From Treponema sp. (GTDB lineage: Bacteria > Spirochaetota > Spirochaetia > Treponematales > Treponemataceae), in assembly GCA_016288205.1 (NCBI GenBank), contig JAEEYO010000063.1, forward strand, positions 54,898 through 118,897: 64,000 bases of DNA. Direction: 5' to 3'. Below, piece after piece: positions 1-64,000 of the stretch (within the stretch, counting starts at the first letter, position 1; the number at the start of each line of letters is the position of its first letter). The notes under the pieces were generated by a model. It saw only the letters and a program-made list of their open reading frames with translations, ran no database searches and had not been told where the DNA came from. The position numbers were made by a program, and so were the translations under genes.

Positions 1-485
1 ACTCCGATTTTCTCCATCACTTTCTCAAGCGGTGCATTCATTTTCTCTGCGGCAAGCTTAGGATCTATATTAAAATCTCTGATGGCAATCACGGCATCAT
101 CAACGGATTTCTCCTCCGCCCCCTGTATTTTGCCCCTGCTGAGTCCCAGCTGCATTCCTTCCGCAAGAGCCGCCTGCCTCTCTTCCCTGCGTATGTCCAT
201 TTCACGTAAATTCATAGCGGCATAAACCTCCTTGAACTGCTCGTCTTCCTTCAACTTAGCGACCCTGCTTTTTAGCCGGTTCGAAAAATCATCATCGCCC
301 GCGTCATTCGTTCGGACGAACCTGAGGAAATCCCTCACTTTCCCGTCCTTTTCCCTTTCGCACGCACTTGCATTATAAATCATTTTCGTAGTTTTGTCAC
401 CGAAATTCAGCCAGTCAAGCTCATGGCATTTTGTCGTGAAGGTAAGCTCCTCCACGGATTTGTAGCGGTAGAATGATGTACTCAT
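1..485 (-). pseudogene. Rpn-type (PD-(D/E)XK) nuclease, internally deleted, runs off left edge
   Basis: The reading frame starts at ATG 485 with GGAG upstream and stays open to the window edge, so the 3' end is missing. The first 14 residues (YKSVEELTFT) resemble the N-terminus of Rpn-family recombination-promoting nucleases / putative transposases. The next residues (TKCHELDWLNFGDKTTK, then FLRFVRTND) resemble the C-terminal third of the same family. The catalytic core that should lie between is absent, so nuclease activity is unlikely. The tail is charged and helical (REERQAALAEGMQLGLSRG), as usual in these proteins. The ORF track omits this frame because it is open at the edge. The family call is from memory of the pattern. 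Confidence 0.6.
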
Positions 486-518
486 ATAGTCTCCTGGGGT
501 TGTTATGTTTGGACAGAT

Positions 519-1877
519 TTACTTCGTGTGTGAGAGGAGGAACTCCAGCATGGGGAGCATTTTGTTCAGGAGGCCGCATTTTATCAGCAGGTTCCAGAAG
601 GGCTCCATTTTTTTCCAGCCGCCGGTGTATGCGAAATGTGAGAGCTTGTTTTTTAATGTGGCGTCGTGGGAACAGGAAGCGAAGATGTTTTTCCATGAGT
701 AGAAGTCGCGGTATGCTCTTTTGTAGCCGGACTCAAGTTCCGCGGGCGTGAGAAGTGCTGGTTTGTATACGGCGTGGCGTGTGTCGTATAGACTCCAGTC
801 GCGGGTCATTATGCGTCCCTCGCTTTCCATTTTGCTGAACAGTCTTGTGCCGGGATAGGGGGTGAGTATGTGGAATGTCGCCGTGGTGATTGCGTGCTCC
901 ACTGCCCAGTCAACGGTACGGGAAAACACGTCTTTGTCATCGTCGTCCAGTCCGAACACAAAGCTTCCGTTTATCATTATGCCGAGCTCATGCAGTCTTT
1001 TTACGGCGGCCGAATAATCGCGCGAAAGATTCTGTGCCTTGTTGCTCTGCGCAAGATTTTTTGGCGAGAAGGTCTCAAATCCGACGAATATGCTCCTGAG
1101 ACCTGCCTCCGCCGCTTTTTCGATTAAATCCCCGTCAAGGATTGAGGACACTGTGGCGGCTCCCTGAAACACACGGTTCATGCCCTTCATTCCGTCAAAC
1201 AATTCGCGCGCGAATTGTTTGTTTCCCAAAAGATGGTCGTCCAGAAAATAAAGATGCCGGCCAGGGAGACTCTCTATTTCCTTGAGTGCTGAGTCGACAC
1301 GGCATGTGTAGAAAGATTTTCCGCTTCCGTAAAAGGCATCCTTGTAGCAGAAGTCGCAGTGGTGCGGGCAACCCCTTGAGACGACGAGAGAATTCGGCAC
1401 GAAGTATTTGCTTCTTTTTATGAGGTCGCGTCGTACCGGCGGAATGTTTTCAATCGACCTTTCTTTTGCGGCATAGATTTTTTCGGCCTTGTGATTTCTG
1501 AAATCGCTTATGAATCTGGGAAAGGCTTCTTCTCCGGGGCCGAGGATTACCGTGTCAGCATGCTCAAGTGCCTCATCAGGAAGGGACGTAACATGGAGCC
1601 CTCCCATCACCACATGGATTCCGCGGCTTCTGTATGTGTCCGCAATCTGATAGGCGCGATATGCGTTTGTTATGTAGACCTGCATACAGACAAGGTCGGG
1701 TGAGTCGTCGGTGTGAAGTTTTTCCACGTGCTGGTCAACAAGCTCCACCTCATCGTCGGCGGAAAAATATCCTGCGAGAGTCGCAAGTCCGAGAGGGGGA
1801 AAAAGCGAATATTTTATGGGCCTCCAGAAAGGGCTTTTTGCTTCCTCCAGCGAGGGGAGAATCATCTTGACTTTCAT
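519..1877 (-). CDS. B12-binding-domain radical SAM protein
   Basis: This 452-residue protein has an N-terminal cobalamin-binding-like Rossmann region (VELVDQH, VVMGGLHVT, LGPGEEAF) followed by a radical SAM core with the CX3CX2C cluster motif RGCPHHCDFCYK near residue 170. The family generates a 5'-deoxyadenosyl radical for methylation or rearrangement; the substrate here cannot be read. The track start (TTG 1913) falls inside the promoter, and MKVKMILP is the usual family start, so ATG 1877 is preferred. The only SD-like bases (AAGG) lie 1 nt from the ATG. A promoter with its -10 box 7 nt upstream suggests a leaderless transcript. The gene is monocistronic and divergent from the PurF-like gene. 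Confidence 0.85.
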   Translation of the reverse strand: MKVKMILPSLEEAKSPFWRPIKYSLFPPLGLATLAGYFSADDEVELVDQHVEKLHTDDSPDLVCMQVYITNAYRAYQIADTYRSRGIHVVMGGLHVTSLPDEALEHADTVILGPGEEAFPRFISDFRNHKAEKIYAAKERSIENIPPVRRDLIKRSKYFVPNSLVVSRGCPHHCDFCYKDAFYGSGKSFYTCRVDSALKEIESLPGRHLYFLDDHLLGNKQFARELFDGMKGMNRVFQGAATVSSILDGDLIEKAAEAGLRSIFVGFETFSPKNLAQSNKAQNLSRDYSAAVKRLHELGIMINGSFVFGLDDDDKDVFSRTVDWAVEHAITTATFHILTPYPGTRLFSKMESEGRIMTRDWSLYDTRHAVYKPALLTPAELESGYKRAYRDFYSWKNIFASCSHDATLKNKLSHFAYTGGWKKMEPFWNLLIKCGLLNKMLPMLEFLLSHTK

Positions 1878-1884
1878 GCCTTTT

Positions 1885-1913
1885 AAAATACCGAAAATAC
1901 CTAAAAAAATCAA
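1885..1913 (-). promoter_or_regulatory. Sigma70-like promoter of the radical SAM gene
   Basis: On the minus strand TTGATT is followed by a 17-bp spacer and TATTTT. The -10 ends 7 nt before ATG 1877, so the predicted transcript starts at or next to the start codon. Confidence 0.5.
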
Positions 1914-1958
1914 ACGGATTTCTTGACGTGAAATCTGTATTAATCAGGGAAGCCTGTA

Positions 1959-1987
1959 TTGAAAAAATCCCCCGTTTCTTCTATACT
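1959..1987 (+). promoter_or_regulatory. Sigma70-like promoter of the PurF-like gene
   Basis: TTGAAA, 17-bp spacer, TATACT. Transcription would begin near 1994, leaving a short leader that contains GGAGG 6 nt before ATG 2016. The track start at 1959 lies on the -35 box and cannot be used from this promoter. Confidence 0.65.
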
Positions 1988-2015
1988 ACTTTATATTTCC
2001 CTTTGGAGGCTTTCT

Positions 2016-3431
2016 ATGGGTGGCGTTTTCGGTGTCGTGTCTGGCGGAGACTGTTCTTTGGATCTTTTTTTCGGTGTGGATTATCATTCGCACCTTGGGA
2101 CCAGACGCGGAGGACTTGCTGTTTTCGGAGCGGACGGAACTTTCCAGCGGTCAATCCACAACATACAGAACTCTCCTTTCCGCACGAAGTTCGAGAATGA
2201 CATAGGGACCCTTCGCGGACCCGTCGGCATAGGATGTATTTCGGATTATGAGCCACAGCCTCTGCTCGCGCGCTCTCATCTTGGAAGACTTGCGGTGACG
2301 ACCGTGGGACTCGTGTCGAACAAGGACGAGCTGGTGGACATGCTGATGAAGGACGGAAAATCTTTCCTTGAGATGTCAGGCGGAGAAGTCAACCAGACTG
2401 AGCTGATTCTGGAGCTCTTGAACACGCGACCCACCATTGAGGAGGGAATCCGCTACGTGCAGGATGTCGTCAAGGGATCTGTCACCATGCTTGTGGCTAC
2501 CCCTGAGGGAATCTACGGCGCGAGGGACAAGATGGGACGAACTCCATTGCAGATTGGAAAAAAAGAGGGTGCGATGTGCCTTTCGTTCGAGAGCTTTGCC
2601 TATCTGAACCTCGGTTATGAGGACGAGCACGAGCTTGGACCCGGAGAGATTGTTTTTGTCACCTCCGATTCCTACCGCGTGGTGCAGCAGCCGAGAAAGG
2701 AAATGAAAATCTGTACCTTCCTGTGGATTTACTACGGATACCCGACCTCCTGCTACGAGGGAGTGAACGTGGAGGCCATGAGATACAACTGCGGCAAATA
2801 CCTTGCAAAGAGGGACAGGGACTCAAACATACATCCCGACTGCGCGGCCGGTGTTCCCGACTCAGGTACAGCCCATGCCGTGGGATATGCAAACGAGGCT
2901 GGCATTCCGTTTACAAGACCCTTCATTAAATATACGCCGACTTGGCCCAGGTCCTTCATGCCAACAAGCCAGGAGCAGAGGAATCTGATTGCGCACATGA
3001 AACTGATTCCGGTAAAGCAGCTCATAAAAGACCGCCGCATCCTGCTGATTGACGACTCCATCGTCCGCGGTACCCAGCTCCGTGAGACTACGGATTTTCT
3101 CTATCAGTCCGGGGCAAAGGAAGTCCATGTCCGTCCCGCATGTCCCCCGATCATGTTCGGATGCAAGTATCTGAATTTCAGCCGGTCAAAGAGCGAGATG
3201 GATCTGATTGCGCGCCGCGTTGTCAAGCAGTTTGAGGGCGAGAATGTGAGTCCTGAGGTTCTGGCGAAGTATTGTGACCCCAATACCCCCGAGTATGAGA
3301 AAATGCAGGAGGAGATAAGAAAGCAGCTTCACTTTACGACGCTCCGCTTCCACCGCCTGGATGATATGCTTGATTCGACCGGACTTGACAGATGCAAGCT
3401 CTGTACCTATTGCTGGAACGGTGTTGAGTAA
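2016..3431 (+). CDS. purF: Amidophosphoribosyltransferase-like protein (PurF family) lacking the Cys nucleophile
   Basis: The 471-residue protein aligns in order with PurF: an N-terminal Ntn-glutaminase-like domain (MGGVFGVVS, ARDKMGRTPLQIGK) and a phosphoribosyltransferase domain with the PRPP motif LLIDDSIVRGT near residues 342-352. Cys residues at KICTF, FGCKYL and CKLCTYC sit where Bacillus-type PurF binds its 4Fe-4S cluster. In active PurF residue 2 (residue 1 after processing) is the catalytic Cys of MCGI; here it is Gly. Glutamine hydrolysis is therefore not expected, leaving ammonia-dependent synthesis of phosphoribosylamine or a different PRPP reaction. GGAGG at 2005-2009 fixes the start. 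No other purine gene lies nearby. Confidence 0.8.
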   Translation: MGGVFGVVSGGDCSLDLFFGVDYHSHLGTRRGGLAVFGADGTFQRSIHNIQNSPFRTKFENDIGTLRGPVGIGCISDYEPQPLLARSHLGRLAVTTVGLVSNKDELVDMLMKDGKSFLEMSGGEVNQTELILELLNTRPTIEEGIRYVQDVVKGSVTMLVATPEGIYGARDKMGRTPLQIGKKEGAMCLSFESFAYLNLGYEDEHELGPGEIVFVTSDSYRVVQQPRKEMKICTFLWIYYGYPTSCYEGVNVEAMRYNCGKYLAKRDRDSNIHPDCAAGVPDSGTAHAVGYANEAGIPFTRPFIKYTPTWPRSFMPTSQEQRNLIAHMKLIPVKQLIKDRRILLIDDSIVRGTQLRETTDFLYQSGAKEVHVRPACPPIMFGCKYLNFSRSKSEMDLIARRVVKQFEGENVSPEVLAKYCDPNTPEYEKMQEEIRKQLHFTTLRFHRLDDMLDSTGLDRCKLCTYCWNGVE

Positions 3432-3439
3432 GTTTTAAT

Positions 3440-3817
3440 TTAGGCTGATGCTATGCTGACGGGGATTCCGCGCCTCCATGTTTCGACCACGCCGAGATCA
3501 TCATCCTCCACGCGCTCAATGAGACCGAGGTTCCACCATTCCCTGTGGCCTGCGTACTCAATGGCGGGCTCTGTACCCGTGGACTGGAGCATTCCGTTTC
3601 TGAACCTGTAGATTACCGGCCTTGCGCTGAATACATCGAATCCGGGCTGTCCCTGTGCAATCGCCTCGGAGTCCTCTATTCTGAGGATCTTGCCCTGAAC
3701 CGGAGTGCCGTCATCACTTGAGAAAATTCTCATCTGCAGGAATTTGTGTGCAGAACAGGATTCCGCATACATTACGTTTCCGGCTCCTGCAATACCGGTT
3801 TCCTCATGTAAATCCAT
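3440..3817 (-). CDS. Hypothetical protein, 125 aa
   Basis: A 125-residue protein with GGGAGG 7 nt before ATG 3817, which supports real translation. It is acidic and soluble, with no signal peptide or membrane segment. Features are a short Cys-His region (ESCSAHKFLQMRIF) and a C-terminal stretch (HREWWNLGLIERVEDDDLG). I do not recognise a family. It converges on the PurF-like gene, 8 bp from its stop. Confidence 0.6.
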   Translation of the reverse strand: MDLHEETGIAGAGNVMYAESCSAHKFLQMRIFSSDDGTPVQGKILRIEDSEAIAQGQPGFDVFSARPVIYRFRNGMLQSTGTEPAIEYAGHREWWNLGLIERVEDDDLGVVETWRRGIPVSIASA

Positions 3818-3912
3818 GATAGTGCCTCCCCGAAAAGCGGCATGACTTGAAATTTACCGCCCTCAATTGATATTTTCGGAATGCAGGGCTTTTCATATTA
3901 GGAATTAGGATC

Positions 3913-3941
3913 TTGACAGTTATCCGCCGCCGTGCTACCGT
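3913..3941 (+). promoter_or_regulatory. Sigma70-like promoter of pncB
   Basis: A consensus TTGACA, 17-bp spacer and TACCGT (weak -10). The leader of about 35 nt carries GAGGAG just before ATG 3981. Confidence 0.5.
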
Positions 3942-3980
3942 TTAAAGTAAGAAATTTCCCGCAGGGGCCATGAGGAGCTT

Positions 3981-5213
3981 ATGAAACTTAATCCAATCAT
4001 CTCAAGTCTGCTTGAAACAGACCTTTACAAATTTTCGATGGGACAGGCAATCTACCATCAGTATCCGTCTTATAAGACAAACTGGACTTTCAAGTGCAGG
4101 AATCCGGGGATAGCGTTTTCTCCGGCCATGGTCGAGGAAATCCGTGAGCAGGTAAAGCACTACTGTTCCCTCCGCTTTACCGACGAGGAACTCTCTTATC
4201 TCGGGTCCATCGACTGGCTCCACGAGGATTACATAGACCACCTGCAGATCTGGAGGCCGCGTTTCGAGGACATCACCATTTCGGAGAATGCGGACTGCGG
4301 TCTTTCCATTGAGGCTTACGGTACCTGGCTCAACACCTCCATGTACGAGATTCCGCTTCTTGCCATCGTAAATGAGGTCTATTTCAGGATGGCATATAAT
4401 TACGACGAGCTTTTCAGTCAGTACAAGACCAAGCTTTCCCAGAAGGTTGACTGGCTTCTTACGGGCAAGTACAACATAGGGATTTTCTCTGAGTTCGGAC
4501 TGAGGAGACGCTTGAGCGCCGAGGCCCAGGAGCTTGCGGTAAGGAGTCTCTGCGAGAACAACGGCAAGTACAAGGACTCAAAGTGCGTGGGTACGTCAAA
4601 TGTCTACCTCGCGATGAAATACGGCGTGACCCCGGTCGGAACCATGGCGCATGAGTTCGTGATGTGCGTGGGACAGGGAAATCCGATGTACAATCCCGCG
4701 TACTCCAACAAGCTTGCGATGGAGGCTTGGACAAAGGAATACGGTGTTTTGAACGGAACCTATCTCACTGACACCATCGGGGACAAGGCGACCATGCTGG
4801 ACATGGGATACACTTACTCAATCTGTTTTTCCGGCGTGCGGCATGACTCAGGGGATCCCTACGCGTGGGGAGAGGCCTGGGTGGAACATTTCAGCAAGTT
4901 CTACGAGAAATACAAGGACGAGAGGGTGAATCCCAAGACAAAGACCCTGCTTTTCAGTGACAGCCTTGATTTCGAGAGGGCGAGCGCGCTTTACTCACAT
5001 TTCAAGGACAGGGCGAAGGTGGCTTTCGGAATCGGAACATATATAGCGAATGACACGGACGTTCCCCCGCTCAACATTGTGATGAAGGTGACTGAGTGCA
5101 ACGGCCGGCCTGTGGCAAAGCTTTCGAATGACCTCGGAAAGACCATGTGCAAGGACGGAGAGTATGTCGATTACCTTAAGAAGACAATCGACTGGCGCTT
5201 GAACCACGAGTAA
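3981..5213 (+). CDS. pncB: Nicotinate phosphoribosyltransferase
   Basis: The 410-residue protein makes nicotinate mononucleotide from nicotinate, PRPP and ATP in the Preiss-Handler NAD salvage route. Visible family motifs are the N-terminal TDLYKFSMGQ, EFGLRRR, GTSNVYLA, GTMAHE with the regulatory phospho-His near residue 222, GVRHDSGDP and the phosphate-binding region SDSLDFERA. Length fits the PncB type. GAGGAG 4 nt before ATG supports the start. It is monocistronic, with a bidirectional terminator 20 nt downstream. Confidence 0.93.
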   Translation: MKLNPIISSLLETDLYKFSMGQAIYHQYPSYKTNWTFKCRNPGIAFSPAMVEEIREQVKHYCSLRFTDEELSYLGSIDWLHEDYIDHLQIWRPRFEDITISENADCGLSIEAYGTWLNTSMYEIPLLAIVNEVYFRMAYNYDELFSQYKTKLSQKVDWLLTGKYNIGIFSEFGLRRRLSAEAQELAVRSLCENNGKYKDSKCVGTSNVYLAMKYGVTPVGTMAHEFVMCVGQGNPMYNPAYSNKLAMEAWTKEYGVLNGTYLTDTIGDKATMLDMGYTYSICFSGVRHDSGDPYAWGEAWVEHFSKFYEKYKDERVNPKTKTLLFSDSLDFERASALYSHFKDRAKVAFGIGTYIANDTDVPPLNIVMKVTECNGRPVAKLSNDLGKTMCKDGEYVDYLKKTIDWRLNHE

Positions 5214-5230
5214 TTCACGCCGCAGGAAAT

Positions 5231-5275
5231 AAAAAAAAAGGGATGCCGAAGATGATTCGATGCGTCCCTTTTTTA
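5231..5275. terminator. Bidirectional intrinsic terminator
   Basis: AAAAAGGGATGC pairs with GCGTCCCTTTTT (one G-U pair) across a 15-nt loop. It has a T-run on both strands, so it can stop pncB from the left and the paaK-ACT operon from the right. Confidence 0.85.
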
Positions 5276-5296
5276 TTCTTGCCTATCTCTTCTGGA

Positions 5297-5728
5297 TTAG
5301 ATTTCCTTGAGTCCCTCGGCAGAAACCATGCGGATTCCGTTGTTCTCCAGGACTTTTTCGGTGGTGGGAACATCGGTGCTGCGGAGAATCATGAACGCGC
5401 TGTTTGATTTGCGTCCCGTGAATCCGTACATGTACTCAACGTTCCGTCCGTTCTCGCCGAGGATGCGGAGGATTGAGTTCAGGCTTCCGGTCTCATCCGG
5501 TATCTCCAGCGCGATTACGTTTGTCGCCTTTACGATGTAGCCCTCTTTCGTAAGCATTTCCGCAACTGAGTCGGGTGAGTCCACGATGATGCGTGCGATT
5601 CCGAAATCATTTGTGTCCGCAAGGCTGAGGGCCCTCATGTTGATCTTGTGCTTTGCAAGAACCTCGGTGAGCTCAAGCAGGGATTCGGGGCGGTTTTCTA
5701 TGAAAATTGAAATCTGCTTTATGGTCAT
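5297..5728 (-). CDS. ACT-domain protein (tandem ACT, paaK-linked)
   Basis: A 143-residue protein made of two ACT modules (ISIFIENRPESLLELTEVLAKHKINMRAL and ALEIPDETGSLNSILRILGENGRNVEYMY). ACT domains bind amino acids or related small ligands. A gene of this kind commonly follows phenylacetate-CoA ligase, where it may sense an aromatic acid or amino acid. AGGAGG 5 nt before the ATG overlaps the stop codon region of paaK, so the two are translationally coupled. The ligand is not known. Confidence 0.85.
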   Translation of the reverse strand: MTIKQISIFIENRPESLLELTEVLAKHKINMRALSLADTNDFGIARIIVDSPDSVAEMLTKEGYIVKATNVIALEIPDETGSLNSILRILGENGRNVEYMYGFTGRKSNSAFMILRSTDVPTTEKVLENNGIRMVSAEGLKEI

Positions 5729-5737
5729 AACTTCCTC

Positions 5738-7042
5738 CTAGTCATGCAGTTTGCGTGTGTCGATGACGCGCTTTGCCTTTCCCTCTGAACGCTCGATGGT
5801 TTTCGGGGCGACAAGCGTGACCTTTGCCTTTATCTGGAGCACGGAGAGCAATGCCGCTTCCAGTGCCTTTTCCTGCTTGTGGTTTTCCGCGATGACGTCG
5901 CTGAATTTTTCAGGAGTCATTTCCACTTTGATTTCAAAGGTGTCGGTATTGTTTTCGCGTCCAACGATAATCTGATAGTTCGGCGGATAGTTGTTCTGCA
6001 GGAGGACTCCCTCAATCTGGCTCGGGAACACGTTCACTCCGCGGATGATCAGCATGTCGTCCGTGCGTCCCATCGGCTTGGACATGCGCACGAAGGTTCT
6101 TCCGCAGGGGCAGGGAGCGCGGTTGAGCACACCGATGTCCTTTGTCCTGAAGCGCATGAGGGGGAAGGCCTTTTTGGTGATTGCGGTGAAGACAAGCTCG
6201 CCCTTTTCTCCGTCGGGGAGTTTTTCGCCTGTCTCCGGATTGATCGTCTCAATGATGAAGTGGTCCTCGTTTACGTGCATTCCCTTCTGCTCGCTGCATT
6301 CAAAGGCAACTCCGGGTCCCATGACCTCAGTAAGTCCGTAGATGTCGTAGGCCTTGAGTCCGAGAAGATCCTCAATGTTGTGTCTCATCTCCTCAGTCCA
6401 TGGCTCGGCTCCGAAGATTCCAGCCTTCAGGTTCAGATAGTCGGGACCGTAACCCATGTCGTGCAGGGTCTCTCCCAGGTATGCGGCGTAGGATGGAGTA
6501 CAACAAAGGACGGTTGCCTTAAGGTCGTGCATGAACGCAATCTGTCTCTGCGTGTTTCCAGATGAAATTGGAATAACAGTGGCACCAAGTTTTGTCGCTC
6601 CGCCATGAAGTCCGAATCCGCCGGTAAAAAGACCGTATCCGTATGCGACCTGAACGGTATCGTTTTCATCGGCTCCGGCGGCTACAAGCTGTCTTGCGGT
6701 ACAGTCGTCCCAAATGTCCAAATCTTCCTTAGTGTAGCCAACCACAATCTGCTTACCTGTGGTTCCTGATGATGACTGGATGCGAACTACATCCTTCATT
6801 GGGACGGCAAAGAGTCCGTAGGGGTAGGTCTGTCTCAAGTCATCCTTGCAAGTGAAGGGAATCTTCGCTATGTCGTCAAGTCCCTTGATGTCGTCCGGGC
6901 TGACTCCAGCTTCCTTGCACCTTTCCCTGTAATAGGGTACGTTTTCGTATACATGCCGGAAATTCTCAGCCAATCGCTTTCCCTGCAGCTTCTTGAGCTC
7001 TTCTGCTCCCATGCATTCCATTTCTTTCTGGAAGTATTTCAT
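5738..7042 (-). CDS. paaK: Phenylacetate-CoA ligase
   Basis: A 434-residue adenylate-forming enzyme that activates phenylacetate or a related aromatic acid with ATP and CoA. Motifs are SSSGTTGKQ (P-loop), YGLTEVMGPGVAFEC, FRTKDIG and the hinge/C-terminal GRTDDMLIIRGVNVFPSQIE. No ring-epoxidation paa genes are near, so it probably serves indolepyruvate/arylpyruvate oxidoreductase products or an unknown arylacetate. The start MKYFQKEMECM has AGGAG 8 nt upstream; the longer track start overlaps the promoter. It is first in an operon with the ACT gene. Confidence 0.9.
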   Translation of the reverse strand: MKYFQKEMECMGAEELKKLQGKRLAENFRHVYENVPYYRERCKEAGVSPDDIKGLDDIAKIPFTCKDDLRQTYPYGLFAVPMKDVVRIQSSSGTTGKQIVVGYTKEDLDIWDDCTARQLVAAGADENDTVQVAYGYGLFTGGFGLHGGATKLGATVIPISSGNTQRQIAFMHDLKATVLCCTPSYAAYLGETLHDMGYGPDYLNLKAGIFGAEPWTEEMRHNIEDLLGLKAYDIYGLTEVMGPGVAFECSEQKGMHVNEDHFIIETINPETGEKLPDGEKGELVFTAITKKAFPLMRFRTKDIGVLNRAPCPCGRTFVRMSKPMGRTDDMLIIRGVNVFPSQIEGVLLQNNYPPNYQIIVGRENNTDTFEIKVEMTPEKFSDVIAENHKQEKALEAALLSVLQIKAKVTLVAPKTIERSEGKAKRVIDTRKLHD

Positions 7043-7064
7043 ATTGATTTCTCCTGACCGGACT

Positions 7065-7093
7065 ATTATAGCATGAACGCGGGATTTTGTCAT
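7065..7093 (-). promoter_or_regulatory. Promoter of the paaK operon (extended -10)
   Basis: ATGACA, 17-bp spacer ending TGC, then consensus TATAAT on the minus strand. It gives a leader of about 15 nt containing AGGAG. Confidence 0.65.
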
Positions 7094-7114
7094 GGGGGAT
7101 TTTATTTTAAGGAA

Positions 7115-7142
7115 TTGCTTATCCGAAAAAATCGGATATAAT
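7115..7142 (+). promoter_or_regulatory. rfbACB promoter with operator-like palindrome in the spacer
   Basis: TTGCTT, 16-bp spacer, TATAAT. The spacer is almost entirely the perfect inverted repeat ATCCGA-AAAAA-TCGGAT (7121-7137), which ends on the first base of the -10. A repressor bound there would block RNA polymerase. No regulator gene is adjacent. Confidence 0.6.
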
Positions 7143-7173
7143 GGAATACGTTACATACATGAGAGGTATAATG

Positions 7174-8049
7174 ATGAAAGGAATTATTCTTGCCGGCGGT
7201 TCTGGCACCAGGTTCTATCCGATTACCAAGGCTGTGTCCAAGCAGATTCTGCCCCTTTATGACAAACCGATGATTTACTATCCGCTGAGCTGTCTCATGC
7301 TGGCAGGAATCCGTGACGTTCTGATTATCTCAACTCCGAGGGACATAAGCCTTTTCGAGGAGCTTTTCGGTGACGGCAAGTGGCTGGGTATGAGTTTTAC
7401 CTATGCGGTTCAGGACAAACCCAGGGGACTTGCGGACGCTTTCATTGTGGGAAAGGATTTTATCGGCAGAGATGACGTGGCCCTGGTTCTTGGTGACAAT
7501 ATCTTTTTCGGTCAGGCGTTCTCACAGACTCTCAAGGACGCTGTTTCAAGGATAAAGTCGAAGTCTTCGGAGGCCGTCATCTTCGGTTACAGGGTGAAGA
7601 ATCCCACAGCCTATGGAGTCGTGGAATTCAACGCCGAGGGCAAGGTTCTGGGTATAGAGGAGAAACCCAGGGTGCCGAAATCGGACTATGCGGTTCCGGG
7701 ACTTTATTTCTACAATAACGAGGTCGTGAGAATCGCGCGGGACGTAAAGCCGAGCGCACGCGGTGAGATTGAGATTACGGCCGTGAACAATGCCTATCTT
7801 GAGAGGGGGACCCTTTCCGTGGAGCTTCTTGGACGCGGCATGGCATGGCTTGACACCGGGACTTACGACGGACTTCTTGAGGCGAGCAATTTTATCGCCA
7901 CGATTGAGAAGAGACAGGGACTCTATGTTTCCTGCATCGAGGAAATCGCCTTTTACAACGGATGGATTTCAAAGGAGCAGATGCTGGAACTGGCCGCCGG
8001 ATATAAGACCGACTACGGTGAATATTTGAGATATATTGCGGAAAAATAA
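7174..8049 (+). CDS. rfbA: Glucose-1-phosphate thymidylyltransferase
   Basis: A 291-residue enzyme making dTDP-glucose from glucose-1-phosphate and dTTP, the first step to dTDP-rhamnose and other 6-deoxy sugars. It has the signature [18 protein letters not shown], the sugar-binding VLGDNIFFG and EEKP. GAGAGG at 7161-7166 is 7 nt from ATG 7174 and 4 nt from ATG 7171, so 7174 is preferred over the track start. First gene of rfbA-rfbC-rfbB. Confidence 0.93.
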
Positions 8050-8066
8050 TCGGCTTGGAGTATATT

Positions 8067-8666
8067 ATGGTATTTGAGTTTAGGAAATGTAAGGCGGGCG
8101 ATATTGAAATCCCCGGACTTTATGAAATACAGCCCAAGGTCTTCGGTGATAAGCGCGGTTATTTTTTTGAGGTCTATTCTGAGAGGGATTTTTTTGACGA
8201 GGGTCTTACCATGAAATTCGTTCAGGACAATCAGAGTGCTTCCTCAAAAGGTGTTCTTCGCGGACTTCATTTTCAGACCAAGCATCCTCAGGGAAAGCTT
8301 GTCCGTGCCGTATTCGGAAAAGTCTATGATGTCGCCGTGGATCTGAGGAGCAGATCCCCAAGCTTTGGAAAATACTATGGAGTCATCTTGGACTCAGAGA
8401 AACAGAATCAATTTTACATACCGGAAGGATTTGCGCATGGATTTTATGTTCTTTCCGAATCAGCTGTTTTTGCCTACAAATGCACGGATTTTTATGACCC
8501 GAATGATGAGGGGGGGCTAATGTGGAATGATCCCGCTCTGGGCATAGACTGGAAATTGCTCGTGCCGGGGATGGAGCCGCTTCTTTCCGAAAAGGACGGG
8601 AGGCAGCCGGCTTTCGACAAAAACGCAAATTATTTTGATTTGAATGGAAACTGGATTGGAGACTGA
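8067..8666 (+). CDS. rfbC: dTDP-4-dehydrorhamnose 3,5-epimerase
   Basis: A 199-residue cupin-type epimerase. Motifs are PKVFGDKRGYFFE, VQDNQSASSKGVLRGLHFQ with the catalytic His, and YIPEGFAHGFYVLSE. TTGGAG 6 nt before ATG 8067 supports this start; the track TTG at 8055 overlaps that SD. A G7 run at 8510-8516 is in frame. It lies 17 nt after rfbA and 1 nt before rfbB. Confidence 0.93.
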   Translation: MVFEFRKCKAGDIEIPGLYEIQPKVFGDKRGYFFEVYSERDFFDEGLTMKFVQDNQSASSKGVLRGLHFQTKHPQGKLVRAVFGKVYDVAVDLRSRSPSFGKYYGVILDSEKQNQFYIPEGFAHGFYVLSESAVFAYKCTDFYDPNDEGGLMWNDPALGIDWKLLVPGMEPLLSEKDGRQPAFDKNANYFDLNGNWIGD

Positions 8667-8667
8667 C

Positions 8668-9813
8668 ATGGCAAAGAGAAAACTGACGAACATTCTTGTG
8701 ACGGGCGGATGCGGATTTATCGGATGCAATTTCATCCACTATCTCCTTGGCGAGAGCACAGCGGGAGGGGCTGCGTTCACCGACTCAGGATTCAAGGGAC
8801 GCATCGTCAACGTGGACTGCCTGACTTATGCGGGAAATGCCGATAGCCTGAAGGACATTGATGCGAAATATGGCTGCGGAGCGAAAGAGTCTGAGAGACG
8901 GTATTTCTTTGAGAAAGTTGACATCTGTGACAGGCCGCAGATAGAACGCATCTTCAAGCAGTACGACATAGACACCGTGATTCACTTTGCGGCGGAAAGT
9001 CATGTGGACCGCTCAATCCTGGGGCCCGAGACCTTCATGCGCACCAATGTGATGGGAATCTTCACCCTGCTTGACGTGGCACGCAATTACTGGAACGTGA
9101 GCCTTGAGAACCCCCGTGACGACGTTCTTTTCCACCATATCTCAACGGACGAGGTTTACGGAACTCTGGGTGAGACGGGATATTTTCTTGAGACCACACC
9201 CTACGACCCGCGATCCCCTTATTCATCAAGCAAGGCGTCGAGCGACCACATCGTGATGGCATACTACCACACTTACGGACTTCCAATCACCTTGTCCAAC
9301 TGCACGAACAACTACGGTCCCTTCCAGTTCCCGGAAAAACTTCTGCCGCTCATGATTTCAAACATCAAGGACGGAAAAAATCTTCCGGTTTACGGCGACG
9401 GAAAGAACATCCGCGACTGGATTTATGTTGAGGACCACAACCGCGGAGTGTGGCAGATTGTGAATCAGTCTCCTGCCGGGGAAAAATGGAACCTTGGTGG
9501 TGAGAACGAGTGGGAGAACATCCGTCTTCTGAGCACCGTGATTGATTTGGAGGCCGCCGAGCTTGGAAAAAATCCTGAGGACGTGAGAAAGACAATCACC
9601 TACGTGAAGGACAGACCCGGACACGACCGCCGTTATGCCATTGACTGCACGAAGGCGAAGACAAAGCTGGGATGGGAGCGCAAGATGACCTTTGAGCAGG
9701 GGCTCCTTTCCACAATCAGATGGTACCTGAGCCATGAGGAATGGATTGAGCACATAAAAAGCGGCTCCTACAAGGAATGGATTCAGAAAAACTACGGCGA
9801 CCAGGGACGGTGA
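8668..9813 (+). CDS. rfbB: dTDP-glucose 4,6-dehydratase
   Basis: A 381-residue short-chain dehydrogenase-type dehydratase producing dTDP-4-keto-6-deoxyglucose. It shows the NAD-binding GGCGFIG, HFAAESHVDRS, the STDEVYG motif and the catalytic YSSSK near residue 184. It is slightly longer than usual owing to an insert after TGGCGFIGCNFIHYLL. ATG 8668 (GGAG upstream) starts 1 nt after the rfbC stop, indicating coupling. The final reductase rfbD is not in this window, so rhamnose completion depends on a distant gene or the keto sugar is used otherwise. Confidence 0.93.
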   Translation: MAKRKLTNILVTGGCGFIGCNFIHYLLGESTAGGAAFTDSGFKGRIVNVDCLTYAGNADSLKDIDAKYGCGAKESERRYFFEKVDICDRPQIERIFKQYDIDTVIHFAAESHVDRSILGPETFMRTNVMGIFTLLDVARNYWNVSLENPRDDVLFHHISTDEVYGTLGETGYFLETTPYDPRSPYSSSKASSDHIVMAYYHTYGLPITLSNCTNNYGPFQFPEKLLPLMISNIKDGKNLPVYGDGKNIRDWIYVEDHNRGVWQIVNQSPAGEKWNLGGENEWENIRLLSTVIDLEAAELGKNPEDVRKTITYVKDRPGHDRRYAIDCTKAKTKLGWERKMTFEQGLLSTIRWYLSHEEWIEHIKSGSYKEWIQKNYGDQGR

Positions 9814-9822
9814 GGGAGGCGC

Positions 9823-10338
9823 TTATTTTTTCTCCGGGCTTATGTCGTCGTATGCGAGGTCGAATTTCATGGTGTTGCTGCAAATGTCAAGTTTTACGGT
9901 GACTCTCTGCCGTTTGCGGTTCACCTTGATTATGTTGCCGGAAAGTCCCGTAAGAGGCCCGTCCGTAATCACTATGCGCATGTCCTCGTTGAAATAGGCC
10001 TTGGAGAATCCCTGCACCTCACCGAATTTTTTCAGCTTTGCAAGGTATTCGAGGTCCTCGCCCTTCAAAGGGTGAATTTCCTTGTTGGACGGAAGAAAAT
10101 GATAGAAGTTTCGGTTGAGCTTTGCCTCGCTTAGGACGGAGGGGCTCATCTTTTGGAGGGAGATGAACACATAACCCGGAAAAAGGGCCTGCTCATATTC
10201 AACTTTTTTGGAAGTACGCATCTTCTTTTTAAAAAACATGACCTGAGCAGAGTCATCAAATTTCCTCAGTGATTTCTCAAAATCAGTTTTAAACGCCTCT
10301 TCAGCCCCTGCCTTCACCATGATGCAGTAATATTCCAT
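9823..10338 (-). CDS. NusG-family antiterminator paralogue (LoaP/RfaH-like)
   Basis: A 171-residue protein with an N-terminal NGN domain (YYCIMVKAGAEEAF, ALFPGYVFISL) and a C-terminal KOW domain (VITDGPLTGLSGNIIKVNRKRQRVTVKLDI). Specialised NusG paralogues (RfaH, LoaP, UpxY) ride on RNA polymerase and suppress termination in one long operon. Being a stand-alone gene, divergent from the polysaccharide island promoter, it is more likely such a specialised factor than housekeeping NusG, which normally sits with secE/rplK. GAGG lies 4 nt before the ATG. Target specificity is inferred from position only. Confidence 0.82.
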   Translation of the reverse strand: MEYYCIMVKAGAEEAFKTDFEKSLRKFDDSAQVMFFKKKMRTSKKVEYEQALFPGYVFISLQKMSPSVLSEAKLNRNFYHFLPSNKEIHPLKGEDLEYLAKLKKFGEVQGFSKAYFNEDMRIVITDGPLTGLSGNIIKVNRKRQRVTVKLDICSNTMKFDLAYDDISPEKK

Positions 10339-10366
10339 AAAACCTCAACTTGATGAGATTTTACCT

Positions 10367-10395
10367 CTTATAAACTTTTCTTTCAAGTAGTCCAA
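10367..10395 (-). promoter_or_regulatory. Promoter of the NusG-like gene
   Basis: TTGGAC, 17-bp spacer, TATAAG on the minus strand, followed by a leader with GAGG. It lies 27 bp from the -35 of the divergent island promoter. Confidence 0.6.
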
Positions 10396-10422
10396 AGTAT
10401 ACATCTATGGGGGAAAATACAC

Positions 10423-10451
10423 TTGAAAACAAGCTCCTTTTCGGTTATAAT
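10423..10451 (+). promoter_or_regulatory. Strong sigma70-like promoter of the polysaccharide island
   Basis: TTGAAA, 17-bp spacer, consensus TATAAT. Transcription is predicted near 10458, about 160 nt upstream of wzm, producing a long untranslated leader. Confidence 0.75.
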
Positions 10452-10457
10452 CTTATT

Positions 10458-10617
10458 TCAGAACATTCAGTTGTAACTGGCTGTGATGCACGATAGGTGC
10501 GCGGCGAAGTGCCTCGATCATTAGTCCCTTACTGCACGGGCGAAGCGCAGTTTTACAGAACGGTTTTTTTCAAGGCCCAGTATGGAAGGACGGAGGTGTC
10601 TTTAAAATTTTGGCTGA
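10458..10617 (+). promoter_or_regulatory. Structured 5' leader, candidate antitermination target
   Basis: The leader has no ORF of note but several inverted repeats. AGGTGC..GTGCCT (10495-10514) competes with GCAC..GTGC (10488-10500). CTGCAC-GGGCGAA-GCGCAG (10532-10550) is followed by TTTT, which resembles a weak intrinsic terminator. A T7 run follows at 10564-10570. Both main hairpins carry a GGCGAAG/GGGCGAAG loop. Together with the adjacent NusG paralogue this looks like a leader where antitermination is decided; the factor-RNA pairing is inference. Confidence 0.5.
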
Positions 10618-11526
10618 ATGGCTCAATCTTCAAGACTGATTAGGAATATGATGGATAAAAATAGAATTGCCAGGCAAGATGACAACACTCAGTGGACTAA
10701 AGTAATCACAGCGAAAAAGCGGCTCATGGACTTGCATCTCCGTGATGTGTGGGATTACCGCTATCTCATAAAGATGTTCATCAAGCGCGATTTCGTCGTC
10801 AAATACAAGCAGACCGTGCTGGGACCTATATGGTATTTGGTTCAGCCCCTGGTCTCTTCAATCATGCACATGTTTGTCTTTGGAAAGATGGCCAATCTTG
10901 GTACTGACGGCGTTCCCTACATACTTTTCTATTTTGCGGGAACCATGCTCTGGACATATTTTACGAACTGCCTGAACAGCTGCTCGGGAACATTTTCCGC
11001 GAACCAGAATATTTTCGGCAAGGTTTATTTCCCAAGGCTCACCTCTCCCATAGCGAGCTGCGGCTTCCATATCATAACCCTTGCGATTCAGTTCATGCTG
11101 CTTGCGGCTATCTTTCTGTACACCGTTCTTGTGCAAAAAATTGCCGTCCATATTACGCTTCTTGCCCTTACGTTTCCGCTTATTGTCCTTTGGATAGGGC
11201 TTCTCGGCGGAAGTCTGGGGCTCATAATCAGCTCGCTCACGACCAAATACCGTGACCTGAACATCCTTTTGGGTTTCGGAATCCAGCTCGCCATGTATGC
11301 GACCCCGGTGGTTTATCCCCTTTCGGAGATTCCGGAAAAGTTCAGCTGGCTTGCGTATGCAAATCCGATGTGCGCTCCCATAGAGTTTTTCAGGATGGCG
11401 TTTTACGGGGCGGGCCATCTGGAGCCGTCAATGCTTTTTACAAGCCTGGGCATTACCGCTGCCCTGACCTTCTTCGGGCTCGTGTTGTTCTCAAGGAACG
11501 AGCGCAACTTCGTGGACGTGATTTAG
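10618..11526 (+). CDS. wzm: ABC-2 type polysaccharide export permease
   Basis: A 302-residue membrane protein of the Wzm/TagG family with about six hydrophobic segments. Family features are YLIKMFIKRDFVVKYKQTVLGPIWYLVQPL at the amphipathic N-terminal region and the loop PVVYPLSEIP. It forms the transmembrane channel for lipid-linked O-antigen-type glycan, with Wzt as ATPase. The start is uncertain: ATG 10618 lacks a spaced SD (GGAGGTG is 20 nt away), while ATG 10651 has AGGA 5 nt upstream. The partner wzt is separated from it by a Schlafen-type gene and a pseudogene. Confidence 0.88.
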   Translation: MAQSSRLIRNMMDKNRIARQDDNTQWTKVITAKKRLMDLHLRDVWDYRYLIKMFIKRDFVVKYKQTVLGPIWYLVQPLVSSIMHMFVFGKMANLGTDGVPYILFYFAGTMLWTYFTNCLNSCSGTFSANQNIFGKVYFPRLTSPIASCGFHIITLAIQFMLLAAIFLYTVLVQKIAVHITLLALTFPLIVLWIGLLGGSLGLIISSLTTKYRDLNILLGFGIQLAMYATPVVYPLSEIPEKFSWLAYANPMCAPIEFFRMAFYGAGHLEPSMLFTSLGITAALTFFGLVLFSRNERNFVDVI

Positions 11527-11537
11527 GCGGGACTTTG

Positions 11538-12692
11538 ATGACGGAATCCGAGCTTCTGAAAATCATTGCGTGCGGTGAGACCAGCCGCGTGCAGTTCAAG
11601 GGCTGCCTGTCCAACAAAGATAGCATAGCCGACGAGATGATAGCGTTCGCGAACTCCAAGGGCGGCATGATTCTGTTCGGTGTGGAGGATAAGACCGGTT
11701 CTGTAATCGGGCTTGATTATGCCTCATTGCAGGAGACCGGCAACGCTTTGTCCACGATTGCGAATGATTTGGTGAAGCCTCAGATTTTCATAACTACGGA
11801 GGCGGTCAGTGCGGGTGAAAAGACTGTGCTTGTCGTTTATGTGGACGAGGGAACCGCAAAGCCATACAAGGACAAGAACGGTACTATATGGGTAAAGCAA
11901 GGAAGCGATAAGAGAAAACTGACGGAGAACAGCGAGCAGATACGGCTTTTTCAGCAGAACGGATTGCTTTTTGCCGACGAGATGATTGTGCCGAATACTT
12001 CCGTCGAGGACATTGATGAGGCGAAGATCCGGGCGTACCTTGAGAAAATAGGGGACTCGGAGAATGACCTTCCGCCGGAGACTCTCTACAGGAATTTGAA
12101 CATAGTAAATGACGGGCGGCTGACTCTGGGGGGACTGCTCTTTTTTGCAAGGAAGCCGGAGAGGTACCGTCCCACATTCTGCATAAAGGCGGTGAGTTTT
12201 TTCGGAAACGATATTGCCGGGGTGGATTACAGGGACAGCGAGGACATTTTCGGAACCATTCCCCAGCAGTTTGAGGGGGGAATGAGCTTTTTGACGAGGA
12301 ACCTGCATCATGTGCAGGCCGGCCAGAATTTCAACTCGACGGGAATTCTTGAGGTGTCAAAAATTGCACTTGAGGAGCTGCTGCAGAACGCCTTGACCCA
12401 CAGGGACTACACCAAAAACGCCTCGATAAACCTGCTGATTTTTGATGACCGGATAGAGATTGTGAGTCCCGGCTCCCTTCCGAACAGCCTTACCGTGGAG
12501 AACATAAAGTACGGGAATGCGGTTGTCCGCAACAGCCTGATTGTCTCGTTTAGCTCCAAGGTTATGAAATACCGCGGGCTCGGATCCGGAATCCGCCGTG
12601 CATTGAAGGAAGAGCCTTGCTTGAGGCTGATAGATGACAAGGAAGCCGAGCAGTTCAGGGTGATAATACCCAGAAAAGAATTTGTGGGGTAA
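11538..12692 (+). CDS. Schlafen AlbA_2 / HATPase_c_4 domain protein
   Basis: A 384-residue protein. The N-terminal AlbA_2 (Schlafen-like, nucleic-acid-binding) domain shows TSRVQFKGCLSNKDSIADEMIAFANSKGGMILFGVED. The C-terminal part carries an ATPase-like module (ALEELLQNALTHRDYTKNASINLLIFDDRIEIVSPGSLP). Such proteins are annotated as putative transcriptional regulators or helicase-related and are common mobile or defence cargo. The real start is ATG 11538, 11 nt after wzm; the track N-terminus overlaps wzm in another frame. It has no obvious link to glycan export. Confidence 0.85.
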   Translation: MTESELLKIIACGETSRVQFKGCLSNKDSIADEMIAFANSKGGMILFGVEDKTGSVIGLDYASLQETGNALSTIANDLVKPQIFITTEAVSAGEKTVLVVYVDEGTAKPYKDKNGTIWVKQGSDKRKLTENSEQIRLFQQNGLLFADEMIVPNTSVEDIDEAKIRAYLEKIGDSENDLPPETLYRNLNIVNDGRLTLGGLLFFARKPERYRPTFCIKAVSFFGNDIAGVDYRDSEDIFGTIPQQFEGGMSFLTRNLHHVQAGQNFNSTGILEVSKIALEELLQNALTHRDYTKNASINLLIFDDRIEIVSPGSLPNSLTVENIKYGNAVVRNSLIVSFSSKVMKYRGLGSGIRRALKEEPCLRLIDDKEAEQFRVIIPRKEFVG

Positions 12693-12697
12693 AGTAA

Positions 12698-12984
12698 GAA
12701 TCGAAAATTGAATTAAACGGGATAACTGTACTCACAGGTGAAAATGGCTGTGGCAAAACGACATTATCCAAGCTTTTATATGGCTTTGTAAAGACGTCAA
12801 CAAATTTTGATTCTGCACTTTAGATTCGAATGTCCGCTGTCATGATTCTGCTTACTTTGTTTTCAATGAAAAAAACTTTGAGCAAATTCGAAATCGTTGG
12901 ACAAGGAGGAATTTGAATTCCCCAAAAAATGTGGCTATTTGGCAATCTGATTTTGAGAAGGCGTTTTTGAAAACAGCTATTTAA
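12698..12984 (+). pseudogene. Decayed AAA/ABC-type ATPase remnant
   Basis: Between the Schlafen gene and wzt one frame reads ELNGITVLTGENGCGKTTLSKLLYGFVKTS, an intact Walker A with typical flanks. It ends at TAG near 12823. A second frame then reads NVRCHDSAYFVFNEKNFEQIRNRWTRRNLNS and ends at 12984. The rest of the ATPase (Walker B, signature) is missing. This is a frameshifted fragment of a larger SMC/AAA-like ATPase gene, perhaps once linked to the Schlafen protein. It accounts for the whole 326-nt gap. Confidence 0.6.
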
Positions 12985-13018
12985 GTTTTCTTGAGGATAT
13001 AGGATAATAATTAAGGTT

Positions 13019-14293
13019 ATGGTAAACGACATCGCAATTAAAGTAGAAAACCTCTCAAAGTACTACAAGCTCGGCGTAATAAACAACGGGACGCTCTTCC
13101 GTGACATACAGAGCTGGTGGGCTAGAGTCCGTGGCAAGGAAGATCCCCACGCAAAAATCGGTTCAAACTATGACTCCACGGCTGAGGGGTTCTGGGCACT
13201 CAAGGACCTGAACTTTGAGATTAAAAAGGGTGACAGGGTTGGAATCATCGGCCATAACGGAGCCGGAAAGTCAACGCTACTAAAGCTTTTGAGCCAGATA
13301 ACGATTCCGACGGAAGGAAGCATAAAGATCAACGGAAAAATCGCGAGCTTGCTTGAGGTTGGAACCGGCTTCCACCCTGAGATGACGGGGCGCGAGAACA
13401 TCTACATGAACGGCGCCATCCTTGGAATGAAGCACGATGAGATTGACAAGAAGGTAAACGACATAATTGAGTTCTCTGAAATAGGCGAACATATCGACAC
13501 TCCTGTAAAAAGGTACTCCAGCGGAATGTACGTGCGGTTGGCTTTTGCTGTTGCGGCGCATTTGGACAGCGACATTTTGATTGCCGATGAAGTGCTTGCT
13601 GTTGGAGACGCTGCGTTCCAGAAGAAAGCACTTGGGAAGATGAATGAGCTTTCTGCAGGCGAGGGACGGACGGTTTTGTTTGTGAGTCATAATATGGCGC
13701 AAGTGAAGAATTTGTGCAACAAGGGGATTGTGCTGGAGAAGGGAAGGGTAGTAAAGAGTGGGGAGATTGAGGAGTGTATACAGTCGTATTTGTCAGATTC
13801 AAGAAATAGTGATTTAACCTCATATAGGGTTTTTGATAGTGATGATAGCAAAGCATTCCAACTATTGTCTGTTTATGTCTTAGATTTGTATGAAAATAAT
13901 GTTTCAAGTTTTGAAAGTCAAACAGAGATAACAATAAGGTTGAATTGTGTTTCTCGTAAGCCTCTTCCAGGTCTGTATGGATGGTTCGGTGTTCAAAATG
14001 AATCTCACGATTGGGTCATAGTTTTCGATTCGACAGAGCAAGAATCATCAAATGAGGCAGATTTACCCAAAGGAAAGTATACATGGGATATAACTATTCC
14101 TAAAGGAGTGCTAAAGCCTGGGAAATATTTTTTTACAGCTAATTTTACTAGTAAATTTAATGAATCTGGTTTTAATGTAGATTCACCTTTGGAATGCTGT
14201 ACTTTCACAGTTGTTGATACCCTTACAGAAAGAGGAGCGAAGAGGGGATCTATTACAAGTGTTGTTCCATCAATGAAACTCGTTGAGGGTTAA
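13019..14293 (+). CDS. wzt: Polysaccharide ABC exporter ATPase with C-terminal carbohydrate-binding domain
   Basis: A 424-residue protein. Residues 1-255 are the ATPase: Walker A GHNGAGKST (78-86), signature YSSGMYVRLAF, Walker B DILIADEVLAVGD and the H-loop VSHN. The remaining 170 residues are a beta-rich domain matching the Wzt C-terminal module, which recognises the glycan terminus before export. Base use changes sharply near 13790, at the domain border: moderate GC upstream, AT-rich downstream. ATG 13019 has AAGG close upstream. It follows the ATPase pseudogene and precedes the nonulosonate genes by 6 nt. Confidence 0.9.
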   Translation: MVNDIAIKVENLSKYYKLGVINNGTLFRDIQSWWARVRGKEDPHAKIGSNYDSTAEGFWALKDLNFEIKKGDRVGIIGHNGAGKSTLLKLLSQITIPTEGSIKINGKIASLLEVGTGFHPEMTGRENIYMNGAILGMKHDEIDKKVNDIIEFSEIGEHIDTPVKRYSSGMYVRLAFAVAAHLDSDILIADEVLAVGDAAFQKKALGKMNELSAGEGRTVLFVSHNMAQVKNLCNKGIVLEKGRVVKSGEIEECIQSYLSDSRNSDLTSYRVFDSDDSKAFQLLSVYVLDLYENNVSSFESQTEITIRLNCVSRKPLPGLYGWFGVQNESHDWVIVFDSTEQESSNEADLPKGKYTWDITIPKGVLKPGKYFFTANFTSKFNESGFNVDSPLECCTFTVVDTLTERGAKRGSITSVVPSMKLVEG

Positions 14294-14299
14294 ATCTAT

Positions 14300-15508
14300 A
14301 TGATTAATATAGAACAATTTATTTCGGAATATGTCACAGAGCGTAACTCAAGTCTTTTTGCAAAAGACATTCAGAACAATTCTGCAGCATTAACAAAAGC
14401 AATCAAAGATAAGTCTATGCTTGTAATTGGCGGTGCTGGAAGTATAGGCAGTTCATTTATAAAAGCCTGCTTGCAGTTTCATCCAAAAGCTCTTGTAGTA
14501 GTTGATGTAAACGAAAACGGTCTGGCAGAACTTACCCGAGACTTGCGTAGTACAAAGGGAATGTATGTACCAGACGACTATGTACCATATCCGATAAACT
14601 ACGCTCAGCCTGTTTTTGAAAAGATGTTTCGAGCTCGTGGCGGTTTTGATGTTGTTGCAAACTTTTCTGCGCATAAACATGTTCGCAGTGAAAAAGACAT
14701 TTATTCTGTAGAAGCCCTTTTGCAGAATAATGTTTTGAATGCAAAAAAACTTTTGGATTTACTTTCAGAGTTTCCGCCAGAAGAATATTTCTGTGTTTCG
14801 ACAGACAAGGCTGCAAATCCTGTAAACATCATGGGTGCAAGTAAAAGGATTATGGAAGATGTAATCTTTGCATATTCCGATAAGTTTCCTGTAAAGACTG
14901 CCCGCTTTGCAAATGTAGCTTTTTCTAACGGTTCGCTGCCAGCTGGATTTATAGACCGTATTTCAAAATTGCAGCCAATTTCCGCTCCCAGTGATGTAAA
15001 GCGTTACTTTGTAAGTCCGCAGGAAAGCGGTCAGATTTGTATGCTTGCCTGTATGCTTGGAAAGAACCGTGAGATTTACTTTCCAAAACTTGAAGAAAAA
15101 AAGATGAAAACTTTTTCTTCTATTGCAACAGACTTCCTTCACGAAAATGGATATGAAGTTTTGGAATGCAGTTCTGACCAGGAAGCCATTGATAAGGCTG
15201 AAGACTTGAAGAAAGGTTCTAAGAAATATCCGGTCCATTTTTCAGGTTCAGATACAACTGGGGAAAAAGCATATGAAGAATTCTTTACCGATACAGAACA
15301 GACTGATATGAACCAGTTTGAGTCATTGGGGGTCGTAACCAATAGAACTGCCCGTTCAGTAAGTGAGATTCAGGATTTGTTTACAAAACTCGAAAATGCT
15401 TTTGCAAAGCCAAATACAACTAAGGCAGAAGTAGTAACAATTTTGAAGGATTTCTTACCTAACTTTGAACATGAAGAAAAAGGTAAATCGCTTGATAGCA
15501 AAATGTAG
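14300..15508 (+). CDS. legB: NDP-N-acetylglucosamine 4,6-dehydratase (LegB-like)
   Basis: A 402-residue extended SDR of the Polysacc_synt_2 / CapD group with NAD-binding VIGGAGSIGSS near residue 40, NFSAHKHVRSEKD and CVSTDKAANPVNIMGASKR. It would turn GDP- or UDP-GlcNAc into the 4-keto-6-deoxy sugar, the first committed step of legionaminic acid. The C-terminal 100 residues are less conserved. The following LegC, LegG, LegI, PtmE-like and LegF genes support the assignment. GAGGG upstream of the ATG overlaps the wzt end. Confidence 0.82.
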   Translation: MINIEQFISEYVTERNSSLFAKDIQNNSAALTKAIKDKSMLVIGGAGSIGSSFIKACLQFHPKALVVVDVNENGLAELTRDLRSTKGMYVPDDYVPYPINYAQPVFEKMFRARGGFDVVANFSAHKHVRSEKDIYSVEALLQNNVLNAKKLLDLLSEFPPEEYFCVSTDKAANPVNIMGASKRIMEDVIFAYSDKFPVKTARFANVAFSNGSLPAGFIDRISKLQPISAPSDVKRYFVSPQESGQICMLACMLGKNREIYFPKLEEKKMKTFSSIATDFLHENGYEVLECSSDQEAIDKAEDLKKGSKKYPVHFSGSDTTGEKAYEEFFTDTEQTDMNQFESLGVVTNRTARSVSEIQDLFTKLENAFAKPNTTKAEVVTILKDFLPNFEHEEKGKSLDSKM

Positions 15509-15519
15509 GAAGTGAAGTT

Positions 15520-16156
15520 ATGAGTACAAAAGCTGATTACTGGAAACTAAGAGAAAGTTTTTACAAATGTAGAGATTTTGAAATAAACAATTTATGGCAA
15601 AAATCTATATTATTAACAGCTTTTTTTGTACTTGATTTTACTATCTATGCAAATGTTGTTACAAAATTATTTGAAAATATAGAAGATGAGAATAGTATTT
15701 CATGAGATTTGTTCTGCTTTGTGTATAATTGGAATTGTTCTATCTTTAATATGGATAATGATGGCAAAAGGCTCGAAAGCTTGGTATGAATTATATGAAA
15801 ATGCTATATGTTCTATTGAGCGAGAAAAAACTATTGATATACCAGAAAGTTATAAAATGGGAAATATTTATGGCGAACGCCCTATAGATAATAACATTTT
15901 TACAAATAATGCAGGTTGTTATTCACCTTCAAAATTAAACATAATAATAGGTCGCTTATTTCTTATCATTTGGAATACAATTTATATAATTCATTTAGTA
16001 TTTGAAATTATATGGATTAAGAATTCAAAAATAAATGGAGAATGTCCTTGTTTTCATTTAGTTATATGTTTATTAATATTCATTATTGTTTTAATTATTT
16101 ACATAACTTCTTTTATTAATGCTTGGGCAAAAAGTTCTTTTCTTGAAAAACAATAA
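15520..16156 (+). pseudogene. RipA-type membrane protein, single frameshift
   Basis: Two track ORFs (61 and 156 aa) are consecutive parts of one protein. The first ends ENIEDENSIS-stop; the second, in the +1 frame, resumes at FHEICSALCIIGIVLSL. Removing one T of the TTT at 15700-15702 restores ENSIHEICSAL. The whole has a hydrophobic pair at each end around a soluble centre (WYELYENAICSIE, GCYSPSKLNIIIG), a pattern I recall from RipA-family octameric membrane proteins. Its role in a glycan cluster is unclear. A sequencing error is possible. Confidence 0.6.
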
Positions 16157-16173
16157 ACTGATTGGAGCTATAT

Positions 16174-17325
16174 ATGTCAAATCAAGATGCAATTCAATTT
16201 ATAAAATCACTTTATCCAGAATATGGCGATCATATTCCTCTTCATGCCCCAGTTTTTTTAGGAAATGAAAAAAAATATCTGAATGATTGTATAGATACAA
16301 CATTCGTTTCTAGTGTTGGGCAGTATGTAGACCGCATGGAGCAGATGGTTGCTGAATACACAGGGGCTGCCCGCGCGGTTGTTTGTGTAAATGGTACAAA
16401 TGCTTTGTATATGAGTCTTTTGCTTTCGGGAGTAGAGCAGGGCGATGAAGTTATAACTCAGCCCCTGACTTTTATTGCAACTGCAAACGCAATCAGTTAT
16501 TTGAACGCTTTTCCTGTATTCTGTGATGTTGATGAGGATACAATGGGGCTTTCCCCTGTTGCAGTTCGCAAGTGGCTTGAGGAAAATGCTGAAGTAAAGG
16601 GTGAAAAGTGTGTAAATAAAAATACTGGTCGAAAAATCAGCGCAGTTGCTCCAATGCATACATTTGGTCATCCAGTACATCTTGACGAATTTGTAAAGTT
16701 GTGTGACGAATGGAAATTGGCACTTGTAGAAGATGCCGCGGAAAGTATAGGAAGTTTTTATAAAGGAAAACATACTGGTCTTTTTGGAAAAGTTGCAGCT
16801 CTCAGTTTTAACGGCAACAAGACTGTTACAACAGGCGGCGGCGGTATGCTTCTTTTTACCGATAGCGAGCTTGGTGAAAAGGCAAAGCATCTTACAACTC
16901 AGGCAAAAATTCCTCATCGCTGGGAATTCAAGCATGATGCAATCGGCTATAACTACAGAATGCCGAACATAAATGCAGCCCTCGGTTGTGCTCAGATGGA
17001 AAATATCCAAAAGATTCTTGAAAATAAACGCAAAACTGCAATGTCTTATAAAGACTTCTTTGCAGGAAGCGATATTCACTTCTTTGATGAACCAAAAGAC
17101 TGTAAATCAAACTTCTGGCTTAATGCGGTTATGCTTTCTAATAAGAAAGAGCAGATTAAATTCCTTGAAGAAACAAATGATAATGGTGTTCAGACTCGTC
17201 CTATTTGGGAACTGATGAACAGACTGGAAATGTTCAAGAATTGCCAAAAAGGTGATTTGTCTACAGCAGAAATGTTTGCTGATAGAGTTGTGAATATTCC
17301 TAGCGGATATGGGGCAAGCAGATAA
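16174..17325 (+). CDS. legC: LegC-family PLP aminotransferase
   Basis: A 383-residue DegT/DnrJ/EryC1-type aminotransferase that puts the 4-amino group on the 4-keto-6-deoxy sugar. Features are CVNGTNALYMSLLLSG, EDAAESIGSFYKGKHTG and the PLP lysine in FNGNKTVTTGGGG near residue 214. ATG 16174 has GGAG 6 nt upstream and replaces the track TTG. Its stop abuts the ATG of the next gene (taaATG), so they are coupled. Confidence 0.9.
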   Translation: MSNQDAIQFIKSLYPEYGDHIPLHAPVFLGNEKKYLNDCIDTTFVSSVGQYVDRMEQMVAEYTGAARAVVCVNGTNALYMSLLLSGVEQGDEVITQPLTFIATANAISYLNAFPVFCDVDEDTMGLSPVAVRKWLEENAEVKGEKCVNKNTGRKISAVAPMHTFGHPVHLDEFVKLCDEWKLALVEDAAESIGSFYKGKHTGLFGKVAALSFNGNKTVTTGGGGMLLFTDSELGEKAKHLTTQAKIPHRWEFKHDAIGYNYRMPNINAALGCAQMENIQKILENKRKTAMSYKDFFAGSDIHFFDEPKDCKSNFWLNAVMLSNKKEQIKFLEETNDNGVQTRPIWELMNRLEMFKNCQKGDLSTAEMFADRVVNIPSGYGASR

Positions 17326-18447
17326 ATGAAAAAAATCTGTGTTGTAACCGCGGCACGTTCTGAATATGGGCTCTTAAAATGGCTCATGCATGATATTGAT
17401 GCTGATGCTAATTTCCAGCTTCAATTGATTGTAACTGGTGGGCATTTATTAAAAGAACAAGGGCATACTATTGATGCCATAATCGCAGATGGATTTAAGA
17501 TAGATGCTACTGTAGATGCTAATCTTGATACTTCATCTACAGAAAAAATTGCTTCATCAATGGGAAGAATGGCGGAGAAATTTGCTCCTGTCTTTTTAGA
17601 ATTACAACCTGATTTGCTTTTTGTTTTGGGTGATCGTTATGAATTACTTCCTATTTGTAATACAGCATTTGTTATGAGAATCCCTATTGCTCATCTTTCA
17701 GGCGGCGATGTAACAGAAGGGGCTATTGATGATGGGGTTCGAAATACTGTTACAATGCTTGCAGATTACCATTTCCCAGGACCGATAGATTCTGCAAAAA
17801 ATATTGAAAGAATGCGTGGAAATAACAAAAATATCTGGCCTGTTGGGGAGCCAGGCCTTGATGCTTTTAATCGCATTGAACTCATGAGTCGAAATCAACT
17901 TGCAGATAATCTTGAACTTGATGTAAATAAAAAATGGTGTCTTATGACTTATCATTCAGAGACGCGAGAAACTCTTGAATATAATCTTTCGGCTGTTCAG
18001 AACTGTTTTGATGCTTTATCAATACATAAAGATTTGCAGGTTGTAATGACCTATGCAAATGCTGATTTTGGCGGAAAAAAGATTAATGAACAATTAGAGA
18101 AAGTGGCTGAGTCTAATCCTTCTCAATTTAAGGTAGTACCTTCTCTTGGTCAATTAAGATATCTTAGCTTTATGAAACAGGTTTCCCTTGTTATTGGAAA
18201 TTCAAGCAGTGGAATTGTTGAAGCACCTTTTCTTGGAGTATCTGTAGTAAATATTGGTGAACGACAGAAAGGTCGCTACCAGTGTAAAAATATTATCCAA
18301 TGTAAGAATGATTCAGTTGCGATTACGAGTGCAGTAAATTCTTGTTTTGAAAAAAAACTTGATAATAGTGACTGCAATTTCTGGGGTAATGGACACGCTT
18401 CAGAAAGTATTCTTACGATTCTTAAGGAAAATATTTTCAAGAACTAG
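17326..18447 (+). CDS. legG: NDP-sugar hydrolysing 2-epimerase (NeuC/LegG)
   Basis: A 373-residue GT-B-like enzyme that removes the nucleotide and inverts C2, giving the 2,4-diacetamido-2,4,6-trideoxymannose precursor. Signatures are VTAARSEYGLLKWLM, VLGDRYELLP, HLSGGDVTEGAIDD, GEPGLDAFNR and GNSSSGIVEAP. It begins directly after the legC stop. In a legionaminate cluster this is LegG rather than sialic-acid NeuC; sequence alone does not separate them. Confidence 0.88.
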   Translation: MKKICVVTAARSEYGLLKWLMHDIDADANFQLQLIVTGGHLLKEQGHTIDAIIADGFKIDATVDANLDTSSTEKIASSMGRMAEKFAPVFLELQPDLLFVLGDRYELLPICNTAFVMRIPIAHLSGGDVTEGAIDDGVRNTVTMLADYHFPGPIDSAKNIERMRGNNKNIWPVGEPGLDAFNRIELMSRNQLADNLELDVNKKWCLMTYHSETRETLEYNLSAVQNCFDALSIHKDLQVVMTYANADFGGKKINEQLEKVAESNPSQFKVVPSLGQLRYLSFMKQVSLVIGNSSSGIVEAPFLGVSVVNIGERQKGRYQCKNIIQCKNDSVAITSAVNSCFEKKLDNSDCNFWGNGHASESILTILKENIFKN

Positions 18448-18450
18448 CTT

Positions 18451-19494
18451 ATGGAAACTGTAATTGGTGGTGAATTCAAGATTCCTCTGCTAGACATAGA
18501 AACAAAAGAATTTGATAATGGCATTTTTTTTGCTTCTGGAAGGGGGGCATTTGCTGCAATATTAAAAAGAATTATTGCTAATAATAATACTATACATAAG
18601 CTGGGGGGGGTAATGCTGCCTGACTACTTATGTTCGTCAATAACGCAAGTTTGTATTGATGAGAAAATATCATATCAATTTTATCATATAAAAGATGATT
18701 TACTCCCTGATGAAGAACAATTGATGCCAAAGTTAGACGATAATTCTGTTGTACTTTTGATTTCATACTTTGGTATGATTGATGTTGAGAATGTTGCAAA
18801 TAGAATAAAAAAACAGAATCCAAATGTAGTTATAATTTTGGACGATGTGCAGAATTATTATTCACAATATTTTGAAAGCACTTTTTGGGATTATCGTTTT
18901 AATTCATATAGAAAATGGTTTGCTGTCCCTGATGGGGCGGAGGTGTTTTGTAAGTCTGGTTCTATTGATTTACCACATGCGAAAAATACATTTGCACAGT
19001 ACAAGTTTTCTGGCAATGTGCTTAAGAATTTTTCGGAATGGGTAGAAGATAGTTTGTGCCTTGATTTAATTGGAAAAGGTGAAGAAATTCTGGATACAGA
19101 TTACAATTGTGAATGTTCAAAAATCAGTAGGCATTTGATACCAGAGATTTCGTTTGAGGAAATAAAATCTAAAAGAATGGAAAATGCGTCTTTCTTACAT
19201 GATGAATTAAAAAAACTTGGAATAAAGCATACTTATAATCCAGAAAGTGTGCCACTTTTTATTCCTGTTTTTCTAGAAAATAGATCAGAAGTCAGAAAAA
19301 AAATGTTTTCAAATAACATTTTTACACCAATACACTGGCCGTATGAATCAGATAAATTAAATGGAACCTTAAAAAATCAGCTCTATAAAACAGAGCTTTC
19401 GCTTATATGTGACCAGAGATATTCTCTGAATGATATGAAAAAACAGATAGAAGTTTTAAAAAATGTTTATAGAAATTACAGACAAATGGAATGA
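18451..19494 (+). CDS. DegT-like PLP aminotransferase with poly-G tract
   Basis: A 347-residue fold-type-I PLP enzyme: FFASGRGAFAAILKR, MLPDYLCSSI, ILDDVQNYYS (cofactor Asp) and YRKWFAVPDGAEV with the probable Schiff-base lysine at 155. It is diverged from LegC. A run of eight G at 18603-18610 codes for L-G-G-V and is in frame, so slippage would switch the gene off after about 53 residues. It overlaps the next gene by 32 nt. It probably acts on the same sugar pathway or its amino-acyl donor; the substrate is unknown. Confidence 0.75.
   Translation: METVIGGEFKIPLLDIETKEFDNGIFFASGRGAFAAILKRIIANNNTIHKLGGVMLPDYLCSSITQVCIDEKISYQFYHIKDDLLPDEEQLMPKLDDNSVVLLISYFGMIDVENVANRIKKQNPNVVIILDDVQNYYSQYFESTFWDYRFNSYRKWFAVPDGAEVFCKSGSIDLPHAKNTFAQYKFSGNVLKNFSEWVEDSLCLDLIGKGEEILDTDYNCECSKISRHLIPEISFEEIKSKRMENASFLHDELKKLGIKHTYNPESVPLFIPVFLENRSEVRKKMFSNNIFTPIHWPYESDKLNGTLKNQLYKTELSLICDQRYSLNDMKKQIEVLKNVYRNYRQME
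18603..18610 (+). repeat. Poly-G(8) tract, ON phase
   Basis: Eight consecutive G inside the aminotransferase in an AT-rich gene where such runs are unexpected by composition. The current length keeps the frame open. Confidence 0.7.
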
Positions 19495-20485
19495 TAAACT
19501 TTTGCATTTTTCAAAAACTCAGAAAGATATATATTTTTCTGAATCTTATGTAAAACTTGCAACAGGAAAAAATGAGACACCGCTTTGTATCGTTTGTACT
19601 GAAGACGAAAACATAATGCTTTTACCTTTTTTGAGGAGTGAATTTAAGGATTTCTTTGATTTTGAAACTCCATATGGATATGGTGGTCCTATTTCAAATA
19701 GTACTGATGAAAAATGGAATGAAAAGGCCGTAAAAGAAATAGTTAAATATTTTAATTCACAAAATTATCTTGCTGGTTTTTTGCGCTTTCATCCGTTATT
19801 AAATAATTCTGAATTTTGTAGAAATACATTTACAGTAATAGATGACAGAAAAACTATTGCTATTGATACAGCCGTATCAGAAGAAGAAATGTGGATGAAT
19901 CAAATTTCTTCAAAGAATCGCAATATGATTCGTAAAGCTGAAAAGAACGGCCTTACTTTTGAAAGAGATAATGAATTCGACCATATAGAAGAGTTTAAGA
20001 AACTATATAATTCTACGATGAGTCGTTTAGATGCAGATGATTTTTATTTCTTTGATGATGAGTATTATAAGAAATTTATTGAAATCTTTAAAGGTAAAGG
20101 TTTTTTAGGCTGTATTAAAAAAGATAATGAAATTATAAGTGCTGCCTTATTTATGTATGAAAACTGTTGGGGACATTATCATCTTGCAGGGAGCAATAGA
20201 GATTATTCATCCCTCGGAGCGAATAATTTACTTTTGTGGAAAGTTGCTTGTGAAATGCATAAAGAAGGTGTAAAGGAATTTCATCTTGGTGGCGGAACAA
20301 ATGGAGATGAAGAAAATAGCTTGTTTAAATTTAAGCGTTCTTTTAGTCCAAATGAAAAACAATTTTCTATAGGAAAGATTATATTTAATAATGAAGCCTA
20401 TGAGGAAATCTGTTCGGAATGGGCTAAAAAATATCCAGAAAAGGCAGAAAAATATAAACATCATTTACTTAAATATAGGTATTAA
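19463..20485 (+). CDS. FemAB/GNAT-like acyltransferase
   Basis: A 340-residue protein resembling the Acetyltransf_6/FemAB group. Its second half has the GNAT-type core (SSKNRNMIRKAEKNGLTFERD, GFLGCIKKDNEIISAALFMYENCWGHYHLAGSNRDYSSLGANNLLLWKVACEMHKEGVKEFHLGG). These enzymes N-acylate amino sugars or add amino acids from tRNA. The cluster lacks a recognisable LegH N-acetyltransferase, so this protein with the upstream aminotransferase may supply the 4-N-acyl group. It overlaps the upstream gene by 32 nt. Confidence 0.75.
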   Translation: MFIEITDKWNDKLLHFSKTQKDIYFSESYVKLATGKNETPLCIVCTEDENIMLLPFLRSEFKDFFDFETPYGYGGPISNSTDEKWNEKAVKEIVKYFNSQNYLAGFLRFHPLLNNSEFCRNTFTVIDDRKTIAIDTAVSEEEMWMNQISSKNRNMIRKAEKNGLTFERDNEFDHIEEFKKLYNSTMSRLDADDFYFFDDEYYKKFIEIFKGKGFLGCIKKDNEIISAALFMYENCWGHYHLAGSNRDYSSLGANNLLLWKVACEMHKEGVKEFHLGGGTNGDEENSLFKFKRSFSPNEKQFSIGKIIFNNEAYEEICSEWAKKYPEKAEKYKHHLLKYRY

Positions 20486-20517
20486 AAATTATATCTTTTA
20501 ATAAAACTAAATGTTAA

Positions 20518-20546
20518 TTGACAACATATATTTGTTTTATTAATAT
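20518..20546 (+). promoter_or_regulatory. Internal promoter before the ATPase pair
   Basis: Consensus TTGACA, 17-bp spacer, TAATAT. The -10 ends 11 nt before ATG 20558, giving a leader of only about 5 nt; AGGA at 20548-20551 may lie upstream of the transcript start. It allows expression independent of the island promoter. Confidence 0.55.
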
Positions 20547-20557
20547 TAGGATTATAC

Positions 20558-21694
20558 ATGAAAGAATATTTATTAATTGAAAATTTTGGTCCAATTAGAG
20601 AAGTTGAATTGGAAGATATAAAGCCTCTATCTGTGTTTATTGGTGAATCAGGTAGTGGAAAAAGTACTATCCTAAAAGTACTTAGTTTATTTCGTTGGAT
20701 TTATAAGAGAGTAAATTTAAAATCCTACTTGCAGCAGGCAAACATTTCAAAAACTGGTATTAGTTTTAAAATAAAAACACTATTAGGCATTTCTGGGATT
20801 CTTGAATATTTGCATGATGATTCTGTTATCATATATCGAAGAGATAAATATGTAATTGAAATGAAAAATAAATCTGTAAACACTCGATTTACAATAGCTC
20901 CTGAAGATTTATGTCTGGATAAAATCTGCTATATAAGTGATAAGAGAGCAATGATTGCAGATTTTATAGATAATAAAATGGAACGAAAAGTTGCAAATTA
21001 TTATTTACAGGATACAATTGACAATTTTATCCAGGCATATAAAGAATTAAAACAATTTTCACTTGATTATTTAGGAGTCGAATTTAAACTTGATAAACAA
21101 GGAACCTCACCAGAAAAACTAAAAATACGGGGGTTAAATTCTGACTATTCTATTGAAATGAAGAATGCGTCTTCTGGAATTCAAACGGTTACTCCATTAT
21201 CAATGATTGTTGAGTATTATGCAACAAAATACAACGCTGTTGAGTCCATGAATTCCGCTCTATTTAGATATATGACAGATATGGATATGTTGAAAAATTT
21301 TAATGCTGCAAAAAATGTCGGGGAGATTAAAAAACGCTCTGTTCATATTATGGTGGAAGAACCTGAATTAAGCTTATATCCAGAAAGTCAAAAATCATTG
21401 ATAGATTATCTGGTTAAATCATGCTTTCATGATGTTCATGATTATAATATGACATTAATGATTGCAACACACAGTCCTTATATAGTTAACTATCTGAATT
21501 TACTTGTAGGTCGTGCTGAAAAGAAAATTGACACCCCTTATAAGATGAATTTTTCTGACATAGATGTTTATGAAATATCTGATGGATATGCGACTTCACT
21601 AAAATTAGATGTTGATAAAGAAATTGTTGATACTCGTTTATTATCAGAACCTATTTCAGAAATTTATGAAGAGTATAATGCTTTCGGGTTATAG
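20558..21694 (+). CDS. AAA_15/AAA_21-type ATPase
   Basis: A 378-residue ATPase related to ABC/SMC heads. It has Walker A GESGSGKST (about 28-36), the signature-like NASSGIQTVTPLS, Walker B HIMVEEPELSLYP near residue 265 and the His switch IATHSPYIVNYL. There is no TOPRIM domain, so it is not an OLD nuclease. ATPases of this group are the sensor half of several two-gene defence systems. It lies inside the nonulosonate cluster with its own promoter and is followed 4 nt later by an unknown partner. No sugar function is evident. Confidence 0.8.
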   Translation: MKEYLLIENFGPIREVELEDIKPLSVFIGESGSGKSTILKVLSLFRWIYKRVNLKSYLQQANISKTGISFKIKTLLGISGILEYLHDDSVIIYRRDKYVIEMKNKSVNTRFTIAPEDLCLDKICYISDKRAMIADFIDNKMERKVANYYLQDTIDNFIQAYKELKQFSLDYLGVEFKLDKQGTSPEKLKIRGLNSDYSIEMKNASSGIQTVTPLSMIVEYYATKYNAVESMNSALFRYMTDMDMLKNFNAAKNVGEIKKRSVHIMVEEPELSLYPESQKSLIDYLVKSCFHDVHDYNMTLMIATHSPYIVNYLNLLVGRAEKKIDTPYKMNFSDIDVYEISDGYATSLKLDVDKEIVDTRLLSEPISEIYEEYNAFGL

Positions 21695-21698
21695 CAAT

Positions 21699-22349
21699 AT
21701 GAAAGATCTACTAAAATCTGAAATAGTTAAATATATAAATATACATCGCTCAGAAATTCTTGAGGAATGGAATAAGAAAACTGAAATTCAGACTGAAACA
21801 ATTTCGGATAGAATTTTTGACATTGTAGACTTACGAAGTAAACAAGGTTCTATAAAATGTTCACAAGGGACAGGTGAAGCAACTTATTTTAATGCAAGTA
21901 ATCTTTCGCTATGTTTTATAAGGTATGAAGATTTTATAAATCAGTTTAGAACTTATAATGATAGAGGTCAAATAGAAAAAGACTGGACAAAGGGGTGGAG
22001 CAGACCTGATTATATTGCCTATGATTCTGGTGCTGAAAAACAATATTTCATAATACATGAATTATCAAGTGGTGATATTTCTAATAAACATACTGATGGA
22101 CGAAAACAACTATTAAATACAGTTTTGTTATTATGTTCTCAAAATGAGATTAATGATAAGTTACAAAATGATTTTAAAGAAAGGGTTTGTTTTTTATCGG
22201 CAAAAGGTTGTGTAAAGGCGACTCCAAATAGTAATGCTGATAGCTTTATGGAAATTTATAATCATCTACCAGATCCTATTCCAATTCATAATAAGGCAGT
22301 TGAAAAAAGAAATTTTAAAGAATTTGAAACAAATGCAATAAAACTATAA
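21699..22349 (+). CDS. Unknown protein paired with the ATPase, possible effector
   Basis: A 216-residue soluble protein that I do not recognise. The central block RPDYIAYDSGAEKQYFIIHELSSGDISNKHTDGRKQLLNTVLLLC has an acidic residue, then an E-x-S strand and a basic helix, loosely like a PD-(D/E)XK nuclease, but the usual K is absent. It starts 4 nt after the ATPase stop; ATG 21678 with GAAGAG upstream is an alternative start that overlaps it. Tight spacing suggests a functional pair. Confidence 0.65.
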   Translation: MKDLLKSEIVKYINIHRSEILEEWNKKTEIQTETISDRIFDIVDLRSKQGSIKCSQGTGEATYFNASNLSLCFIRYEDFINQFRTYNDRGQIEKDWTKGWSRPDYIAYDSGAEKQYFIIHELSSGDISNKHTDGRKQLLNTVLLLCSQNEINDKLQNDFKERVCFLSAKGCVKATPNSNADSFMEIYNHLPDPIPIHNKAVEKRNFKEFETNAIKL

Positions 22350-22370
22350 TTGAATTTGATGGAATAGAAT

Positions 22371-23369
22371 ATGTCACATACTTTAATAATTGCAGAAGCT
22401 GGAGTAAATCACAATGGAAAGCTAAATTTAGCATTGAAACTTTGTGATGCAGCAAAAGAAGCTGGCGCGGATGTTGTAAAATTCCAGACTTGGAAAACAG
22501 AGAAAATAATTACACATACAGTTGCCCAGGCTGAATATCAAACTGAGAATACTGGTAAGACTGAAAGTCAGTTTGATATGCTAAAACGTCTTGAGCTTTC
22601 TTATGACGATTTTAGAGTAATCAAAGAACATTGTGACAAAATTGGAATCCAATTTGCATCTACAGCAGATGAAGAAGAAAGTCTTGATTTTTTAATTTCA
22701 CTTGGTATTCCTTTCATAAAAATTGGTTCTGGAGAAATAACTAATATCCCATATTTAAGAATTATGGGTAGCAAAAAGCTTCCTGTTATTATTAGTTCAG
22801 GAATGTCTACACTTTCAGAAGTTGATGTGGCGCTTACGGAACTTAGAAAATCTGGAGCAACTGATATTACGTTACTCCATTGTACTACAAACTATCCATG
22901 TCCTATGAAAGATGTAAATCTAAATGCAATGCTTACTTTGAAATATGCCTTCAAAATACCTATTGGATATTCAGATCACACAGAAGGAATAGAAGTACCT
23001 GTTGCAGCAGTTGCTATGGGAGCAAAAGTAATAGAAAAACATTTTACTTTAGATAGAAAAATGGAAGGGCCTGATCATCTTGCAAGTACAGGGCCTGAAG
23101 AATTCAAAAAAATGGTTGATTCAATACGAAATATTGAAAAAGCACTTGGAACAGGTGAAAAACTTCCAACAAAAAGTGAAATTGATATTTCAAAGGTAGT
23201 CTTAAAAAGATGTGTTGCATCTAAGCAAATAAAGAATGGCGAAATATTCAATGAAAAGAATCTCGCTGTGAAGCGAAATGATAAAGGGCTTCCTTCAAAA
23301 TATTGGGATTTACTTATTGGAAGAAAAGCTACAAAAGATTATGAAATGGATGAGGCTGTGGAATTATGA
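22371..23369 (+). CDS. legI: Nonulosonate synthase (NeuB/LegI)
   Basis: A 332-residue TIM-barrel enzyme condensing the 6-deoxy-mannose precursor with phosphoenolpyruvate. Motifs are IAEAGVNHNG, VVKFQTWKTE, KIGSGEITN, LLHCTTNYPCP and GYSDHTEG with metal His residues. A C-terminal SAF (antifreeze-like) domain begins near residue 265 (VVLKRCVASKQIKNGEIFN). It shares ATGA with the next gene. Confidence 0.93.
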   Translation: MSHTLIIAEAGVNHNGKLNLALKLCDAAKEAGADVVKFQTWKTEKIITHTVAQAEYQTENTGKTESQFDMLKRLELSYDDFRVIKEHCDKIGIQFASTADEEESLDFLISLGIPFIKIGSGEITNIPYLRIMGSKKLPVIISSGMSTLSEVDVALTELRKSGATDITLLHCTTNYPCPMKDVNLNAMLTLKYAFKIPIGYSDHTEGIEVPVAAVAMGAKVIEKHFTLDRKMEGPDHLASTGPEEFKKMVDSIRNIEKALGTGEKLPTKSEIDISKVVLKRCVASKQIKNGEIFNEKNLAVKRNDKGLPSKYWDLLIGRKATKDYEMDEAVEL

Positions 23370-24418
23370 ATATAAAAGATTTTATAATTAAGGATAATGA
23401 GACAGTCCTTGATGCATTAAAAAAAATTGATGCACATTCATCATTTGGAACAAGAATACTTTTTGTTGAAAGTAAAGATGGAAAGATATGTGGCTCGGTT
23501 TCTGATGGAGATTGCCGCAGAGGTTTGATAAATGGTAAGAATCTAGCATCTTCAATTACTGAAATAATGAATAAAGAATTTACATCACTTGCAAAAGGTT
23601 TATATGATGTAGATACAATAAAGAAGATTAGAACTCTTGGATTGAAATATGTACCAGAATTAAACGAAGATGACTCTCTATATGAAATTCGAGATTTTAC
23701 AAATAATAAATCATTTGTACCTGTAGATGCTGTTCTTATGGCTGGTGGAAAAGGAGAACGACTTAGACCATTAACATTGGAAACACCTAAGCCTCTTTTG
23801 AAAGTAGCAGATAAACCAATCATAGATTACAACATTGATAATCTTCTAAATTGTGGAATTAAGAATATCAATGTTACTGTCAATTATTTAGGCGAGCAGA
23901 TAGAAAAACATTTTGAAAATCCTGTAATGGATGTTCAGATAAAAACAGTTCGAGAACCAAAATTTTTAGGAACAATAGGATCAATTAAGTTTGTAAAAGA
24001 GTGGCAGAACGACACTATTCTATTAATGAATTCCGATTTATTTACAAACATAGATATTGAAGCTTTCTACCTGCATTTCTTAAAACACGGTGCCGATATG
24101 AGCGTTGCTGGCGTTCCTTATAATGTGAATATTCCTTATGGAATTTTTGAACTTGAAAATACACGCGAAATTAAGGGAATAACAGAAAAGCCAAGTTATC
24201 ATTATTATGCTAATGCTGGAATATATTTAATAAAACGAAGTTTGCTTGATTTCATTCCAGATGATGAATTCTTTGATGCAACTGATTTTATGAATAAGCT
24301 TATAAAAAATAATAAAAAAGTTATCCGCTTCCCTATAGCAGGATATTGGATTGATATTGGCAAACCTGAGGATTTTAAAAATGTTCAGGAATTTGCACGT
24401 AACATAAGGAAATTATAA
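23366..24418 (+). CDS. ptmE: CBS-domain sugar-1-phosphate nucleotidyltransferase (PtmE-like)
   Basis: A 350-residue protein. An N-terminal CBS-pair region (VLDALKKIDAHSSFGTRILFV, GSVSDGDCRRGLI) precedes a nucleotidyltransferase domain (DAVLMAGGKGERLRPLTLETPKPLL, LMNSDLFTNI, EKPSYHYYANAGIYLI). This layout matches PtmE of the Campylobacter legionaminate route, which makes GDP-glucosamine. That favours the GDP-linked route over the UDP route here. The 4-nt overlap with legI implies coupling. Confidence 0.85.
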   Translation: MNIKDFIIKDNETVLDALKKIDAHSSFGTRILFVESKDGKICGSVSDGDCRRGLINGKNLASSITEIMNKEFTSLAKGLYDVDTIKKIRTLGLKYVPELNEDDSLYEIRDFTNNKSFVPVDAVLMAGGKGERLRPLTLETPKPLLKVADKPIIDYNIDNLLNCGIKNINVTVNYLGEQIEKHFENPVMDVQIKTVREPKFLGTIGSIKFVKEWQNDTILLMNSDLFTNIDIEAFYLHFLKHGADMSVAGVPYNVNIPYGIFELENTREIKGITEKPSYHYYANAGIYLIKRSLLDFIPDDEFFDATDFMNKLIKNNKKVIRFPIAGYWIDIGKPEDFKNVQEFARNIRKL

Positions 24419-25108
24419 ATGAACTCATTGTATTTGATTCCTGCTCGAGGTGGTAGTAAGGGAATTCCACATAAAAATATAAAACTATTAAATGGAAAGC
24501 CTTTAATTCAGTATTCTATAAAGGTTGCACGTGAACTTGCTGACGATGCTGACATTTGCTTGTCAACTGACGACCCGCAAATTAAACTTGTTGCAGAACA
24601 ACTTGGCCTAAAAGTTCCGTTCTTGCGACCAGATTACCTTGCCAGCGATACTGCGGGAACAAGTGATGTAATTGTTCATGCTCTTGATTTTTATTCACAG
24701 CATGGGAAACAATATGATGCAGTCGTTCTTTTGCAGCCGACTTCGCCATTGCGTACAGTTCAAAATGTAAAAGATTGTCTTGCACTTTATACACCTGAAT
24801 ATGACATGGTTGCAACTGTAAAAGAATCGAGTGTAAGTGCGGTTCTTTGTTATGAGAATCCTGAAGGATATTTAGAGCAGGTTATTGGTGGAAATAATGT
24901 ACGCCGCCAGGATGCGGAAAAATTATACGAGTATAATGGTGCGGTATATGTAATCAATGCAAAAGCTGTAAAAGAGAAGGGGCTTGGAGGATTTACAAAA
25001 ATCAAAAAATGTCTAATGACAGAAGAAAATTCTGTTGATATAGATACCATCCTTGATTGGAAGCTTGCAGAAATACTTTTAGATTCTTTGAATAATATAG
25101 GCTACTGA
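24419..25108 (+). CDS. legF: CMP-nonulosonate cytidylyltransferase (NeuA/LegF)
   Basis: A 229-residue enzyme activating the nonulosonate with CTP. It has IPARGGSKGIPHKNIKLLNGKPLI, CLSTDDPQI, LLQPTSPLRTVQNV and the acidic metal site SVDIDTILDW. The ATG follows the ptmE stop directly. It provides the CMP-sugar donor for the glycosyltransferases downstream. Confidence 0.92.
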   Translation: MNSLYLIPARGGSKGIPHKNIKLLNGKPLIQYSIKVARELADDADICLSTDDPQIKLVAEQLGLKVPFLRPDYLASDTAGTSDVIVHALDFYSQHGKQYDAVVLLQPTSPLRTVQNVKDCLALYTPEYDMVATVKESSVSAVLCYENPEGYLEQVIGGNNVRRQDAEKLYEYNGAVYVINAKAVKEKGLGGFTKIKKCLMTEENSVDIDTILDWKLAEILLDSLNNIGY

Positions 25109-25127
25109 TTAAAAATCGAGTATAATT

Positions 25128-26414
25128 ATGAATTATTGTAGATATAAAAATAATTTCATTACAAGATTATGTTATGAATTTTTTGATTATTCTTGGATAG
25201 TGAAAATAAAAAAACCTCCAAGGTTTTTGGGATGTATTAAAATCTTTATACACCGATTGTTCCATTTTATACGATATCCAGATTTTCGCGAACCTTGTAT
25301 TAAGGATTTAATTTTCTTTTCAACTTCTGTAAATAATAATAATGCTTTGAGGCCAATCTGGACAAAATTAAAACCGCAAGAGTATTCAGTATGGGAATGT
25401 GAAAATATTTTTTCAGAAACTAAAATTGCGATTTATTCTTTTTTGCATTTACCATCTTTTTTTCGAATGTATGAACAATTACCTGTTGAAGATAGATTGG
25501 TTGTACGTGAATATAATTATTGGTTTATGAATGTTTACGGTTATTATAAAGTCATTGATAAATTTCTCAAGAAAAATAGAAATAAAATAAAACTCTTGGT
25601 TTTAGCTAATGATCATTCACCAGTAAACCAGTGTATTATAGAAAACTGTATAAAACATAACATAAAAACTATGTATGTTCAACATGCAAGTATTGATGAA
25701 GAATTCCCACCAGTTCGATTTACATATTCATTTTTAGATGGTCTTGATACTTATAAAAAGTATGCGTCAAAAAAGAAAGTTTCAGGAACTGCAATTCTAT
25801 CTGGTAGCAGTCGTTTTGATGCACTAAAAAAACAGTTATGTGTATCAGAATATATTGGTATTGCAATAAATGAATTGGATGATTTTTCTAAAGTATTTGA
25901 TTTATGCGAATTCCTCATTGATAATGGCATAACTGATGTAATTTTGAGGCCTCATCCAAGATTGGAATTGCAAAAAGAAGATATGGAGAGATTTAATAAT
26001 TTAGGAATATTATTTTCAGATGCAAAAGTTGAAAATTCATTTTCATTTATTGCTAAGTTGAAGCTTCTTATTTCTAATGAGTCGTCGATACATTTGGATG
26101 CATTATTAATGAAGATTCCTTCTGTTCAATACAATTTTTCGAAAGACTCCTTCAAGGATGTTTATTCATTTGTAAAGAAAGGTGTTGTTCCTCTTTGTGA
26201 GAATTATGAGAAAGTATTGAAAGAATGTATTTCTCCCCATAATGTTTCACCTGAGATTATAAAAGAATGGAATGCTGCATATGGGACAAAATATGATGGT
26301 AAAGTTTCAGATGTTATTTTCAATTTTATAAAAAATCTTAGGGATGGGACTGAAAAAGAATATATTGATTCCATTTTTAAATTTAATACAAAAGGTTACT
26401 ACGAGTATAAATAA
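25128..26414 (+). CDS. Probable GT-B glycosyltransferase
   Basis: A 428-residue soluble protein. The second half has GT-B-like elements: YVQHASIDEEFPPVRF, DVILRPHPRLEL and LISNESSIHLDALLMKIPSVQYNF. This arrangement resembles surface-carbohydrate LIC12162-type and CDP-glycerol-phosphotransferase-like proteins and also polysialyltransferase-like enzymes. It directly follows legF, so transfer of the CMP-nonulosonate is a reasonable guess. TATAAT 1 nt before the ATG is part of the sequence but has no -35. Confidence 0.55.
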   Translation: MNYCRYKNNFITRLCYEFFDYSWIVKIKKPPRFLGCIKIFIHRLFHFIRYPDFREPCIKDLIFFSTSVNNNNALRPIWTKLKPQEYSVWECENIFSETKIAIYSFLHLPSFFRMYEQLPVEDRLVVREYNYWFMNVYGYYKVIDKFLKKNRNKIKLLVLANDHSPVNQCIIENCIKHNIKTMYVQHASIDEEFPPVRFTYSFLDGLDTYKKYASKKKVSGTAILSGSSRFDALKKQLCVSEYIGIAINELDDFSKVFDLCEFLIDNGITDVILRPHPRLELQKEDMERFNNLGILFSDAKVENSFSFIAKLKLLISNESSIHLDALLMKIPSVQYNFSKDSFKDVYSFVKKGVVPLCENYEKVLKECISPHNVSPEIIKEWNAAYGTKYDGKVSDVIFNFIKNLRDGTEKEYIDSIFKFNTKGYYEYK

Positions 26415-26422
26415 AAATTTAG

Positions 26423-26963
26423 ATGGGGTATCGAAAGATGATAGAATTAATAAGAAAAATATTTAGAAAGATCAAGAAAATAATAAAAGGATGTCGTAAA
26501 TTATCATATACCGAAATTGCACAACAATCTTTTGAATCATACGGTATTGGATTAAAAGTTAATGCCCATTGTACATGGCTTGCAAAGATAAAAGTTGGAA
26601 ATTATTGTAATTTTAATGGAATGCAGATACGGGGGGGGGGTATGTGAGATAGGCGACTATTTTCATTCTGGTGTTGAATGTATGATTATTGCTGAGAATC
26701 ATAACTATGAGGGTACTAGAATTCCTTATGATGATACTTATATCCAAAAGAAAGTTGAAATAGGAGACTTCGTTTGGTTAGGCAATAGAGTCACTATTGT
26801 TGGAAATGTAAAAATTGGTAAAGGTGCAATTATTGGAGCAGGTAGTGTTGTCGTAAAAGATGTTCCTGATTATGCAATTGTTGGTGGAAATCCTGCAAAG
26901 TTAATAAAATATAGGGATATCGAACATTTTAAAGAGTTAGAATCAAAAAAGATGTTTAATTAA
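26423..26963 (+). CDS. Hexapeptide-repeat O-acyltransferase, switched OFF by a poly-G(10) tract
   Basis: Two track ORFs form one left-handed beta-helix acyltransferase split at ten G (26631-26640). The first frame reads [20 protein letters not shown]-stop; the other continues [33 protein letters not shown] and ends with [31 protein letters not shown]. With nine G (or twelve) the frames join as RGGVCEIGD. This is the standard design of a phase-variable surface-sugar acetyltransferase. Combined length is about 180 residues, normal for the family. The start may be ATG 26423 or 26438. Confidence 0.8.
26631..26640 (+). repeat. Poly-G(10) tract, OFF phase
   Basis: Ten consecutive G in a gene of roughly 30-35% GC, located exactly at the frame break of the acyltransferase. 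Nine G restore the full frame. Confidence 0.8.
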
Positions 26964-26981
26964 TCTTTTATGGGAGAAATC

Positions 26982-27071
26982 ATGGTTAGTAGTGTTATAC
27001 ATAGTAAAAAAGAACTTTTTGCTTGCTTCTACATATTTTACAGATATAATATACAGGAGGCTGTTGCATGA
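26982..27071 (+). CDS. Small ORF, 29 aa, coupled to the next gene
   Basis: ATG 26982 is preceded by GGGAG at 4-5 nt spacing. The frame MVSSVIHSKKELFACFYIFYRYNIQEAVA ends in TGA that overlaps the next ATG as ATGA. It may be a leader peptide or the end of a lost gene. It has no recognised family and is too short for the track. Confidence 0.35.
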   Translation: MVSSVIHSKKELFACFYIFYRYNIQEAVA

Positions 27072-28942
27072 AGCTTTCTGTGTCAATAGTCATCCCTATT
27101 CATAATAGGACGCATACATTAAAAAAATGTCTTGATTCTATTCTTTCTCAAACCTATAAAGACTTTGACTTGATTCTTGTTGATGACCATTCTACAGATT
27201 CTTCATTGCAAATATGTAATGAATACGCCTCTAATGATTCAAGAGTAAAAGTTTTTAGCCAGTCTGACGAAAAGCATGGTGCGCAATCCGCTCGCAATAC
27301 TGGCATAACAAATGCAAAGCATGACTGGATAATGTTTAACGATAGCGATGATATTTGGGCTCAAAATAAGATACAGAAAGAGTTAGAGGTACTAGAAAAA
27401 TATAATTTTGATGAAAAAATAGTTATCTACAGTGACTGTAATACAATAAATGTAAATACAAATGAAAAGAAATATTGGGCATTACCGCATATTGCGGAAA
27501 GTAATTCTTATAAGGACTTGCTCATTCAATCGGGACCTATGTTCCAAAGTCTTTTGTGCTCCAAAAAACACCTTGCAGAAATAGGATATTTGGATGAATC
27601 TGTTCCAAGTTATCAGGAGTGGGACACATCGATTAGGCTGGCGGAAAAGGGGCGCTTTGTTCATATAAAAGAGCCATTATTTGACTACTATGTAGGTGCA
27701 AACGATGCGATTTCTAAAAGTATAGATAAAGATTTTATTGGTCGCTGTTATATATATAATAAATTTAAAGATGAAATTATAAAAGCACATGGGAAAAAAC
27801 AGTACAAAAGGATGATGGCACTATGTTTCTCTAATGCAAAAGATAATGTTGATTTCGAGATTCTTAAGGAACAAAATCAAATAATAAAAAAATATGAAGA
27901 TAATCTTGTTGAATTGTTTGGAAAAGATTACAAAAATAAGATAAATAAATATACAAAAGATGCGAAACTCTGCAAAGTCAAAACTAGAATTTCAAATTTG
28001 TTACATACCCCCTTTTATAAAATACCTGGAAAGATATTTAGGAAGGTGTTCCCAAAAAAGAAAGAGTCATATCAGGATAAAATAAAAAGAAGCGTAAAAA
28101 AGTATGCTTCAAAAGTATATTTTAGTCAAGAAGGAAATGATAAGTTATTAGAGTTGCTATCAGGAGAGAAGCCTGTTTTCATAACTCGTTTTGGATCTGT
28201 AGAGTTAAATACGTTGAATGAGTTCACGAAGGGAAAAAACTATTCGGAAAGTACGTTTGCTTCAATGCGGAATAATGCGGGCTTTTTCCCTATAACACAA
28301 GAATCCCTTGATGGTTTTTCAAAACTCTATTTTGAATCCATAAAAAATATTGATTGCTGTGGTGTATGGTACAACGATGGAGAGGGTAAAATTTTAAAAG
28401 ATAATGTTCCGTCAGCATTGCTTGTAGAGTTGTCTTGCTTGAATTCTTTTTTATATGACAATCCATATACGCAAATATTGCGAAATAAAAATGTTTTAGT
28501 CATTCATCCTTTTGTAAATTCTATCCAGTATCAGTTGGCTAACAATAGAACTAAATTGTTTTCTAATCCAAATGTATTGCCAGAATGTAAGATTAATCTT
28601 ATAAAAGCACCTCAGACAATTGCCGGTAATACAGATGGCTATGAATCATGGTTTGAAGCACTTGAGGATACAAAGAAAAAAATAGCTGAGTGCAATTTTG
28701 ATATTGCTCTTTTGGGATGCGGAGCATATGGTCTTCCTCTTGGTGCTTATATAAAGTCCTTGGGAAAAACTGCAATTCATATAGGTGGCGCATTGCAATT
28801 GCTTTTTGGTATAAAAGGGCGCAGGTGGGAAACAGAGTATAATTATGGAGAAACAGTATTCAACGAGCATTGGATTTATCCATTGGAATCTGATACTCCA
28901 CCTAACTCAAATAATGTTGAGAACAATTGTTATTGGAAATAA
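27068..28942 (+). CDS. Two-domain glycosyltransferase: GT2 plus GT-D/DUF1792-like
   Basis: A 624-residue protein. Residues 1-220 are a GT2 (GT-A) domain: SIVIPIHNRTHTLKKCLDSILSQTY, LVDDHST and MFNDSDDIWAQN with the metal-binding acidic motif. A charged linker follows. Residues 350-610 hold a second domain (PVFITRFGSVELNTLNEF, VLVIHPFVNSIQYQL, LLGCGAYGLPLGAYIKSLGKTAIHIGGALQLLFGIKGRRW) that resembles DUF1792/GT-D glycosyltransferases. AGGAGG is 7 nt before the ATG. Two consecutive sugars may be added by one protein. Confidence 0.8.
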   Translation: MKLSVSIVIPIHNRTHTLKKCLDSILSQTYKDFDLILVDDHSTDSSLQICNEYASNDSRVKVFSQSDEKHGAQSARNTGITNAKHDWIMFNDSDDIWAQNKIQKELEVLEKYNFDEKIVIYSDCNTINVNTNEKKYWALPHIAESNSYKDLLIQSGPMFQSLLCSKKHLAEIGYLDESVPSYQEWDTSIRLAEKGRFVHIKEPLFDYYVGANDAISKSIDKDFIGRCYIYNKFKDEIIKAHGKKQYKRMMALCFSNAKDNVDFEILKEQNQIIKKYEDNLVELFGKDYKNKINKYTKDAKLCKVKTRISNLLHTPFYKIPGKIFRKVFPKKKESYQDKIKRSVKKYASKVYFSQEGNDKLLELLSGEKPVFITRFGSVELNTLNEFTKGKNYSESTFASMRNNAGFFPITQESLDGFSKLYFESIKNIDCCGVWYNDGEGKILKDNVPSALLVELSCLNSFLYDNPYTQILRNKNVLVIHPFVNSIQYQLANNRTKLFSNPNVLPECKINLIKAPQTIAGNTDGYESWFEALEDTKKKIAECNFDIALLGCGAYGLPLGAYIKSLGKTAIHIGGALQLLFGIKGRRWETEYNYGETVFNEHWIYPLESDTPPNSNNVENNCYWK

Positions 28943-28969
28943 TCGTTTTGTTAGATATAAAATGCCTAG

Positions 28970-28999
28970 TTGTTTTTTTCATCAATTTTATGTTAAAAT
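28970..28999 (+). promoter_or_regulatory. Weak internal promoter before the cupin gene
   Basis: TTGTTT, 18-bp spacer, TAAAAT. The -10 ends 6 nt before ATG 29006, and no good SD is present. Confidence 0.4.
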
Positions 29000-29005
29000 A
29001 CGAGT

Positions 29006-29422
29006 ATGATTAACACCATCAAAGACCAAAATGACAACGTTCTTGCAATTATCGTAAAGGCTAATTACGACAAGCCGGGTATTTCCTTTGTGACCCCGGA
29101 TGATTATTCCCAGCAGCTTGCATATATGCATCATCCTGCAGGGCATGTAATTCTTCCTCATATTCATAATGAGGTAAAAAGGGAAGTGCTTTATACCAAA
29201 GAAGTTCTCATCATAAAGAAGGGAAAACTTCGTTGCGATTTTTATTCACAGGAAAAAGTGTATCTTGAGTCAGTCGTTATAGAAACAGGCGATGTAATCC
29301 TTTTGGTCTCTGGCGGACATGGTTTCGAATGTCTTGAAGAGACGGAGATGTTTGAGGTAAAACAAGGTCCCTACGCAGGGGAAAACGATAAAGTCAGATT
29401 TGAGCCGCACAAATTCGATTGA
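29006..29422 (+). CDS. Cupin-fold protein
   Basis: A 138-residue single-domain cupin. The putative metal ligands are HIHNEVKREV (His-x-His and Glu) and the second-motif His in VSGGHGFECLEE. Similar small cupins occur in surface polysaccharide clusters as sugar isomerases or acceptor-modifying proteins. The substrate is not readable. It is preceded by a promoter-like sequence with leaderless geometry and followed by a toxin-antitoxin-like pair. Confidence 0.7.
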   Translation: MINTIKDQNDNVLAIIVKANYDKPGISFVTPDDYSQQLAYMHHPAGHVILPHIHNEVKREVLYTKEVLIIKKGKLRCDFYSQEKVYLESVVIETGDVILLVSGGHGFECLEETEMFEVKQGPYAGENDKVRFEPHKFD

Positions 29423-29447
29423 TTTTTCTTTTAATACCTTGTATACT
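29419..29447 (+). promoter_or_regulatory. Promoter of the zeta-like module
   Basis: TTGATT, 17-bp spacer, TATACT, followed by AGGTGG 8 nt before ATG 29468. It begins over the stop codon of the cupin gene. Confidence 0.6.
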
Positions 29448-29467
29448 TATTACATAGGTGGATTAAC

Positions 29468-29689
29468 ATGAGAAAAATAACAGAAAGCTATGGTTCAAGA
29501 AAAGAGAAACAAAAATTATTTTCACAAGCAGGGATGATAGCTGTAAGAACAACTCAGAATAATAATCTTCCCTTAACATATGCTTATGAAAATAAAGTTA
29601 TAAAAGAATATCCTGACGGTCGTAAGCAAATTTTGGCAACATTATCAGATTATTCACAAAAAATCCTCAAAAAATTTACCATTAAATGA
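29468..29689 (+). CDS. Small protein, possible antitoxin of a zeta-like toxin
   Basis: A 73-residue basic protein (RKITESYGSRKEKQKLFSQAG, KVIKEYPDGRKQILATLSDYSQKILKKF). It overlaps the next gene by 4 nt (ATGA) and has its own promoter. Position and size fit an antitoxin partner for the P-loop protein; I do not recognise a family. Confidence 0.6.
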   Translation: MRKITESYGSRKEKQKLFSQAGMIAVRTTQNNNLPLTYAYENKVIKEYPDGRKQILATLSDYSQKILKKFTIK

Positions 29690-30312
29690 TGAAAACTAAA
29701 CGGTTAAGAATTTTCGCGGGCCCTAATGGCTCTGCAAAATCAGTATTGTATAAATATTTAATTTCGCAACATTATTTTAATAAATATTTTTATATTAATG
29801 TAGATGAAATATGTAAGGGGCTTGTTAATGGCTATAGTTTTTCAAATTGGCCTGTAAATATTTCTTTTGATGACTTTTGTAATTATGTAGAAAAGTCAAC
29901 CTTTAATAAGATAATTAATCTAAAAGACTTAAAAATGAATTTGACAATCTCAGATTCTGTATTTACATGGAAGGGAAAGAGCAAAAATCTTACATATATT
30001 TCAGCTGTTATAGCCGATTATTTGCGTAATAAATTTTTAAAGGCAGATTCATCTTTTTCATGCGAAACAGTGTTATCCCATCCCTCAAAAATAGATTTTA
30101 TTAAAGAAGCTAAGAAAAACGGATTTAAAATTTATTTTTATTTCATAGCAACAAAAGATCCAGTGATTAATTTAGAGAGAGTGCAAAATCGTGTAAAAAC
30201 TGGTGGACATGATGTCCCTGTTGGAAAAATAAAATCCAGATATTACAGATGTCTTGATAATTTGTATGATGCTGTAAAATTATGTGATAAAGTATATAAG
30301 ATAGGATTGTAG
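29686..30312 (+). CDS. Zeta-toxin-like P-loop kinase
   Basis: A 208-residue P-loop protein. LRIFAGPNGSAKSVLYKYL is a Walker A of the zeta/PezT type. FSCETVLSHPSKIDFIKEAKKNGFKIYFYFIATKDP and the arginine-rich NLERVQNRVKTGGHDVP match the later zeta motifs. Zeta toxins phosphorylate UDP-amino sugars and block wall synthesis. A UDP-sugar kinase inside a sugar cluster could also have a metabolic role. The small upstream gene makes a toxin-antitoxin reading more likely. Confidence 0.75.
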   Translation: MMKTKRLRIFAGPNGSAKSVLYKYLISQHYFNKYFYINVDEICKGLVNGYSFSNWPVNISFDDFCNYVEKSTFNKIINLKDLKMNLTISDSVFTWKGKSKNLTYISAVIADYLRNKFLKADSSFSCETVLSHPSKIDFIKEAKKNGFKIYFYFIATKDPVINLERVQNRVKTGGHDVPVGKIKSRYYRCLDNLYDAVKLCDKVYKIGL

Positions 30313-30315
30313 ATT

Positions 30316-31443
30316 ATGGCAGACTTTATTCCAGTATGTGAGCCTCTTTTGGGAGGAAATGAATTAAAATATGTTACGGGAGCCGTTGAAACAGGATGGA
30401 TTAGTTCCAGCGGTAAATATGTTAATCAGTTTGAAGAGTCCTTTGCAAAATATTGCGGCGTAAAATATGCAGTAGCTGTATGCAATGGTACAGTTGCGAT
30501 TCACCTTGCATTGTCTGCTCTTGGAATAGGAAAAGGTGATGAGGTAATAATTCCATCCTTCACCATGATTGCAACAGCATTTGCCGTCTGTTATACTGGA
30601 GCAAAACCTGTTTTTGTTGATGCAGATAAGGATACATGGAATATTGATGTAACAAAGATAGAAGAAAAAATTACCCAGAATACAAAAGCAATCATTCCTG
30701 TACATATTTTTGGGAATCCATGTAATATGGATGCGATAGAAAAGATAGCAAAAAAATATAATCTTTATATTCTGGAAGATGCGGCAGAGGCCCATGGGGC
30801 AGAGTACAGGGGAAAAAAGACTGGAAGTTTTTCAGACATAGCATCCTTCAGTTTTTTTGCGAATAAAAACCTGACGACTGGCGAGGGAGGCATGGTTATT
30901 ACTGATAGTGAGGACTATTACAAGAAATGCCGTTATTTTAAAAATATGTGTTTTCCCGTTGATGCACCTCGTGTATATAGTCATGATGATATTGGTTTTA
31001 ATTACAGGATGAGCAATCTTCATGCTGCGATAGGACTTGCTCAAGTAGAGAAAGCCGATGACTATCGTGATATGCGAATAAGGAATGCAATGCTGTATAA
31101 GCAATATCTTTCAGACTGCCCAGGTATTGTTTTCCAAAAAGATGAGAAGGATTCATTGAACGTTCACTGGATGAATGCTATAATTGTTGAACCCAAACTG
31201 TATGGACATAATAAAGACGAATTGATTTCCCATTTAAAATCAAATAATATTGATACAAGACTCTTGTTCACCAGTATGCATCGACAAAAGTCTCTTGAAA
31301 ATTTTGGATGCAATTGTTCTGGTGAATATCCTGTAACAGATTGGCTTTCACAAAATGGTTTTTATCTCCCAAGTGCCTCTAGTCTAAGGGAAGAGCAGAT
31401 TGTTTATATTTGCGATGTTATAAAGGATTTTGCGAAGAAATGA
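30316..31443 (+). CDS. DegT/DnrJ/EryC1/StrS aminotransferase
   Basis: A 375-residue PLP sugar aminotransferase with VCNGTVAIHLALSALG, PVHIFGNPCNMDAI, LEDAAEAHGAEYRGKKTG and the lysine in SFFANKNLTTGEGGM. It is closer to the perosamine/4-amino sugar type than the LegC copy. It probably aminates a 4-keto-6-deoxy sugar (dTDP from rfbB or GDP from gmd). It ends in ATGA overlap with the next glycosyltransferase. Confidence 0.9.
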   Translation: MADFIPVCEPLLGGNELKYVTGAVETGWISSSGKYVNQFEESFAKYCGVKYAVAVCNGTVAIHLALSALGIGKGDEVIIPSFTMIATAFAVCYTGAKPVFVDADKDTWNIDVTKIEEKITQNTKAIIPVHIFGNPCNMDAIEKIAKKYNLYILEDAAEAHGAEYRGKKTGSFSDIASFSFFANKNLTTGEGGMVITDSEDYYKKCRYFKNMCFPVDAPRVYSHDDIGFNYRMSNLHAAIGLAQVEKADDYRDMRIRNAMLYKQYLSDCPGIVFQKDEKDSLNVHWMNAIIVEPKLYGHNKDELISHLKSNNIDTRLLFTSMHRQKSLENFGCNCSGEYPVTDWLSQNGFYLPSASSLREEQIVYICDVIKDFAKK

Positions 31444-32633
31444 AAATCGGCATTTACATTCCTGATGTTACGCCTCAAGCTGGTGGTGCAAGTTCTCTGT
31501 TAAAAACTGTTCAAAAAGAAATTGAGGAATCCCACGATCCCTTGAATGAGTATCTTTTTTTGTACTATGGGCAGAGCAGTCGTGATTTGCTAGAGGAGCT
31601 GGATGGATTTAAATATGTAAACCTCAATTATTATAAAAATTCTTTATCTTTAAAACAACGGCTAAAAAACAAGATTAAGCAGAAACTTGGGGTGAATTCT
31701 CAACCTTTTAGCAAATTTGACGCGGCAGCAAAAGACATTGGCCTAGATTTATTTTGGTTTACAGCTCCTGGAACATACGATGTATCGTTCCCATATATTT
31801 ATACTGTATGGGATTTGGGGCATCGTCGCACACCTTATTTTCCAGAGGTCTCAAGAAGCGGATGGTCTTGGCAAAACCGTGAAAGTACTTATCAAAATAT
31901 GCTTTATAAGGCAAGCTTTATACTTACAGGAAACGAAGAGGGTAAGAAAGAAATTCTTGAAAACTATTCGGTCCCATCTGGTAAAATCAGGATATCGTCA
32001 TTTCCGGTTGCTTCATTCTGTCGTGGCGAGGAACGGAAACCTTCTTTCGATATACCCGAACAGTTTTTCTTCTATCCTGCTCAGTTCTGGCCTCATAAAA
32101 ATCACATCTGCATTCTGGAATCCTTGGTTATTCTCCGTGAAAAATATGGGTTGAAACCAACAGTCTTTTTTACAGGTTCTGACAAAGGAAACAAAAAATA
32201 TATAGAATCAAAGATAATAGAATTTGGCCTTGAAAATCAGGTGCATTTTACAGGATTCCTGAAAGATGAAGAGCTTAAATGGTTGTATACACATGCAACG
32301 GCTATGATTTTTGCCTCGCTAATGGGTCCAAACAACATGCCTCCTGTAGAGGCAACATATTTGAACTGCCCTGTAATTATTACAGACTTGGATGGGCATA
32401 AAGAACAGTTACAAGATACGGCTTTATATTTTAACGGTTACAAGCCAGATGAACTCTCAGAGCATATAAGGACTCTTTTGACTGAAAAAGATACGAGGGA
32501 TCATATTATAGAAAAAGAAAAAGTACTTGCTAGGGAGTTTGACAAAATAAATTATTTTTCTTGTATAAAGCAGATAATCGATGAATTTGCCTTAATACGT
32601 AAAACTTGGGGAGAAGATTTTATACACTTATAA
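31440..32633 (+). CDS. GT4-family glycosyltransferase
   Basis: A 397-residue GT-B retaining glycosyltransferase. The N-terminus is MKIGIYIPDVTPQAGGASSLL. The donor site shows FFYPAQFWPHKNH, VHFTGFLKDEELKWLY and the E-x7-E-like PPVEATYLNCPVIITDLDGHKEQL. The start at 31440 is set by ATGA overlap; the track N-terminus is the tail of the aminotransferase in another frame. Confidence 0.88.
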   Translation: MKIGIYIPDVTPQAGGASSLLKTVQKEIEESHDPLNEYLFLYYGQSSRDLLEELDGFKYVNLNYYKNSLSLKQRLKNKIKQKLGVNSQPFSKFDAAAKDIGLDLFWFTAPGTYDVSFPYIYTVWDLGHRRTPYFPEVSRSGWSWQNRESTYQNMLYKASFILTGNEEGKKEILENYSVPSGKIRISSFPVASFCRGEERKPSFDIPEQFFFYPAQFWPHKNHICILESLVILREKYGLKPTVFFTGSDKGNKKYIESKIIEFGLENQVHFTGFLKDEELKWLYTHATAMIFASLMGPNNMPPVEATYLNCPVIITDLDGHKEQLQDTALYFNGYKPDELSEHIRTLLTEKDTRDHIIEKEKVLAREFDKINYFSCIKQIIDEFALIRKTWGEDFIHL

Positions 32634-32687
32634 ACTTCTTTGCTGAAGGACTAAGAAGCTTATCACATTAATTTGGGAAATAAAAAA

Positions 32688-33442
32688 ATGGAAACGAATT
32701 ATAAGAATTTTATTTCATTGGGGTACTTCTATGGTGTCGCAGAAGAATTGGAAAAATATGGATTGAGAAATGCTTCTTTTCCTTTTGATTGGATAATTTC
32801 AGATTTCGAAGGTGTTATTAATTGTATTAAAACTGAATTTGAAGATTTTTTAAATCCTACTTTTCTCTCACAAGACTTTACAGATAGAAGTCATTATTTA
32901 AATACAAAGTACAATTTTTATTTTTTTCATGACTTTAATAAATATATACCATTGCAAAACAATTAAAAAAAGTTACAGAAAAATATAAAAGACGTTCCGA
33001 TCGATTTCTAAAAACTATAAAATCCGAAACATTATTTATACGATATATTTCGGATGAAATAAAAAGTGAGAATGGGAAGTCCAAAGAGTTATTGTGGATA
33101 GAAGAGAATTTTAATTATATTCAGGATGTAATAAAAAGTTACAATCAAAATAATGAAATCATGTTTATTGGTAATGATGGGATTATATCCGAAAAAATAA
33201 ATATATTTAATATTTCACCAGACGAAAATGATACTGTTGCAAGAAAATGGATTAAGAAAAACCAATATTTAAATGATTTCTTTTCAAATTATTCTTTTCC
33301 TCAAAAAGAAAAAAGTTTAATAAACTATCAAAAAAAATTAAAAAGAAAGAATAAAATTTTTGGCCGTGTATTTAGTAAATATTGCAGGTTTAAAAAATAT
33401 TTCTTAAAAGAATATAATCATTCTGTACAATATAATATATAA
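32688..33442 (+). pseudogene. DUF1796-like (papain-like) protein, single frameshift
   Basis: Two ORFs are parts of one protein. The first reads ISLGYFYGVAEELEKYGLRNASFPFDWIISDFEGVI and stops after HDFNKYIPLQNN. The same protein resumes in the -1 frame as IAKQLKKVTEKYKRRSDRFLKTIKSETLFIRYISDEIKS and runs to 33442. This matches the DUF1796 putative cysteine peptidase family seen in glycan clusters. One base is missing near 32949-32966. The break is not at a homopolymer long enough for phase variation. Confidence 0.7.
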
Positions 33443-33456
33443 ACAACTAAATTTTC

Positions 33457-33492
33457 TATATACTTGAGCAGATATATATGTTCAAGTATATA
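33457..33492. other. Inverted repeat (11-bp stem)
   Basis: TATATACTTGA pairs perfectly with TCAAGTATATA across a 14-nt loop, just after the DUF1796-like gene. No T-run follows on either strand, so it is not a standard terminator; it might protect the transcript 3' end. Confidence 0.5.
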
Positions 33493-33569
33493 CTATAATA
33501 ATGATAAAAGGATTATAAGTTTCAGAAACAGAAAGAATTTTGATGTAAAAAAATTAAGGAAGGCTTGTA

Positions 33570-33710
33570 TAAAGAAATCAAAAATTGAACGAGTCATACT
33601 ACGCTGAGGTAGCTTGGCGAAGAATATGGGAACAAGACGGAGGAACCTTTATGAATCAATGTACCCATAGGTTTGATTTGCTTCAATAGATGATGTGAGG
33701 TATGATGCCG
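33570..33710 (+). pseudogene. Gfo/Idh/MocA oxidoreductase fragment
   Basis: In the 415-nt region without an ORF one frame reads SYYAEVAWRRIWEQDGGTFMNQCTHRFDLLQ-stop-MM-stop. This is the substrate-binding core of Gfo/Idh/MocA sugar dehydrogenases, where WEQDGG..NQ.TH..DLLQWMMG is typical; the stop replaces the Trp codon (TGG to TAG). The NAD-binding half and the remainder are gone. It suggests a former UDP-sugar dehydrogenase of the WlbA kind. The rest of the gap to 33857 has no further recognisable content. Confidence 0.6.
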
Positions 33711-33857
33711 TTCGCATGCTAGCTGTTAGTTACAGGAGTAAGTTCTCCGACGTAACAAACCGCATGAGAAGAAACAATCATAAGCATAGTAAATATTCTT
33801 AGAAGTTCAAAATTAGAAGTTCGTGTTTCATTTCCGTTCATTTTAATCTCCAAAAAA

Positions 33858-34664
33858 TCAGTGTTTGATTTTAGAATACAATCCTAACAGATTTTTCATT
33901 TTCTGCAATATGCCATGGTATTTATTCTCATAAGTATCCAATCGTTCCAAAACATCAATCACATAGTCAGGCAAAAATTCTCTTATTTGCTCTAGTCGTT
34001 CTTCATGACGTTTTTGCCAGCTGGTATTGGAGCTAAGGCCTTCTTCTGCTTCAAATTTAGAAATCACATCTTTTACATATTTAAACTGAACGTTATTATT
34101 TACAAAGGCCTTAAAATATAAAGCAACATCAGCGCCTATTTTCCATTTTAAGTCATAATGGTTGTTCTTTATATAGGCAGTGGGGAAAAGCATGTTTTGA
34201 TGGCTTAGAGATTTTGTTTGATAAAAAAAGTCCAATGTAATTTTTGAAGGATATGAAACTCTCCACTCTTTTTGGGAATTAAAAAAAATGGCATCTGTAT
34301 AAACAATTTCGTCTGTAGAAAAATTCATTTTAGAAAATCTTTGTATTACATAATTGTCCGCAAGGAAATCTCCACTGTTCAAAAAAAGACAAAATTCGCC
34401 GTTGGCTTTTTCAATGCCTTTATTCATTCCGTCATAAATGCCCTTGTCTTTTTTGCTATGCCAATAAGAAAGCTGCTTTGAGTAATTTGAATCTTGCAAT
34501 GCGTTTTGTATCACTTCTACGCTATCATCATTACTTCCACCATCTATTATTATGTGTTCGTAATCATTTGAACTTTGGGACATAACGGATTCAATTGTTT
34601 TTTTTAGTCCATTTGAGTTGTTAAAGTTTACTGTAATTATAGAAAGAAAAAGTTTCTTATCCAT
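33858..34664 (-). CDS. GT2 glycosyltransferase
   Basis: A 268-residue GT-A enzyme: LSIITVNFNNSNGLKKTIESVMSQ, IIIDGGSNDDS, KDKGIYDGMNKGIEKANGEFCLFLNSGD and FEAEEGLSS. The GIYDGMNKG motif is typical of the WcaA/colanic type. It overlaps the upstream GT2 gene by 8 nt and forms a two-gene minus-strand operon within the island. Confidence 0.88.
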   Translation of the reverse strand: MDKKLFLSIITVNFNNSNGLKKTIESVMSQSSNDYEHIIIDGGSNDDSVEVIQNALQDSNYSKQLSYWHSKKDKGIYDGMNKGIEKANGEFCLFLNSGDFLADNYVIQRFSKMNFSTDEIVYTDAIFFNSQKEWRVSYPSKITLDFFYQTKSLSHQNMLFPTAYIKNNHYDLKWKIGADVALYFKAFVNNNVQFKYVKDVISKFEAEEGLSSNTSWQKRHEERLEQIREFLPDYVIDVLERLDTYENKYHGILQKMKNLLGLYSKIKH

Positions 34665-35655
34665 TCTGTATTTTCCTCATTTTTATGCTTTGAAACTTTA
34701 ACAGGATGTATGCAAAAAAGTCTATATGGTATGATATTAATTTTACGTATAATAGCATTTTTTTTGTTCCAACTTCTTCTGTAAGGCAGTTAGTAGCTTC
34801 TGGAAAAGTTTTTCGCCAGTTCTTGCAATTTTTTAAAAAGTCTTTAAATTCAACACTAAAATTTTGCTTTGGATCTATATAAAAGAATTTTGTGTCAAAT
34901 TTTAACTTTTTTAAAACATAGGGTTTATCTAAATCTTGTTTGTATAAGCCGTCCATTAAGGTTACAGCTTTCATCCTGTCCATATGATTTTTTATGGTCA
35001 TATTTTGTGTTACAGATGTATCCCGAATAAAATAAGAATACCCTGGCAGATCAAGGAATTCTATTTTTTTTGCATTTTTCTGAAGGGATAATGCAAGATA
35101 ACTGTCTTCACAAAAGGTAATACCTCGTATCACATCCATATCTACAAAATCAAAAAGATTTCGCTTGTATATTTTGTTTACGAGTAGGAAAGTTAAATCT
35201 ACATTTTCACTATATAATTTGGCAAGTGTATGCTTTTTAGTTGGTACAGACAATTTTTTTATTTGTCCATCTTTTGTTATTTTTTTATATCCAAAAACAA
35301 CTATATCCGCCTCAGTATCTTTAATCTTTTGTTCCGCCAGCTTTAATAGGTTTATGTCGTAAAAATCGTCGCTATCCAAAAACATTATGTATTGGCCACA
35401 AGATTCTTTTATGCCAACACTTCTTGCAACGGCAACTCCTTCGTTTTGTTTGTGAATAGTTTTTATTCGTTTGTCTTTTTTTGCAATTTTATCACAAAGT
35501 TCGGCACTGCCGTCAGTTGAGCCGTCATCAATTAAGATTGCCTCGAAATTTGAAAAAGATTGGTCAAAAAGACTTTGTACACAGCGCTCAAAATACTGTT
35601 CAACATTATAGACAGGAATAATAATGCTTATAAGTGGTCCAGAAGAATCTATCAT
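34657..35655 (-). CDS. GT2 glycosyltransferase
   Basis: A 332-residue GT2 enzyme: PLISIIIPVYNVEQYFERCVQSLFDQSF, LIDDGSTDGSAELCD and MFLDSDDFYDINLL. The C-terminal 100 residues are basic and amphipathic, which suits peripheral membrane binding. No SD precedes ATG 35655, but an extended -10 promoter ends 7 nt upstream. Confidence 0.88.
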   Translation of the reverse strand: MIDSSGPLISIIIPVYNVEQYFERCVQSLFDQSFSNFEAILIDDGSTDGSAELCDKIAKKDKRIKTIHKQNEGVAVARSVGIKESCGQYIMFLDSDDFYDINLLKLAEQKIKDTEADIVVFGYKKITKDGQIKKLSVPTKKHTLAKLYSENVDLTFLLVNKIYKRNLFDFVDMDVIRGITFCEDSYLALSLQKNAKKIEFLDLPGYSYFIRDTSVTQNMTIKNHMDRMKAVTLMDGLYKQDLDKPYVLKKLKFDTKFFYIDPKQNFSVEFKDFLKNCKNWRKTFPEATNCLTEEVGTKKMLLYVKLISYHIDFFAYILLKFQSIKMRKIQNG

Positions 35656-35662
35656 ACTGTTT

Positions 35663-35691
35663 ATTATAGCACAACTAAATATAAAAGAAAA
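35663..35691 (-). promoter_or_regulatory. Extended -10 promoter of the GT2 pair
   Basis: TGC-TATAAT on the minus strand with a poor -35 (TTTTCT). The -10 ends 7 nt before ATG 35655, giving leaderless geometry. Confidence 0.45.
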
Positions 35692-35700
35692 GCATATGTA

Positions 35701-35729
35701 TTGATTTTTATATACTTTGAATATATACT
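35701..35729 (+). promoter_or_regulatory. Promoter of the GT4/propeller genes
   Basis: TTGATT, 17-bp spacer, TATACT, about 45 nt before ATG 35780. It is divergent from the GT2 promoter. Confidence 0.55.
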
Positions 35730-35779
35730 AAATTAGATAAATATGTAAATACTATAGATGGTATGGAGATTTTTCCTTT

Positions 35780-36940
35780 ATGAAAATAGGATTGTATATA
35801 AAGGATATTTTATACGCAACAGGCGGAACAGAAAGCTATACCGTTCGCATGGCGCAGGCTCTTCTGACGATTTATCCTGATTCAGATATTTGCTTTGTGT
35901 CTGAATGCTATGAGGCAAAATCTGAAATAGATAGTGAATCATTTGTAGAAACCCTGAATTTAAGGTATGGAACGAGATTACCTAAAAAAGGTATTTATTT
36001 TGAATGGATTCATGGGTCAAACAAAAATAAATTTTTTTCTGTATTACTAAGAAAACGACTTGTAAATGCCTCTAAGCTATTTGACTTGTTTTTTTATTGT
36101 AGTAGGGGACATTATGTTTTTAAAGCTAGGAAAAATATTGCAATAATCCATTTTCCAATGGAAAGATTGGAGAGCAGTAGGAGAACAAATTTCATATCAC
36201 GAAAGATAATGGCATATAAGGATTCTTTATATGCAAACGGATATGATTTTTTTATGCCTAACTCGAATTTTACAAAATCTTTTTTACAAAAATGGTGGCC
36301 AGAAATTCCTGAAGAAAAGATAAAACTTATTTATCCACCTGTGATTCAAATTTCTGGATCTGACTGTCAAAAAAAGAATCAAATTTTTATTTGCTCTAGG
36401 CTTGAAGAAGATAAGAATCTGGAATCTTTGATAGATGCTTTTAAGAGTTCTGAATTTCTTTCCCGAAACTATACTCTTGTTATTGCGGGGGGAGCAGACA
36501 ATGGTAGTATTTATCTTACTGAATTGATTGAATATGCAAAAGGGGGAAATATTCATATTCTTGCAAATGAACCATTCGCAGGAATATCGAAATTATATAA
36601 TGAATCAAAATTTTTCTGGCACAGTAAAGGATATGGTGTTGATGAAAATATAGAACCGTATAAATGTGAGCACTTCGGAATAACGACTGTAGAAGCCATG
36701 AGTGTAGGGTGCATACCAGTTGTTATAAACAAGGCTGGTCAGAAAGAAATTGTTATATCTGATTGTGGGGAAAAATGGTTGACACTTGAAGAATTGACAC
36801 AAAAAACAGAATATCTTGCAAAAAATGAGAACTTGCACAATAAATATGTAGAAAATTGCAAGAAGAGGGCTAGCGAATTCTATTTAGATAAATTTACATT
36901 ACACATAAAAGAATTGCTTGAAAAGATGATGCTTATATAA
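35780..36940 (+). CDS. GT4-family glycosyltransferase
   Basis: A 386-residue GT-B enzyme. MKIGLYIKDILYATGGTESYTVRMAQAL is the typical acceptor-domain start. The donor domain has QIFICSRLEEDKNLESLIDAF, LVIAGGAD and CEHFGITTVEAMSVGCIPVVINKAGQKEIV with the E-x7-E motif. GGAG lies 11 nt before the ATG. It is followed by the propeller protein at 17-26 nt. Confidence 0.88.
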   Translation: MKIGLYIKDILYATGGTESYTVRMAQALLTIYPDSDICFVSECYEAKSEIDSESFVETLNLRYGTRLPKKGIYFEWIHGSNKNKFFSVLLRKRLVNASKLFDLFFYCSRGHYVFKARKNIAIIHFPMERLESSRRTNFISRKIMAYKDSLYANGYDFFMPNSNFTKSFLQKWWPEIPEEKIKLIYPPVIQISGSDCQKKNQIFICSRLEEDKNLESLIDAFKSSEFLSRNYTLVIAGGADNGSIYLTELIEYAKGGNIHILANEPFAGISKLYNESKFFWHSKGYGVDENIEPYKCEHFGITTVEAMSVGCIPVVINKAGQKEIVISDCGEKWLTLEELTQKTEYLAKNENLHNKYVENCKKRASEFYLDKFTLHIKELLEKMMLI

Positions 36941-36966
36941 CAGAGACACTAAAGGAGATGTTAGTT

Positions 36967-37902
36967 GTGTTCGGAATAAAAACTAAAATCAAAAGATGTA
37001 TAGCGCATTGTATTGGGGCAAGTTTTAAATCGACCGGGAAAAAGACTCTGGAAGAACTCCCGCTCAATAAAAAGATTAAGCTTTATATTCCAACGTATGA
37101 CAACAGCAATCAAATAGTTCATCCGGATATTCTTTTGCGCGACGAATCTCCCAAATATGTTCTCGCTTTTACCCCTTATCCAAATACAAATGACAAATAT
37201 GAAAATCCTTCCATTGCGGTTTCTGATGACGGTATTCATTTTGTGGAGGAAAAGAAGGGGATTAATCCGCTGGTTTCCGCTCCTGAAAAAGACCACAATG
37301 ATGATCCCGACATATCTTTTCATAACGGAATGTACCAGATTCTTTATTTGGAGACAGTTCGTCCAGATTATCAGAATTTGATGTTGCTCACAAGCTCGGA
37401 CAGACTGAATTGGGAAAAGGAGATCCTTAGGCATGAAGAATTAAATGGTAGAAATGATGGCTTTATGCTTTCCCCTGCTGTTGTATACAATGACCGTGAG
37501 TGTTTTTTATTTGCCGTGCATAAAGATTTAACAAACGGTAATACGCTTTACGCTGTCAAGGGGAATGATATTCATTCAATAAACTTCGAAAATAAAATTG
37601 AGCTGAGTACAATTCCAAACGATTTGCAGCCTTGGCATGTTGATGTTTTTAAAGATGGCAAGGACGGTTATGTAATGCTTTTGTGTATGGTTTCACCATA
37701 TTCTTGTGAACAAAAAGAATATAGCCTTTTTATAGGAACGAGCAGTAATCTAATTGACTGGAAATTCCAAGAAACTCCGGTTATTAAAAATTGTTATCGC
37801 TCAAGTGGATTCGTAAGAAATAGTATTCTGTACATATATTTTTCAAGTAATATCTATGCTGATGTCTGGAAGACAGGATTGTATAAGATCAATTGGAATT
37901 GA
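36967..37902 (+). CDS. Beta-propeller protein, GH43/GH32-like
   Basis: A 311-residue protein with repeated blade signatures: HPDILLRDESPKYVLAFTPYP, YENPSIAVSDDGIHF, NDDPDISFHNGMYQILYLE, LLTSSDRLNWEKE, LSPAVVYNDRECFLF, FIGTSSNLIDWKF. Such five-bladed propellers occur in GH43, GH32 and related enzymes, and as inactive sugar-binding proteins. No signal peptide is present, so it acts in the cytoplasm. AAGGAG directly abuts ATG 36958, so GTG 36967, 9 nt from the SD, is the more plausible start. Confidence 0.6.
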   Translation: MFGIKTKIKRCIAHCIGASFKSTGKKTLEELPLNKKIKLYIPTYDNSNQIVHPDILLRDESPKYVLAFTPYPNTNDKYENPSIAVSDDGIHFVEEKKGINPLVSAPEKDHNDDPDISFHNGMYQILYLETVRPDYQNLMLLTSSDRLNWEKEILRHEELNGRNDGFMLSPAVVYNDRECFLFAVHKDLTNGNTLYAVKGNDIHSINFENKIELSTIPNDLQPWHVDVFKDGKDGYVMLLCMVSPYSCEQKEYSLFIGTSSNLIDWKFQETPVIKNCYRSSGFVRNSILYIYFSSNIYADVWKTGLYKINWN

Positions 37903-37907
37903 CACGA

Positions 37908-39080
37908 TTATCTTGCAGAATCCACTAAAACATCTTTATAGATATTGTATATCCTTTCACAAATTGCATCGGCGGAAAAGACCCTCTCCGCATATTCTTG
38001 CATTTCTGAAGAATTATACGATGTGTAATTCTCCTTCATGCTTACTAGGGCATTGAAAAGCTCGTCCTCATTTCCTGGCTCGACCAGGATACCGTTGCTT
38101 TCATTGACAAAGGAATCTGGTCCTCCGGTTCTGGATGCAATAACGGGGCGCCCTACGTACATGGATTCCGCCAGAACTATGCCGAAAGTCTCGAATCGGC
38201 TCGGAAGAACGAAACAAGAGCTCCGGGCCATGTATTTGTATACCTCATCATGGGGAATCCTGCCTAAAAGCTCCAGACTATTGTTTATTCCTAACATCTT
38301 TGCCTGCTCTTTCAGCGCATTTTGTCCATCTTCCGTAAGGCCTCCGATTACTAAGACTCCACGGCGTTTTTCCAAAAACCTTGCAAACGCATTTAAAAGG
38401 ACGTCAAATCCCTTTACCTTTATGTCATATCCTAACGAAAAGAAAGTGAATACCTCATTTTGCTTGATTCCCTCAAATGTGGAACGCGGAACTTCCTTTA
38501 CGATGTTGAAAACGACTTTGACATCTTTTTGTGAATATACCTGTATTTTCTTAGCCAAACCATTTCCAACCGCAATTACAGATTTTGCATTATCAAAAAC
38601 AGCCGGCAAATACTTTTTTTCGGTCGCTCCAATTCTGTTTCTAAAATAGGTGGATGAATGCTCCGTAATTACATAGGGAATTTTCATTTTGCTAATGGCA
38701 TACCAGATGCCTGAAAATTGTGTGGAATGTATATGGATAAGGTCGAATTTGATTCCAAGGAGCTTTTGAGCCTGCAGAATCAGTTTCTTCAAAAAAACTG
38801 CTCCTCGCCTGAAATTGATTTCTTCCAGCTTTGGAAAATGAAACATCCTGGCTCTTACTGTAGTTATTCCGTCTTCTTCTGAGATGTATATTTTTTTTAT
38901 GCCGGAATACATACCTATTTCTTTTATGTTGTATTGCTGAAGGGCTATTATAGTGACGGTGGCATCGATTTCATTCTTCTTAAAATAATCAAGAAGCGCA
39001 TGGGCCTGTTCCTTGAAAAAAAGCCCCCTGACAGGATTATCCGGCGTATCGTACCAGGATGGGATTACAAGTAGATTCAT
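37908..39080 (-). CDS. GT4-family glycosyltransferase
   Basis: A 390-residue GT-B enzyme beginning MNLLVIPSWYDTPDNPVRGLFFKEQAHAL, typical of capsule GT4 proteins. The donor site reads FFSLGYDIKVKGFDVLLNAF, LELLGRIPHDEVYKYMARSSCFVLPSRFETFGIVLAESMYVGRPVIASRTGGPDSFV. The track adds over 80 residues upstream that are not coding-like. ATG 39080 lies 9 nt after an extended -10 and lacks an SD. Confidence 0.88.
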   Translation of the reverse strand: MNLLVIPSWYDTPDNPVRGLFFKEQAHALLDYFKKNEIDATVTIIALQQYNIKEIGMYSGIKKIYISEEDGITTVRARMFHFPKLEEINFRRGAVFLKKLILQAQKLLGIKFDLIHIHSTQFSGIWYAISKMKIPYVITEHSSTYFRNRIGATEKKYLPAVFDNAKSVIAVGNGLAKKIQVYSQKDVKVVFNIVKEVPRSTFEGIKQNEVFTFFSLGYDIKVKGFDVLLNAFARFLEKRRGVLVIGGLTEDGQNALKEQAKMLGINNSLELLGRIPHDEVYKYMARSSCFVLPSRFETFGIVLAESMYVGRPVIASRTGGPDSFVNESNGILVEPGNEDELFNALVSMKENYTSYNSSEMQEYAERVFSADAICERIYNIYKDVLVDSAR

Positions 39081-39089
39081 AGCTTGCAT

Positions 39090-39118
39090 ATTATAGCAGA
39101 TATATATTTTTTTGAAAA
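39090..39118 (-). promoter_or_regulatory. Extended -10 promoter of the GT4 gene
   Basis: TGC-TATAAT on the minus strand, weak -35 (TTTTCA) at 17 bp. The -10 ends 9 nt before ATG 39080. Confidence 0.4.
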
Positions 39119-39314
39119 TATGGGGAAGAGTTTTTTTGTATGATAGGGAAAGGGCTTGCAGAAATAAAGAAGAAATTTTATAATGCTCAAGCGCCAGGAA
39201 TTTTGGAAAAATCAAAAAAAATCCAAAATGATAGACTGTCCTATTAGTTTTTGTAAATTTATCCAAGTTAAACTTAGAGGTAACATAAATCTTTCCAAAA
39301 AGGAGTAAATCCGC

Positions 39315-40616
39315 ATGAGACAAAAATATAGTATCCTTTGTTTTCTTATAATGGCGATTATCTTTGCGTCATGTGCTCACAGGCCGCCAGCAGAGCGTGA
39401 TTATGAGGACGTTTCGTATAATCCTTCTGCAGCTGAGCTTGAGAGAACTGGCATCCCGGTCATTAAGATTGTTACGGATGACGGACAAGAAATAGAATCA
39501 AAATCAGAATGGAAAGCTGCGCTCATTGAGGTAATAGGAAATCACTGTGGGTTTGAGAATGTATCAATTGAGACCATGAAAATAAAGGGCAGGGGAAACA
39601 CTACCTGGGGATTACCGAAGAGACCTTACTCAATAAAGCTGGATTCAAAATCAGAAATTCTTGGGATGAAAAAAAGCAAAAGATGGGTCCTAATAGCAAA
39701 TTACAGCGATAAGGCACTTTTGCGGAATGACTATGCATCCTATCTGGGAAACAGCCTGTATGACGCGTGTTGGAATCCTTCATTTAAATCGGTCCATCTT
39801 ATTCTCAACGACACTTACAGGGGTGTATATCTTTTTGGCGAGCAGATAAAGATAGATAAAAATCGGGTGAACATAAAGAGCATAGGCAAAAGCAAGGATG
39901 ATGAGGGTGGTTTTATTTTTGAAATCAATGAGCGCCTTGACGAGAAATTTAATTTTAAGACAAAAAAGGGTGTTTGCATAAGCTTAAAGGATCCGGATGA
40001 CGTAGATTCTGAAGTTCAGCAAAAAGTCCAGGCAATGATTCAGACGGCCGAGGACGTGCTTTTTGGAAAGCATCCAGAGGATCCTGAGAACGGCTGGAGA
40101 AAGTATTTCGATGAAAAATCTGTAATTGATTGGTACCTTACGAACGAGATTACAAAAAATATAGATGCTGCATATTGGGGATCAATATATTTTTACTTTG
40201 AACCAAAAGATGGTTTGTTTCACATGGGTCCCAGTTGGGATTTTGATATTTCCTGTGGCAATGTGTATTATGATGGCGGAGATAAATATACCGGACTTTT
40301 TGTGAAGGAAAAATCTGTCTGGGTAAGAAGGTTGTTTTCGGATCCTGAATTTGTTGCCAAACTTAAACAGAGATGGAATTCAACGAAACAGGAACTTTAT
40401 GATTCCATAAATACTTGGATTCCTGAACAGGCGGCGCTGCTGGAGGCGTCTGCGGAACATAACTTTAAGAAATGGCAAATCCTCGGGAACTATGTTTGGC
40501 CCAATGAGTTTGGATTTTCTGAGAGAAAGACCTATCAAAGCGAGGTTGATTATCTCATAAACTGGCTGAATTTACGCTATGAATATTTGGATAAGGCTAT
40601 AAACAGACTGAAATAA
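39315..40616 (+). CDS. CotH-kinase-domain lipoprotein
   Basis: A 433-residue exported protein. The signal peptide ends in the lipobox IFASC, so Cys20 or nearby is lipidated. The body follows the CotH order: IKGRGNTTWGLPKRPYSIKL, RWVLIANYSDKALLRNDYASYL, YRGVYLFGEQIKIDKNRVNI, GGFIFEIN and MGPSWDFDISCGN with the metal-binding DFD. CotH proteins are atypical protein kinases of spore coat; in non-sporeformers they appear as surface proteins of unknown target. AAGGAG 10 nt before the ATG. Confidence 0.85.
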   Translation: MRQKYSILCFLIMAIIFASCAHRPPAERDYEDVSYNPSAAELERTGIPVIKIVTDDGQEIESKSEWKAALIEVIGNHCGFENVSIETMKIKGRGNTTWGLPKRPYSIKLDSKSEILGMKKSKRWVLIANYSDKALLRNDYASYLGNSLYDACWNPSFKSVHLILNDTYRGVYLFGEQIKIDKNRVNIKSIGKSKDDEGGFIFEINERLDEKFNFKTKKGVCISLKDPDDVDSEVQQKVQAMIQTAEDVLFGKHPEDPENGWRKYFDEKSVIDWYLTNEITKNIDAAYWGSIYFYFEPKDGLFHMGPSWDFDISCGNVYYDGGDKYTGLFVKEKSVWVRRLFSDPEFVAKLKQRWNSTKQELYDSINTWIPEQAALLEASAEHNFKKWQILGNYVWPNEFGFSERKTYQSEVDYLINWLNLRYEYLDKAINRLK

Positions 40617-40680
40617 GGCCTGGCCGGACTTCCCCCTGCCCCACTAGATAATCTCTGCCAAAAGTATTAGAATATGGGCT

Positions 40681-41865
40681 ATGAAAATAACTGTAGCAGG
40701 AACAGGCTATGTGGGCCTTTCAGTTTCAATTCTTTTGGCGCAGAACAATGATGTGACTGCATGTGACATCATTCAGTCAAAGGTTGATTTGATCAACAAC
40801 AAGAAATCTCCGATTGTTGACAAGGAGATAATTGAATATCTTGAGCAGAAGCCTTTGCATCTGAAGGCGACGGTGGATGCCGATGAGGCGTATAATTCCC
40901 CGGATTATGTTGTCATAGCGACACCCACCAATTACGATTCCGAAAAGAATTTTTTTGACACTTCTTCCATAGAGGCCGTGCTCTCCATAGTGGAAAAGAA
41001 ATGCCCGGACACGACGGTCGTGATTAAATCCACAATCCCCGTAGGATACACCGAAAAGATTTACGGACAGTATAAAATCAAGAACATGCTTTTCAGCCCG
41101 GAGTTTCTTCGCGAGGGGCACGCGCTTTATGACAATCTCTATCCCAGCCGCATCGTTGTCAGCTATCCGAAATCGGTTCCTGCTTTGAAACAAAAAGCGG
41201 AGGAGTTTGCTGGACTCCTGAAAAATGGCGCGATCAAAAAGGATGTGCAGATTCTTACTCCGAACTGTACCGAGGCGGAGGCCATAAAACTCTTTGCGAA
41301 TACATATCTGGCCCTTCGTGTGGCATATTTTAACGAGCTTGATACCTATGCGGAGGTCAGGGGACTGAATACAAGGCAGATAATCGAAGGGATAAGCCTG
41401 GATCCTCGCATTGGGGATTTCTACAATAACCCTTCATTCGGCTATGGCGGATACTGTCTTCCGAAGGACACAAAGCAGCTTCTTGCAAATTTCAATTCCG
41501 TTCCGCAGAATCTTATTCAGGCAATCGTTGACTCTAACCGAACCCGCAAGGAATTCGTCGCCGCACAGATTCTTTCAAAGAGACCGAATACGGTCGGAAT
41601 CTACCGCCTTACGATGAAGGCAAACAGCGACAATTTCCGCCAGAGTTCCATACAGGACATCATGAAGATTCTCCGTGGGGAGGGAATCAGGGTTGTGATT
41701 TATGAACCAACCTTAAAGTCGAATGATTTTGAAAAGTATCCTGTAAACAATGATATTAAGTCATTTACGTCTGAGTGCGACATAATTCTTGCGAACCGGA
41801 TGGCCGATGAGTTGAAGGAAGTACAGGACAAGGTTTATACACGGGATTTGTATTCGCGGGATTAG
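40681..41865 (+). CDS. ugd: UDP-glucose/UDP-sugar 6-dehydrogenase
   Basis: A 394-residue NAD-dependent four-electron dehydrogenase giving UDP-glucuronate-type donors. Motifs are VAGTGYVGLSVSILLAQ, VIATPTNYD, SPEFLREGHALYDNLYPSRIV, EAEAIKLFANTYLALRVAYFNELD and the catalytic-Cys loop GYGGYCLPKDTKQLL near residue 260. It feeds the glycosyltransferase that follows 1 nt later, which resembles glucuronosyltransferases. Confidence 0.92.
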   Translation: MKITVAGTGYVGLSVSILLAQNNDVTACDIIQSKVDLINNKKSPIVDKEIIEYLEQKPLHLKATVDADEAYNSPDYVVIATPTNYDSEKNFFDTSSIEAVLSIVEKKCPDTTVVIKSTIPVGYTEKIYGQYKIKNMLFSPEFLREGHALYDNLYPSRIVVSYPKSVPALKQKAEEFAGLLKNGAIKKDVQILTPNCTEAEAIKLFANTYLALRVAYFNELDTYAEVRGLNTRQIIEGISLDPRIGDFYNNPSFGYGGYCLPKDTKQLLANFNSVPQNLIQAIVDSNRTRKEFVAAQILSKRPNTVGIYRLTMKANSDNFRQSSIQDIMKILRGEGIRVVIYEPTLKSNDFEKYPVNNDIKSFTSECDIILANRMADELKEVQDKVYTRDLYSRD

Positions 41866-41866
41866 T

Positions 41867-43036
41867 ATGCATAAGATTGTTTTTATTACGGCACATAACT
41901 GGGATACTAAAAGACAGGGGGGCTTTCATAAATTCGCGGAAGCTGCCTGCCTTTCAGGAATACAAACAGTTTTTTTCAGTTTCCCCCGCCCTTATTATGG
42001 ATTGATTATGCATCGCGAGCAGATAAATAGGTCCGTAATAAGAACTTTGTCAAAAGGAAAAAAGTATCCTGCCTCAGGAAAAAAAGATTCACCAGAACTG
42101 TTAAACGTGACATTTCCGACGTTCAGGGTTCCTGACGGCATGGGACGTTTTTTGCCTGAGAAATTTATGAATTGGCTCCTGACGCATTCTTTTATAGGAT
42201 TCAAGCGCTTTTGCAAGAAATATCTCTCAGAAACTGATTGTTTTGTTTTTGAATCCTGCGAGGGAGTTGCTTTTATAGAACCTCTTAAAAAGCTTTTTCC
42301 TGAAGCAAAAATGATTTACCGTCCGAGCGATCCGATGGTCTATGACTCTGTTCCAGAACGCGTAAAAAAATTGGAAAGGAACATCCTTTATAAGGCAGAT
42401 TTAAGCATTATTGTAAATCAAGAAGGTTTAGAGGCATATAGAAAATCAATTCCGGAGTTTGATTCCAAAGTGAAGTACACAATTCTTTCAAATGGAATAG
42501 ACATTGATTCCTACACGAAAAAATATGATTGCCCAGAGCTTTTGCGGGATAAAAAATCCGTCTTGTATGTAGGTGCCTGGGAAGTTGAATGGCCGCTTTT
42601 GTTCAAAGCCTGTGACTCTGATCCTGACTTAAATTACATTGTGGTTTGTCCGAATTATCCTTCCCAGGAGATTCAAAAAAGGATAAAGGAATACAATAAC
42701 CTGCATTATGTTCCCGGCATTAAACCTTCTGAGGTTCCTTCGTGGATTACAAACTGCAACGTAGTGATGGTTCCCTATGTGACGGATTTCTATAAGGACA
42801 GACCTCTTGGCATTACCGCAAAATACTATCAGGCCATGGCGGCCCATAAGCCCATTGTTGCCTATTGTGACACGCCGAAGCTGAAAGATGCCGGTGTTGT
42901 AGTGACGTATGACTATGACGATTTCACAAGGGAAGTGCGGAAAGCAATGGAAAAATCCTCATGCGATTATAGCTATGACCTGAGCGGTCGTGAGTGGAAA
43001 GAAGTATGTGACAGATTTATTTCTTTGTGTAGTTGA
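41867..43036 (+). CDS. Glycosyltransferase, GumK/GT70-like
   Basis: A 389-residue GT-B protein: FITAHNWDTKRQGGFHKFAEAACLSGIQTVFFSFPRP at the N-terminus, MIYRPSDPMVY, VLYVGAWEVEWPLLFKA and TDFYKDRPLGITAKYYQAMAAHKPIVAY. The general pattern resembles GumK-like beta-glucuronosyltransferases, which fits the adjacent UDP-sugar dehydrogenase. It starts 1 nt after the ugd stop. Confidence 0.7.
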   Translation: MHKIVFITAHNWDTKRQGGFHKFAEAACLSGIQTVFFSFPRPYYGLIMHREQINRSVIRTLSKGKKYPASGKKDSPELLNVTFPTFRVPDGMGRFLPEKFMNWLLTHSFIGFKRFCKKYLSETDCFVFESCEGVAFIEPLKKLFPEAKMIYRPSDPMVYDSVPERVKKLERNILYKADLSIIVNQEGLEAYRKSIPEFDSKVKYTILSNGIDIDSYTKKYDCPELLRDKKSVLYVGAWEVEWPLLFKACDSDPDLNYIVVCPNYPSQEIQKRIKEYNNLHYVPGIKPSEVPSWITNCNVVMVPYVTDFYKDRPLGITAKYYQAMAAHKPIVAYCDTPKLKDAGVVVTYDYDDFTREVRKAMEKSSCDYSYDLSGREWKEVCDRFISLCS

Positions 43037-43063
43037 ATTTTATAGTAAACAGGAGTTCTGTAT

Positions 43064-44809
43064 ATGTTTTTTATTAAGCCGACAAAAAAAACTTTTTTTC
43101 TCTTTATTTTCCTTTTGGCTTGTTTTGTGCTAAGTTTGATTATGTCTACTGGGTGGTTCAATGTTTTTGCCATAGAAACAGTCCAAAACATAACTGGGAA
43201 GACTCTCCGCAATCCTTATAAATGGTCCTGTGCGGTCTACAACTGCGTACATATCCCGCTGTTTATTTCCATCGTACTTTTATTTTTGAAGTTTACTTCC
43301 AGTGGAAATTCCATTTCTTCGGCTAAGGCGAAAGCATATAAGAATTTCGCAGATTTTTTTATTCAGAAGAGGAATATCATTTTTACTGCATTTCTCGTTT
43401 TATTTTTCTTTATTGCTTATTATAAGATTATTAATGCGGATTTTTATTATATGGATGATATGGCCAGAAATATGGGTGCTGATGACTCTGGCTGGATGGC
43501 CTATGGACGATATATTTCTGAATTTGGCTCTGTGCTTGTTCACGGATCGTTTCCTTTAACAGACATTGGCCCGCTTTCCCAAATCATTTCGATTGTCATT
43601 TTTGCATTTACGGTTTTTACCTTGTCTTATGTTATATGCGGAAATGAGATAAGGATGCTTCCGACTCTTGGATTGTCCTTAATTTTTATTTCTCCTTTCT
43701 TCAGCCAGTGTTTTTCTTATCGCTATGATAATCCATACATGACGCTTTCCATTCTGTTTGCGATTCTTCCATTTCTTTTTTGTGAAGATAAGAAATCGTT
43801 CATATATACATCAATTATATTCCTTATTCTTTCTTGCATGTCATACCAGGCCGGAACTAGTGTTTACATAGTTGTCTGTATGTATCTTGTGCTTAAAAAA
43901 ATCATTAATGGGAAAAAGGAAAATCTTGCCAGCTTTATAATCATTTCTGTTATTTCTTTTGCACTGGCTCTTGTGATATATCAGCTCTTATTTAACTGTT
44001 CTGGGAATCCGAAGTTTCCTAAGCCAGAAAATATGGGACTGGCTTCTACAGGATTTTCTGTTTCAAGGGTAATTCCAAACTTAAAAATTTACACATCTTT
44101 TGTTCTGGAAAATTTCGGAGGATATATATTCAAACTTTGTTTCATAATAACTCTTCTGCTCTTTGTTGTTTTGAACATTGTAAAATCAAAGGTTAGCAAA
44201 TTAGCCTCATTTTTTGTTCTTGCCATTTTCATCGTTGCGGGTTTTATTCTTTCACTTGGGGCATATCTTGTTTTTGAAGCTTCAATGATTGCACCTCGTG
44301 TCCTTATGGGCTTCAATTGTTTCGCCGCTTTGATAGTTTTTGATTCATTGCTTATGATTTCTGAGAAAGTTCAAAAACGCAGGAAACTTTTGTTCATACC
44401 GGCTGTTCTTTGCCTTTATTTATCCGTTGCCTTTTTGTATACTTATGGAAATTGTCTTACGCAGCAGAAGGATTATGCTGATTTTCGGATGCATGCATTG
44501 ATTTATGATTTGAGTGAATATGTGAGTACCGATTCTGGAGAAATAAAAGTAACGCTCAATGGTTCCGCCGGTTACTGTAAGTCCTATGACAATGCCCGCA
44601 GACAATATCCGATTATAGACTCTCTAATTATGAGATTTCCTGGGTCAAATATGTGGGACAAGGACTGCGCATATAAGTTCAATTTCATTTTTGATGACGC
44701 CTATCTTTCTGAAGTTCCATCTGATTTTATGAAATTGAAGGATTCAAAACTACATGCCATTTATGCTTCTCCTGACAGACAAATTTTTTATGTGGAATTA
44801 AGGGAATAG
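43064..44809 (+). CDS. GtrII-type membrane glucosyltransferase
   Basis: A 581-residue membrane protein with about 11 hydrophobic segments. The loop after the third segment has FYYMDDMARNMGADDSGWMAYGRYISEFGSVLVHG, the acidic signature of the GtrII family that adds glucosyl side groups to O-antigen on the periplasmic side from an undecaprenyl donor. The C-terminal 130 residues are periplasmic. AGGAG 8 nt before ATG. No GtrA/GtrB partner is nearby. Confidence 0.8.
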   Translation: MFFIKPTKKTFFLFIFLLACFVLSLIMSTGWFNVFAIETVQNITGKTLRNPYKWSCAVYNCVHIPLFISIVLLFLKFTSSGNSISSAKAKAYKNFADFFIQKRNIIFTAFLVLFFFIAYYKIINADFYYMDDMARNMGADDSGWMAYGRYISEFGSVLVHGSFPLTDIGPLSQIISIVIFAFTVFTLSYVICGNEIRMLPTLGLSLIFISPFFSQCFSYRYDNPYMTLSILFAILPFLFCEDKKSFIYTSIIFLILSCMSYQAGTSVYIVVCMYLVLKKIINGKKENLASFIIISVISFALALVIYQLLFNCSGNPKFPKPENMGLASTGFSVSRVIPNLKIYTSFVLENFGGYIFKLCFIITLLLFVVLNIVKSKVSKLASFFVLAIFIVAGFILSLGAYLVFEASMIAPRVLMGFNCFAALIVFDSLLMISEKVQKRRKLLFIPAVLCLYLSVAFLYTYGNCLTQQKDYADFRMHALIYDLSEYVSTDSGEIKVTLNGSAGYCKSYDNARRQYPIIDSLIMRFPGSNMWDKDCAYKFNFIFDDAYLSEVPSDFMKLKDSKLHAIYASPDRQIFYVELRE

Positions 44810-44814
44810 ATTTT

Positions 44815-45882
44815 ATGATCATTATTAACGCTTCGTTTTTATGCAGAAACTTAACGGGAATAGAGAGGTTCGCTTTTGAGATTTGCAGGAGACTGGATTT
44901 GCTTATCCAGAAAGATGAAATCTGGATGTATGTTCCTCGCAATGCAAAAAGCATTCCTGAATATAAAAACATAAAGATCATAGTTTCTAAGAAAGAACTC
45001 ACAAGTTTTCCTGTCTGGGATCATCTTATTTTTTCTGGATTCGTGAAAAAAAATCACGGAGTTTCTCTGGATTTTGCTAACATCACGTCTTTATTTAATC
45101 CCGGCTATGTCTTTATACATGATATATATGCGAAGCTTTATCCAAGAGATTTTGTGGGCTTTAAAGACAAGCTCAGGCGATTTTACATGTGCTGGATGTA
45201 TAGCCACGCGGCAAGAAGAGCGAAAAAAATTTTTACAGTTTCAGACTTCAGCAAAAGACAGATAACAGAGACCTATGGGATTTCCTCCGATAGAATTTCA
45301 GTAATTCCAAATGGCTGGGAACATTTTGAATCAGTTAATTCTGATCCTTCTATATTTGAAAGTTTCCCGCAGCTTAAGAAAGGAGAGTATTATTTTACTC
45401 TTGGGAGCCTTCAAAAGCGTAAGAATCTGAAATGGATTTTGGAATATGCAATGAAAAATCCGTCCGAGAAGTTTGCAATTTCCGGTAAAGTCATTAACGG
45501 AATGCAGAGTGATGAGCTGTCGGCTTTGAAGGAGCTTCCAAACGTAATCTTTTTGGGTTACGTGTCAGATGAAAATGTTAAGTCTCTCATGCAGAACTGC
45601 AAGGCGTTCATCTTTCCAAGCTACTACGAGGGATTCGGAATTCCCCCGCTGGAGGCGCTTTCTGTCGGCGCGAAAATTGTAGTGGGAAATGCGGCGAGCC
45701 TGCCGGAGATTTATAAAAAATCTGCGTATTATATTGATCCTGAAAAAACGGACATCTCTTTGAGCGAACTTCTTTCAAAAGAGGTTGAGCCTGCGGACGA
45801 AATCTTAAAGTTTTATACTTATGAGAATGCGGCAAGGCTTTTGTACGAAAAATTAAGGCTCCCCCATTTCCCTACTTCCTGA
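44815..45882 (+). CDS. GT4-family glycosyltransferase
   Basis: A 355-residue GT-B enzyme resembling mannosyl/rhamnosyltransferases: INASFLCRNLTGIERFAFEIC, FTVSDFSKRQITETYGISSDRISVIPNG, YYFTLGSLQKRKNLKWILEY and FIFPSYYEGFGIPPLEALSVGAKIVVGNAASLPEI. It starts 5 nt after the GtrII stop. Its last 11 nt overlap the end of fcl on the opposite strand. Confidence 0.88.
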   Translation: MIIINASFLCRNLTGIERFAFEICRRLDLLIQKDEIWMYVPRNAKSIPEYKNIKIIVSKKELTSFPVWDHLIFSGFVKKNHGVSLDFANITSLFNPGYVFIHDIYAKLYPRDFVGFKDKLRRFYMCWMYSHAARRAKKIFTVSDFSKRQITETYGISSDRISVIPNGWEHFESVNSDPSIFESFPQLKKGEYYFTLGSLQKRKNLKWILEYAMKNPSEKFAISGKVINGMQSDELSALKELPNVIFLGYVSDENVKSLMQNCKAFIFPSYYEGFGIPPLEALSVGAKIVVGNAASLPEIYKKSAYYIDPEKTDISLSELLSKEVEPADEILKFYTYENAARLLYEKLRLPHFPTS

Positions 45883-46855
45883 CATCCCCATGGAGGAAAT
45901 CCTGGTAGCTGATTTCAACGCCCTCACGGACATCGACCTTTGATTTCCAGCCGAGGGCATTTAAACGTGTTACGTCGCACAGTTTCCGGGGCGTGCCGTT
46001 CGGTTTGGTGGCGTCCCATTCCATCCTGCATGTCCTGCCGCTTGAGGCAACATCAGCATATACCACGTCCCTGACTGTCTCCGCGAGCTGCTTTATTGTG
46101 CATTCCTTTCCGGTTCCCACGTTTACGAAATCTCCGGTGGGCGTGCGGAGGTCTGCGGCATTTTTGTTTTCCATCAGATAAACCACGGCATCAGCAAGGT
46201 CTCCCGCGTAAAGGAATTCCCTGAGTGGAGAACCGTCTCCCCAAAGATGCACCACGTCCTCGCCGCTTTCCTTGGCCTCGTGAAATTTTCGGATCATCGC
46301 AGGAAAGACGTGGCTTCCCTGAAGCTCGTAATTGTCGCCAAGGCCATAGAGGTTTGTGGGCATGACGCTTAGAAAATTGGTTCCGTACTGCTTGTTGTAT
46401 GCGGTGCAGAGCTTTATGACGCTGATCTTTGCAAGCGCGTAGGCATCGTTCGTCGGCTCAAGAGGTCCCGTAAGAAGAGACTCCTCGCGGATCGGCTGCT
46501 CGGCCATTTTGGGATAGATGCATGTTGAGCCCAGGTTCATCAGTTTTTTTACGCCGTTGACTCTGGCAGCTTCGACCACATTGAATCCGATGACCATGTT
46601 CTGATAGATGAAATCCGCGGGGTAAGTTGAGTTCGCCCCTATTCCACCGACGTGTGCAGCGGCCAAAAAGACATACTCCGGTTTTTCCGTCTTGAAAAAA
46701 TCATTTACGGCAGCCTGATTCAGAAGATCAAGCTCCTTGTGTGTCCTTGTGATGATATTGCCGTATCCCTTTTCCTGAAGGCATCTGAGTATCGCGCCTC
46801 CGACAAGACCCCGGTGTCCTGCCACATAAATCTTCGCATTCTTTTCCATAATCAT
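45872..46855 (-). CDS. fcl: GDP-L-fucose synthase
   Basis: A 327-residue SDR that epimerises and reduces GDP-4-keto-6-deoxymannose. It shows [15 protein letters not shown], the strand [19 protein letters not shown], the Ser of LGSTCIYP and the catalytic Tyr-Lys in [15 protein letters not shown] 46855 overlaps the gmd stop (ATGA); a second ATG 6 nt later has AGAG at 6 nt and is possible. Confidence 0.93.
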
Positions 46856-47931
46856 CTCTGGTGCAGGATTTTTTCTGCCCTCACATATTCCATGTCATGC
46901 TTCATCATGATTTTCACGAGCTCCGGGAACGGAGTCTTTGTGGGATTCCAGCCCAGAACTGATTTTGCCTTAGTCGGGTCGCCAAGCAGGGTCTCAACTT
47001 CGGCGGGACGGAAGTACTTCGGATCCACCTCAATCAGGATTTCTCCGGTAGCCTTGTTGTAACCCTTCTCGTTTACGCCCTCGCCCTTGAACTCTATCTC
47101 GATTCCTGCCTCCCGGAAAGCGTAGAGACAGAATTCGCGGACGGAATGCTGCTCGCCGGTTGCGACTACAAAATCATCGGGCTTGTCCTGCTGGAGGATG
47201 AGCCACATGCACTCAACATAGTCCTTCGCATATCCCCAGTCGCGGAGTGCGTTCAGATTACCGAGGTAGAGCTTTTTCTGGAGTCCCTGTGCAATGCGGG
47301 ATGCGGCCAGAGTGATTTTTCTTGTCACGAAGGTCTCACCACGGCGCTCAGACTCATGGTTGAAAAGGATTCCGTTGGAGCAGAACATTCCGTAGCTCTC
47401 GCGGTAATTTTTCATAATCCAGAATCCGTACATTTTTGCGACGGCATAGGGTGAGCGGGGATAGAAAGGCGTCGTCTCTTTCTGGGGAACTTCCTGTACG
47501 AGCCCGAAAAGCTCAGACGTTGATGCCTGGTAAATGCGGCAGGTCTTTTCCATGCCCAAAAAATGGACTGCCTCAAGAATGCGGAGGACTCCGGTTGCGT
47601 CACAGTCGGCGGTATATTCGGGGACTTCGAATGAAACCTGGACATGGCTCTGTGCGCCAAGATTGTAGATTTCCGTCGGCTTCACTTCGCGGATAAGACG
47701 GATGAGGCTCTCGCTGTCGGTAAGGTCGCCGTAATGCAGGTGTACGCGGCGTTCCTTGTGCATATCCTCAATTGCACTCTCAAGATAAAGATGTTCTATT
47801 CGTCCAGTGTTGAAGCTGGATGAGCGTCGAATGATTCCATGTATCTCATAGCCCTTTTCAAGCAAAAATTCAGCAAGAAAAGACCCGTCCTGTCCGGTAA
47901 TTCCGGTGATAAGCGCTATTTTGTCTGCCAT
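46852..47931 (-). CDS. gmd: GDP-mannose 4,6-dehydratase
   Basis: A 359-residue [52 protein letters not shown] and the catalytic YAVAKMYG. It makes the 4-keto-6-deoxymannose intermediate for fucose, or perosamine with an aminotransferase. No SD precedes the ATG; the -10 box TAAAAT ends 6 nt upstream. First gene of gmd-fcl. Confidence 0.94.
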
Positions 47932-47937
47932 GGGGAT

Positions 47938-47966
47938 ATTTTAGCATTTTTCACTCAATAATTCAA
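47938..47966 (-). promoter_or_regulatory. Promoter of gmd-fcl
   Basis: TTGAAT, 17-bp spacer ending TGC, TAAAAT on the minus strand. The -10 ends 6 nt before ATG 47931, giving leaderless geometry. Confidence 0.6.
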
Positions 47967-47978
47967 TACAGGGAAAAA

Positions 47979-48974
47979 TCAGAACTCCACCACAATCATG
48001 ATCGGGACGTGGTCGGAGAGGCGGTTCCTGAGTTCCTTTGACGAGGTGCATTCCACTCCTGCTATGATGATGGAGCTCTCTTTCTCCAGGTTCCTTCCTG
48101 CGTTTCCTATGCGTGCCCTGACGGTGGGAGTCTTGACTTTTTCGGCCATGGCGGGGTTGTAGATGAAATGGTCGTAGTCGTTGGCGTAGGCGAAACCGCT
48201 GTCTCTTATGGAGAGGGTGGTCTTCGGGCTGCTTTTGCCGTCTATGACGTAGGACTCGAAATCCAGGGATGCGAATTCCTTTCTGCGGGTGTTGAAATCT
48301 CCCCCTGCAATAACGGGCTCGTCGCTGATTTCTCCTCCGAATTCATTGAGCAGCATGTCGGCGAGGGTCAGAAGATCGCGGTCCCTTTTTTCCATGGAAT
48401 TCTTGGACTGCAGATGGACGTTTACAAGGATGAATGTGCTTTCACCGGATGTGAATCTTGCGGCCTGAACATTGTTTTTGTTGAAGCGGTAGTCGCATTC
48501 GGGGAAAATCGTAAAGCCGAGGGGATCCGACAAATCCTCCGCGGAGACCTTCTGGGAGTTGTAGAAAATCGCGTTGTTCTGGGACATGTCGCCGCCTGAA
48601 AATGCCGTGCCGTCAATGGTCACTCCGTCGTGGAGAAGATAGGTCGCCGTGGATATGGATTTCCATTCAGGACCCAGCTCCCATGCGATGTCGTCAAGGA
48701 TGGTCTTTTTCTGGGGGAGCTTGAAGTGCAGCTCCACATCTCCATAGAACCGTGTGACGAAGCCCTTTTTCATTGTGATGGGAACTTCCTGCAGGAGGAC
48801 TATGTCAGCCTCGTTCTGCCTGACAATTTCTTCGATCCCTGCCATCCATTCCTCGTAATGCTCCTTTTTGTACGAGCTGTTGTGTGCGATGTTGTACGAG
48901 AGGATTGTTATCTTTTCACAGAATGCGAGCGACGCTGTGAGGAAAAATGCGGCAATCAGTGTAAGTTTTTTCAT
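47979..48974 (-). CDS. Exported endonuclease/exonuclease/phosphatase-family protein
   Basis: A 331-residue protein with a signal peptide (KKLTLIAAFFLTASLAFCEK). The EEP fold shows LSYNIAHNSS, the metal Glu in VLLQEVP, VNVHLQSKN, GGDFNTRR, YDHFIY and the catalytic SDHVPI. Members cleave nucleic acids or phosphoesters such as inositol phosphates or sphingomyelin. GGGAGG precedes the ATG. It lies 24 nt after the DUF4349 gene. Confidence 0.85.
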   Translation of the reverse strand: MKKLTLIAAFFLTASLAFCEKITILSYNIAHNSSYKKEHYEEWMAGIEEIVRQNEADIVLLQEVPITMKKGFVTRFYGDVELHFKLPQKKTILDDIAWELGPEWKSISTATYLLHDGVTIDGTAFSGGDMSQNNAIFYNSQKVSAEDLSDPLGFTIFPECDYRFNKNNVQAARFTSGESTFILVNVHLQSKNSMEKRDRDLLTLADMLLNEFGGEISDEPVIAGGDFNTRRKEFASLDFESYVIDGKSSPKTTLSIRDSGFAYANDYDHFIYNPAMAEKVKTPTVRARIGNAGRNLEKESSIIIAGVECTSSKELRNRLSDHVPIMIVVEF

Positions 48975-48998
48975 GCAATCCTCCCGGGCATTTTTTGA

Positions 48999-49886
48999 TT
49001 ATTTGTTTTTACCGCTCAGACGACGGAAGAGCCGTTTCAAAAGACCGAGCTTGCCGAAGAGAAGCCAGTAGAAGAATGCGATGGCGCTGATAATCGGGGC
49101 TCCGAAGACAATCACGTAGAGAATCACTTGCAGGAAGTTGATGAGGAAGTCGAGCACGTTGTAGATGAAGCGCCGGAATCCTCGTCCGAAGTCTGGCATG
49201 GTGAAGGACTGTCCCTCGGACGCGCGGTAGGGCAGGTCGTAGTAGATCTGAATCTGGGAGTAGTCAATCTGGCCGGAGAGATGCTTCATCCTTGTCTCCA
49301 TGGACTCAATGTCGGAGATGACGGAATTCAGCTCGCGCTCAATTTTGAGCATGTCCTCAATGTTCTGGGCCTCCTTCAGATAATTCTGGAGTCTGTCGCG
49401 GAGGATTTTCTTGGTGTCCAGGCGTGATTGCAGGTCATAGAAAGTCTCGGTCACATCCTCGCTGTTGCTGTTCTTTGATTTTATTTTTCCGAGGTCACCC
49501 GCGCTGTCCATGGCCCTCTCAAAATTATTGCTCGGGATGCGGACTGAAAAAGAGCCGTCGTTTAAGCCGGTGTTGCTGGACTCTACGTACCCGCCGAGGG
49601 ACGCGCACCATTTTTTTATACCGGCTTCGGCTTCGGCAAGGGATTGCACCTCAAGGCTTATGGATCCCCTTTTAATCAGCTTGCGTTCGGTTTCCGCCGG
49701 GGTTTCCTGGGATGACGAAAAGGATTTAGAATCCTCAAATGCCATGTCCGCAGAGTCAAACGCCATTGAGGAGTTCATTTCTCCACCGGCTCTTTGGTAT
49801 GTCATTGCCCCTGATTTTTTTCCGCATGATGTTGCAAGCAAAGTTGCCGTAAGCAGGACGCAGCCTGCAAGAATTAATTTCTTCAT
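48999..49886 (-). CDS. DUF4349 lipoprotein
   Basis: A 295-residue lipoprotein. The signal ends LATSCGKK, so Cys21 is lipidated. The DUF4349 core is KLIKRGSISLEVQSLAEAEAGIKKWCASLGGYVESSNTG, followed by a coiled coil (RLDTKKILRDRLQNYLKEAQNIEDMLKIERELNSV). One transmembrane segment (VILYVIVFGAPIISAIAFFYWLLF) and a basic tail close the protein. The function is unknown. AGGGG before the ATG. Confidence 0.85.
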   Translation of the reverse strand: MKKLILAGCVLLTATLLATSCGKKSGAMTYQRAGGEMNSSMAFDSADMAFEDSKSFSSSQETPAETERKLIKRGSISLEVQSLAEAEAGIKKWCASLGGYVESSNTGLNDGSFSVRIPSNNFERAMDSAGDLGKIKSKNSNSEDVTETFYDLQSRLDTKKILRDRLQNYLKEAQNIEDMLKIERELNSVISDIESMETRMKHLSGQIDYSQIQIYYDLPYRASEGQSFTMPDFGRGFRRFIYNVLDFLINFLQVILYVIVFGAPIISAIAFFYWLLFGKLGLLKRLFRRLSGKNK

Positions 49887-49921
49887 ATTTTACCCCTTTG
49901 GTTTATGGATTTTTTGTCAAA

Positions 49922-50326
49922 TCAAATTTCCTTGGTTTCGACTTTCAGGTCTTCGCGTGTGTTTATGACCGCAATCTGGAAATCATCTTCGTAAATTATT
50001 TCTCCCGGAATCTCGTCAGTGTCCGAGCGGTAGAGCCTGACTCCGTATTTTCTGCACATCGAGCGGTAAAAATCCATCTGCCTCCAGATGTCCGTTCCCT
50101 GCGGAGTGTCCTTGAACCATGTTGTCGCGCGCTCCTTGTTTCCGCTTTCGTAGAAGGGAGGGACAGGCAGGACTTTCTCAAAATACTCCCTGTTTTTCCA
50201 GTATTCGGCGGTTTCTTCCTCGCTCAGGGTCTTTGCGTCCACGAGTTTTCCCACGGTCGTAAAAATTCCCCGGGGCTGCTGGGTGATGTATGCGATGTCC
50301 GCTGTATGGACTCTGAAATACCTCAT
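49922..50326 (-). CDS. Hypothetical protein, 134 aa
   Basis: A 134-residue soluble acidic protein (MRYFRVHTADIAYITQQPRGIFTTVGKLVDAKTLSEEE, then YRSMCRKYGVRLYRSDTDEIPGEIIYEDDFQIAV). GGAG 8 nt before the ATG supports it. I do not recognise a family. It lies 26 nt downstream of the flavodoxin gene and probably shares its transcript. Confidence 0.6.
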   Translation of the reverse strand: MRYFRVHTADIAYITQQPRGIFTTVGKLVDAKTLSEEETAEYWKNREYFEKVLPVPPFYESGNKERATTWFKDTPQGTDIWRQMDFYRSMCRKYGVRLYRSDTDEIPGEIIYEDDFQIAVINTREDLKVETKEI

Positions 50327-50352
50327 AGTCTTTTCTCCAGGTTAAAAAACGC

Positions 50353-50880
50353 TTACGCCTGAATTTCGGCAAGAATCGGCTCGATGTATTTTTTATCGGA
50401 GATGTCGTAGGAGTGTGAAATCATTTCGGCCATCTGTTTTTCCGTTTCGCTTGCGTCCTTTTTTGAGCTCAGCATTTTGACGAACATTTTCATGCCGAGT
50501 TTTGAAGGTCCGTTCATCTTTTCGTAATTCAGTCCGCCGGGACAATAAAAGCTCTTTACCCCTGACCATTCGCTGCCGGAGAAATTTCTTTCCATTGCGG
50601 TTTTTACATCAGGACCATCCGCAGGACTTGCACCGACTGCATAGACAATCACTTTTTTACCATTGGAAATTAAAGATGAAAGCTGCTTTTTCAGCCATGC
50701 TATTTTTGTGACGCTTCCCGCCATGTACCACCCGCCGAAAATGATTGTGTCGTAATCGGAAAGATTTTTTTTGGAACCATGCTTGAAATCATAGCACTCG
50801 CAGCCGCTTGCCTCGCTGATCCATTCCGCATAGCGTTTTGTAAATCCTGTCTGGCTGTTGTAAATTAAAATTGCCTTCAT
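50353..50880 (-). CDS. Flavodoxin-like protein
   Basis: A 175-residue protein with the FMN phosphate loop ILIYNSQTGFTKRYAEWI, DYDTIIFGGWYMAG and VIVYAVGASPADGP. It belongs to the flavodoxin-domain (protoporphyrinogen-oxidase HemG-like) group. The track GTG 50889 lies 2 nt from AGGGAG; ATG 50880 at 11 nt is preferred. Confidence 0.85.
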   Translation of the reverse strand: MKAILIYNSQTGFTKRYAEWISEASGCECYDFKHGSKKNLSDYDTIIFGGWYMAGSVTKIAWLKKQLSSLISNGKKVIVYAVGASPADGPDVKTAMERNFSGSEWSGVKSFYCPGGLNYEKMNGPSKLGMKMFVKMLSSKKDASETEKQMAEMISHSYDISDKKYIEPILAEIQA

Positions 50881-50904
50881 TTTTATCACATCTCCCTAAA
50901 AGGC

Positions 50905-50933
50905 AATATATTGTGTATGCCGGCTCTTGTCAA
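50905..50933 (-). promoter_or_regulatory. Promoter of the flavodoxin gene
   Basis: Consensus TTGACA, 17-bp spacer, TATATT on the minus strand, with AGGGAG in the leader. Confidence 0.7.
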
Positions 50934-50965
50934 GCGTTTTGATTGTCATTAAAGAAGCTCTTTGG

Positions 50966-50994
50966 TTGACGCGGGTTTTCTCATCGTGTAAAAT
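50966..50994 (+). promoter_or_regulatory. Promoter of the 5'-nucleotidase operon
   Basis: TTGACG, 17-bp spacer, TAAAAT, with GGGAGAGAGAAG just before ATG 51027. It is divergent from the flavodoxin promoter. Confidence 0.65.
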
Positions 50995-51026
50995 TGAAGT
51001 TGAGGCTGTGAATTGGGAGAGAGAAG

Positions 51027-51575
51027 ATGATTGTACTGACGGATGCGGATGAAGTGCTGGAGAACCTAGGTGAGGTTTGGGTGGAACTTTTGAATGAGAC
51101 TTACGGAACCCACGTGAGTTTCGGCGACATCAGGGAATGGGATATGTGCTCGGCTTTTCCGGGGCTTACACGCGGGCAGGTTTATGGCATGGAGATGGAT
51201 GAGAGAATCTACGGACGGATGAAACCGAAGGATGGCGCCGCTGAGTGTCTCCAGAAAATCATCTCGAAGGGACACGAGCTTTATGTTGTGACCGACACGC
51301 CGTATCAGATTTTGAAGCCGAAGATGGACAATGTGCTTTTCAAGTATTATCCGTTTTTGACATGGAAGAATTTTATCATCACATCGAACAAAAAACTGAT
51401 ACGCGGGGACGTTCTGATTGACGACGGACTTCACAATCTGGTGGGGGCTCCTTACAAAAAGATTCTCATGTCCGCGCCTTACAATCTTGATTTTGATGCG
51501 GAGAAAAACGGCATGATCCGCGTAGATAATTGGAAGGAAGTTGAGACGGCCCTGGAGAGTCTTGGGATTTTATAA
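51027..51575 (+). CDS. 5'(3')-deoxyribonucleotidase-like HAD protein
   Basis: A 182-residue HAD phosphatase of the NT5C type. Motif I is VLTDADEVL, motif II VVTDTP, and the acidic motif IV DVLIDDGLHNL. It probably dephosphorylates deoxynucleoside monophosphates. It is first in a run of plus-strand genes and 15 nt before the Cof-type gene. Confidence 0.8.
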   Translation: MIVLTDADEVLENLGEVWVELLNETYGTHVSFGDIREWDMCSAFPGLTRGQVYGMEMDERIYGRMKPKDGAAECLQKIISKGHELYVVTDTPYQILKPKMDNVLFKYYPFLTWKNFIITSNKKLIRGDVLIDDGLHNLVGAPYKKILMSAPYNLDFDAEKNGMIRVDNWKEVETALESLGIL

Positions 51576-51590
51576 ATGTGGGGATGAAAA

Positions 51591-52427
51591 ATGAAAACCT
51601 TGTTTGTTTCTGATTTGGACGGAACCTTGATGCGCAGTGACAAAAAACTGTCGGAAAAAACCGTGCGGACTTTGAATCGGCTGATTGAAAACGGTGTCCT
51701 GTTTACTTATGCCACGGCACGCTCAATTCAAAGTGCGATGGAAATTACCGGGGGATTGAAAATGAGGCTTCCCGTGATTACGAGAAACGGAACTGTGCTT
51801 GCCGACAACGAAAGCGGACGGATGATTCAAAAGGCAGTGTTTTCCGCTGACGAGATAAGGCTCCTAAAGACCGAACTTCCTGAGCTTGTGGAAAGCGGAT
51901 TTGTCTCCTCTTATTTTGGGGAAGAGATGATGAAGCTCTATTGCTCAAAAAATCCTGTGGCCGGGTTTCAAAAGTATATTGACGAGCATAAAAATGATTC
52001 GCGCATGAGACATCTGGAAAATCTGGACGCGCTGTTTGAGGGCGAGGCAGGTTATGTCACTTTGATTGACGATGAGGAAAAGCTCCGGCCTGCCTATGAG
52101 CGCATGAGAAAACATGAGGGCTGGGAATGTGTTTTTCAAAAGGATACTTACGGCGATGAATTCTGGCTTGAGATTTGTCCCGAGAACTGCACGAAGGCAA
52201 AGGCGATCCTTGCGCTGAAGAAAAAAATCGGTGCCGGGCGTCTGGTTGTTTTCGGGGACTCAATCAATGACCTTCCCATGTTTGAGATTGCGGATGAGGC
52301 CTGTGCGGTGGAAAATGCGGTTCCTGAGGCAAAGGCGGCGGCTACGAAAATAATCGGACGCAATGACGATGACAGTGTCGCGGAGTTTCTTGAAAAGTGG
52401 GCGAGTCTTGAAAATTGTGATATATAG
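51591..52427 (+). CDS. Cof-type HAD-IIB hydrolase
   Basis: A 278-residue sugar-phosphate or flavin phosphatase of the Cof/YbdH group. Motif I FVSDLDGTLMRSDK, motif II TYATARS, and motif IV VVFGDSINDLPMFEIA with a large C2 cap between. GGGGATGAAAA precedes the ATG. Confidence 0.9.
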   Translation: MKTLFVSDLDGTLMRSDKKLSEKTVRTLNRLIENGVLFTYATARSIQSAMEITGGLKMRLPVITRNGTVLADNESGRMIQKAVFSADEIRLLKTELPELVESGFVSSYFGEEMMKLYCSKNPVAGFQKYIDEHKNDSRMRHLENLDALFEGEAGYVTLIDDEEKLRPAYERMRKHEGWECVFQKDTYGDEFWLEICPENCTKAKAILALKKKIGAGRLVVFGDSINDLPMFEIADEACAVENAVPEAKAAATKIIGRNDDDSVAEFLEKWASLENCDI

Positions 52428-52436
52428 ACTTATAAT
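52408..52436 (+). promoter_or_regulatory. Promoter of the condensation-domain-like gene
   Basis: TTGAAA, 17-bp spacer, consensus TATAAT, overlapping the end of the Cof-type gene. The -10 ends 8 nt before ATG 52445 with no SD between. Confidence 0.65.
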
Positions 52437-52444
52437 ATTTTAAT

Positions 52445-53665
52445 ATGGAATATATTTTTACTGAGCGCGCGCATCTGATGTGTCCGAACATGTGCTTTGG
52501 GATTGTTGCGAGCGTAAACAAAAGTTTTGACAGAAATCTGCTTGAAAAGACGGTTGAAAAACTTTCCGCAGCCCATCCCTTTTTGAGGGCTTTGATTGCC
52601 TGTGATGAAAAGGCCAGCGCGTATTTTTATGACGTGACGGATGAGTCAAAGGTGGAGGTGATTTTTGCGGGTAAGCTCGGCGTAGGGACTTCCTGTGTTG
52701 AGTCAAATGAAATCATCTCAAAATACAAGAGCCTCGTCGCATCAGACTGGAATCTTTTTGACGGTGGCCTTTTAAAAATCGTTGCGTGGGATGCCGGGGA
52801 CAAGAGCGCATTTTTACTTGTGTTCCATCATCTTCTGGCGGACGGACGGGGTGCCTTGGGACTTGCCCAGGAGCTCGCAGATTTTTATGTGCATGGCAAA
52901 GAGCCGAAGGAGGCCGTGGAGCGTCTGATTACAAAAAACGATTTGCCGGAGGATTCGGAGCTTCCTTTTTTGAGCCGCAGTCTTGTGAACAGTGCGAATA
53001 AAAAATGGAGGAAGGAAAACCACGGGATTTCGTATCAGGATTATCATGCTTTTGCGGATGATTTTCTAAAGACGGATTCTGTAAACCACACTCTTGTTTC
53101 GGTAAATCAGGATGAGCTTTCGGCTCTTCATTCGCGGTGTAAAAGTCAGGGAGTTTCCATAAACGACTATCTTCTGGCAAAGATGTTTTTGGAGGACAAG
53201 ACAGAGAGAGTCATAATTGCCTGTGACCTCCGGGACAAACTTGCGTGCTACAATCCGGGGGCCTTGGGAAACTACTCCACGGCGTTCAGCGTGGGACTGA
53301 AAAAATCATGCGGCGATGTTTTTGAGAGTGCAAAGCGTGTTCATTCCATCGTGCGGAAAAAACTCAATTCGCCGAGGGATTTGTATCTTGTGCTCCAGTG
53401 CTATGCGTCGCTTGAGGGCGGACTTCTTGACGCTTCGTTGATTTCCAGCCGCGGAGGATTTGAGAGCAAGGCAGCGAAGTTTATAGGCACGATGTTTTTC
53501 AACTATGGCAAGGCAAATGGCTACAGCATTACAAATCTCGGGAAGATAGAAAGTGAGAGTCTTGAGGACGCTTATTTTATCCCGCCTGCATCACCTGCGG
53601 TAAGGAAAACTCAGGGTGTTCTGACCGTAAACGGAACCATGAGAATCTGTACCGCCGAAAGATAA
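52445..53665 (+). CDS. Condensation/alcohol-acetyltransferase-like acyltransferase
   Basis: A 406-residue protein of the CoA-dependent acyltransferase fold. The catalytic motif is HHLLADGRG (HHxxxDG) near residue 128, with LSAAHPFLRALI before and NDYLLAKMFL, GNYSTAFSV in the C-terminal half. It resembles the condensation-like proteins that acylate lipids or small alcohols. No adenylation or carrier domain is near, so it is not part of a peptide synthetase. Expression appears leaderless. Confidence 0.7.
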   Translation: MEYIFTERAHLMCPNMCFGIVASVNKSFDRNLLEKTVEKLSAAHPFLRALIACDEKASAYFYDVTDESKVEVIFAGKLGVGTSCVESNEIISKYKSLVASDWNLFDGGLLKIVAWDAGDKSAFLLVFHHLLADGRGALGLAQELADFYVHGKEPKEAVERLITKNDLPEDSELPFLSRSLVNSANKKWRKENHGISYQDYHAFADDFLKTDSVNHTLVSVNQDELSALHSRCKSQGVSINDYLLAKMFLEDKTERVIIACDLRDKLACYNPGALGNYSTAFSVGLKKSCGDVFESAKRVHSIVRKKLNSPRDLYLVLQCYASLEGGLLDASLISSRGGFESKAAKFIGTMFFNYGKANGYSITNLGKIESESLEDAYFIPPASPAVRKTQGVLTVNGTMRICTAER

Positions 53666-53690
53666 GCGGAAGGATGTGCTGGAACAAAAA

Positions 53691-55121
53691 ATGACTGCTA
53701 GGATACAAACGAACAAACAATTCGGTCCGATGGAATTTTATGTCCGGGCCTTGAAAATTGCGGTGCCTGTAATGGCGCAGATGCTCATTCAAAATCTTGT
53801 CTCTCTGATTGACAATTTTATGGTCGCGGGCTTGGGTGACATAAAGATGTCGGGCGTGAACATCACGGGTCAAATCATTTTTACCTTCATGGTTTTTATG
53901 AACACAATCTGCATGGCGGGCGGTATTTTTATGACTCAGTTTTCCGGGGCTGAGGACAAGGAGGGAATGCGGCAGTCATTTTGCTTTAAGCTATGGGCTG
54001 GATTTTTTGTCGTCATCGCTTTCTCTCTTGCCTGCATGATGATTCCCCGGCAGATTCTGGGACTCATGGTAAGAGGAAATTCTCAGGCGGGTGCGATTCT
54101 GGACGAGGGAGAAAAATACATGAGGCTTATCGGCTTCATGGGAATTCCCTGGGTGCTTTCCGCAATGATTTCCTCGTCGCTTCGTGAAATTGGAGAGGTA
54201 AAAGTGCCCCTCGTAATTTCGATTGTCGCGACTCTTGTGAATACCTTCTTCAACTGGATTTTGATTTACGGAAACCTTGGTGCCCCAAGACTTGAGGTGC
54301 AGGGTGCCGCCATTGCTACCGTGATTGCCCGGAGCGTTGAGGCCCTGATTTTCATAATCTACATGTTAAAAAAGAAGCCGCCTTTTACAATCAGGATTTT
54401 GAATCTGTTCCGCGTGAATCTGAGACTCTTCGGAGAGATTTTCAAAAAGGCATGGATGATTATGTTTTCCGAAATGGTATGGGCGATTGCGGAGACTATT
54501 ACGACGGCTTTGTACAACGGGCGGGGAGGCGCGGATGTTGTCTCTGGCATGTCGGCGAGCTTTGCAATCTCCAATCTTTTTTTTGTCGCATTCAGCGGAA
54601 TCATTACGGCGACTGCGGTTATCATCGGAAAAAATCTGGGACGCGGGGAGCTGGACAGGGCGAGGCAGGAAAAGGTCTGGATTTTGAACGGCGCGAAAAT
54701 CTTCGGACTCTTTTTTACGGCGGTAGGTCTTTTGTGCATGTTTCTGGTTCCCGTGGTGTTCAGAAATCTGAGCGCGCATGCACAGTCAATCTGTCGTCGC
54801 ATGGTTTTGGTCATGGCCCTTTACATGCCGGTGTGGGTTTACATCAACGGACAGTTTTCTGTGAGCCGTGCGGGCGGGGACACGATGATGGGAATACTTG
54901 TTGACGGAATCGGGAACCTCGGCTTTGTGATTCCCGGGATTTTTATAATGGCAAAGCTTACGGACATGGGCCCCGTGATGATGTATGCGATTATAAAGTC
55001 CGTCGAGATTCCGAAAATCGCAATCGCCCATTTCTGGCTCAAAAAAGAAAAGTGGCTTGTGAATCTTGCGGCTCAAAAAAAATCGGAAATAAAACAGGAT
55101 AATAAATTTTTGGAGGATTGA
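53691..55121 (+). CDS. MATE-family efflux transporter
   Basis: A 476-residue protein with 12 predicted membrane segments and the MATE pattern (VPVMAQMLIQNLVSLIDNFMVAGLGD, FNWILIYGNLGAPRLEVQGAAIAT). It exports drugs or metabolites using Na+ or H+. The track start is GTG 53676 (GGAAGG 2-3 nt away); ATG 53691 is an alternative with a weak GGA at 7 nt. The choice is uncertain. Confidence 0.88.
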   Translation: MTARIQTNKQFGPMEFYVRALKIAVPVMAQMLIQNLVSLIDNFMVAGLGDIKMSGVNITGQIIFTFMVFMNTICMAGGIFMTQFSGAEDKEGMRQSFCFKLWAGFFVVIAFSLACMMIPRQILGLMVRGNSQAGAILDEGEKYMRLIGFMGIPWVLSAMISSSLREIGEVKVPLVISIVATLVNTFFNWILIYGNLGAPRLEVQGAAIATVIARSVEALIFIIYMLKKKPPFTIRILNLFRVNLRLFGEIFKKAWMIMFSEMVWAIAETITTALYNGRGGADVVSGMSASFAISNLFFVAFSGIITATAVIIGKNLGRGELDRARQEKVWILNGAKIFGLFFTAVGLLCMFLVPVVFRNLSAHAQSICRRMVLVMALYMPVWVYINGQFSVSRAGGDTMMGILVDGIGNLGFVIPGIFIMAKLTDMGPVMMYAIIKSVEIPKIAIAHFWLKKEKWLVNLAAQKKSEIKQDNKFLED

Positions 55122-55124
55122 GAA

Positions 55125-55550
55125 ATGGAATACGAGATAACAGATTACATTACGCCGGAAGAATATATGGAAATGAGGAGGCTTGTTGCTTGGCCGGAAT
55201 TTCCGCTTGAACAGGCTGCGGAAGGAATCAAAAATACGGCGCATCTCTGCTGTTTCAGAAAGGATGGAAAAGTAATTGCACTGAACAGAGTTCTTTCTGA
55301 CCAGGGGTATGTCGTGTATATCGCGGATGTAATTGTGCGTCCGGAATATCAGGGGCAGGGACTTGGTCGTGCCTTGATGGACAACGCAATGGATTACATC
55401 AAAAGTCTTCTTAAGCCCGGCTATAAAATGATGGTGAGCTTGATGGCGGCCCAGGGAAAGGAAGATTTTTACAAGAAGTTTGGATTTATTACACGCCCGG
55501 ATGAGACCCACGGCTGCGGAATGTCTAAATGGGTTAGTGATGCAGACTGA
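55125..55550 (+). CDS. GNAT N-acetyltransferase
   Basis: A 141-residue GNAT enzyme with the acetyl-CoA motif VIVRPEYQGQGLGRALMDNAMDYI and the C-terminal FYKKFGFITRPDETHGCGM. GGAGG 8 nt before the ATG, which is 3 nt after the MATE stop. The substrate is unknown. Confidence 0.9.
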   Translation: MEYEITDYITPEEYMEMRRLVAWPEFPLEQAAEGIKNTAHLCCFRKDGKVIALNRVLSDQGYVVYIADVIVRPEYQGQGLGRALMDNAMDYIKSLLKPGYKMMVSLMAAQGKEDFYKKFGFITRPDETHGCGMSKWVSDAD

Positions 55551-55586
55551 AATCCCAGAGATGCATTTGTTGAAGGGAGACGCAAT

Positions 55587-56225
55587 ATGAATCTTGAGGA
55601 TTTTTATTTTTTCAACGGAACATCCTACGCGGGAAAATCCACGATGGTGCATCTTCTCGCTCAAAAATATGGCGGCATTGAGTGCGGTGAAAATTACCAC
55701 GACAATTATGAGGGTGAGCTGGATCCGAAGGAATTTCCCGCCCTGTGTTATACGCGCGACTTGAAGGACTGGCATGATTTTATCCGTCGCACCCCGGAGG
55801 AATATGCGCGATGGATTGCGGCTGCGAAAAAGGAGTGAGAGATAATTGAGCTCAGGATGATTGAGAAGATGGAGGCGAACGGACGCAAAGTGTTTGTTGA
55901 CACTAATATCTGCCCTGAGACGCTCCACAAAATTACCGACAGAAAGCACGTTATGATAATGCTCTCTCCACCCGATATGGCGGTGCGTAGATTTTTTGAC
56001 CGGCCCGATAAGGAAAAACAGTTTCTCTATCAGCTTATGATGGAAGAGCCCGATCCTCAGGCGGCGTTGGACAATTACCGCAAGGGACTTGAACTGATTT
56101 GCTCACAGGAAAGCTATGATAGTTTTTTGAACTGCGGCTTTGAGGTGAACATCCGCGACGATGAGCTTGGGCTTGAGGGAACGATGGCTTTAATAGAAAA
56201 GAAACTCGGCTTGCATTTGCCGTGA
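55587..56225 (+). pseudogene. P-loop kinase-like protein with an in-frame TGA
   Basis: Two track ORFs are in the same frame and separated by one TGA codon at 55836-55838. The first has the P-loop FFNGTSYAGKSTMVHLLAQKYG and ends WIAAAKKE. Downstream EIIELRMIEKMEANGRKVFVDTNICPETLHKI continues naturally to 56225. Together they make a roughly 212-residue nucleoside/shikimate-kinase-like protein. The TGA is most simply a CGA or TGG mutation. GGGAG before ATG 55587 is intact. The second half has no good start of its own. Confidence 0.7.
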
Positions 56226-56234
56226 GGAGGAAAG

Positions 56235-56924
56235 ATGACCATTTACGAAAGACTTCTTGAAGTGCAGGACTTGGAATACAGGGATTTTCAGAGCAAGCTT
56301 GTTCCGAATATTTCACCGGACACGATGATCGGCGTGAGGACTCCCCAGATGAGGGCGATTGCAAAAGAGATTGCGAAGAGCGGTGAGGCAAAGGAATTTC
56401 TTGAGAGTCTTCCGCACAAATATTACGAGGAAAACATCATACACTTTTTCGTCGTTTCTCTGATAAAGGATTTTGATGAGTGCGTCCGGGAAGTTGAGAA
56501 ATTTCTTCCTTATATTGATTGCTGGCCCGTGTGCGATCAGTCTAGCCCGAAGGTGTTCAAGAAAAATCATGAGAGGATTTTGCCTCTCATAAAAAAATGG
56601 ATTTCCTCCGACCATGTCTACACATCGCGTTTTGGAATGAGGATATTGATGAATGAATTTTTGGACGAGGATTTTAAGAGCGAGTATTTGAAATGGGTCG
56701 CCTCAAAAATGCCTCCCTCAAATCAGGACGCTGACTATTACCTCAAGATGATGGTGGCATGGTATTTTGCAACTGCCCTCGCCAAACAATATGACGCGAC
56801 GGTTCCCTTCATCGAGCGGAAAAAGCTTGAGACCTGGACTCACAACAAGGCAATTCAAAAAGCACTGGAAAGTTTCAGGGTCTCAGACGAGCACAAAGAA
56901 TATTTACGCACGCTAAAAATCTGA
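56235..56924 (+). CDS. alkD: DNA alkylation repair protein (AlkD family)
   Basis: A 229-residue all-helical HEAT-repeat protein: ISPDTMIGVRTPQMRAIAKEIAKSG, INHFFVVSLIKD-type EENIIHFFVVSLIKDFDE, DCWPVCDQSSPKVFKK and YTSRFGMRILMNEFLDE. AlkD-type enzymes excise N3/N7 alkylated bases without base flipping. AGGAGG lies 5 nt before the ATG. Confidence 0.9.
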   Translation: MTIYERLLEVQDLEYRDFQSKLVPNISPDTMIGVRTPQMRAIAKEIAKSGEAKEFLESLPHKYYEENIIHFFVVSLIKDFDECVREVEKFLPYIDCWPVCDQSSPKVFKKNHERILPLIKKWISSDHVYTSRFGMRILMNEFLDEDFKSEYLKWVASKMPPSNQDADYYLKMMVAWYFATALAKQYDATVPFIERKKLETWTHNKAIQKALESFRVSDEHKEYLRTLKI

Positions 56925-56939
56925 CTCTCCGGGATGATT

Positions 56940-59477
56940 TTATCCGCAGATGCTCTGTGCGTATTTTACGCTTTCCATCGCGTCCTTCGTGTATGCGTCG
57001 GCATGGATTTTATCCGCGTAGTCCTGATTTAAGACGGCTCCTCCGACAAAGACCTTGCACCACGGGGCCTTTTCATGCAGCTGCTTTATGGTCTCTTCCA
57101 TTGCTCCGACCGTCGTTGTCATCAATGCGGAGAGTCCTGCAAGCGGGGCGTGTTCTTTTATAACGGCCTCCACAATCGCTTCCGGGGGAACGTCCTTTCC
57201 CATGTCGATTACGCGGAATGAGTAGTTTTCCAAAAGGACTTTGACTATGTTTTTGCCGATGTCGTGGATGTCTCCTTTTACAGTCGCAATCACAATGGGT
57301 CCTTTTTTCTCTCCGCTCACACCCTTTTTCTCAAGGTCATCCTTTATCACCGCAAAGGCCTCTTTTGCCGCGTCTGCCGCCATCAAAAGCTGTGGAAGAT
57401 AGGCTTTTTTGTTTTCAAAATCCTTTCCGATTATATCAAGGGCCGGGATTATCTTCGTGTTGATTACATCCATCGCGCTCATCGCTTCCTGATTGGGACT
57501 TCCCTCAAGAAGTTTGTGTGTCTCAGATTTTGAGACTTCCTTTAGTCCCTTGATGATTGCCTTTGTAAGCGGATGAAGATTGTCCTGCGACTCTGATTTT
57601 TGTGCTGACGGGTCGCCCTGTGCCTGGGGATTTGCCTGGGACTGTGCAAGTGCGATCTGTGCGGAGTATTTTTCCGCGAAACCGATGTATGAAAGACACT
57701 GGGGATCCATGCCGCTCAAGGTTTTAAAACAGGTCCACGCTTTCATCATCTCCACGGCGTTCGGATTCATGATTGCCGCGCTCAGTCCGTTTTGCATTGC
57801 CATCGTGAAAAAGATTGACGTGATGTGCTCGCGCAGGGGAAGTCCGAAAGAGACGTTTGAGACACCGAGGATTGTGAGCCCGTGCTTTTTCTCCTTCACA
57901 TATTTTACCGTGGCAAGAGTTGCGATCGCCGCCTGGTCATTTGCGCTTACCGTCATTGCGAGCGGATCAATGATGATGTCCTTTTCGCTGATTCCGTACT
58001 CTTTTGCCTTTGCATATATTTTCTCAACGACGGCGATTCTGTCATCCGCATTTTCCGCGATTCCGGCTTCATCAAGTGCGAGGGCTACAACCATGCCACC
58101 GTATTTTTTTACGAGCGGGAAGATTTGCTCCATGACTTCCTGCTTGCCGTTCACGGAATTTATGAGTGGCTTTCCGTTGTAAAGACGAAGGGCTTTTTCC
58201 ATCGTAACTGGATCCGACGTGTCAATCTGGAGGGGAAGGTCAGTGACGCTCTGAATCTCCTTGATGACGGCCTGCATCATCTTGCACTCATCAATTTCAG
58301 GAAGTCCCACGTTTACGTCCAAAACCTGCGCGCCCTTTTCCTCCTGCGTGATAGCCTCGTTCAGGATGTAGGAAATGTCATTGTCCTTGAGTGCCTGCTT
58401 GAGTTTTTTCTTTCCCGTGGGATTGATTCTTTCGCCAATCAGAATCGGTTCCCTTCCGAACTCAACGATTTTTGTTCCCGATGTTATGGTCGATTTTTTT
58501 AATGCGGGAACCTGGTTGTCTGTGTCAATTTTCCTTACCGGGATTACTTCGCATTTCTGCACGAGCCGCTTTATGAAAAAAGGATCCGATCCGCAGCATC
58601 CGCCGGCAATGGACGCACCTTCGCGGCAGAATGAGCTTACTATGTCAGAAAATTCCTCCGCGCCAACATCGTAAACGGTCCTTCCGTTTTCACTTTTCGG
58701 CAAGCCCGCGTTCGGTTTTACAAGTACCGGGAGATTCGTGGAATTCAAAAGACGTGTCACGATCGGCTTCATCTGCTCAGGACCAAGGCTGCAGTTCAAT
58801 CCGAGAGCGGAGACTCCGAGACTTTCCAAAACGGCGGCACAGATTTCAGGCGAGCTTCCTGTCAAGGTTTTTTGTCCCTCGTCATAGACCATAGATGCGA
58901 TGATGGGGATGGTAAAATCCGCTTCCTCCATTGCTTCCTTTGCTGCGATGATTGCTGCCTTTGCCTCGTAAAGGTCGTTCATGGTTTCTATTAGAATCAG
59001 GTCGGGCTTGTGCCTTAGCGCGATGTCAAAGCTGGTTTTGAAAAGAGTTACGGCATCCTCAAATTCCAAGTCTCCGAGAGGCTTTAAAAGTTTTCCGCAT
59101 GAGCCTATGTCAAAAGCGATGAAGCGTGGGACTGGATTTTTTTCGGGCGACTCATTTTTGTTTTCCTTTTCTTTTTCGAAAATCATCTTTCGTGCTTTGT
59201 TCGCATTTTCAAAGGCCGCCGCAATGATTTTTTCAAGGGGATATCTTCCGTTTTCTCCGTCGAACTTTGTGATGAAAGCTCCGAAGGTGTTTGTGTTGAT
59301 TATATTGGAGCCCGCAAGATAATAGCCGTACTCAAGGTCCACGATTTTTTCAGGATGCTCGATGTTCCAGTTTTCGGGAAGTTCTCCGGGACGCAAGCCC
59401 TGTGCCTGTAAAACGGATCCTGTTCCGCCGTCAAAAAATAAAATCTGATTTTCCAAACATTCGCTAAGAGTTTTCAT
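56940..59477 (-). CDS. metH: Cobalamin-dependent methionine synthase without activation domain
   Basis: An 845-residue protein. Residues 1-300 are the homocysteine-binding zinc domain (FFDGGTGSVLQAQGL, ALGLNCSLGPEQM, GGCCGSDP). Residues 330-600 are the pterin/methyltetrahydrofolate domain (ILIGERINPTGKKKLKQAL, NVGLPEIDE, SVNGKQEVM). The C-terminus is the cap and B12-binding domain with DIHDIGKNI. Full-length MetH is about 1200 residues; the AdoMet reactivation domain is missing and is encoded by the next gene upstream. It transfers methyl from 5-methyl-THF to homocysteine. Confidence 0.93.
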   Translation of the reverse strand: MKTLSECLENQILFFDGGTGSVLQAQGLRPGELPENWNIEHPEKIVDLEYGYYLAGSNIINTNTFGAFITKFDGENGRYPLEKIIAAAFENANKARKMIFEKEKENKNESPEKNPVPRFIAFDIGSCGKLLKPLGDLEFEDAVTLFKTSFDIALRHKPDLILIETMNDLYEAKAAIIAAKEAMEEADFTIPIIASMVYDEGQKTLTGSSPEICAAVLESLGVSALGLNCSLGPEQMKPIVTRLLNSTNLPVLVKPNAGLPKSENGRTVYDVGAEEFSDIVSSFCREGASIAGGCCGSDPFFIKRLVQKCEVIPVRKIDTDNQVPALKKSTITSGTKIVEFGREPILIGERINPTGKKKLKQALKDNDISYILNEAITQEEKGAQVLDVNVGLPEIDECKMMQAVIKEIQSVTDLPLQIDTSDPVTMEKALRLYNGKPLINSVNGKQEVMEQIFPLVKKYGGMVVALALDEAGIAENADDRIAVVEKIYAKAKEYGISEKDIIIDPLAMTVSANDQAAIATLATVKYVKEKKHGLTILGVSNVSFGLPLREHITSIFFTMAMQNGLSAAIMNPNAVEMMKAWTCFKTLSGMDPQCLSYIGFAEKYSAQIALAQSQANPQAQGDPSAQKSESQDNLHPLTKAIIKGLKEVSKSETHKLLEGSPNQEAMSAMDVINTKIIPALDIIGKDFENKKAYLPQLLMAADAAKEAFAVIKDDLEKKGVSGEKKGPIVIATVKGDIHDIGKNIVKVLLENYSFRVIDMGKDVPPEAIVEAVIKEHAPLAGLSALMTTTVGAMEETIKQLHEKAPWCKVFVGGAVLNQDYADKIHADAYTKDAMESVKYAQSICG

Positions 59478-59487
59478 GCCGATTACC

Positions 59488-60135
59488 TTATTTGATTTTT
59501 GCTAAGTCCTCGTAAATTCCAACAAAAGCCGTTACGGATTTTTCCGGGGACATAATCAAAGAGTCGTTCAATGTGAGCGCAAGATTTTTCTGGCAGTCCA
59601 AAAGCTCAAAAAATATCCGCTGTACCTCAAGGCTCACGTCTCCATAACCGGGACTGAACCTCGGACGGATTGCGTTTTTATTTTTTGCTTCCTCGCTTTG
59701 AAAAAAATCCTGCAGCTTTTCAACGTAGCTTTCAATGAACATCGCGCCGGCTGCCTGAAGCATCACCGATTTCGCCGGATTTATCTTTGAATTTTTTTGA
59801 ATGAGCCTGTCCACTTCCGGTCCCAGGGTCGCCGCAAAGAGAATTACGCTGTGGCAGTTTTTTAAATTCAAAAAAAGATGGTGGCTCTGGATTTCCTTTC
59901 CCGCGAATCTGATTTTTTCTTCCGAATCAAGCTCAAGAGGGAATTTTGCGTAGACCGAGCGGCAGTTCATTTTCTCCGCAATATCTTTGGCGGCGGACTT
60001 TGCAAGCTCTTCCATCTGTGAGTCCGTGATTTTTTCTCCCTGCAAGATTTCTTTTGAAAATCCTGCGTATCTGAAAAGCTCGGGAAAATCGGGCTGAATC
60101 TCTCTGGAAGTCAATCGGTGCCGAAAGACAGTCAT
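59488..60135 (-). CDS. Methionine synthase activation-domain protein
   Basis: A 215-residue stand-alone version of the MetH AdoMet-binding activation domain: RFSPGYGDVSLEVQRIFFELLDC, LNDSLIMSPEKSVTAFVGIY. It would reductively remethylate oxidised cob(II)alamin on MetH using AdoMet. ATG 60135 shares ATGA with the metF stop, so the track GTG 60144 is not needed. It lies 10 nt before metH. Confidence 0.88.
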   Translation of the reverse strand: MTVFRHRLTSREIQPDFPELFRYAGFSKEILQGEKITDSQMEELAKSAAKDIAEKMNCRSVYAKFPLELDSEEKIRFAGKEIQSHHLFLNLKNCHSVILFAATLGPEVDRLIQKNSKINPAKSVMLQAAGAMFIESYVEKLQDFFQSEEAKNKNAIRPRFSPGYGDVSLEVQRIFFELLDCQKNLALTLNDSLIMSPEKSVTAFVGIYEDLAKIK

Positions 60136-61004
60136 ATTTGCCACTTTATAATTGAAGAAAGATTCTCAAGAATTTTCTGCGCGACAATCGGTTTGTTCAT
60201 TGAGTAAATGTGGATGTGATTTATTCCGTTCGCAAAAAGATCGATTATCTGATCCGTGGCATAGGCAATTCCTGCCTGTAGCATTGCGTCCGCATCATTC
60301 CCAAATCTGTCCACGATGGAAAGAAAACGTGGCGGCATGATTGCACCTGAAAGTTTTATCGCGCGCTCAACCTGCTTTGCGTTTGTTATGGGCATGATTC
60401 CAGGGATGATTGGTGCGGTGATTCCTTTTTCTCGGACCCTGTACAAAAATTTATAATGGATGTTGTTGTCAAAAAACATCTGCGTCGTAAGGTACTGACA
60501 GCCCGCGTCGATTTTCTTTTTTAGGTTGTCAATGTCCTCGTTTGAATTCGCAGACTCAGGATGTCCCTCAGGATAGCAAGCGCCGCCGATGCAGAATCCT
60601 CCGAAATCGGAAATGTCCTTGGCAAGGTCGCTCGCATGATGATACTGGAGATTGCCCATCTCAAATCCCTCGGGAATGTCGCCGCGGAGGGCAAGGATGT
60701 TTTCAATGCCGGCTTCCCTCAGTTTTTTGAGCTGCTCCCGTACGAGTTCCTTTGTCGATGAGATGCATGTAAGATGCGCGATGGCCGTAACATTTTTGTC
60801 GCACTGGATGTGCTTTGCGATCGAGACTGTGTGCTGGCTTGTTCCGCCTCCTGCTCCATAGGTGACGCTCATGTAGGACGGATTCAAATCCGCTATTTTT
60901 TCAACCGCCTCTTCCACGGTTTTATATGAAGCATCCGTTTTCGGAGGAAAGACCTCAACTGATAAAGTCGGGTGCGGTGATTTTAAGACATCTATTACTT
61001 TCAT
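60132..61004 (-). CDS. metF: Methylenetetrahydrofolate reductase
   Basis: A 290-residue FAD-dependent TIM-barrel enzyme supplying 5-methyl-THF to MetH. Motifs are SVEVFPPKTD, MSVTYGAGGGTS, HLTCISSTKELV, LALRGDIPEG, GGACYPEGHPES and TTQMFFDN. No SD is present; the -10 TATAGT ends 6 nt before the ATG. First gene of metF-activation-metH. Confidence 0.94.
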   Translation of the reverse strand: MKVIDVLKSPHPTLSVEVFPPKTDASYKTVEEAVEKIADLNPSYMSVTYGAGGGTSQHTVSIAKHIQCDKNVTAIAHLTCISSTKELVREQLKKLREAGIENILALRGDIPEGFEMGNLQYHHASDLAKDISDFGGFCIGGACYPEGHPESANSNEDIDNLKKKIDAGCQYLTTQMFFDNNIHYKFLYRVREKGITAPIIPGIMPITNAKQVERAIKLSGAIMPPRFLSIVDRFGNDADAMLQAGIAYATDQIIDLFANGINHIHIYSMNKPIVAQKILENLSSIIKWQI

Positions 61005-61010
61005 AGGTCT

Positions 61011-61039
61011 ACTATATTACATTCGCGCTTTTGTTGCAA
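61011..61039 (-). promoter_or_regulatory. metF promoter, sharing its -35 with the btuF-like gene
   Basis: TTGCAA (61034-61039), 17-bp spacer, TATAGT on the minus strand, 6 nt to ATG 61004. TTGCAA equals its own reverse complement and also serves the plus-strand promoter. Confidence 0.65.
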
Positions 61040-61062
61040 TAAACTTTTGTTTTGATTATACT
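61034..61062 (+). promoter_or_regulatory. btuF-like promoter, sharing its -35 with metF
   Basis: TTGCAA, 17-bp spacer, TATACT, 6 nt to ATG 61069. The geometry mirrors the metF side base for base in spacing. It argues that ATG 61063, which abuts the -10, is not the start. Confidence 0.65.
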
Positions 61063-61068
61063 ATGTTT

Positions 61069-61929
61069 ATGAAAAATTTGAAAAAATATGTCGCAGTGTT
61101 TGTTTTCTTTTTTGTGGCTGCCTCGCTGATTTCATGCGGCAAATCGAATGTAAAATCGGAAAAGAAAGCGGATATCAGGATTGTTTCTTTGGGGCCGTCC
61201 GCAACGGAAATTCTTTTTGCCATCGGTGCTAATGATGAGCTTGTCGCCAGAACTGATTTGTGCGATTATCCTGAGGAGGCTAAGGACATATCTTCCGTCG
61301 GCGGTTTTTCCGGGAACACAATCAGCCTTGAGTCAATTCTTTCTTTTGAGCCGACTTTGGTTTATCTATTCGCGGGCATGCATGATTTTTTAATTGAGCC
61401 GCTGGAGGCTGCCGGCATTCAGGTTTATGTCTCAAATGCGAATTCCATTGATGCGGTCAAAACGGAAATCCTCGACATGGGAAAAATCACGGGACATGAA
61501 AAACAGGCTCAGAGCGTCATAAATGAAATGGATAAAAAACTTGACGAGGCTAAAAAAATCACCGAAAAAAAATCCGGGGGTAAAAGCGAAAAGTTTCCGA
61601 AGGTGTATTGGGAAATATGGCATGAGCCGATGATGAGCGTTGGAAGGGATTCTTTTATCAATGATATTATCCAAAGGGCGGGCGGTAAGAATATTTTTGC
61701 CGATGAGGAATATGCCTATCCGATGGTGAGTGAGGAAGCAGTTCTTTATGCCGCTCCCGATTTTATTTTTTACACCGGGAACGGAATGGGAGGAGGAAAG
61801 CCTTCTGAAAATCTGAGCGCTCCGAAAGGGATTTTCTTTATGGGTGATGATGACGGTTTTGTCCGTTCTTCACCAAGGGCCGCCGATGCGGTTTTAAAGC
61901 TTGCGAAAATCATTTGGGAAGAAAAGTGA
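61069..61929 (+). CDS. btuF: ABC transporter substrate-binding lipoprotein (BtuF-like)
   Basis: A 286-residue lipoprotein; the signal ends ASLISCGKS. The fold is the class III periplasmic binding type used for cobalamin and siderophores: RIVSLGPSATEILFAIGANDELVARTDLCDYP, EPTLVYLF and DFIFYTGNGMGGGK. WHEPMMSVGRDSFINDII is typical of the BtuF/FepB group. Divergence from B12-dependent metF-metH makes cobalamin the likely ligand; heme or siderophore cannot be excluded. Confidence 0.82.
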   Translation: MKNLKKYVAVFVFFFVAASLISCGKSNVKSEKKADIRIVSLGPSATEILFAIGANDELVARTDLCDYPEEAKDISSVGGFSGNTISLESILSFEPTLVYLFAGMHDFLIEPLEAAGIQVYVSNANSIDAVKTEILDMGKITGHEKQAQSVINEMDKKLDEAKKITEKKSGGKSEKFPKVYWEIWHEPMMSVGRDSFINDIIQRAGGKNIFADEEYAYPMVSEEAVLYAAPDFIFYTGNGMGGGKPSENLSAPKGIFFMGDDDGFVRSSPRAADAVLKLAKIIWEEK

Positions 61930-62945
61930 AAGCTGAAAATAGAAAATCAAAAAAGGAAAAGTTTTTCTCATTTTTTTTGAAATGGTCGCCGTGTTTTTTT
62001 CTTTTGATTCTTTGTGTCGCAGCCCTCGGATTCGGCACCAAATTGATTTCACCTTTTTCCATTTTTTCCGAGACAATTTCAAAAACTGATTTTGTCATTT
62101 TGGTAAAAATCCGTCTTCCAAGAATTTTACTCAGTGTGATTTGCGGCGCGCTTTTGGGGGGAACCGGAGCTGTTTTCCAAGGCTTTTTCAGAAATCCACT
62201 TGCGGATCCCGGAATTATGGGAGTGTGTTCTGGTGCGACTTTCGGTGCTGTCTTGTCCGGCCTGATTCCACTGTCCGCATTTTCCTTTTTGAGCCACACA
62301 ACTTTTTTTGCCTTTGCGGGTGCCTTGCTTTCGGCCCTATGCGTTTTTCTTTTTTCAAAATTTTTCAAAGAGACATCCAGCGTTACTCTGTTGCTTTCAG
62401 GTACGGCGGTCGGCACTTTTTTTTCTGCGCTTGCCTCAATCATTTTGCTGACTCACGAAAGCGATTTGCATTCTTTTTACGTGTGGACGACAGGAAGTTT
62501 TAACGCGAAGGGATGGAAGGAATTTTCCACGTTCATAATTCCGTCGCTTTTGTCATTGGTTTTGCTGGAGCTTTCCTCAAGGCATCTGGATGTGCTTGTG
62601 TGCGGAGAAAATTCAGCACGGACTTTGGGACTGAATTACGGTTTTGTCAGAAATTACGTTTTGATTTCAGGCTCCCTTGCGACAAGCTGCGCGGTCTGTT
62701 CCGGCGGCATAATCTCTTTTGTCGGACTGATTGCACCGCACATCGCACGGAAAATCTATGGTCCCCTGCACAGGACTTTGATTTTTGAAAGCATGATTTA
62801 TGGCGCAGGTCTTATGCTCATCGCGGACACTTTGGCAAGGACAGTCGTTTCTCCGTCTGAGCTACCGGTCGGAATCATCACTTCGCTTGTGGGCGTTCCG
62901 TGTTTTATCGCCGTGCTTTTTAAAATGGGCAGGGAGAGAGGATGA
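61926..62945 (+). CDS. btuC: FecCD-family ABC permease (BtuC-like)
   Basis: A 339-residue membrane protein with about ten segments and the family motifs VKIRLPRILLSVICGALLGGTGAVFQGFFRNPLADPGIMG, LLLSGTAVGTFFSAL and GGIISFVGLIAPHIARKI. GTG 61926 overlaps the upstream stop (GTGA) and has GGGAAG upstream, so it is preferred over the track TTG 61914. Confidence 0.88.
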   Translation: MKAENRKSKKEKFFSFFLKWSPCFFLLILCVAALGFGTKLISPFSIFSETISKTDFVILVKIRLPRILLSVICGALLGGTGAVFQGFFRNPLADPGIMGVCSGATFGAVLSGLIPLSAFSFLSHTTFFAFAGALLSALCVFLFSKFFKETSSVTLLLSGTAVGTFFSALASIILLTHESDLHSFYVWTTGSFNAKGWKEFSTFIIPSLLSLVLLELSSRHLDVLVCGENSARTLGLNYGFVRNYVLISGSLATSCAVCSGGIISFVGLIAPHIARKIYGPLHRTLIFESMIYGAGLMLIADTLARTVVSPSELPVGIITSLVGVPCFIAVLFKMGRERG

Positions 62946-62947
62946 TT

Positions 62948-63697
62948 ATGCTTGAGGTAAAAAATCTTAGCGCGGGTTATGGGAAAAAAATCATTTTTGA
63001 AAATCTCTCCTTTTGTCTGGAGACTGGAAGTTTTACGGCACTCTGCGGAAAAAACGGCTCGGGGAAAAGCACTCTTTTGAATTTAATTTCGGGGATAGTT
63101 CCAAGCGGGCTTTCTTTTGAAGGCGACGTTTTGTTTGAGGGCGAGAGTGTTTTTAAAATGAAGAGAAAAGACGTGGCGCAGAAAATCTCCCTTTTGCTCC
63201 AGGAGGAGAATCCCGTGTGGAACATGAGCGTGAGGCAGTTTGTGGAGACCGGGCTTTATTCGTTCGGGGAAATGCCGAAAAATCAATGCGACAAAATTGT
63301 TGATGCTGCCCTGAGCAAAATCGGGATCGCAGATTTTTCCGACAAAAAGATTTTTGCTATCTCCGGAGGGGAATTCCAAAAGTGCAGATTGGCACGGAGT
63401 TTCGTTCAGGGAAGTCCGCTGATGCTTTTTGACGAGCCTTCCGACAGGCTTGATTATTCATTCCAGCAGTCATTTTTGCGTGAGACAAAGGAGCTGGATA
63501 AGACGATTCTTTTTTCAATCCACGACATCAACACGGCCTCAATTTTTGCGGAGGATTTTCTTCTGCTTTGTGACGGAAAAATCATCCGGGGCAAAAGACA
63601 GGAAATTTTTGACGAAGATGTTTTGTCAAAGGCTTTCGGTGCCGGAGTGAAGATTTTCAATCATCCGCTTTTGAATGTTCCGCAACTTGCGTTTTAA
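62948..63697 (+). CDS. btuD: ABC transporter ATPase (BtuD/FepC-like)
   Basis: A 249-residue ATPase: Walker A CGKNGSGKSTLLN, Q-loop LLLQEEN, signature ISGGEFQKCRLARSF, Walker B LMLFDEPSDRLD and His switch FSIHD. GAGAGG is 6 nt before ATG 62948 and abuts ATG 62942, so 62948 is chosen. It completes the BtuFCD-like operon and meets the minus-strand gene tail to tail with a 4-nt overlap. Confidence 0.9.
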   Translation: MLEVKNLSAGYGKKIIFENLSFCLETGSFTALCGKNGSGKSTLLNLISGIVPSGLSFEGDVLFEGESVFKMKRKDVAQKISLLLQEENPVWNMSVRQFVETGLYSFGEMPKNQCDKIVDAALSKIGIADFSDKKIFAISGGEFQKCRLARSFVQGSPLMLFDEPSDRLDYSFQQSFLRETKELDKTILFSIHDINTASIFAEDFLLLCDGKIIRGKRQEIFDEDVLSKAFGAGVKIFNHPLLNVPQLAF

Positions 63698-64000
63698 TTT
63701 CCCGAACTCTTGTAGTACTTGATGCTGAAATTCCAAAAGAGATAGGCAAGGATGTACATGACTAGTCCCACAAGAGGAGTGATGTACATGAAGAAAATCG
63801 GATAGCAAGACATGTCATCTTTTCTTAGCAGGAATTGTGCGGGAAAATAATTTACAAAGGCAAAGGGTACGACAAAAGTCATGCAGAATTGAATTGCCTT
63901 GTGGAAAATGCTTATCGGATATCCTGCGAACTTGCGCATGTTCCAGTAGAACACTTCCTTTAACGTGTTGGTTTCCAAAAGATAGATGTTCAGTGTTGCA
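63694..64000 (-). CDS. ABC-2 type permease, C-terminal part (partial at edge)
   Basis: The frame is open to the right edge (ATLNIYLLETNTLKEVFYWNMRKFAGYPISIF), so the track start at TTG 63978 is artificial. About 101 residues are visible with two or three hydrophobic segments (FCMTFVVPFAFVNYFPAQFLL, ITPLVGLVMYILAYLFWNFSIKYY). This matches the end of ABC-2 family transporters of the DUF990 kind, usually adjacent to an ATPase gene that lies outside the window. Confidence 0.65.
   Translation of the reverse strand, partial: ATLNIYLLETNTLKEVFYWNMRKFAGYPISIFHKAIQFCMTFVVPFAFVNYFPAQFLLRKDDMSCYPIFFMYITPLVGLVMYILAYLFWNFSIKYYKSSGN

Follow-up and report, generated by a model that had tools for sequence, protein, structure and literature searches.

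The loaP-Like Gene and Its Polysaccharide Island

The 64,000-nucleotide stretch of Treponema DNA analyzed here (the window) contains, at 9823-10338(-), an open reading frame that the first-pass annotation had assigned to the NusG family. Its 171-aa product has NGN and KOW domains, which bears out that assignment. The gene is convergent with rmlB, from which it is separated by 9 bp (9813-9823), and is preceded by a candidate promoter identified by its consensus match (TTGAAA-17-TAAAAT, 10 of 12 positions; 10358-10386(-)). Among NCBIfam families, the protein scored best, and by a wide margin, with antiterm_LoaP (103.6 bits, below the curated cutoff of 125 bits for NF033641), which all 33 of its relatives also match. 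Scores for housekeeping NusG (TIGR00922; 56.5 bits versus a cutoff of 135.7), UpxY (35.7 versus 100), and RfaH (33.5 versus 144.5) fell below the respective cutoffs. We found one other NusG-domain protein in the genome, a stronger, housekeeping-type match encoded on another contig. The genome itself is Treponema-like, all relatives recovered being Treponema MAGs.

An AlphaFold model of the loaP-like protein (pLDDT 91) aligned best, over its full length, with the NusG-RNA complex 8f5g in the PDB (TM 0.78), while NusG and RfaH structures matched less well; from its title and from ref 55 of PMC12691694, we infer that 8f5g is a LoaP complex. The C-terminal domain is beta in the model, unlike that of free RfaH. 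The gene also adjoins a long polysaccharide operon, a feature expected of LoaP. Judged from its sequence, it belongs to the LoaP branch of NusG paralogues.

Pointing away from this gene is a near-consensus promoter (TTGAAA-17-TATAAT) at 10423-10451(+), which matches the consensus at 11 of 12 positions and is the best plus-strand match within 10400-30000. Transcription is expected to start at about 10458, leaving some 160 nt of leader before the wzm start codon (ATG) at 10618; both the promoter and the leader length agree with the first-pass annotation. The first gene behind the leader, wzm (10618-11526(+)), encodes an ABC-2 polysaccharide export permease (PF01061), and wzt and further co-directional glycan genes follow at 13019-33442(+), the likely reach of the operon as judged from co-directional ORFs and Pfam matches. 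Between wzm and wzt stands a Schlafen AlbA_2/HATPase gene (11370-12692); such an insertion is unusual for the two genes of an export transporter. GC content in the island drops from about 0.5 to about 0.3. An initial argument that the island is poor in strong internal promoters was not borne out: promoter matches were as frequent as expected by chance (86 versus 77.3 +/- 8.8), and terminators were not enriched (10 versus 9.7 +/- 3.2).

A Covarying Hairpin at the Start of the Leader

Folding and comparison of 10458-10617 with the corresponding leaders of relatives revealed a hairpin that is conserved with compensatory changes and that follows loaP. The conserved element (model R2) spans 10467-10522(+) and was defined by covariation in 8 and then 22 sequences. 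It consists of P1a (10476-10478/10508-10510), added with the 22-sequence alignment; P2 (10480-10484/10501-10505); a 3-nt bulge, GAU (10485-10487), between P2 and P3; P3 (10488-10491/10497-10500); and the pentaloop GAUAG (10492-10496), which closes P3, all on the plus strand. Both P2 and P3 are supported by covariation. In the eight aligned seed leaders, which were picked near loaP, every cell was paired (72/72, 100%), and seven of nine pairs had changed on both sides. With 22 sequences, 93.9% of cells were paired (shuffles, 76.2%; slid controls, 46% at the highest). Double changes were carried by 57 cells versus 16.7 in shuffles, and compensatory change was present in 9 of 12 pairs. Across 52 leaders, the loop is mostly GNU(A/U)G (GNUWG) and the bulge mostly GAN. 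The pair at the base of the bulge (10484 with 10501(+)) is U.G in 35 leaders and C.A in the other 17, with no exception, which is the swap expected for two isosteric wobble pairs.

The first-pass annotation had described the leader as hairpin-rich. The leader as a whole is not unusually stable (z = 0.26; 117 of 200 shuffles fold equally well), but the conserved hairpin at 10478-10508 is when taken on its own (z = -2.34), and the hairpins had been misdrawn. The GGCGAAG-like loop proposed to be common to two hairpins is not: its first copy falls at 10503-10509, within the 3' side of P2 and the adjoining flank, and is not conserved (GCAGTCAAG in relative L003), and the second copy alone sits in a loop, that of hairpin P4. 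An outer helix, P1b, extending P1 did no better than shuffled partners and was rejected.

A covariance model built from the aligned seed leaders (R1, used to find further copies; R2 denotes the model of the element given above) matched the window at 6.5e-17, the sole strong copy in this genome. A promoter-like sequence, defined as a match at 9 or more of 12 positions within 75 nt upstream, precedes 49 of 52 leaders, compared with 14.5% of random stretches. It is located 7-15 nt upstream in nearly all copies, and its -10 box usually ends 9-15 nt ahead of the conserved element. This near-fixed distance indicates that the element marks the start of a transcript and that the hairpin is the first structure to leave RNA polymerase. 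Behind the leader, the genes vary: wzm in the window, a GDP-mannose dehydratase-like gene in L003 and L136, a cupin-type sugar gene in L128, and a flippase-like gene in L005 (functions read from sequence). The nearest relatives of the protein have a homologous leader even when the next gene differs, as in L003 versus the window.

No Rfam 15 family matched the window at its gathering score or the leader element of eight relatives. TD-1 RNA (RF03155) was considered as the identity of the element and rejected: its only match, in L046, is to a distinct element roughly 200 nt beyond the leader. That match (L046 1737-1857), which precedes a small gene, is strong although sub-threshold (52 bits; gathering score 64.5).

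Boxes and Lesser Helices Downstream of the Hairpin

We are less certain of the part of the leader that follows the hairpin and carries two UACGGAA boxes. It begins with P4 (10531-10551(+)), a hairpin with a GGGCGAA loop followed by UUUU, whose stem recurs at this position in most relatives with changing sequence. P4 together with its U4 tract is the "GC hairpin plus TTTT" previously likened to a terminator. Our terminator scan does not call it, and we rejected it as a real terminator: its stem is recurrent, but its folding energy shows no excess over shuffles and only four U residues follow it in the window. It may act as a weak terminator or as a pause site.

Next come box 1, UACAGAACGG (10554-10563(+); consensus UACGGAA), in which UAC-GAA is invariant in 17 leaders; P5 (10562-10577(+)), a hairpin enclosing a run of seven U residues, with 14 pair types at four column pairs in relatives; and box 2, the purine-rich UAUGGAAGGACGGAGGUGU (10581-10599(+); consensus UACGGAAGG), in which UA-GAAGG is nearly invariant in the same number of leaders. 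In the subgroup to which the window belongs, the part downstream of the hairpin retains P4, the covarying P5, and the two boxes, UACGGAA(GG), which are nearly invariant. Part of box 2 may pair with 10511-10515 as helix P7, for which there is modest support (p = 0.0025 in a test of own against other duplexes). A long-range helix between the Y-box and the purine box (P6) found no support in a swap test and was rejected. With P7 modest, and with P6 and the outer extension of P1 unsupported, we take only P1a-P2-P3 and P5 as supported structure.

Box 2 bears on one alternative function of the leader, control of translation or mRNA stability, in which this Shine-Dalgarno-like purine stretch would be masked or exposed by P7. 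The box does resemble GGAAGG..GGAGGUG and may pair with an upstream strand. However, about 20 nt or more separate the box from wzm, and it is just as well conserved in L003, whose first gene has a ribosome site of its own, and in L128 and L131, whose first genes begin more than 200 nt behind the hairpin. The strongest covariation, too, is in the 5' hairpin. We consider such control distinctly improbable.

The Leader RNA Is Coupled to loaP

We examined the distribution of the RNA, as detected by model R1, in 245 genomes of the family. The RNA was present in 28 of 129 genomes with loaP versus 2 of 116 without it (p = 4e-7); R1 detected no copy in the remaining 101 loaP-positive genomes. Where a genome has a single copy, the RNA usually lies within 6 kb of loaP (28/32), and this linkage persists when the seeds are removed (20 of 24 genomes). 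The orientation is fixed: 21 of the 28 linked RNAs are downstream of loaP on the same strand, 7 are divergent and none convergent, so that the RNA always points away from loaP. Copies recovered only by covariance model also adjoin loaP, including two outside the genus (G036 and G014; model R2), and in G141 each of two loaP genes has its own RNA copy nearby.

Searches of order and phylum samples with R2 found no copies outside the family, and the surroundings of plasmid-borne LoaP-like or NusG genes from other phyla (L196-L198) gave no match. In these searches the conserved leader element turned up only in Treponemataceae, and it has no counterpart among the Rfam families. Within the family, a loaP branch that is 46-48% identical (L022-L025, L030) has no detectable leader RNA near the gene; in one of its members, L023, the loaP-like gene adjoins a gene that reads like alaS. 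In L032 (G090), the loaP-like gene contains an in-frame TAA and may be a pseudogene; a divergent variant of the leader lies beside it.

The RNA and the protein have also diverged in parallel. Across 26 genomes, hairpin distance correlated with LoaP distance (Mantel r = 0.67, p = 2e-4; 0.69 when partialled on RpoB) and not significantly with RpoB distance (r = 0.11, p = 0.21), although physical linkage and joint transfer could yield part of the Mantel correlation. The coupling of the leader RNA with the LoaP-like protein is well supported.

These data weigh on two further explanations. The first, that ordinary intergenic hairpins happen to stand beside an unrelated NusG paralogue, would fit the average folding energy of the whole leader; covariation and linkage already refute it, parallel divergence and promoter position speak against it as well, and we give it almost no credence. 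The second holds that the leader RNA acts in cis, riboswitch-like or EAR-like, on the polymerase itself, and lies near loaP because both ride on the same mobile island. In its favor, the RNA occurs in two genomes (G148 and G160) where we could find no second NusG-domain protein, the boxes in the downstream part of the leader are invariant, and linkage with shared transfer would also produce a Mantel signal. Against this, G148 and G160 are only 85-90% complete, co-occurrence with loaP is strong and orientation fixed, RNA distance tracks LoaP and not the species marker, and the RNA stays with loaP while downstream genes are exchanged. All seven genomes with multiple copies, described below, also carry a LoaP-like gene. 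We regard an RNA acting without the protein as unlikely, and favor a leader that serves as the partner of LoaP.

In One Clade, Extra Copies Precede Defense-Type Genes and Integron Integrases

Seven genomes (G118, G194, G196, G253, G266, G270, and G273) each have one LoaP-like gene together with mostly two to six copies of the promoter-plus-leader unit; G196 has one copy at the threshold used for the count and two in the R1 search. Among the products of the genes behind these copies are N6/type I DNA methyltransferases (L106, L118, L122), Schlafen AlbA_2 proteins, a PDC-S01 ATPase, and a nuclease-type protein with DUF1016; the leader precedes defense-type genes at L103, L104, L106, L107, L113, L118, and L122. 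In four of the genomes (G118, G194, G270, and G273), the leader is directly upstream of a true integron integrase (L105 on G118:C26, L116 in G194, L205, and L206), and in G118 genes of the same orientation come next, along with attC-like sites (L105 3541-3624 and 4953-5034). These sites run in that direction as well, and their bottom strand forms strong folds (z about -4.4). The integrases of G086 and G174 have no leader, so integrase gene and leader do not form a fixed unit.

Copies precede integron integrases in some relatives, and several contigs end soon after a copy. Both observations would fit an element that works as DNA rather than RNA, either as an ops-like pause or as a hairpin of the recombination or attC type. 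However, the promoter found at a near-fixed distance upstream in 49 of 52 cases shows that the element starts a transcript, the U.G/C.A swap is a signature of RNA wobble, and the attC-like sites of the same integron look different. In G118, moreover, those sites are on other contigs than most of the extra copies, and we rejected an attC nature for the copies. A DNA site is in our judgment highly improbable.

The shared leader suggests that LoaP acts on the extra copies of this clade. We put forward tentatively, at somewhat less than even odds, that a single LoaP-type protein uses a new RNA tag to control a regulon in trans, spanning glycan islands, restriction-modification and other defense-type operons, and an integron, with read-through of accessory DNA including cassette arrays.

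Comparison with Known Antitermination Systems

The nearest counterpart is LoaP of Bacillus velezensis with the leader hairpin of the dfn and mln operons (PMC12691694, refs 53-55), also a NusG paralogue of this branch beside a long biosynthetic operon. There, antitermination requires the leader hairpin, and LoaP counteracts NusA at intrinsic terminators; LoaP is described as the only NusG-like protein in bacteria for which binding to a specific RNA is known (PMC12691694). The treponemal system shares a short RNA hairpin in the operon's 5' leader, conserved among target leaders, and a protein with NGN and KOW domains whose closest solved structure is 8f5g. The Bacillus hairpin is described as having a UNCG tetraloop, whereas the treponemal one combines a GNUWG pentaloop with a 3-nt bulge, and the window leader contains no UNCG hairpin. 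The treponemal leader further differs in its two UACGGAA boxes and P5, and in preceding defense genes and integrons in one clade. Since the protein scores below the curated LoaP cutoff and the RNA lacks a UNCG tetraloop, the pair falls outside LoaP in the strict sense. By contrast, a plasmid with an annotated loaP gene by a PKS-type cluster (L198; CP079755.1) has a candidate UUCG hairpin in its leader (5801-5832) that folds no better than shuffles; the record is labelled Klebsiella grimontii, and the organism label may merit checking.

Other systems are more distant. RfaH with ops likewise pairs a NusG paralogue with long surface-glycan operons, but RfaH recognizes non-template DNA, and its C-terminal domain is helical and switches fold; the treponemal C-terminal domain is predicted to be beta, and the conserved element is an RNA with covariation. 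UpxY of Bacteroides is a NusG paralogue at capsule loci but belongs to a different phylum, and the window protein scores well below its family cutoff. To our knowledge, the EAR RNA has been described without a NusG paralogue as partner. EAR resembles the treponemal RNA in being a leader RNA through which a polysaccharide operon, Bacillus eps, undergoes processive antitermination (cited in PMC12691694, ref 79), but neither the window nor the leaders match any Rfam family. TD-1 is a cis-regulatory Rfam family that also matches a treponemal locus, although its only match, in L046, is a separate element.

A Proposed Model for LoaP-Dependent Read-Through in Treponemes

We estimate a probability of roughly three in four that this locus encodes a treponemal LoaP-type NusG paralogue for which the structured 5' RNA of the island transcript is the cis partner, recruiting it for processive antitermination. 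The leader RNA is probably a tag that tells the LoaP-like protein which long operons to read through. The observations behind this reading are the conservation and covariation of the RNA, promoter position, linkage, parallel divergence, and predicted protein fold; RNA binding, recruitment, and processive antitermination are proposed by analogy to B. velezensis LoaP (PMC12691694). The P1a-P2-P3 hairpin, with its bulged stem and GNUWG pentaloop, would emerge as polymerase leaves the promoter at 10423-10451. The LoaP-like protein would bind this hairpin and load onto polymerase during elongation, perhaps while the enzyme pauses in the part formed by P4, the boxes, and P5. The protein would then travel with polymerase, suppressing termination across the ~23 kb AT-rich glycan island. 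As the island's terminators are not enriched, the barrier may be Rho-dependent termination or low processivity and not strong intrinsic terminators.

The initial proposal of a LoaP-like NusG paralogue acting on a structured glycan-operon leader is upheld in part: a leader hairpin is conserved, covaries, and follows loaP, while the specific hairpins and the terminator had been misdrawn and the promoter argument is no better than chance. Points that count against our reading are the absence of terminator enrichment, the missed LoaP cutoff, the lack of a UNCG tetraloop, the loaP-positive genomes without the RNA (101/129), and G148 and G160.

Within the sources that we searched, the RNA targeted by LoaP-type proteins does not appear to have been described for Spirochaetota. 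With a covariance model of the leader RNA, the question of which operons LoaP controls becomes searchable, and the RNA lends itself to mutational tests at the compensatory P2 and P3 pairs, the U.G/C.A wobble, and the bulge. Our findings also suggest that antitermination tags have spread to defense genes and integrons. If the trans regulon is real, processive antitermination would carry polymerase through the accessory DNA of these treponemes, cassette arrays included.

Follow-up and report, generated by a model that had tools for sequence, protein, structure and literature searches.

A palindromic hexamer, probably a shared -35, between metF and a btuF-like gene as one case of a predicted promoter layout that recurs in Treponema

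We analyzed a 64,000-nucleotide stretch of DNA from Treponema sp. (the window), in which metF and a divergently transcribed btuF-like gene flank one palindromic hexamer, TTGCAA. We consider it probable that two housekeeping-sigma promoters lie back to back in this gap and use a single -35 hexamer, one promoter on each strand. The arrangement looks like one instance of a layout of divergent leaderless genes that recurs across the genus, and not like a device specific to cobalamin, because the same layout is found at unrelated gene pairs and is kept in relatives.

A probable shared -35 element

The hexamer TTGCAA (61034-61039, common to both strands) is its own reverse complement, and on each strand it lies exactly 17 bp from a -10 box of the form TANNNT. 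Reading leftward, the 17-bp spacer leads to TATAGT (61016-61011, minus strand) and then, after 6 nt, to the ATG of metF at 61004 (61002-61004, minus strand), a start that aligns across relatives. Reading rightward, the spacer leads to TATACT (61057-61062, plus strand) and then, again after 6 nt, to an ATG of the btuF-like gene at 61069 (61069-61071). This is the second in-frame ATG. The ORF finder had placed the start at 61063, which abuts the -10 box, and this codon is GTG in the closest relative (L002). In the alignment of relatives, the ATG at 61069 (M3 of the protein) is invariant and is the only conserved start, so the 6-nt distance is correct on both sides. The initial annotation had described a symmetric divergent promoter built on one palindromic -35 element, with the btuF start at this in-frame ATG. 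All of its coordinates, both 17-bp spacers and both 6-nt distances proved exact.

TTGCAA matches the consensus TTGACA at four of six positions. The two -10 boxes are separate (40 bp apart, from 61016 to 61057), so that sharing is limited to the -35 element, and the two start codons are separated by 64 bp. The region therefore has the form of two overlapping divergent sigma70-type promoters (TTGCAA-N17-TATAGT and TTGCAA-N17-TATACT, with the 17-bp spacer that is preferred genome-wide), and not of a bidirectional promoter of the shared -10 type, in which transcripts start 10-23 bp apart around one -10. We call a gene leaderless-type if a -10 box lies 5-8 nt before its start codon and there is no Shine-Dalgarno motif. 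Both sides have this form, and because the -10 boxes are 6 nt from the start codons, both metF and btuF are predicted to be leaderless.

Promoters and leaderless genes across the genome

We computed promoter statistics from a 379-kb sample of this genome (L100-L119 plus the window). Pairs of TTGNNN and TATANT peak sharply at a spacer of 17 bp, with 46 pairs versus about 13-27 at other spacers. TTGCAA accounts for 3 of 35 hexamers at the -35 position upstream of genes (TTGACA accounts for 5), and by this measure it is an ordinary -35 element in this genome.

In the sample, 153 genes have intergenic upstream sequence. For 16 of them (about one in ten), metF included, a strong -10 box lies 5-8 nt upstream of the ATG, most often at 6-7 nt. 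A Shine-Dalgarno-like motif precedes none of these 16 genes, as compared to 89 of the 153 overall. Together, the close -10 boxes and the missing Shine-Dalgarno motifs argue that leaderless genes are a real class in this genome. Leaderless genes are known in Spirochaetes, where they were reported in 6 of 18 genomes at a mean of 3.9% of genes (Zheng et al. 2011, PMC3160421), and the start-site map of Leptospira interrogans also covers them (PMC5243855). Our literature search for leaderless genes and start-site mapping in Treponema found no report.

The flanking operons and cobalamin

To the left of the hexamer, metF (60132-61004, minus strand) encodes methylenetetrahydrofolate reductase (PF02219, E = 7.8e-82; TIGR00676 above its cut-off). 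It is followed in the same operon by a separate methionine synthase activation-domain protein (59488-60144, minus strand; PF02965, E = 1.1e-06 over residues 100-208) and by the core of the cobalamin-dependent methionine synthase, metH, which lacks the C-terminal activation domain (56940-59477, minus strand; PF02574, PF00809, PF02607, and PF02310). Methionine synthase is thus split (56940-60144), with the 218-aa Met_synt_B12 activation-domain protein encoded just upstream of the MetH core.

To the right are the btuF-like substrate-binding protein (61069-61929, plus strand; PF01497), a btuC-like FecCD permease whose start is uncertain (61914-62945, plus strand; PF01032, E = 3.1e-85), and a btuD-like ABC ATPase (62942-63697, plus strand; PF00005). 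The best solved relative of the btuF-like protein is a vitamin B12-binding protein (5ysc, E = 6.8e-23). The NCBIfam model for BtuF also matches it, albeit below the cut-off, so a corrinoid is the likely substrate, short of certain.

Cobalamin is used by MetH and not by MetF itself. The statement in the initial annotation that both operons depend on cobalamin thus holds by way of metH, downstream of metF, and does not hold for MetF. The annotation had also pointed out that the gap leaves no room for a cobalamin riboswitch. No Rfam family matches anywhere in the window, and the cobalamin riboswitch (RF00174) was not found upstream of btuF or of metF/metH, or anywhere else in the genome. Since the whole genome is without these riboswitches, their absence from this gap is not special.

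Beyond close treponemes, the top relatives of the MetF protein (60132-61004) in a contig scan are from Clostridia, at 60-65% identity, whereas MetF in many congeners is just 50-55% identical to it, which suggests horizontal transfer. The scan of genome contigs with the MetF alignment returned almost exclusively Clostridia; the sole additional locus from the treponeme side was on a Spirochaetales contig (L138).

Conservation among relatives

We found divergent metF-btuF pairs at L001, L002, L007, L032, L035, L036, L037, L041, L062, and L068-L072. At L003-L006, metF is not at that place and the activation-domain gene is divergent from btuF instead. Ten of these metF-btuF or activation-gene-btuF loci, which are few, not independent of one another, and in many cases from draft genomes, keep the core of the hexamer and both 17-bp spacers, while the sequence of the spacers drifts. 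The shared element is TTGCAA in seven of them (L001, L002, L003, L004, L006, L007, and L032) and GTGCAA in three (L036, L037, and L062). In L003, L004, and L006, the 17/17 spacing is retained with the activation-domain gene as the divergent partner of btuF. The initial annotation had made its reading depend on TTGCAA and both -10 boxes persisting in relatives, and most relatives do retain them.

At three further loci, the left promoter is kept and the overlap is broken. In L035 and L041, the 17 bp to a TANNNT on the left remain, and the -10 box of btuF is now at 9 bp, as an extended -10 (TGn). In L005, an insertion parts the two promoters, and each side retains a TTG hexamer of its own (TTGTAA on the left and TTGCAA on the right) at 17 bp from the -10. 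This insertion lies to the left of TTGCAA, is roughly 100 bp long and repeat-like, and contains CACGGCCTTCGGCCTC; it amounts to a natural decoupling experiment. The other five relatives with divergent metF and btuF (L068-L072) show no TTGCAA and have another layout.

Across the aligned loci that carry the element, the TGCAA core is invariant and most spacer positions vary. (The L005 row of the aligned-locus profile is mis-centred, and its -10 columns should be ignored.) The 17-bp spacer between the -35 and the -10 on the metF side is kept in every relative with the element. The flanking T and A bases (TTNTTGCAANAA) are also conserved among loci of the metF/btuF family, although a pure -35 model does not need them.

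The metF half of the element also occurs away from btuF. In L039 and L040, where we found no divergent btuF, metF keeps TTGCAC-N17-TATTAT-N6-ATG; in L039, the gene upstream of metF is co-directional. At L066, the 17/17 layout is present at metF and the divergent gene is not btuF. TTGCAA-N17 also precedes metF without btuF at L052, L055, L056, and L092, and at L079, whose homologue L083 has TTGAAA.

Recurrence in the genus

We counted matches to the pattern ANNNTA-N17-TTGCAA-N17-TANNNT in 196 genomes of the genus. These counts include chance matches, which we gauged with controls that have other spacers. There were 245 sites with 17/17 spacing, as compared to 139 for the 21/21 control and 91 for the 20/20 control, so the 17/17 layout is 2-3 times more common than the controls. 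We then sampled 30 sites per class and scored a site as double-leaderless if, on both sides, an ATG that opens an ORF of 60 or more codons lies 3-11 nt past the -10 box. This was the case for 11 of 30 sites with 17/17 spacing and for none of 30 sites with 20/20 spacing (Fisher p = 0.0003). The 11 include four orthologous SmpB/LepB loci, which leaves eight distinct gene pairs: SmpB/LepB, GalT/GH43, rhomboid/ACT protein, GNAT/BadF-type ATPase, HAD hydrolase/periplasmic-binding-type (sugar-binding) protein, short-chain dehydrogenase/TAtT, activation protein/btuF, and metF/btuF. (SmpB and LepB were identified with Pfam in L215 and by sequence likeness at the other loci.)

We also considered whether the exact palindrome is a unique arrangement, and it is not. 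An overlap that is shifted by one base, TTGNCAA with gaps of 16 bp (so that each spacer is still 17 bp), is at least as common, with 328 sites, and 7 of 30 sampled sites were double-leaderless. Exact superposition is thus one overlap among several, and the partner genes are unrelated in function. Divergent leaderless pairs with a shifted overlap (TTGACAA, TTGTCAA, and similar) include secA/lipoprotein and ftsH/clpP (L245-L274; e.g., L252, L258, L270, and L272).

The window has a second divergent gap, of 65 bp (7093-7158), with a hairpin, ATCCGAAAAAATCGGAT, directly before a TATAAT. Inspection by eye of the pair at 7093-7158 revealed no shared -35 element.

Alternative explanations

The conserved flanks would fit a different role for TTGCAA, as the center of a palindromic operator, TTRTTGCAAYAA, at which a transcription factor controls both operons and the -35-like spacing is secondary. 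L003 (TTGTTGCAACAA), L006 (TTATTGCAATAA), and L032 (TTTCTTGCAAGAAA) each carry a perfect copy of the extended palindrome, and the TT and AA flanks are conserved at 12 of the 13 loci in the alignment. We nevertheless think an operator unlikely. TTNTTGCAANAA is present just 15 times in the genome with no apparent regulon; the copies we inspected are mostly within predicted coding sequence, and two intergenic copies (L128 and L132) resemble ordinary -35 elements with 17-bp spacers. The flanks are missing at unrelated gene pairs of the same geometry. Furthermore, L036, L037, L062, L039, and L040 do not have an intact palindrome (GTGCAA/TTGCAC), yet metF keeps its 17-bp spacer in them. In L039 and L040, where no divergent btuF was found, the far arm is lost and the part that faces metF remains. 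We favor promoters over an operator because metF keeps a spaced -35 in these two loci, because other metF genes without btuF use TTGCAA-N17, and because the few copies of TTNTTGCAANAA show no regulon and include two that are -35-like.

If the hexamer does serve promoters, these might still be minor ones. Our promoter scan identified a minus-strand TATAAT (61060-61055) that overlaps the -10 box of btuF and could be an additional promoter for metF, which would give metF a leader of 44-50 nt. With TTTTCA or TTCAAA at 18 or 16 bp, it scores 10/12, versus 9/12 for the shared -35 promoters. On the other hand, its -35 matches are poor, no Shine-Dalgarno motif precedes metF, and most relatives have the 6-nt spacing at metF, whereas the TATAAT in the spacer is not kept (for example, in L036 and L062). 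It is quite improbable that this or another promoter dominates and that the symmetry of TTGCAA matters little. The initial annotation had proposed that the shared -35 was selected as a fixed competition between the use of cobalamin (metF, the activation gene, and metH) and its import (btuFCD). Both operons are tied to cobalamin through metH, and their divergent linkage persists in several relatives, even with the activation-domain gene in the place of metF. However, identical geometry joins functionally unrelated pairs, the promoters have been separated in L005, L035, and L041 despite the same genes, and L069-L072 have another layout. In E. coli, moreover, promoters with a shared -10 compete only upon strong activation in one direction (PMC12825309). 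A fixed balance between use and import is therefore very unlikely to be the purpose of the overlap.

A probable mechanism

The reading that we prefer is that of back-to-back promoters on one -35 hexamer. From the computed geometry, conservation, recurrence, and leaderless signature, we infer how such an element would work in terms of sigma use, start sites, exclusion, and expression. If two -35 elements are to coincide exactly, TTGCAA is the only hexamer that would read TTGNNN on both strands. A sigma70-type RNA polymerase would bind it in either orientation and melt the -10 box on that side, with an optimal 17-bp spacer each way. As each -10 box is 6 nt from a start codon, each transcript would be expected to start on the ATG or no more than about 1 nt away from it, and to be leaderless. 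A polymerase that is bound one way would cover the -35 of the opposite promoter, so binding is expected to be mutually exclusive. Such exclusion at TTGCAA is physically plausible, and its weight would, by analogy, depend on promoter strength.

Divergent promoters that lie back to back and overlap in their -35 regions are a known general class with possible interference. The metF/btuF region resembles this class in its divergent operons, overlapping promoters, and potential interference; it differs in that the two -35 elements coincide exactly on a palindromic hexamer, both genes are predicted to be leaderless, and the arrangement recurs within one genus. Bidirectional promoters, as summarized in PMC12825309 and PMC10268837 (citing Warman et al. 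2021), have one symmetric -10 element and start sites that are 10, 18, or 23 bp apart; separate divergent promoters are not classed as bidirectional in PMC12825309. In E. coli promoters of this kind, competition for polymerase is negligible at basal activity and is seen only upon strong activation one way (PMC12825309). Like them, the metF/btuF region has one short symmetric element, two orientations of polymerase, and an expectation of steric exclusion. Unlike them, it shares the -35, its predicted starts lie at the outer edges with about 64 bp between them, and leaderless mRNAs are expected in both directions. As in the leaderless genes described in PMC3160421 and PMC5243855, a -10 box lies immediately before the start codon and there is no Shine-Dalgarno motif; those studies count single genes, and the word "divergent" is absent from the main text of both. 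In geometry, a pair of leaderless genes with one -35 between them and 64 bp from start to start differs from the described bidirectional promoters, and our literature search, which was largely of sources outside subscription journals, found no report of this combination.

More tentatively, this could be a standard module of treponemes: divergent leaderless genes about 64 bp apart, with -35 elements that are exactly or nearly superimposed, and with the polymerase choosing one gene each time it binds. We view this as possible, though somewhat less likely than its absence. The metF/btuF locus would be valuable mainly as a well-conserved example, to which the cobalamin story adds little. Leaderless translation would let divergent genes pack with 64 bp between their start codons. 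If the module is real, it would add a distinct class to the bidirectional promoters of bacteria, one in which the -35 rather than the -10 is shared and which has measurable effects on expression noise or balance. A conserved class of this kind, with two leaderless mRNAs, would be a minimal test case for whether a steric choice of direction couples the expression of two genes.
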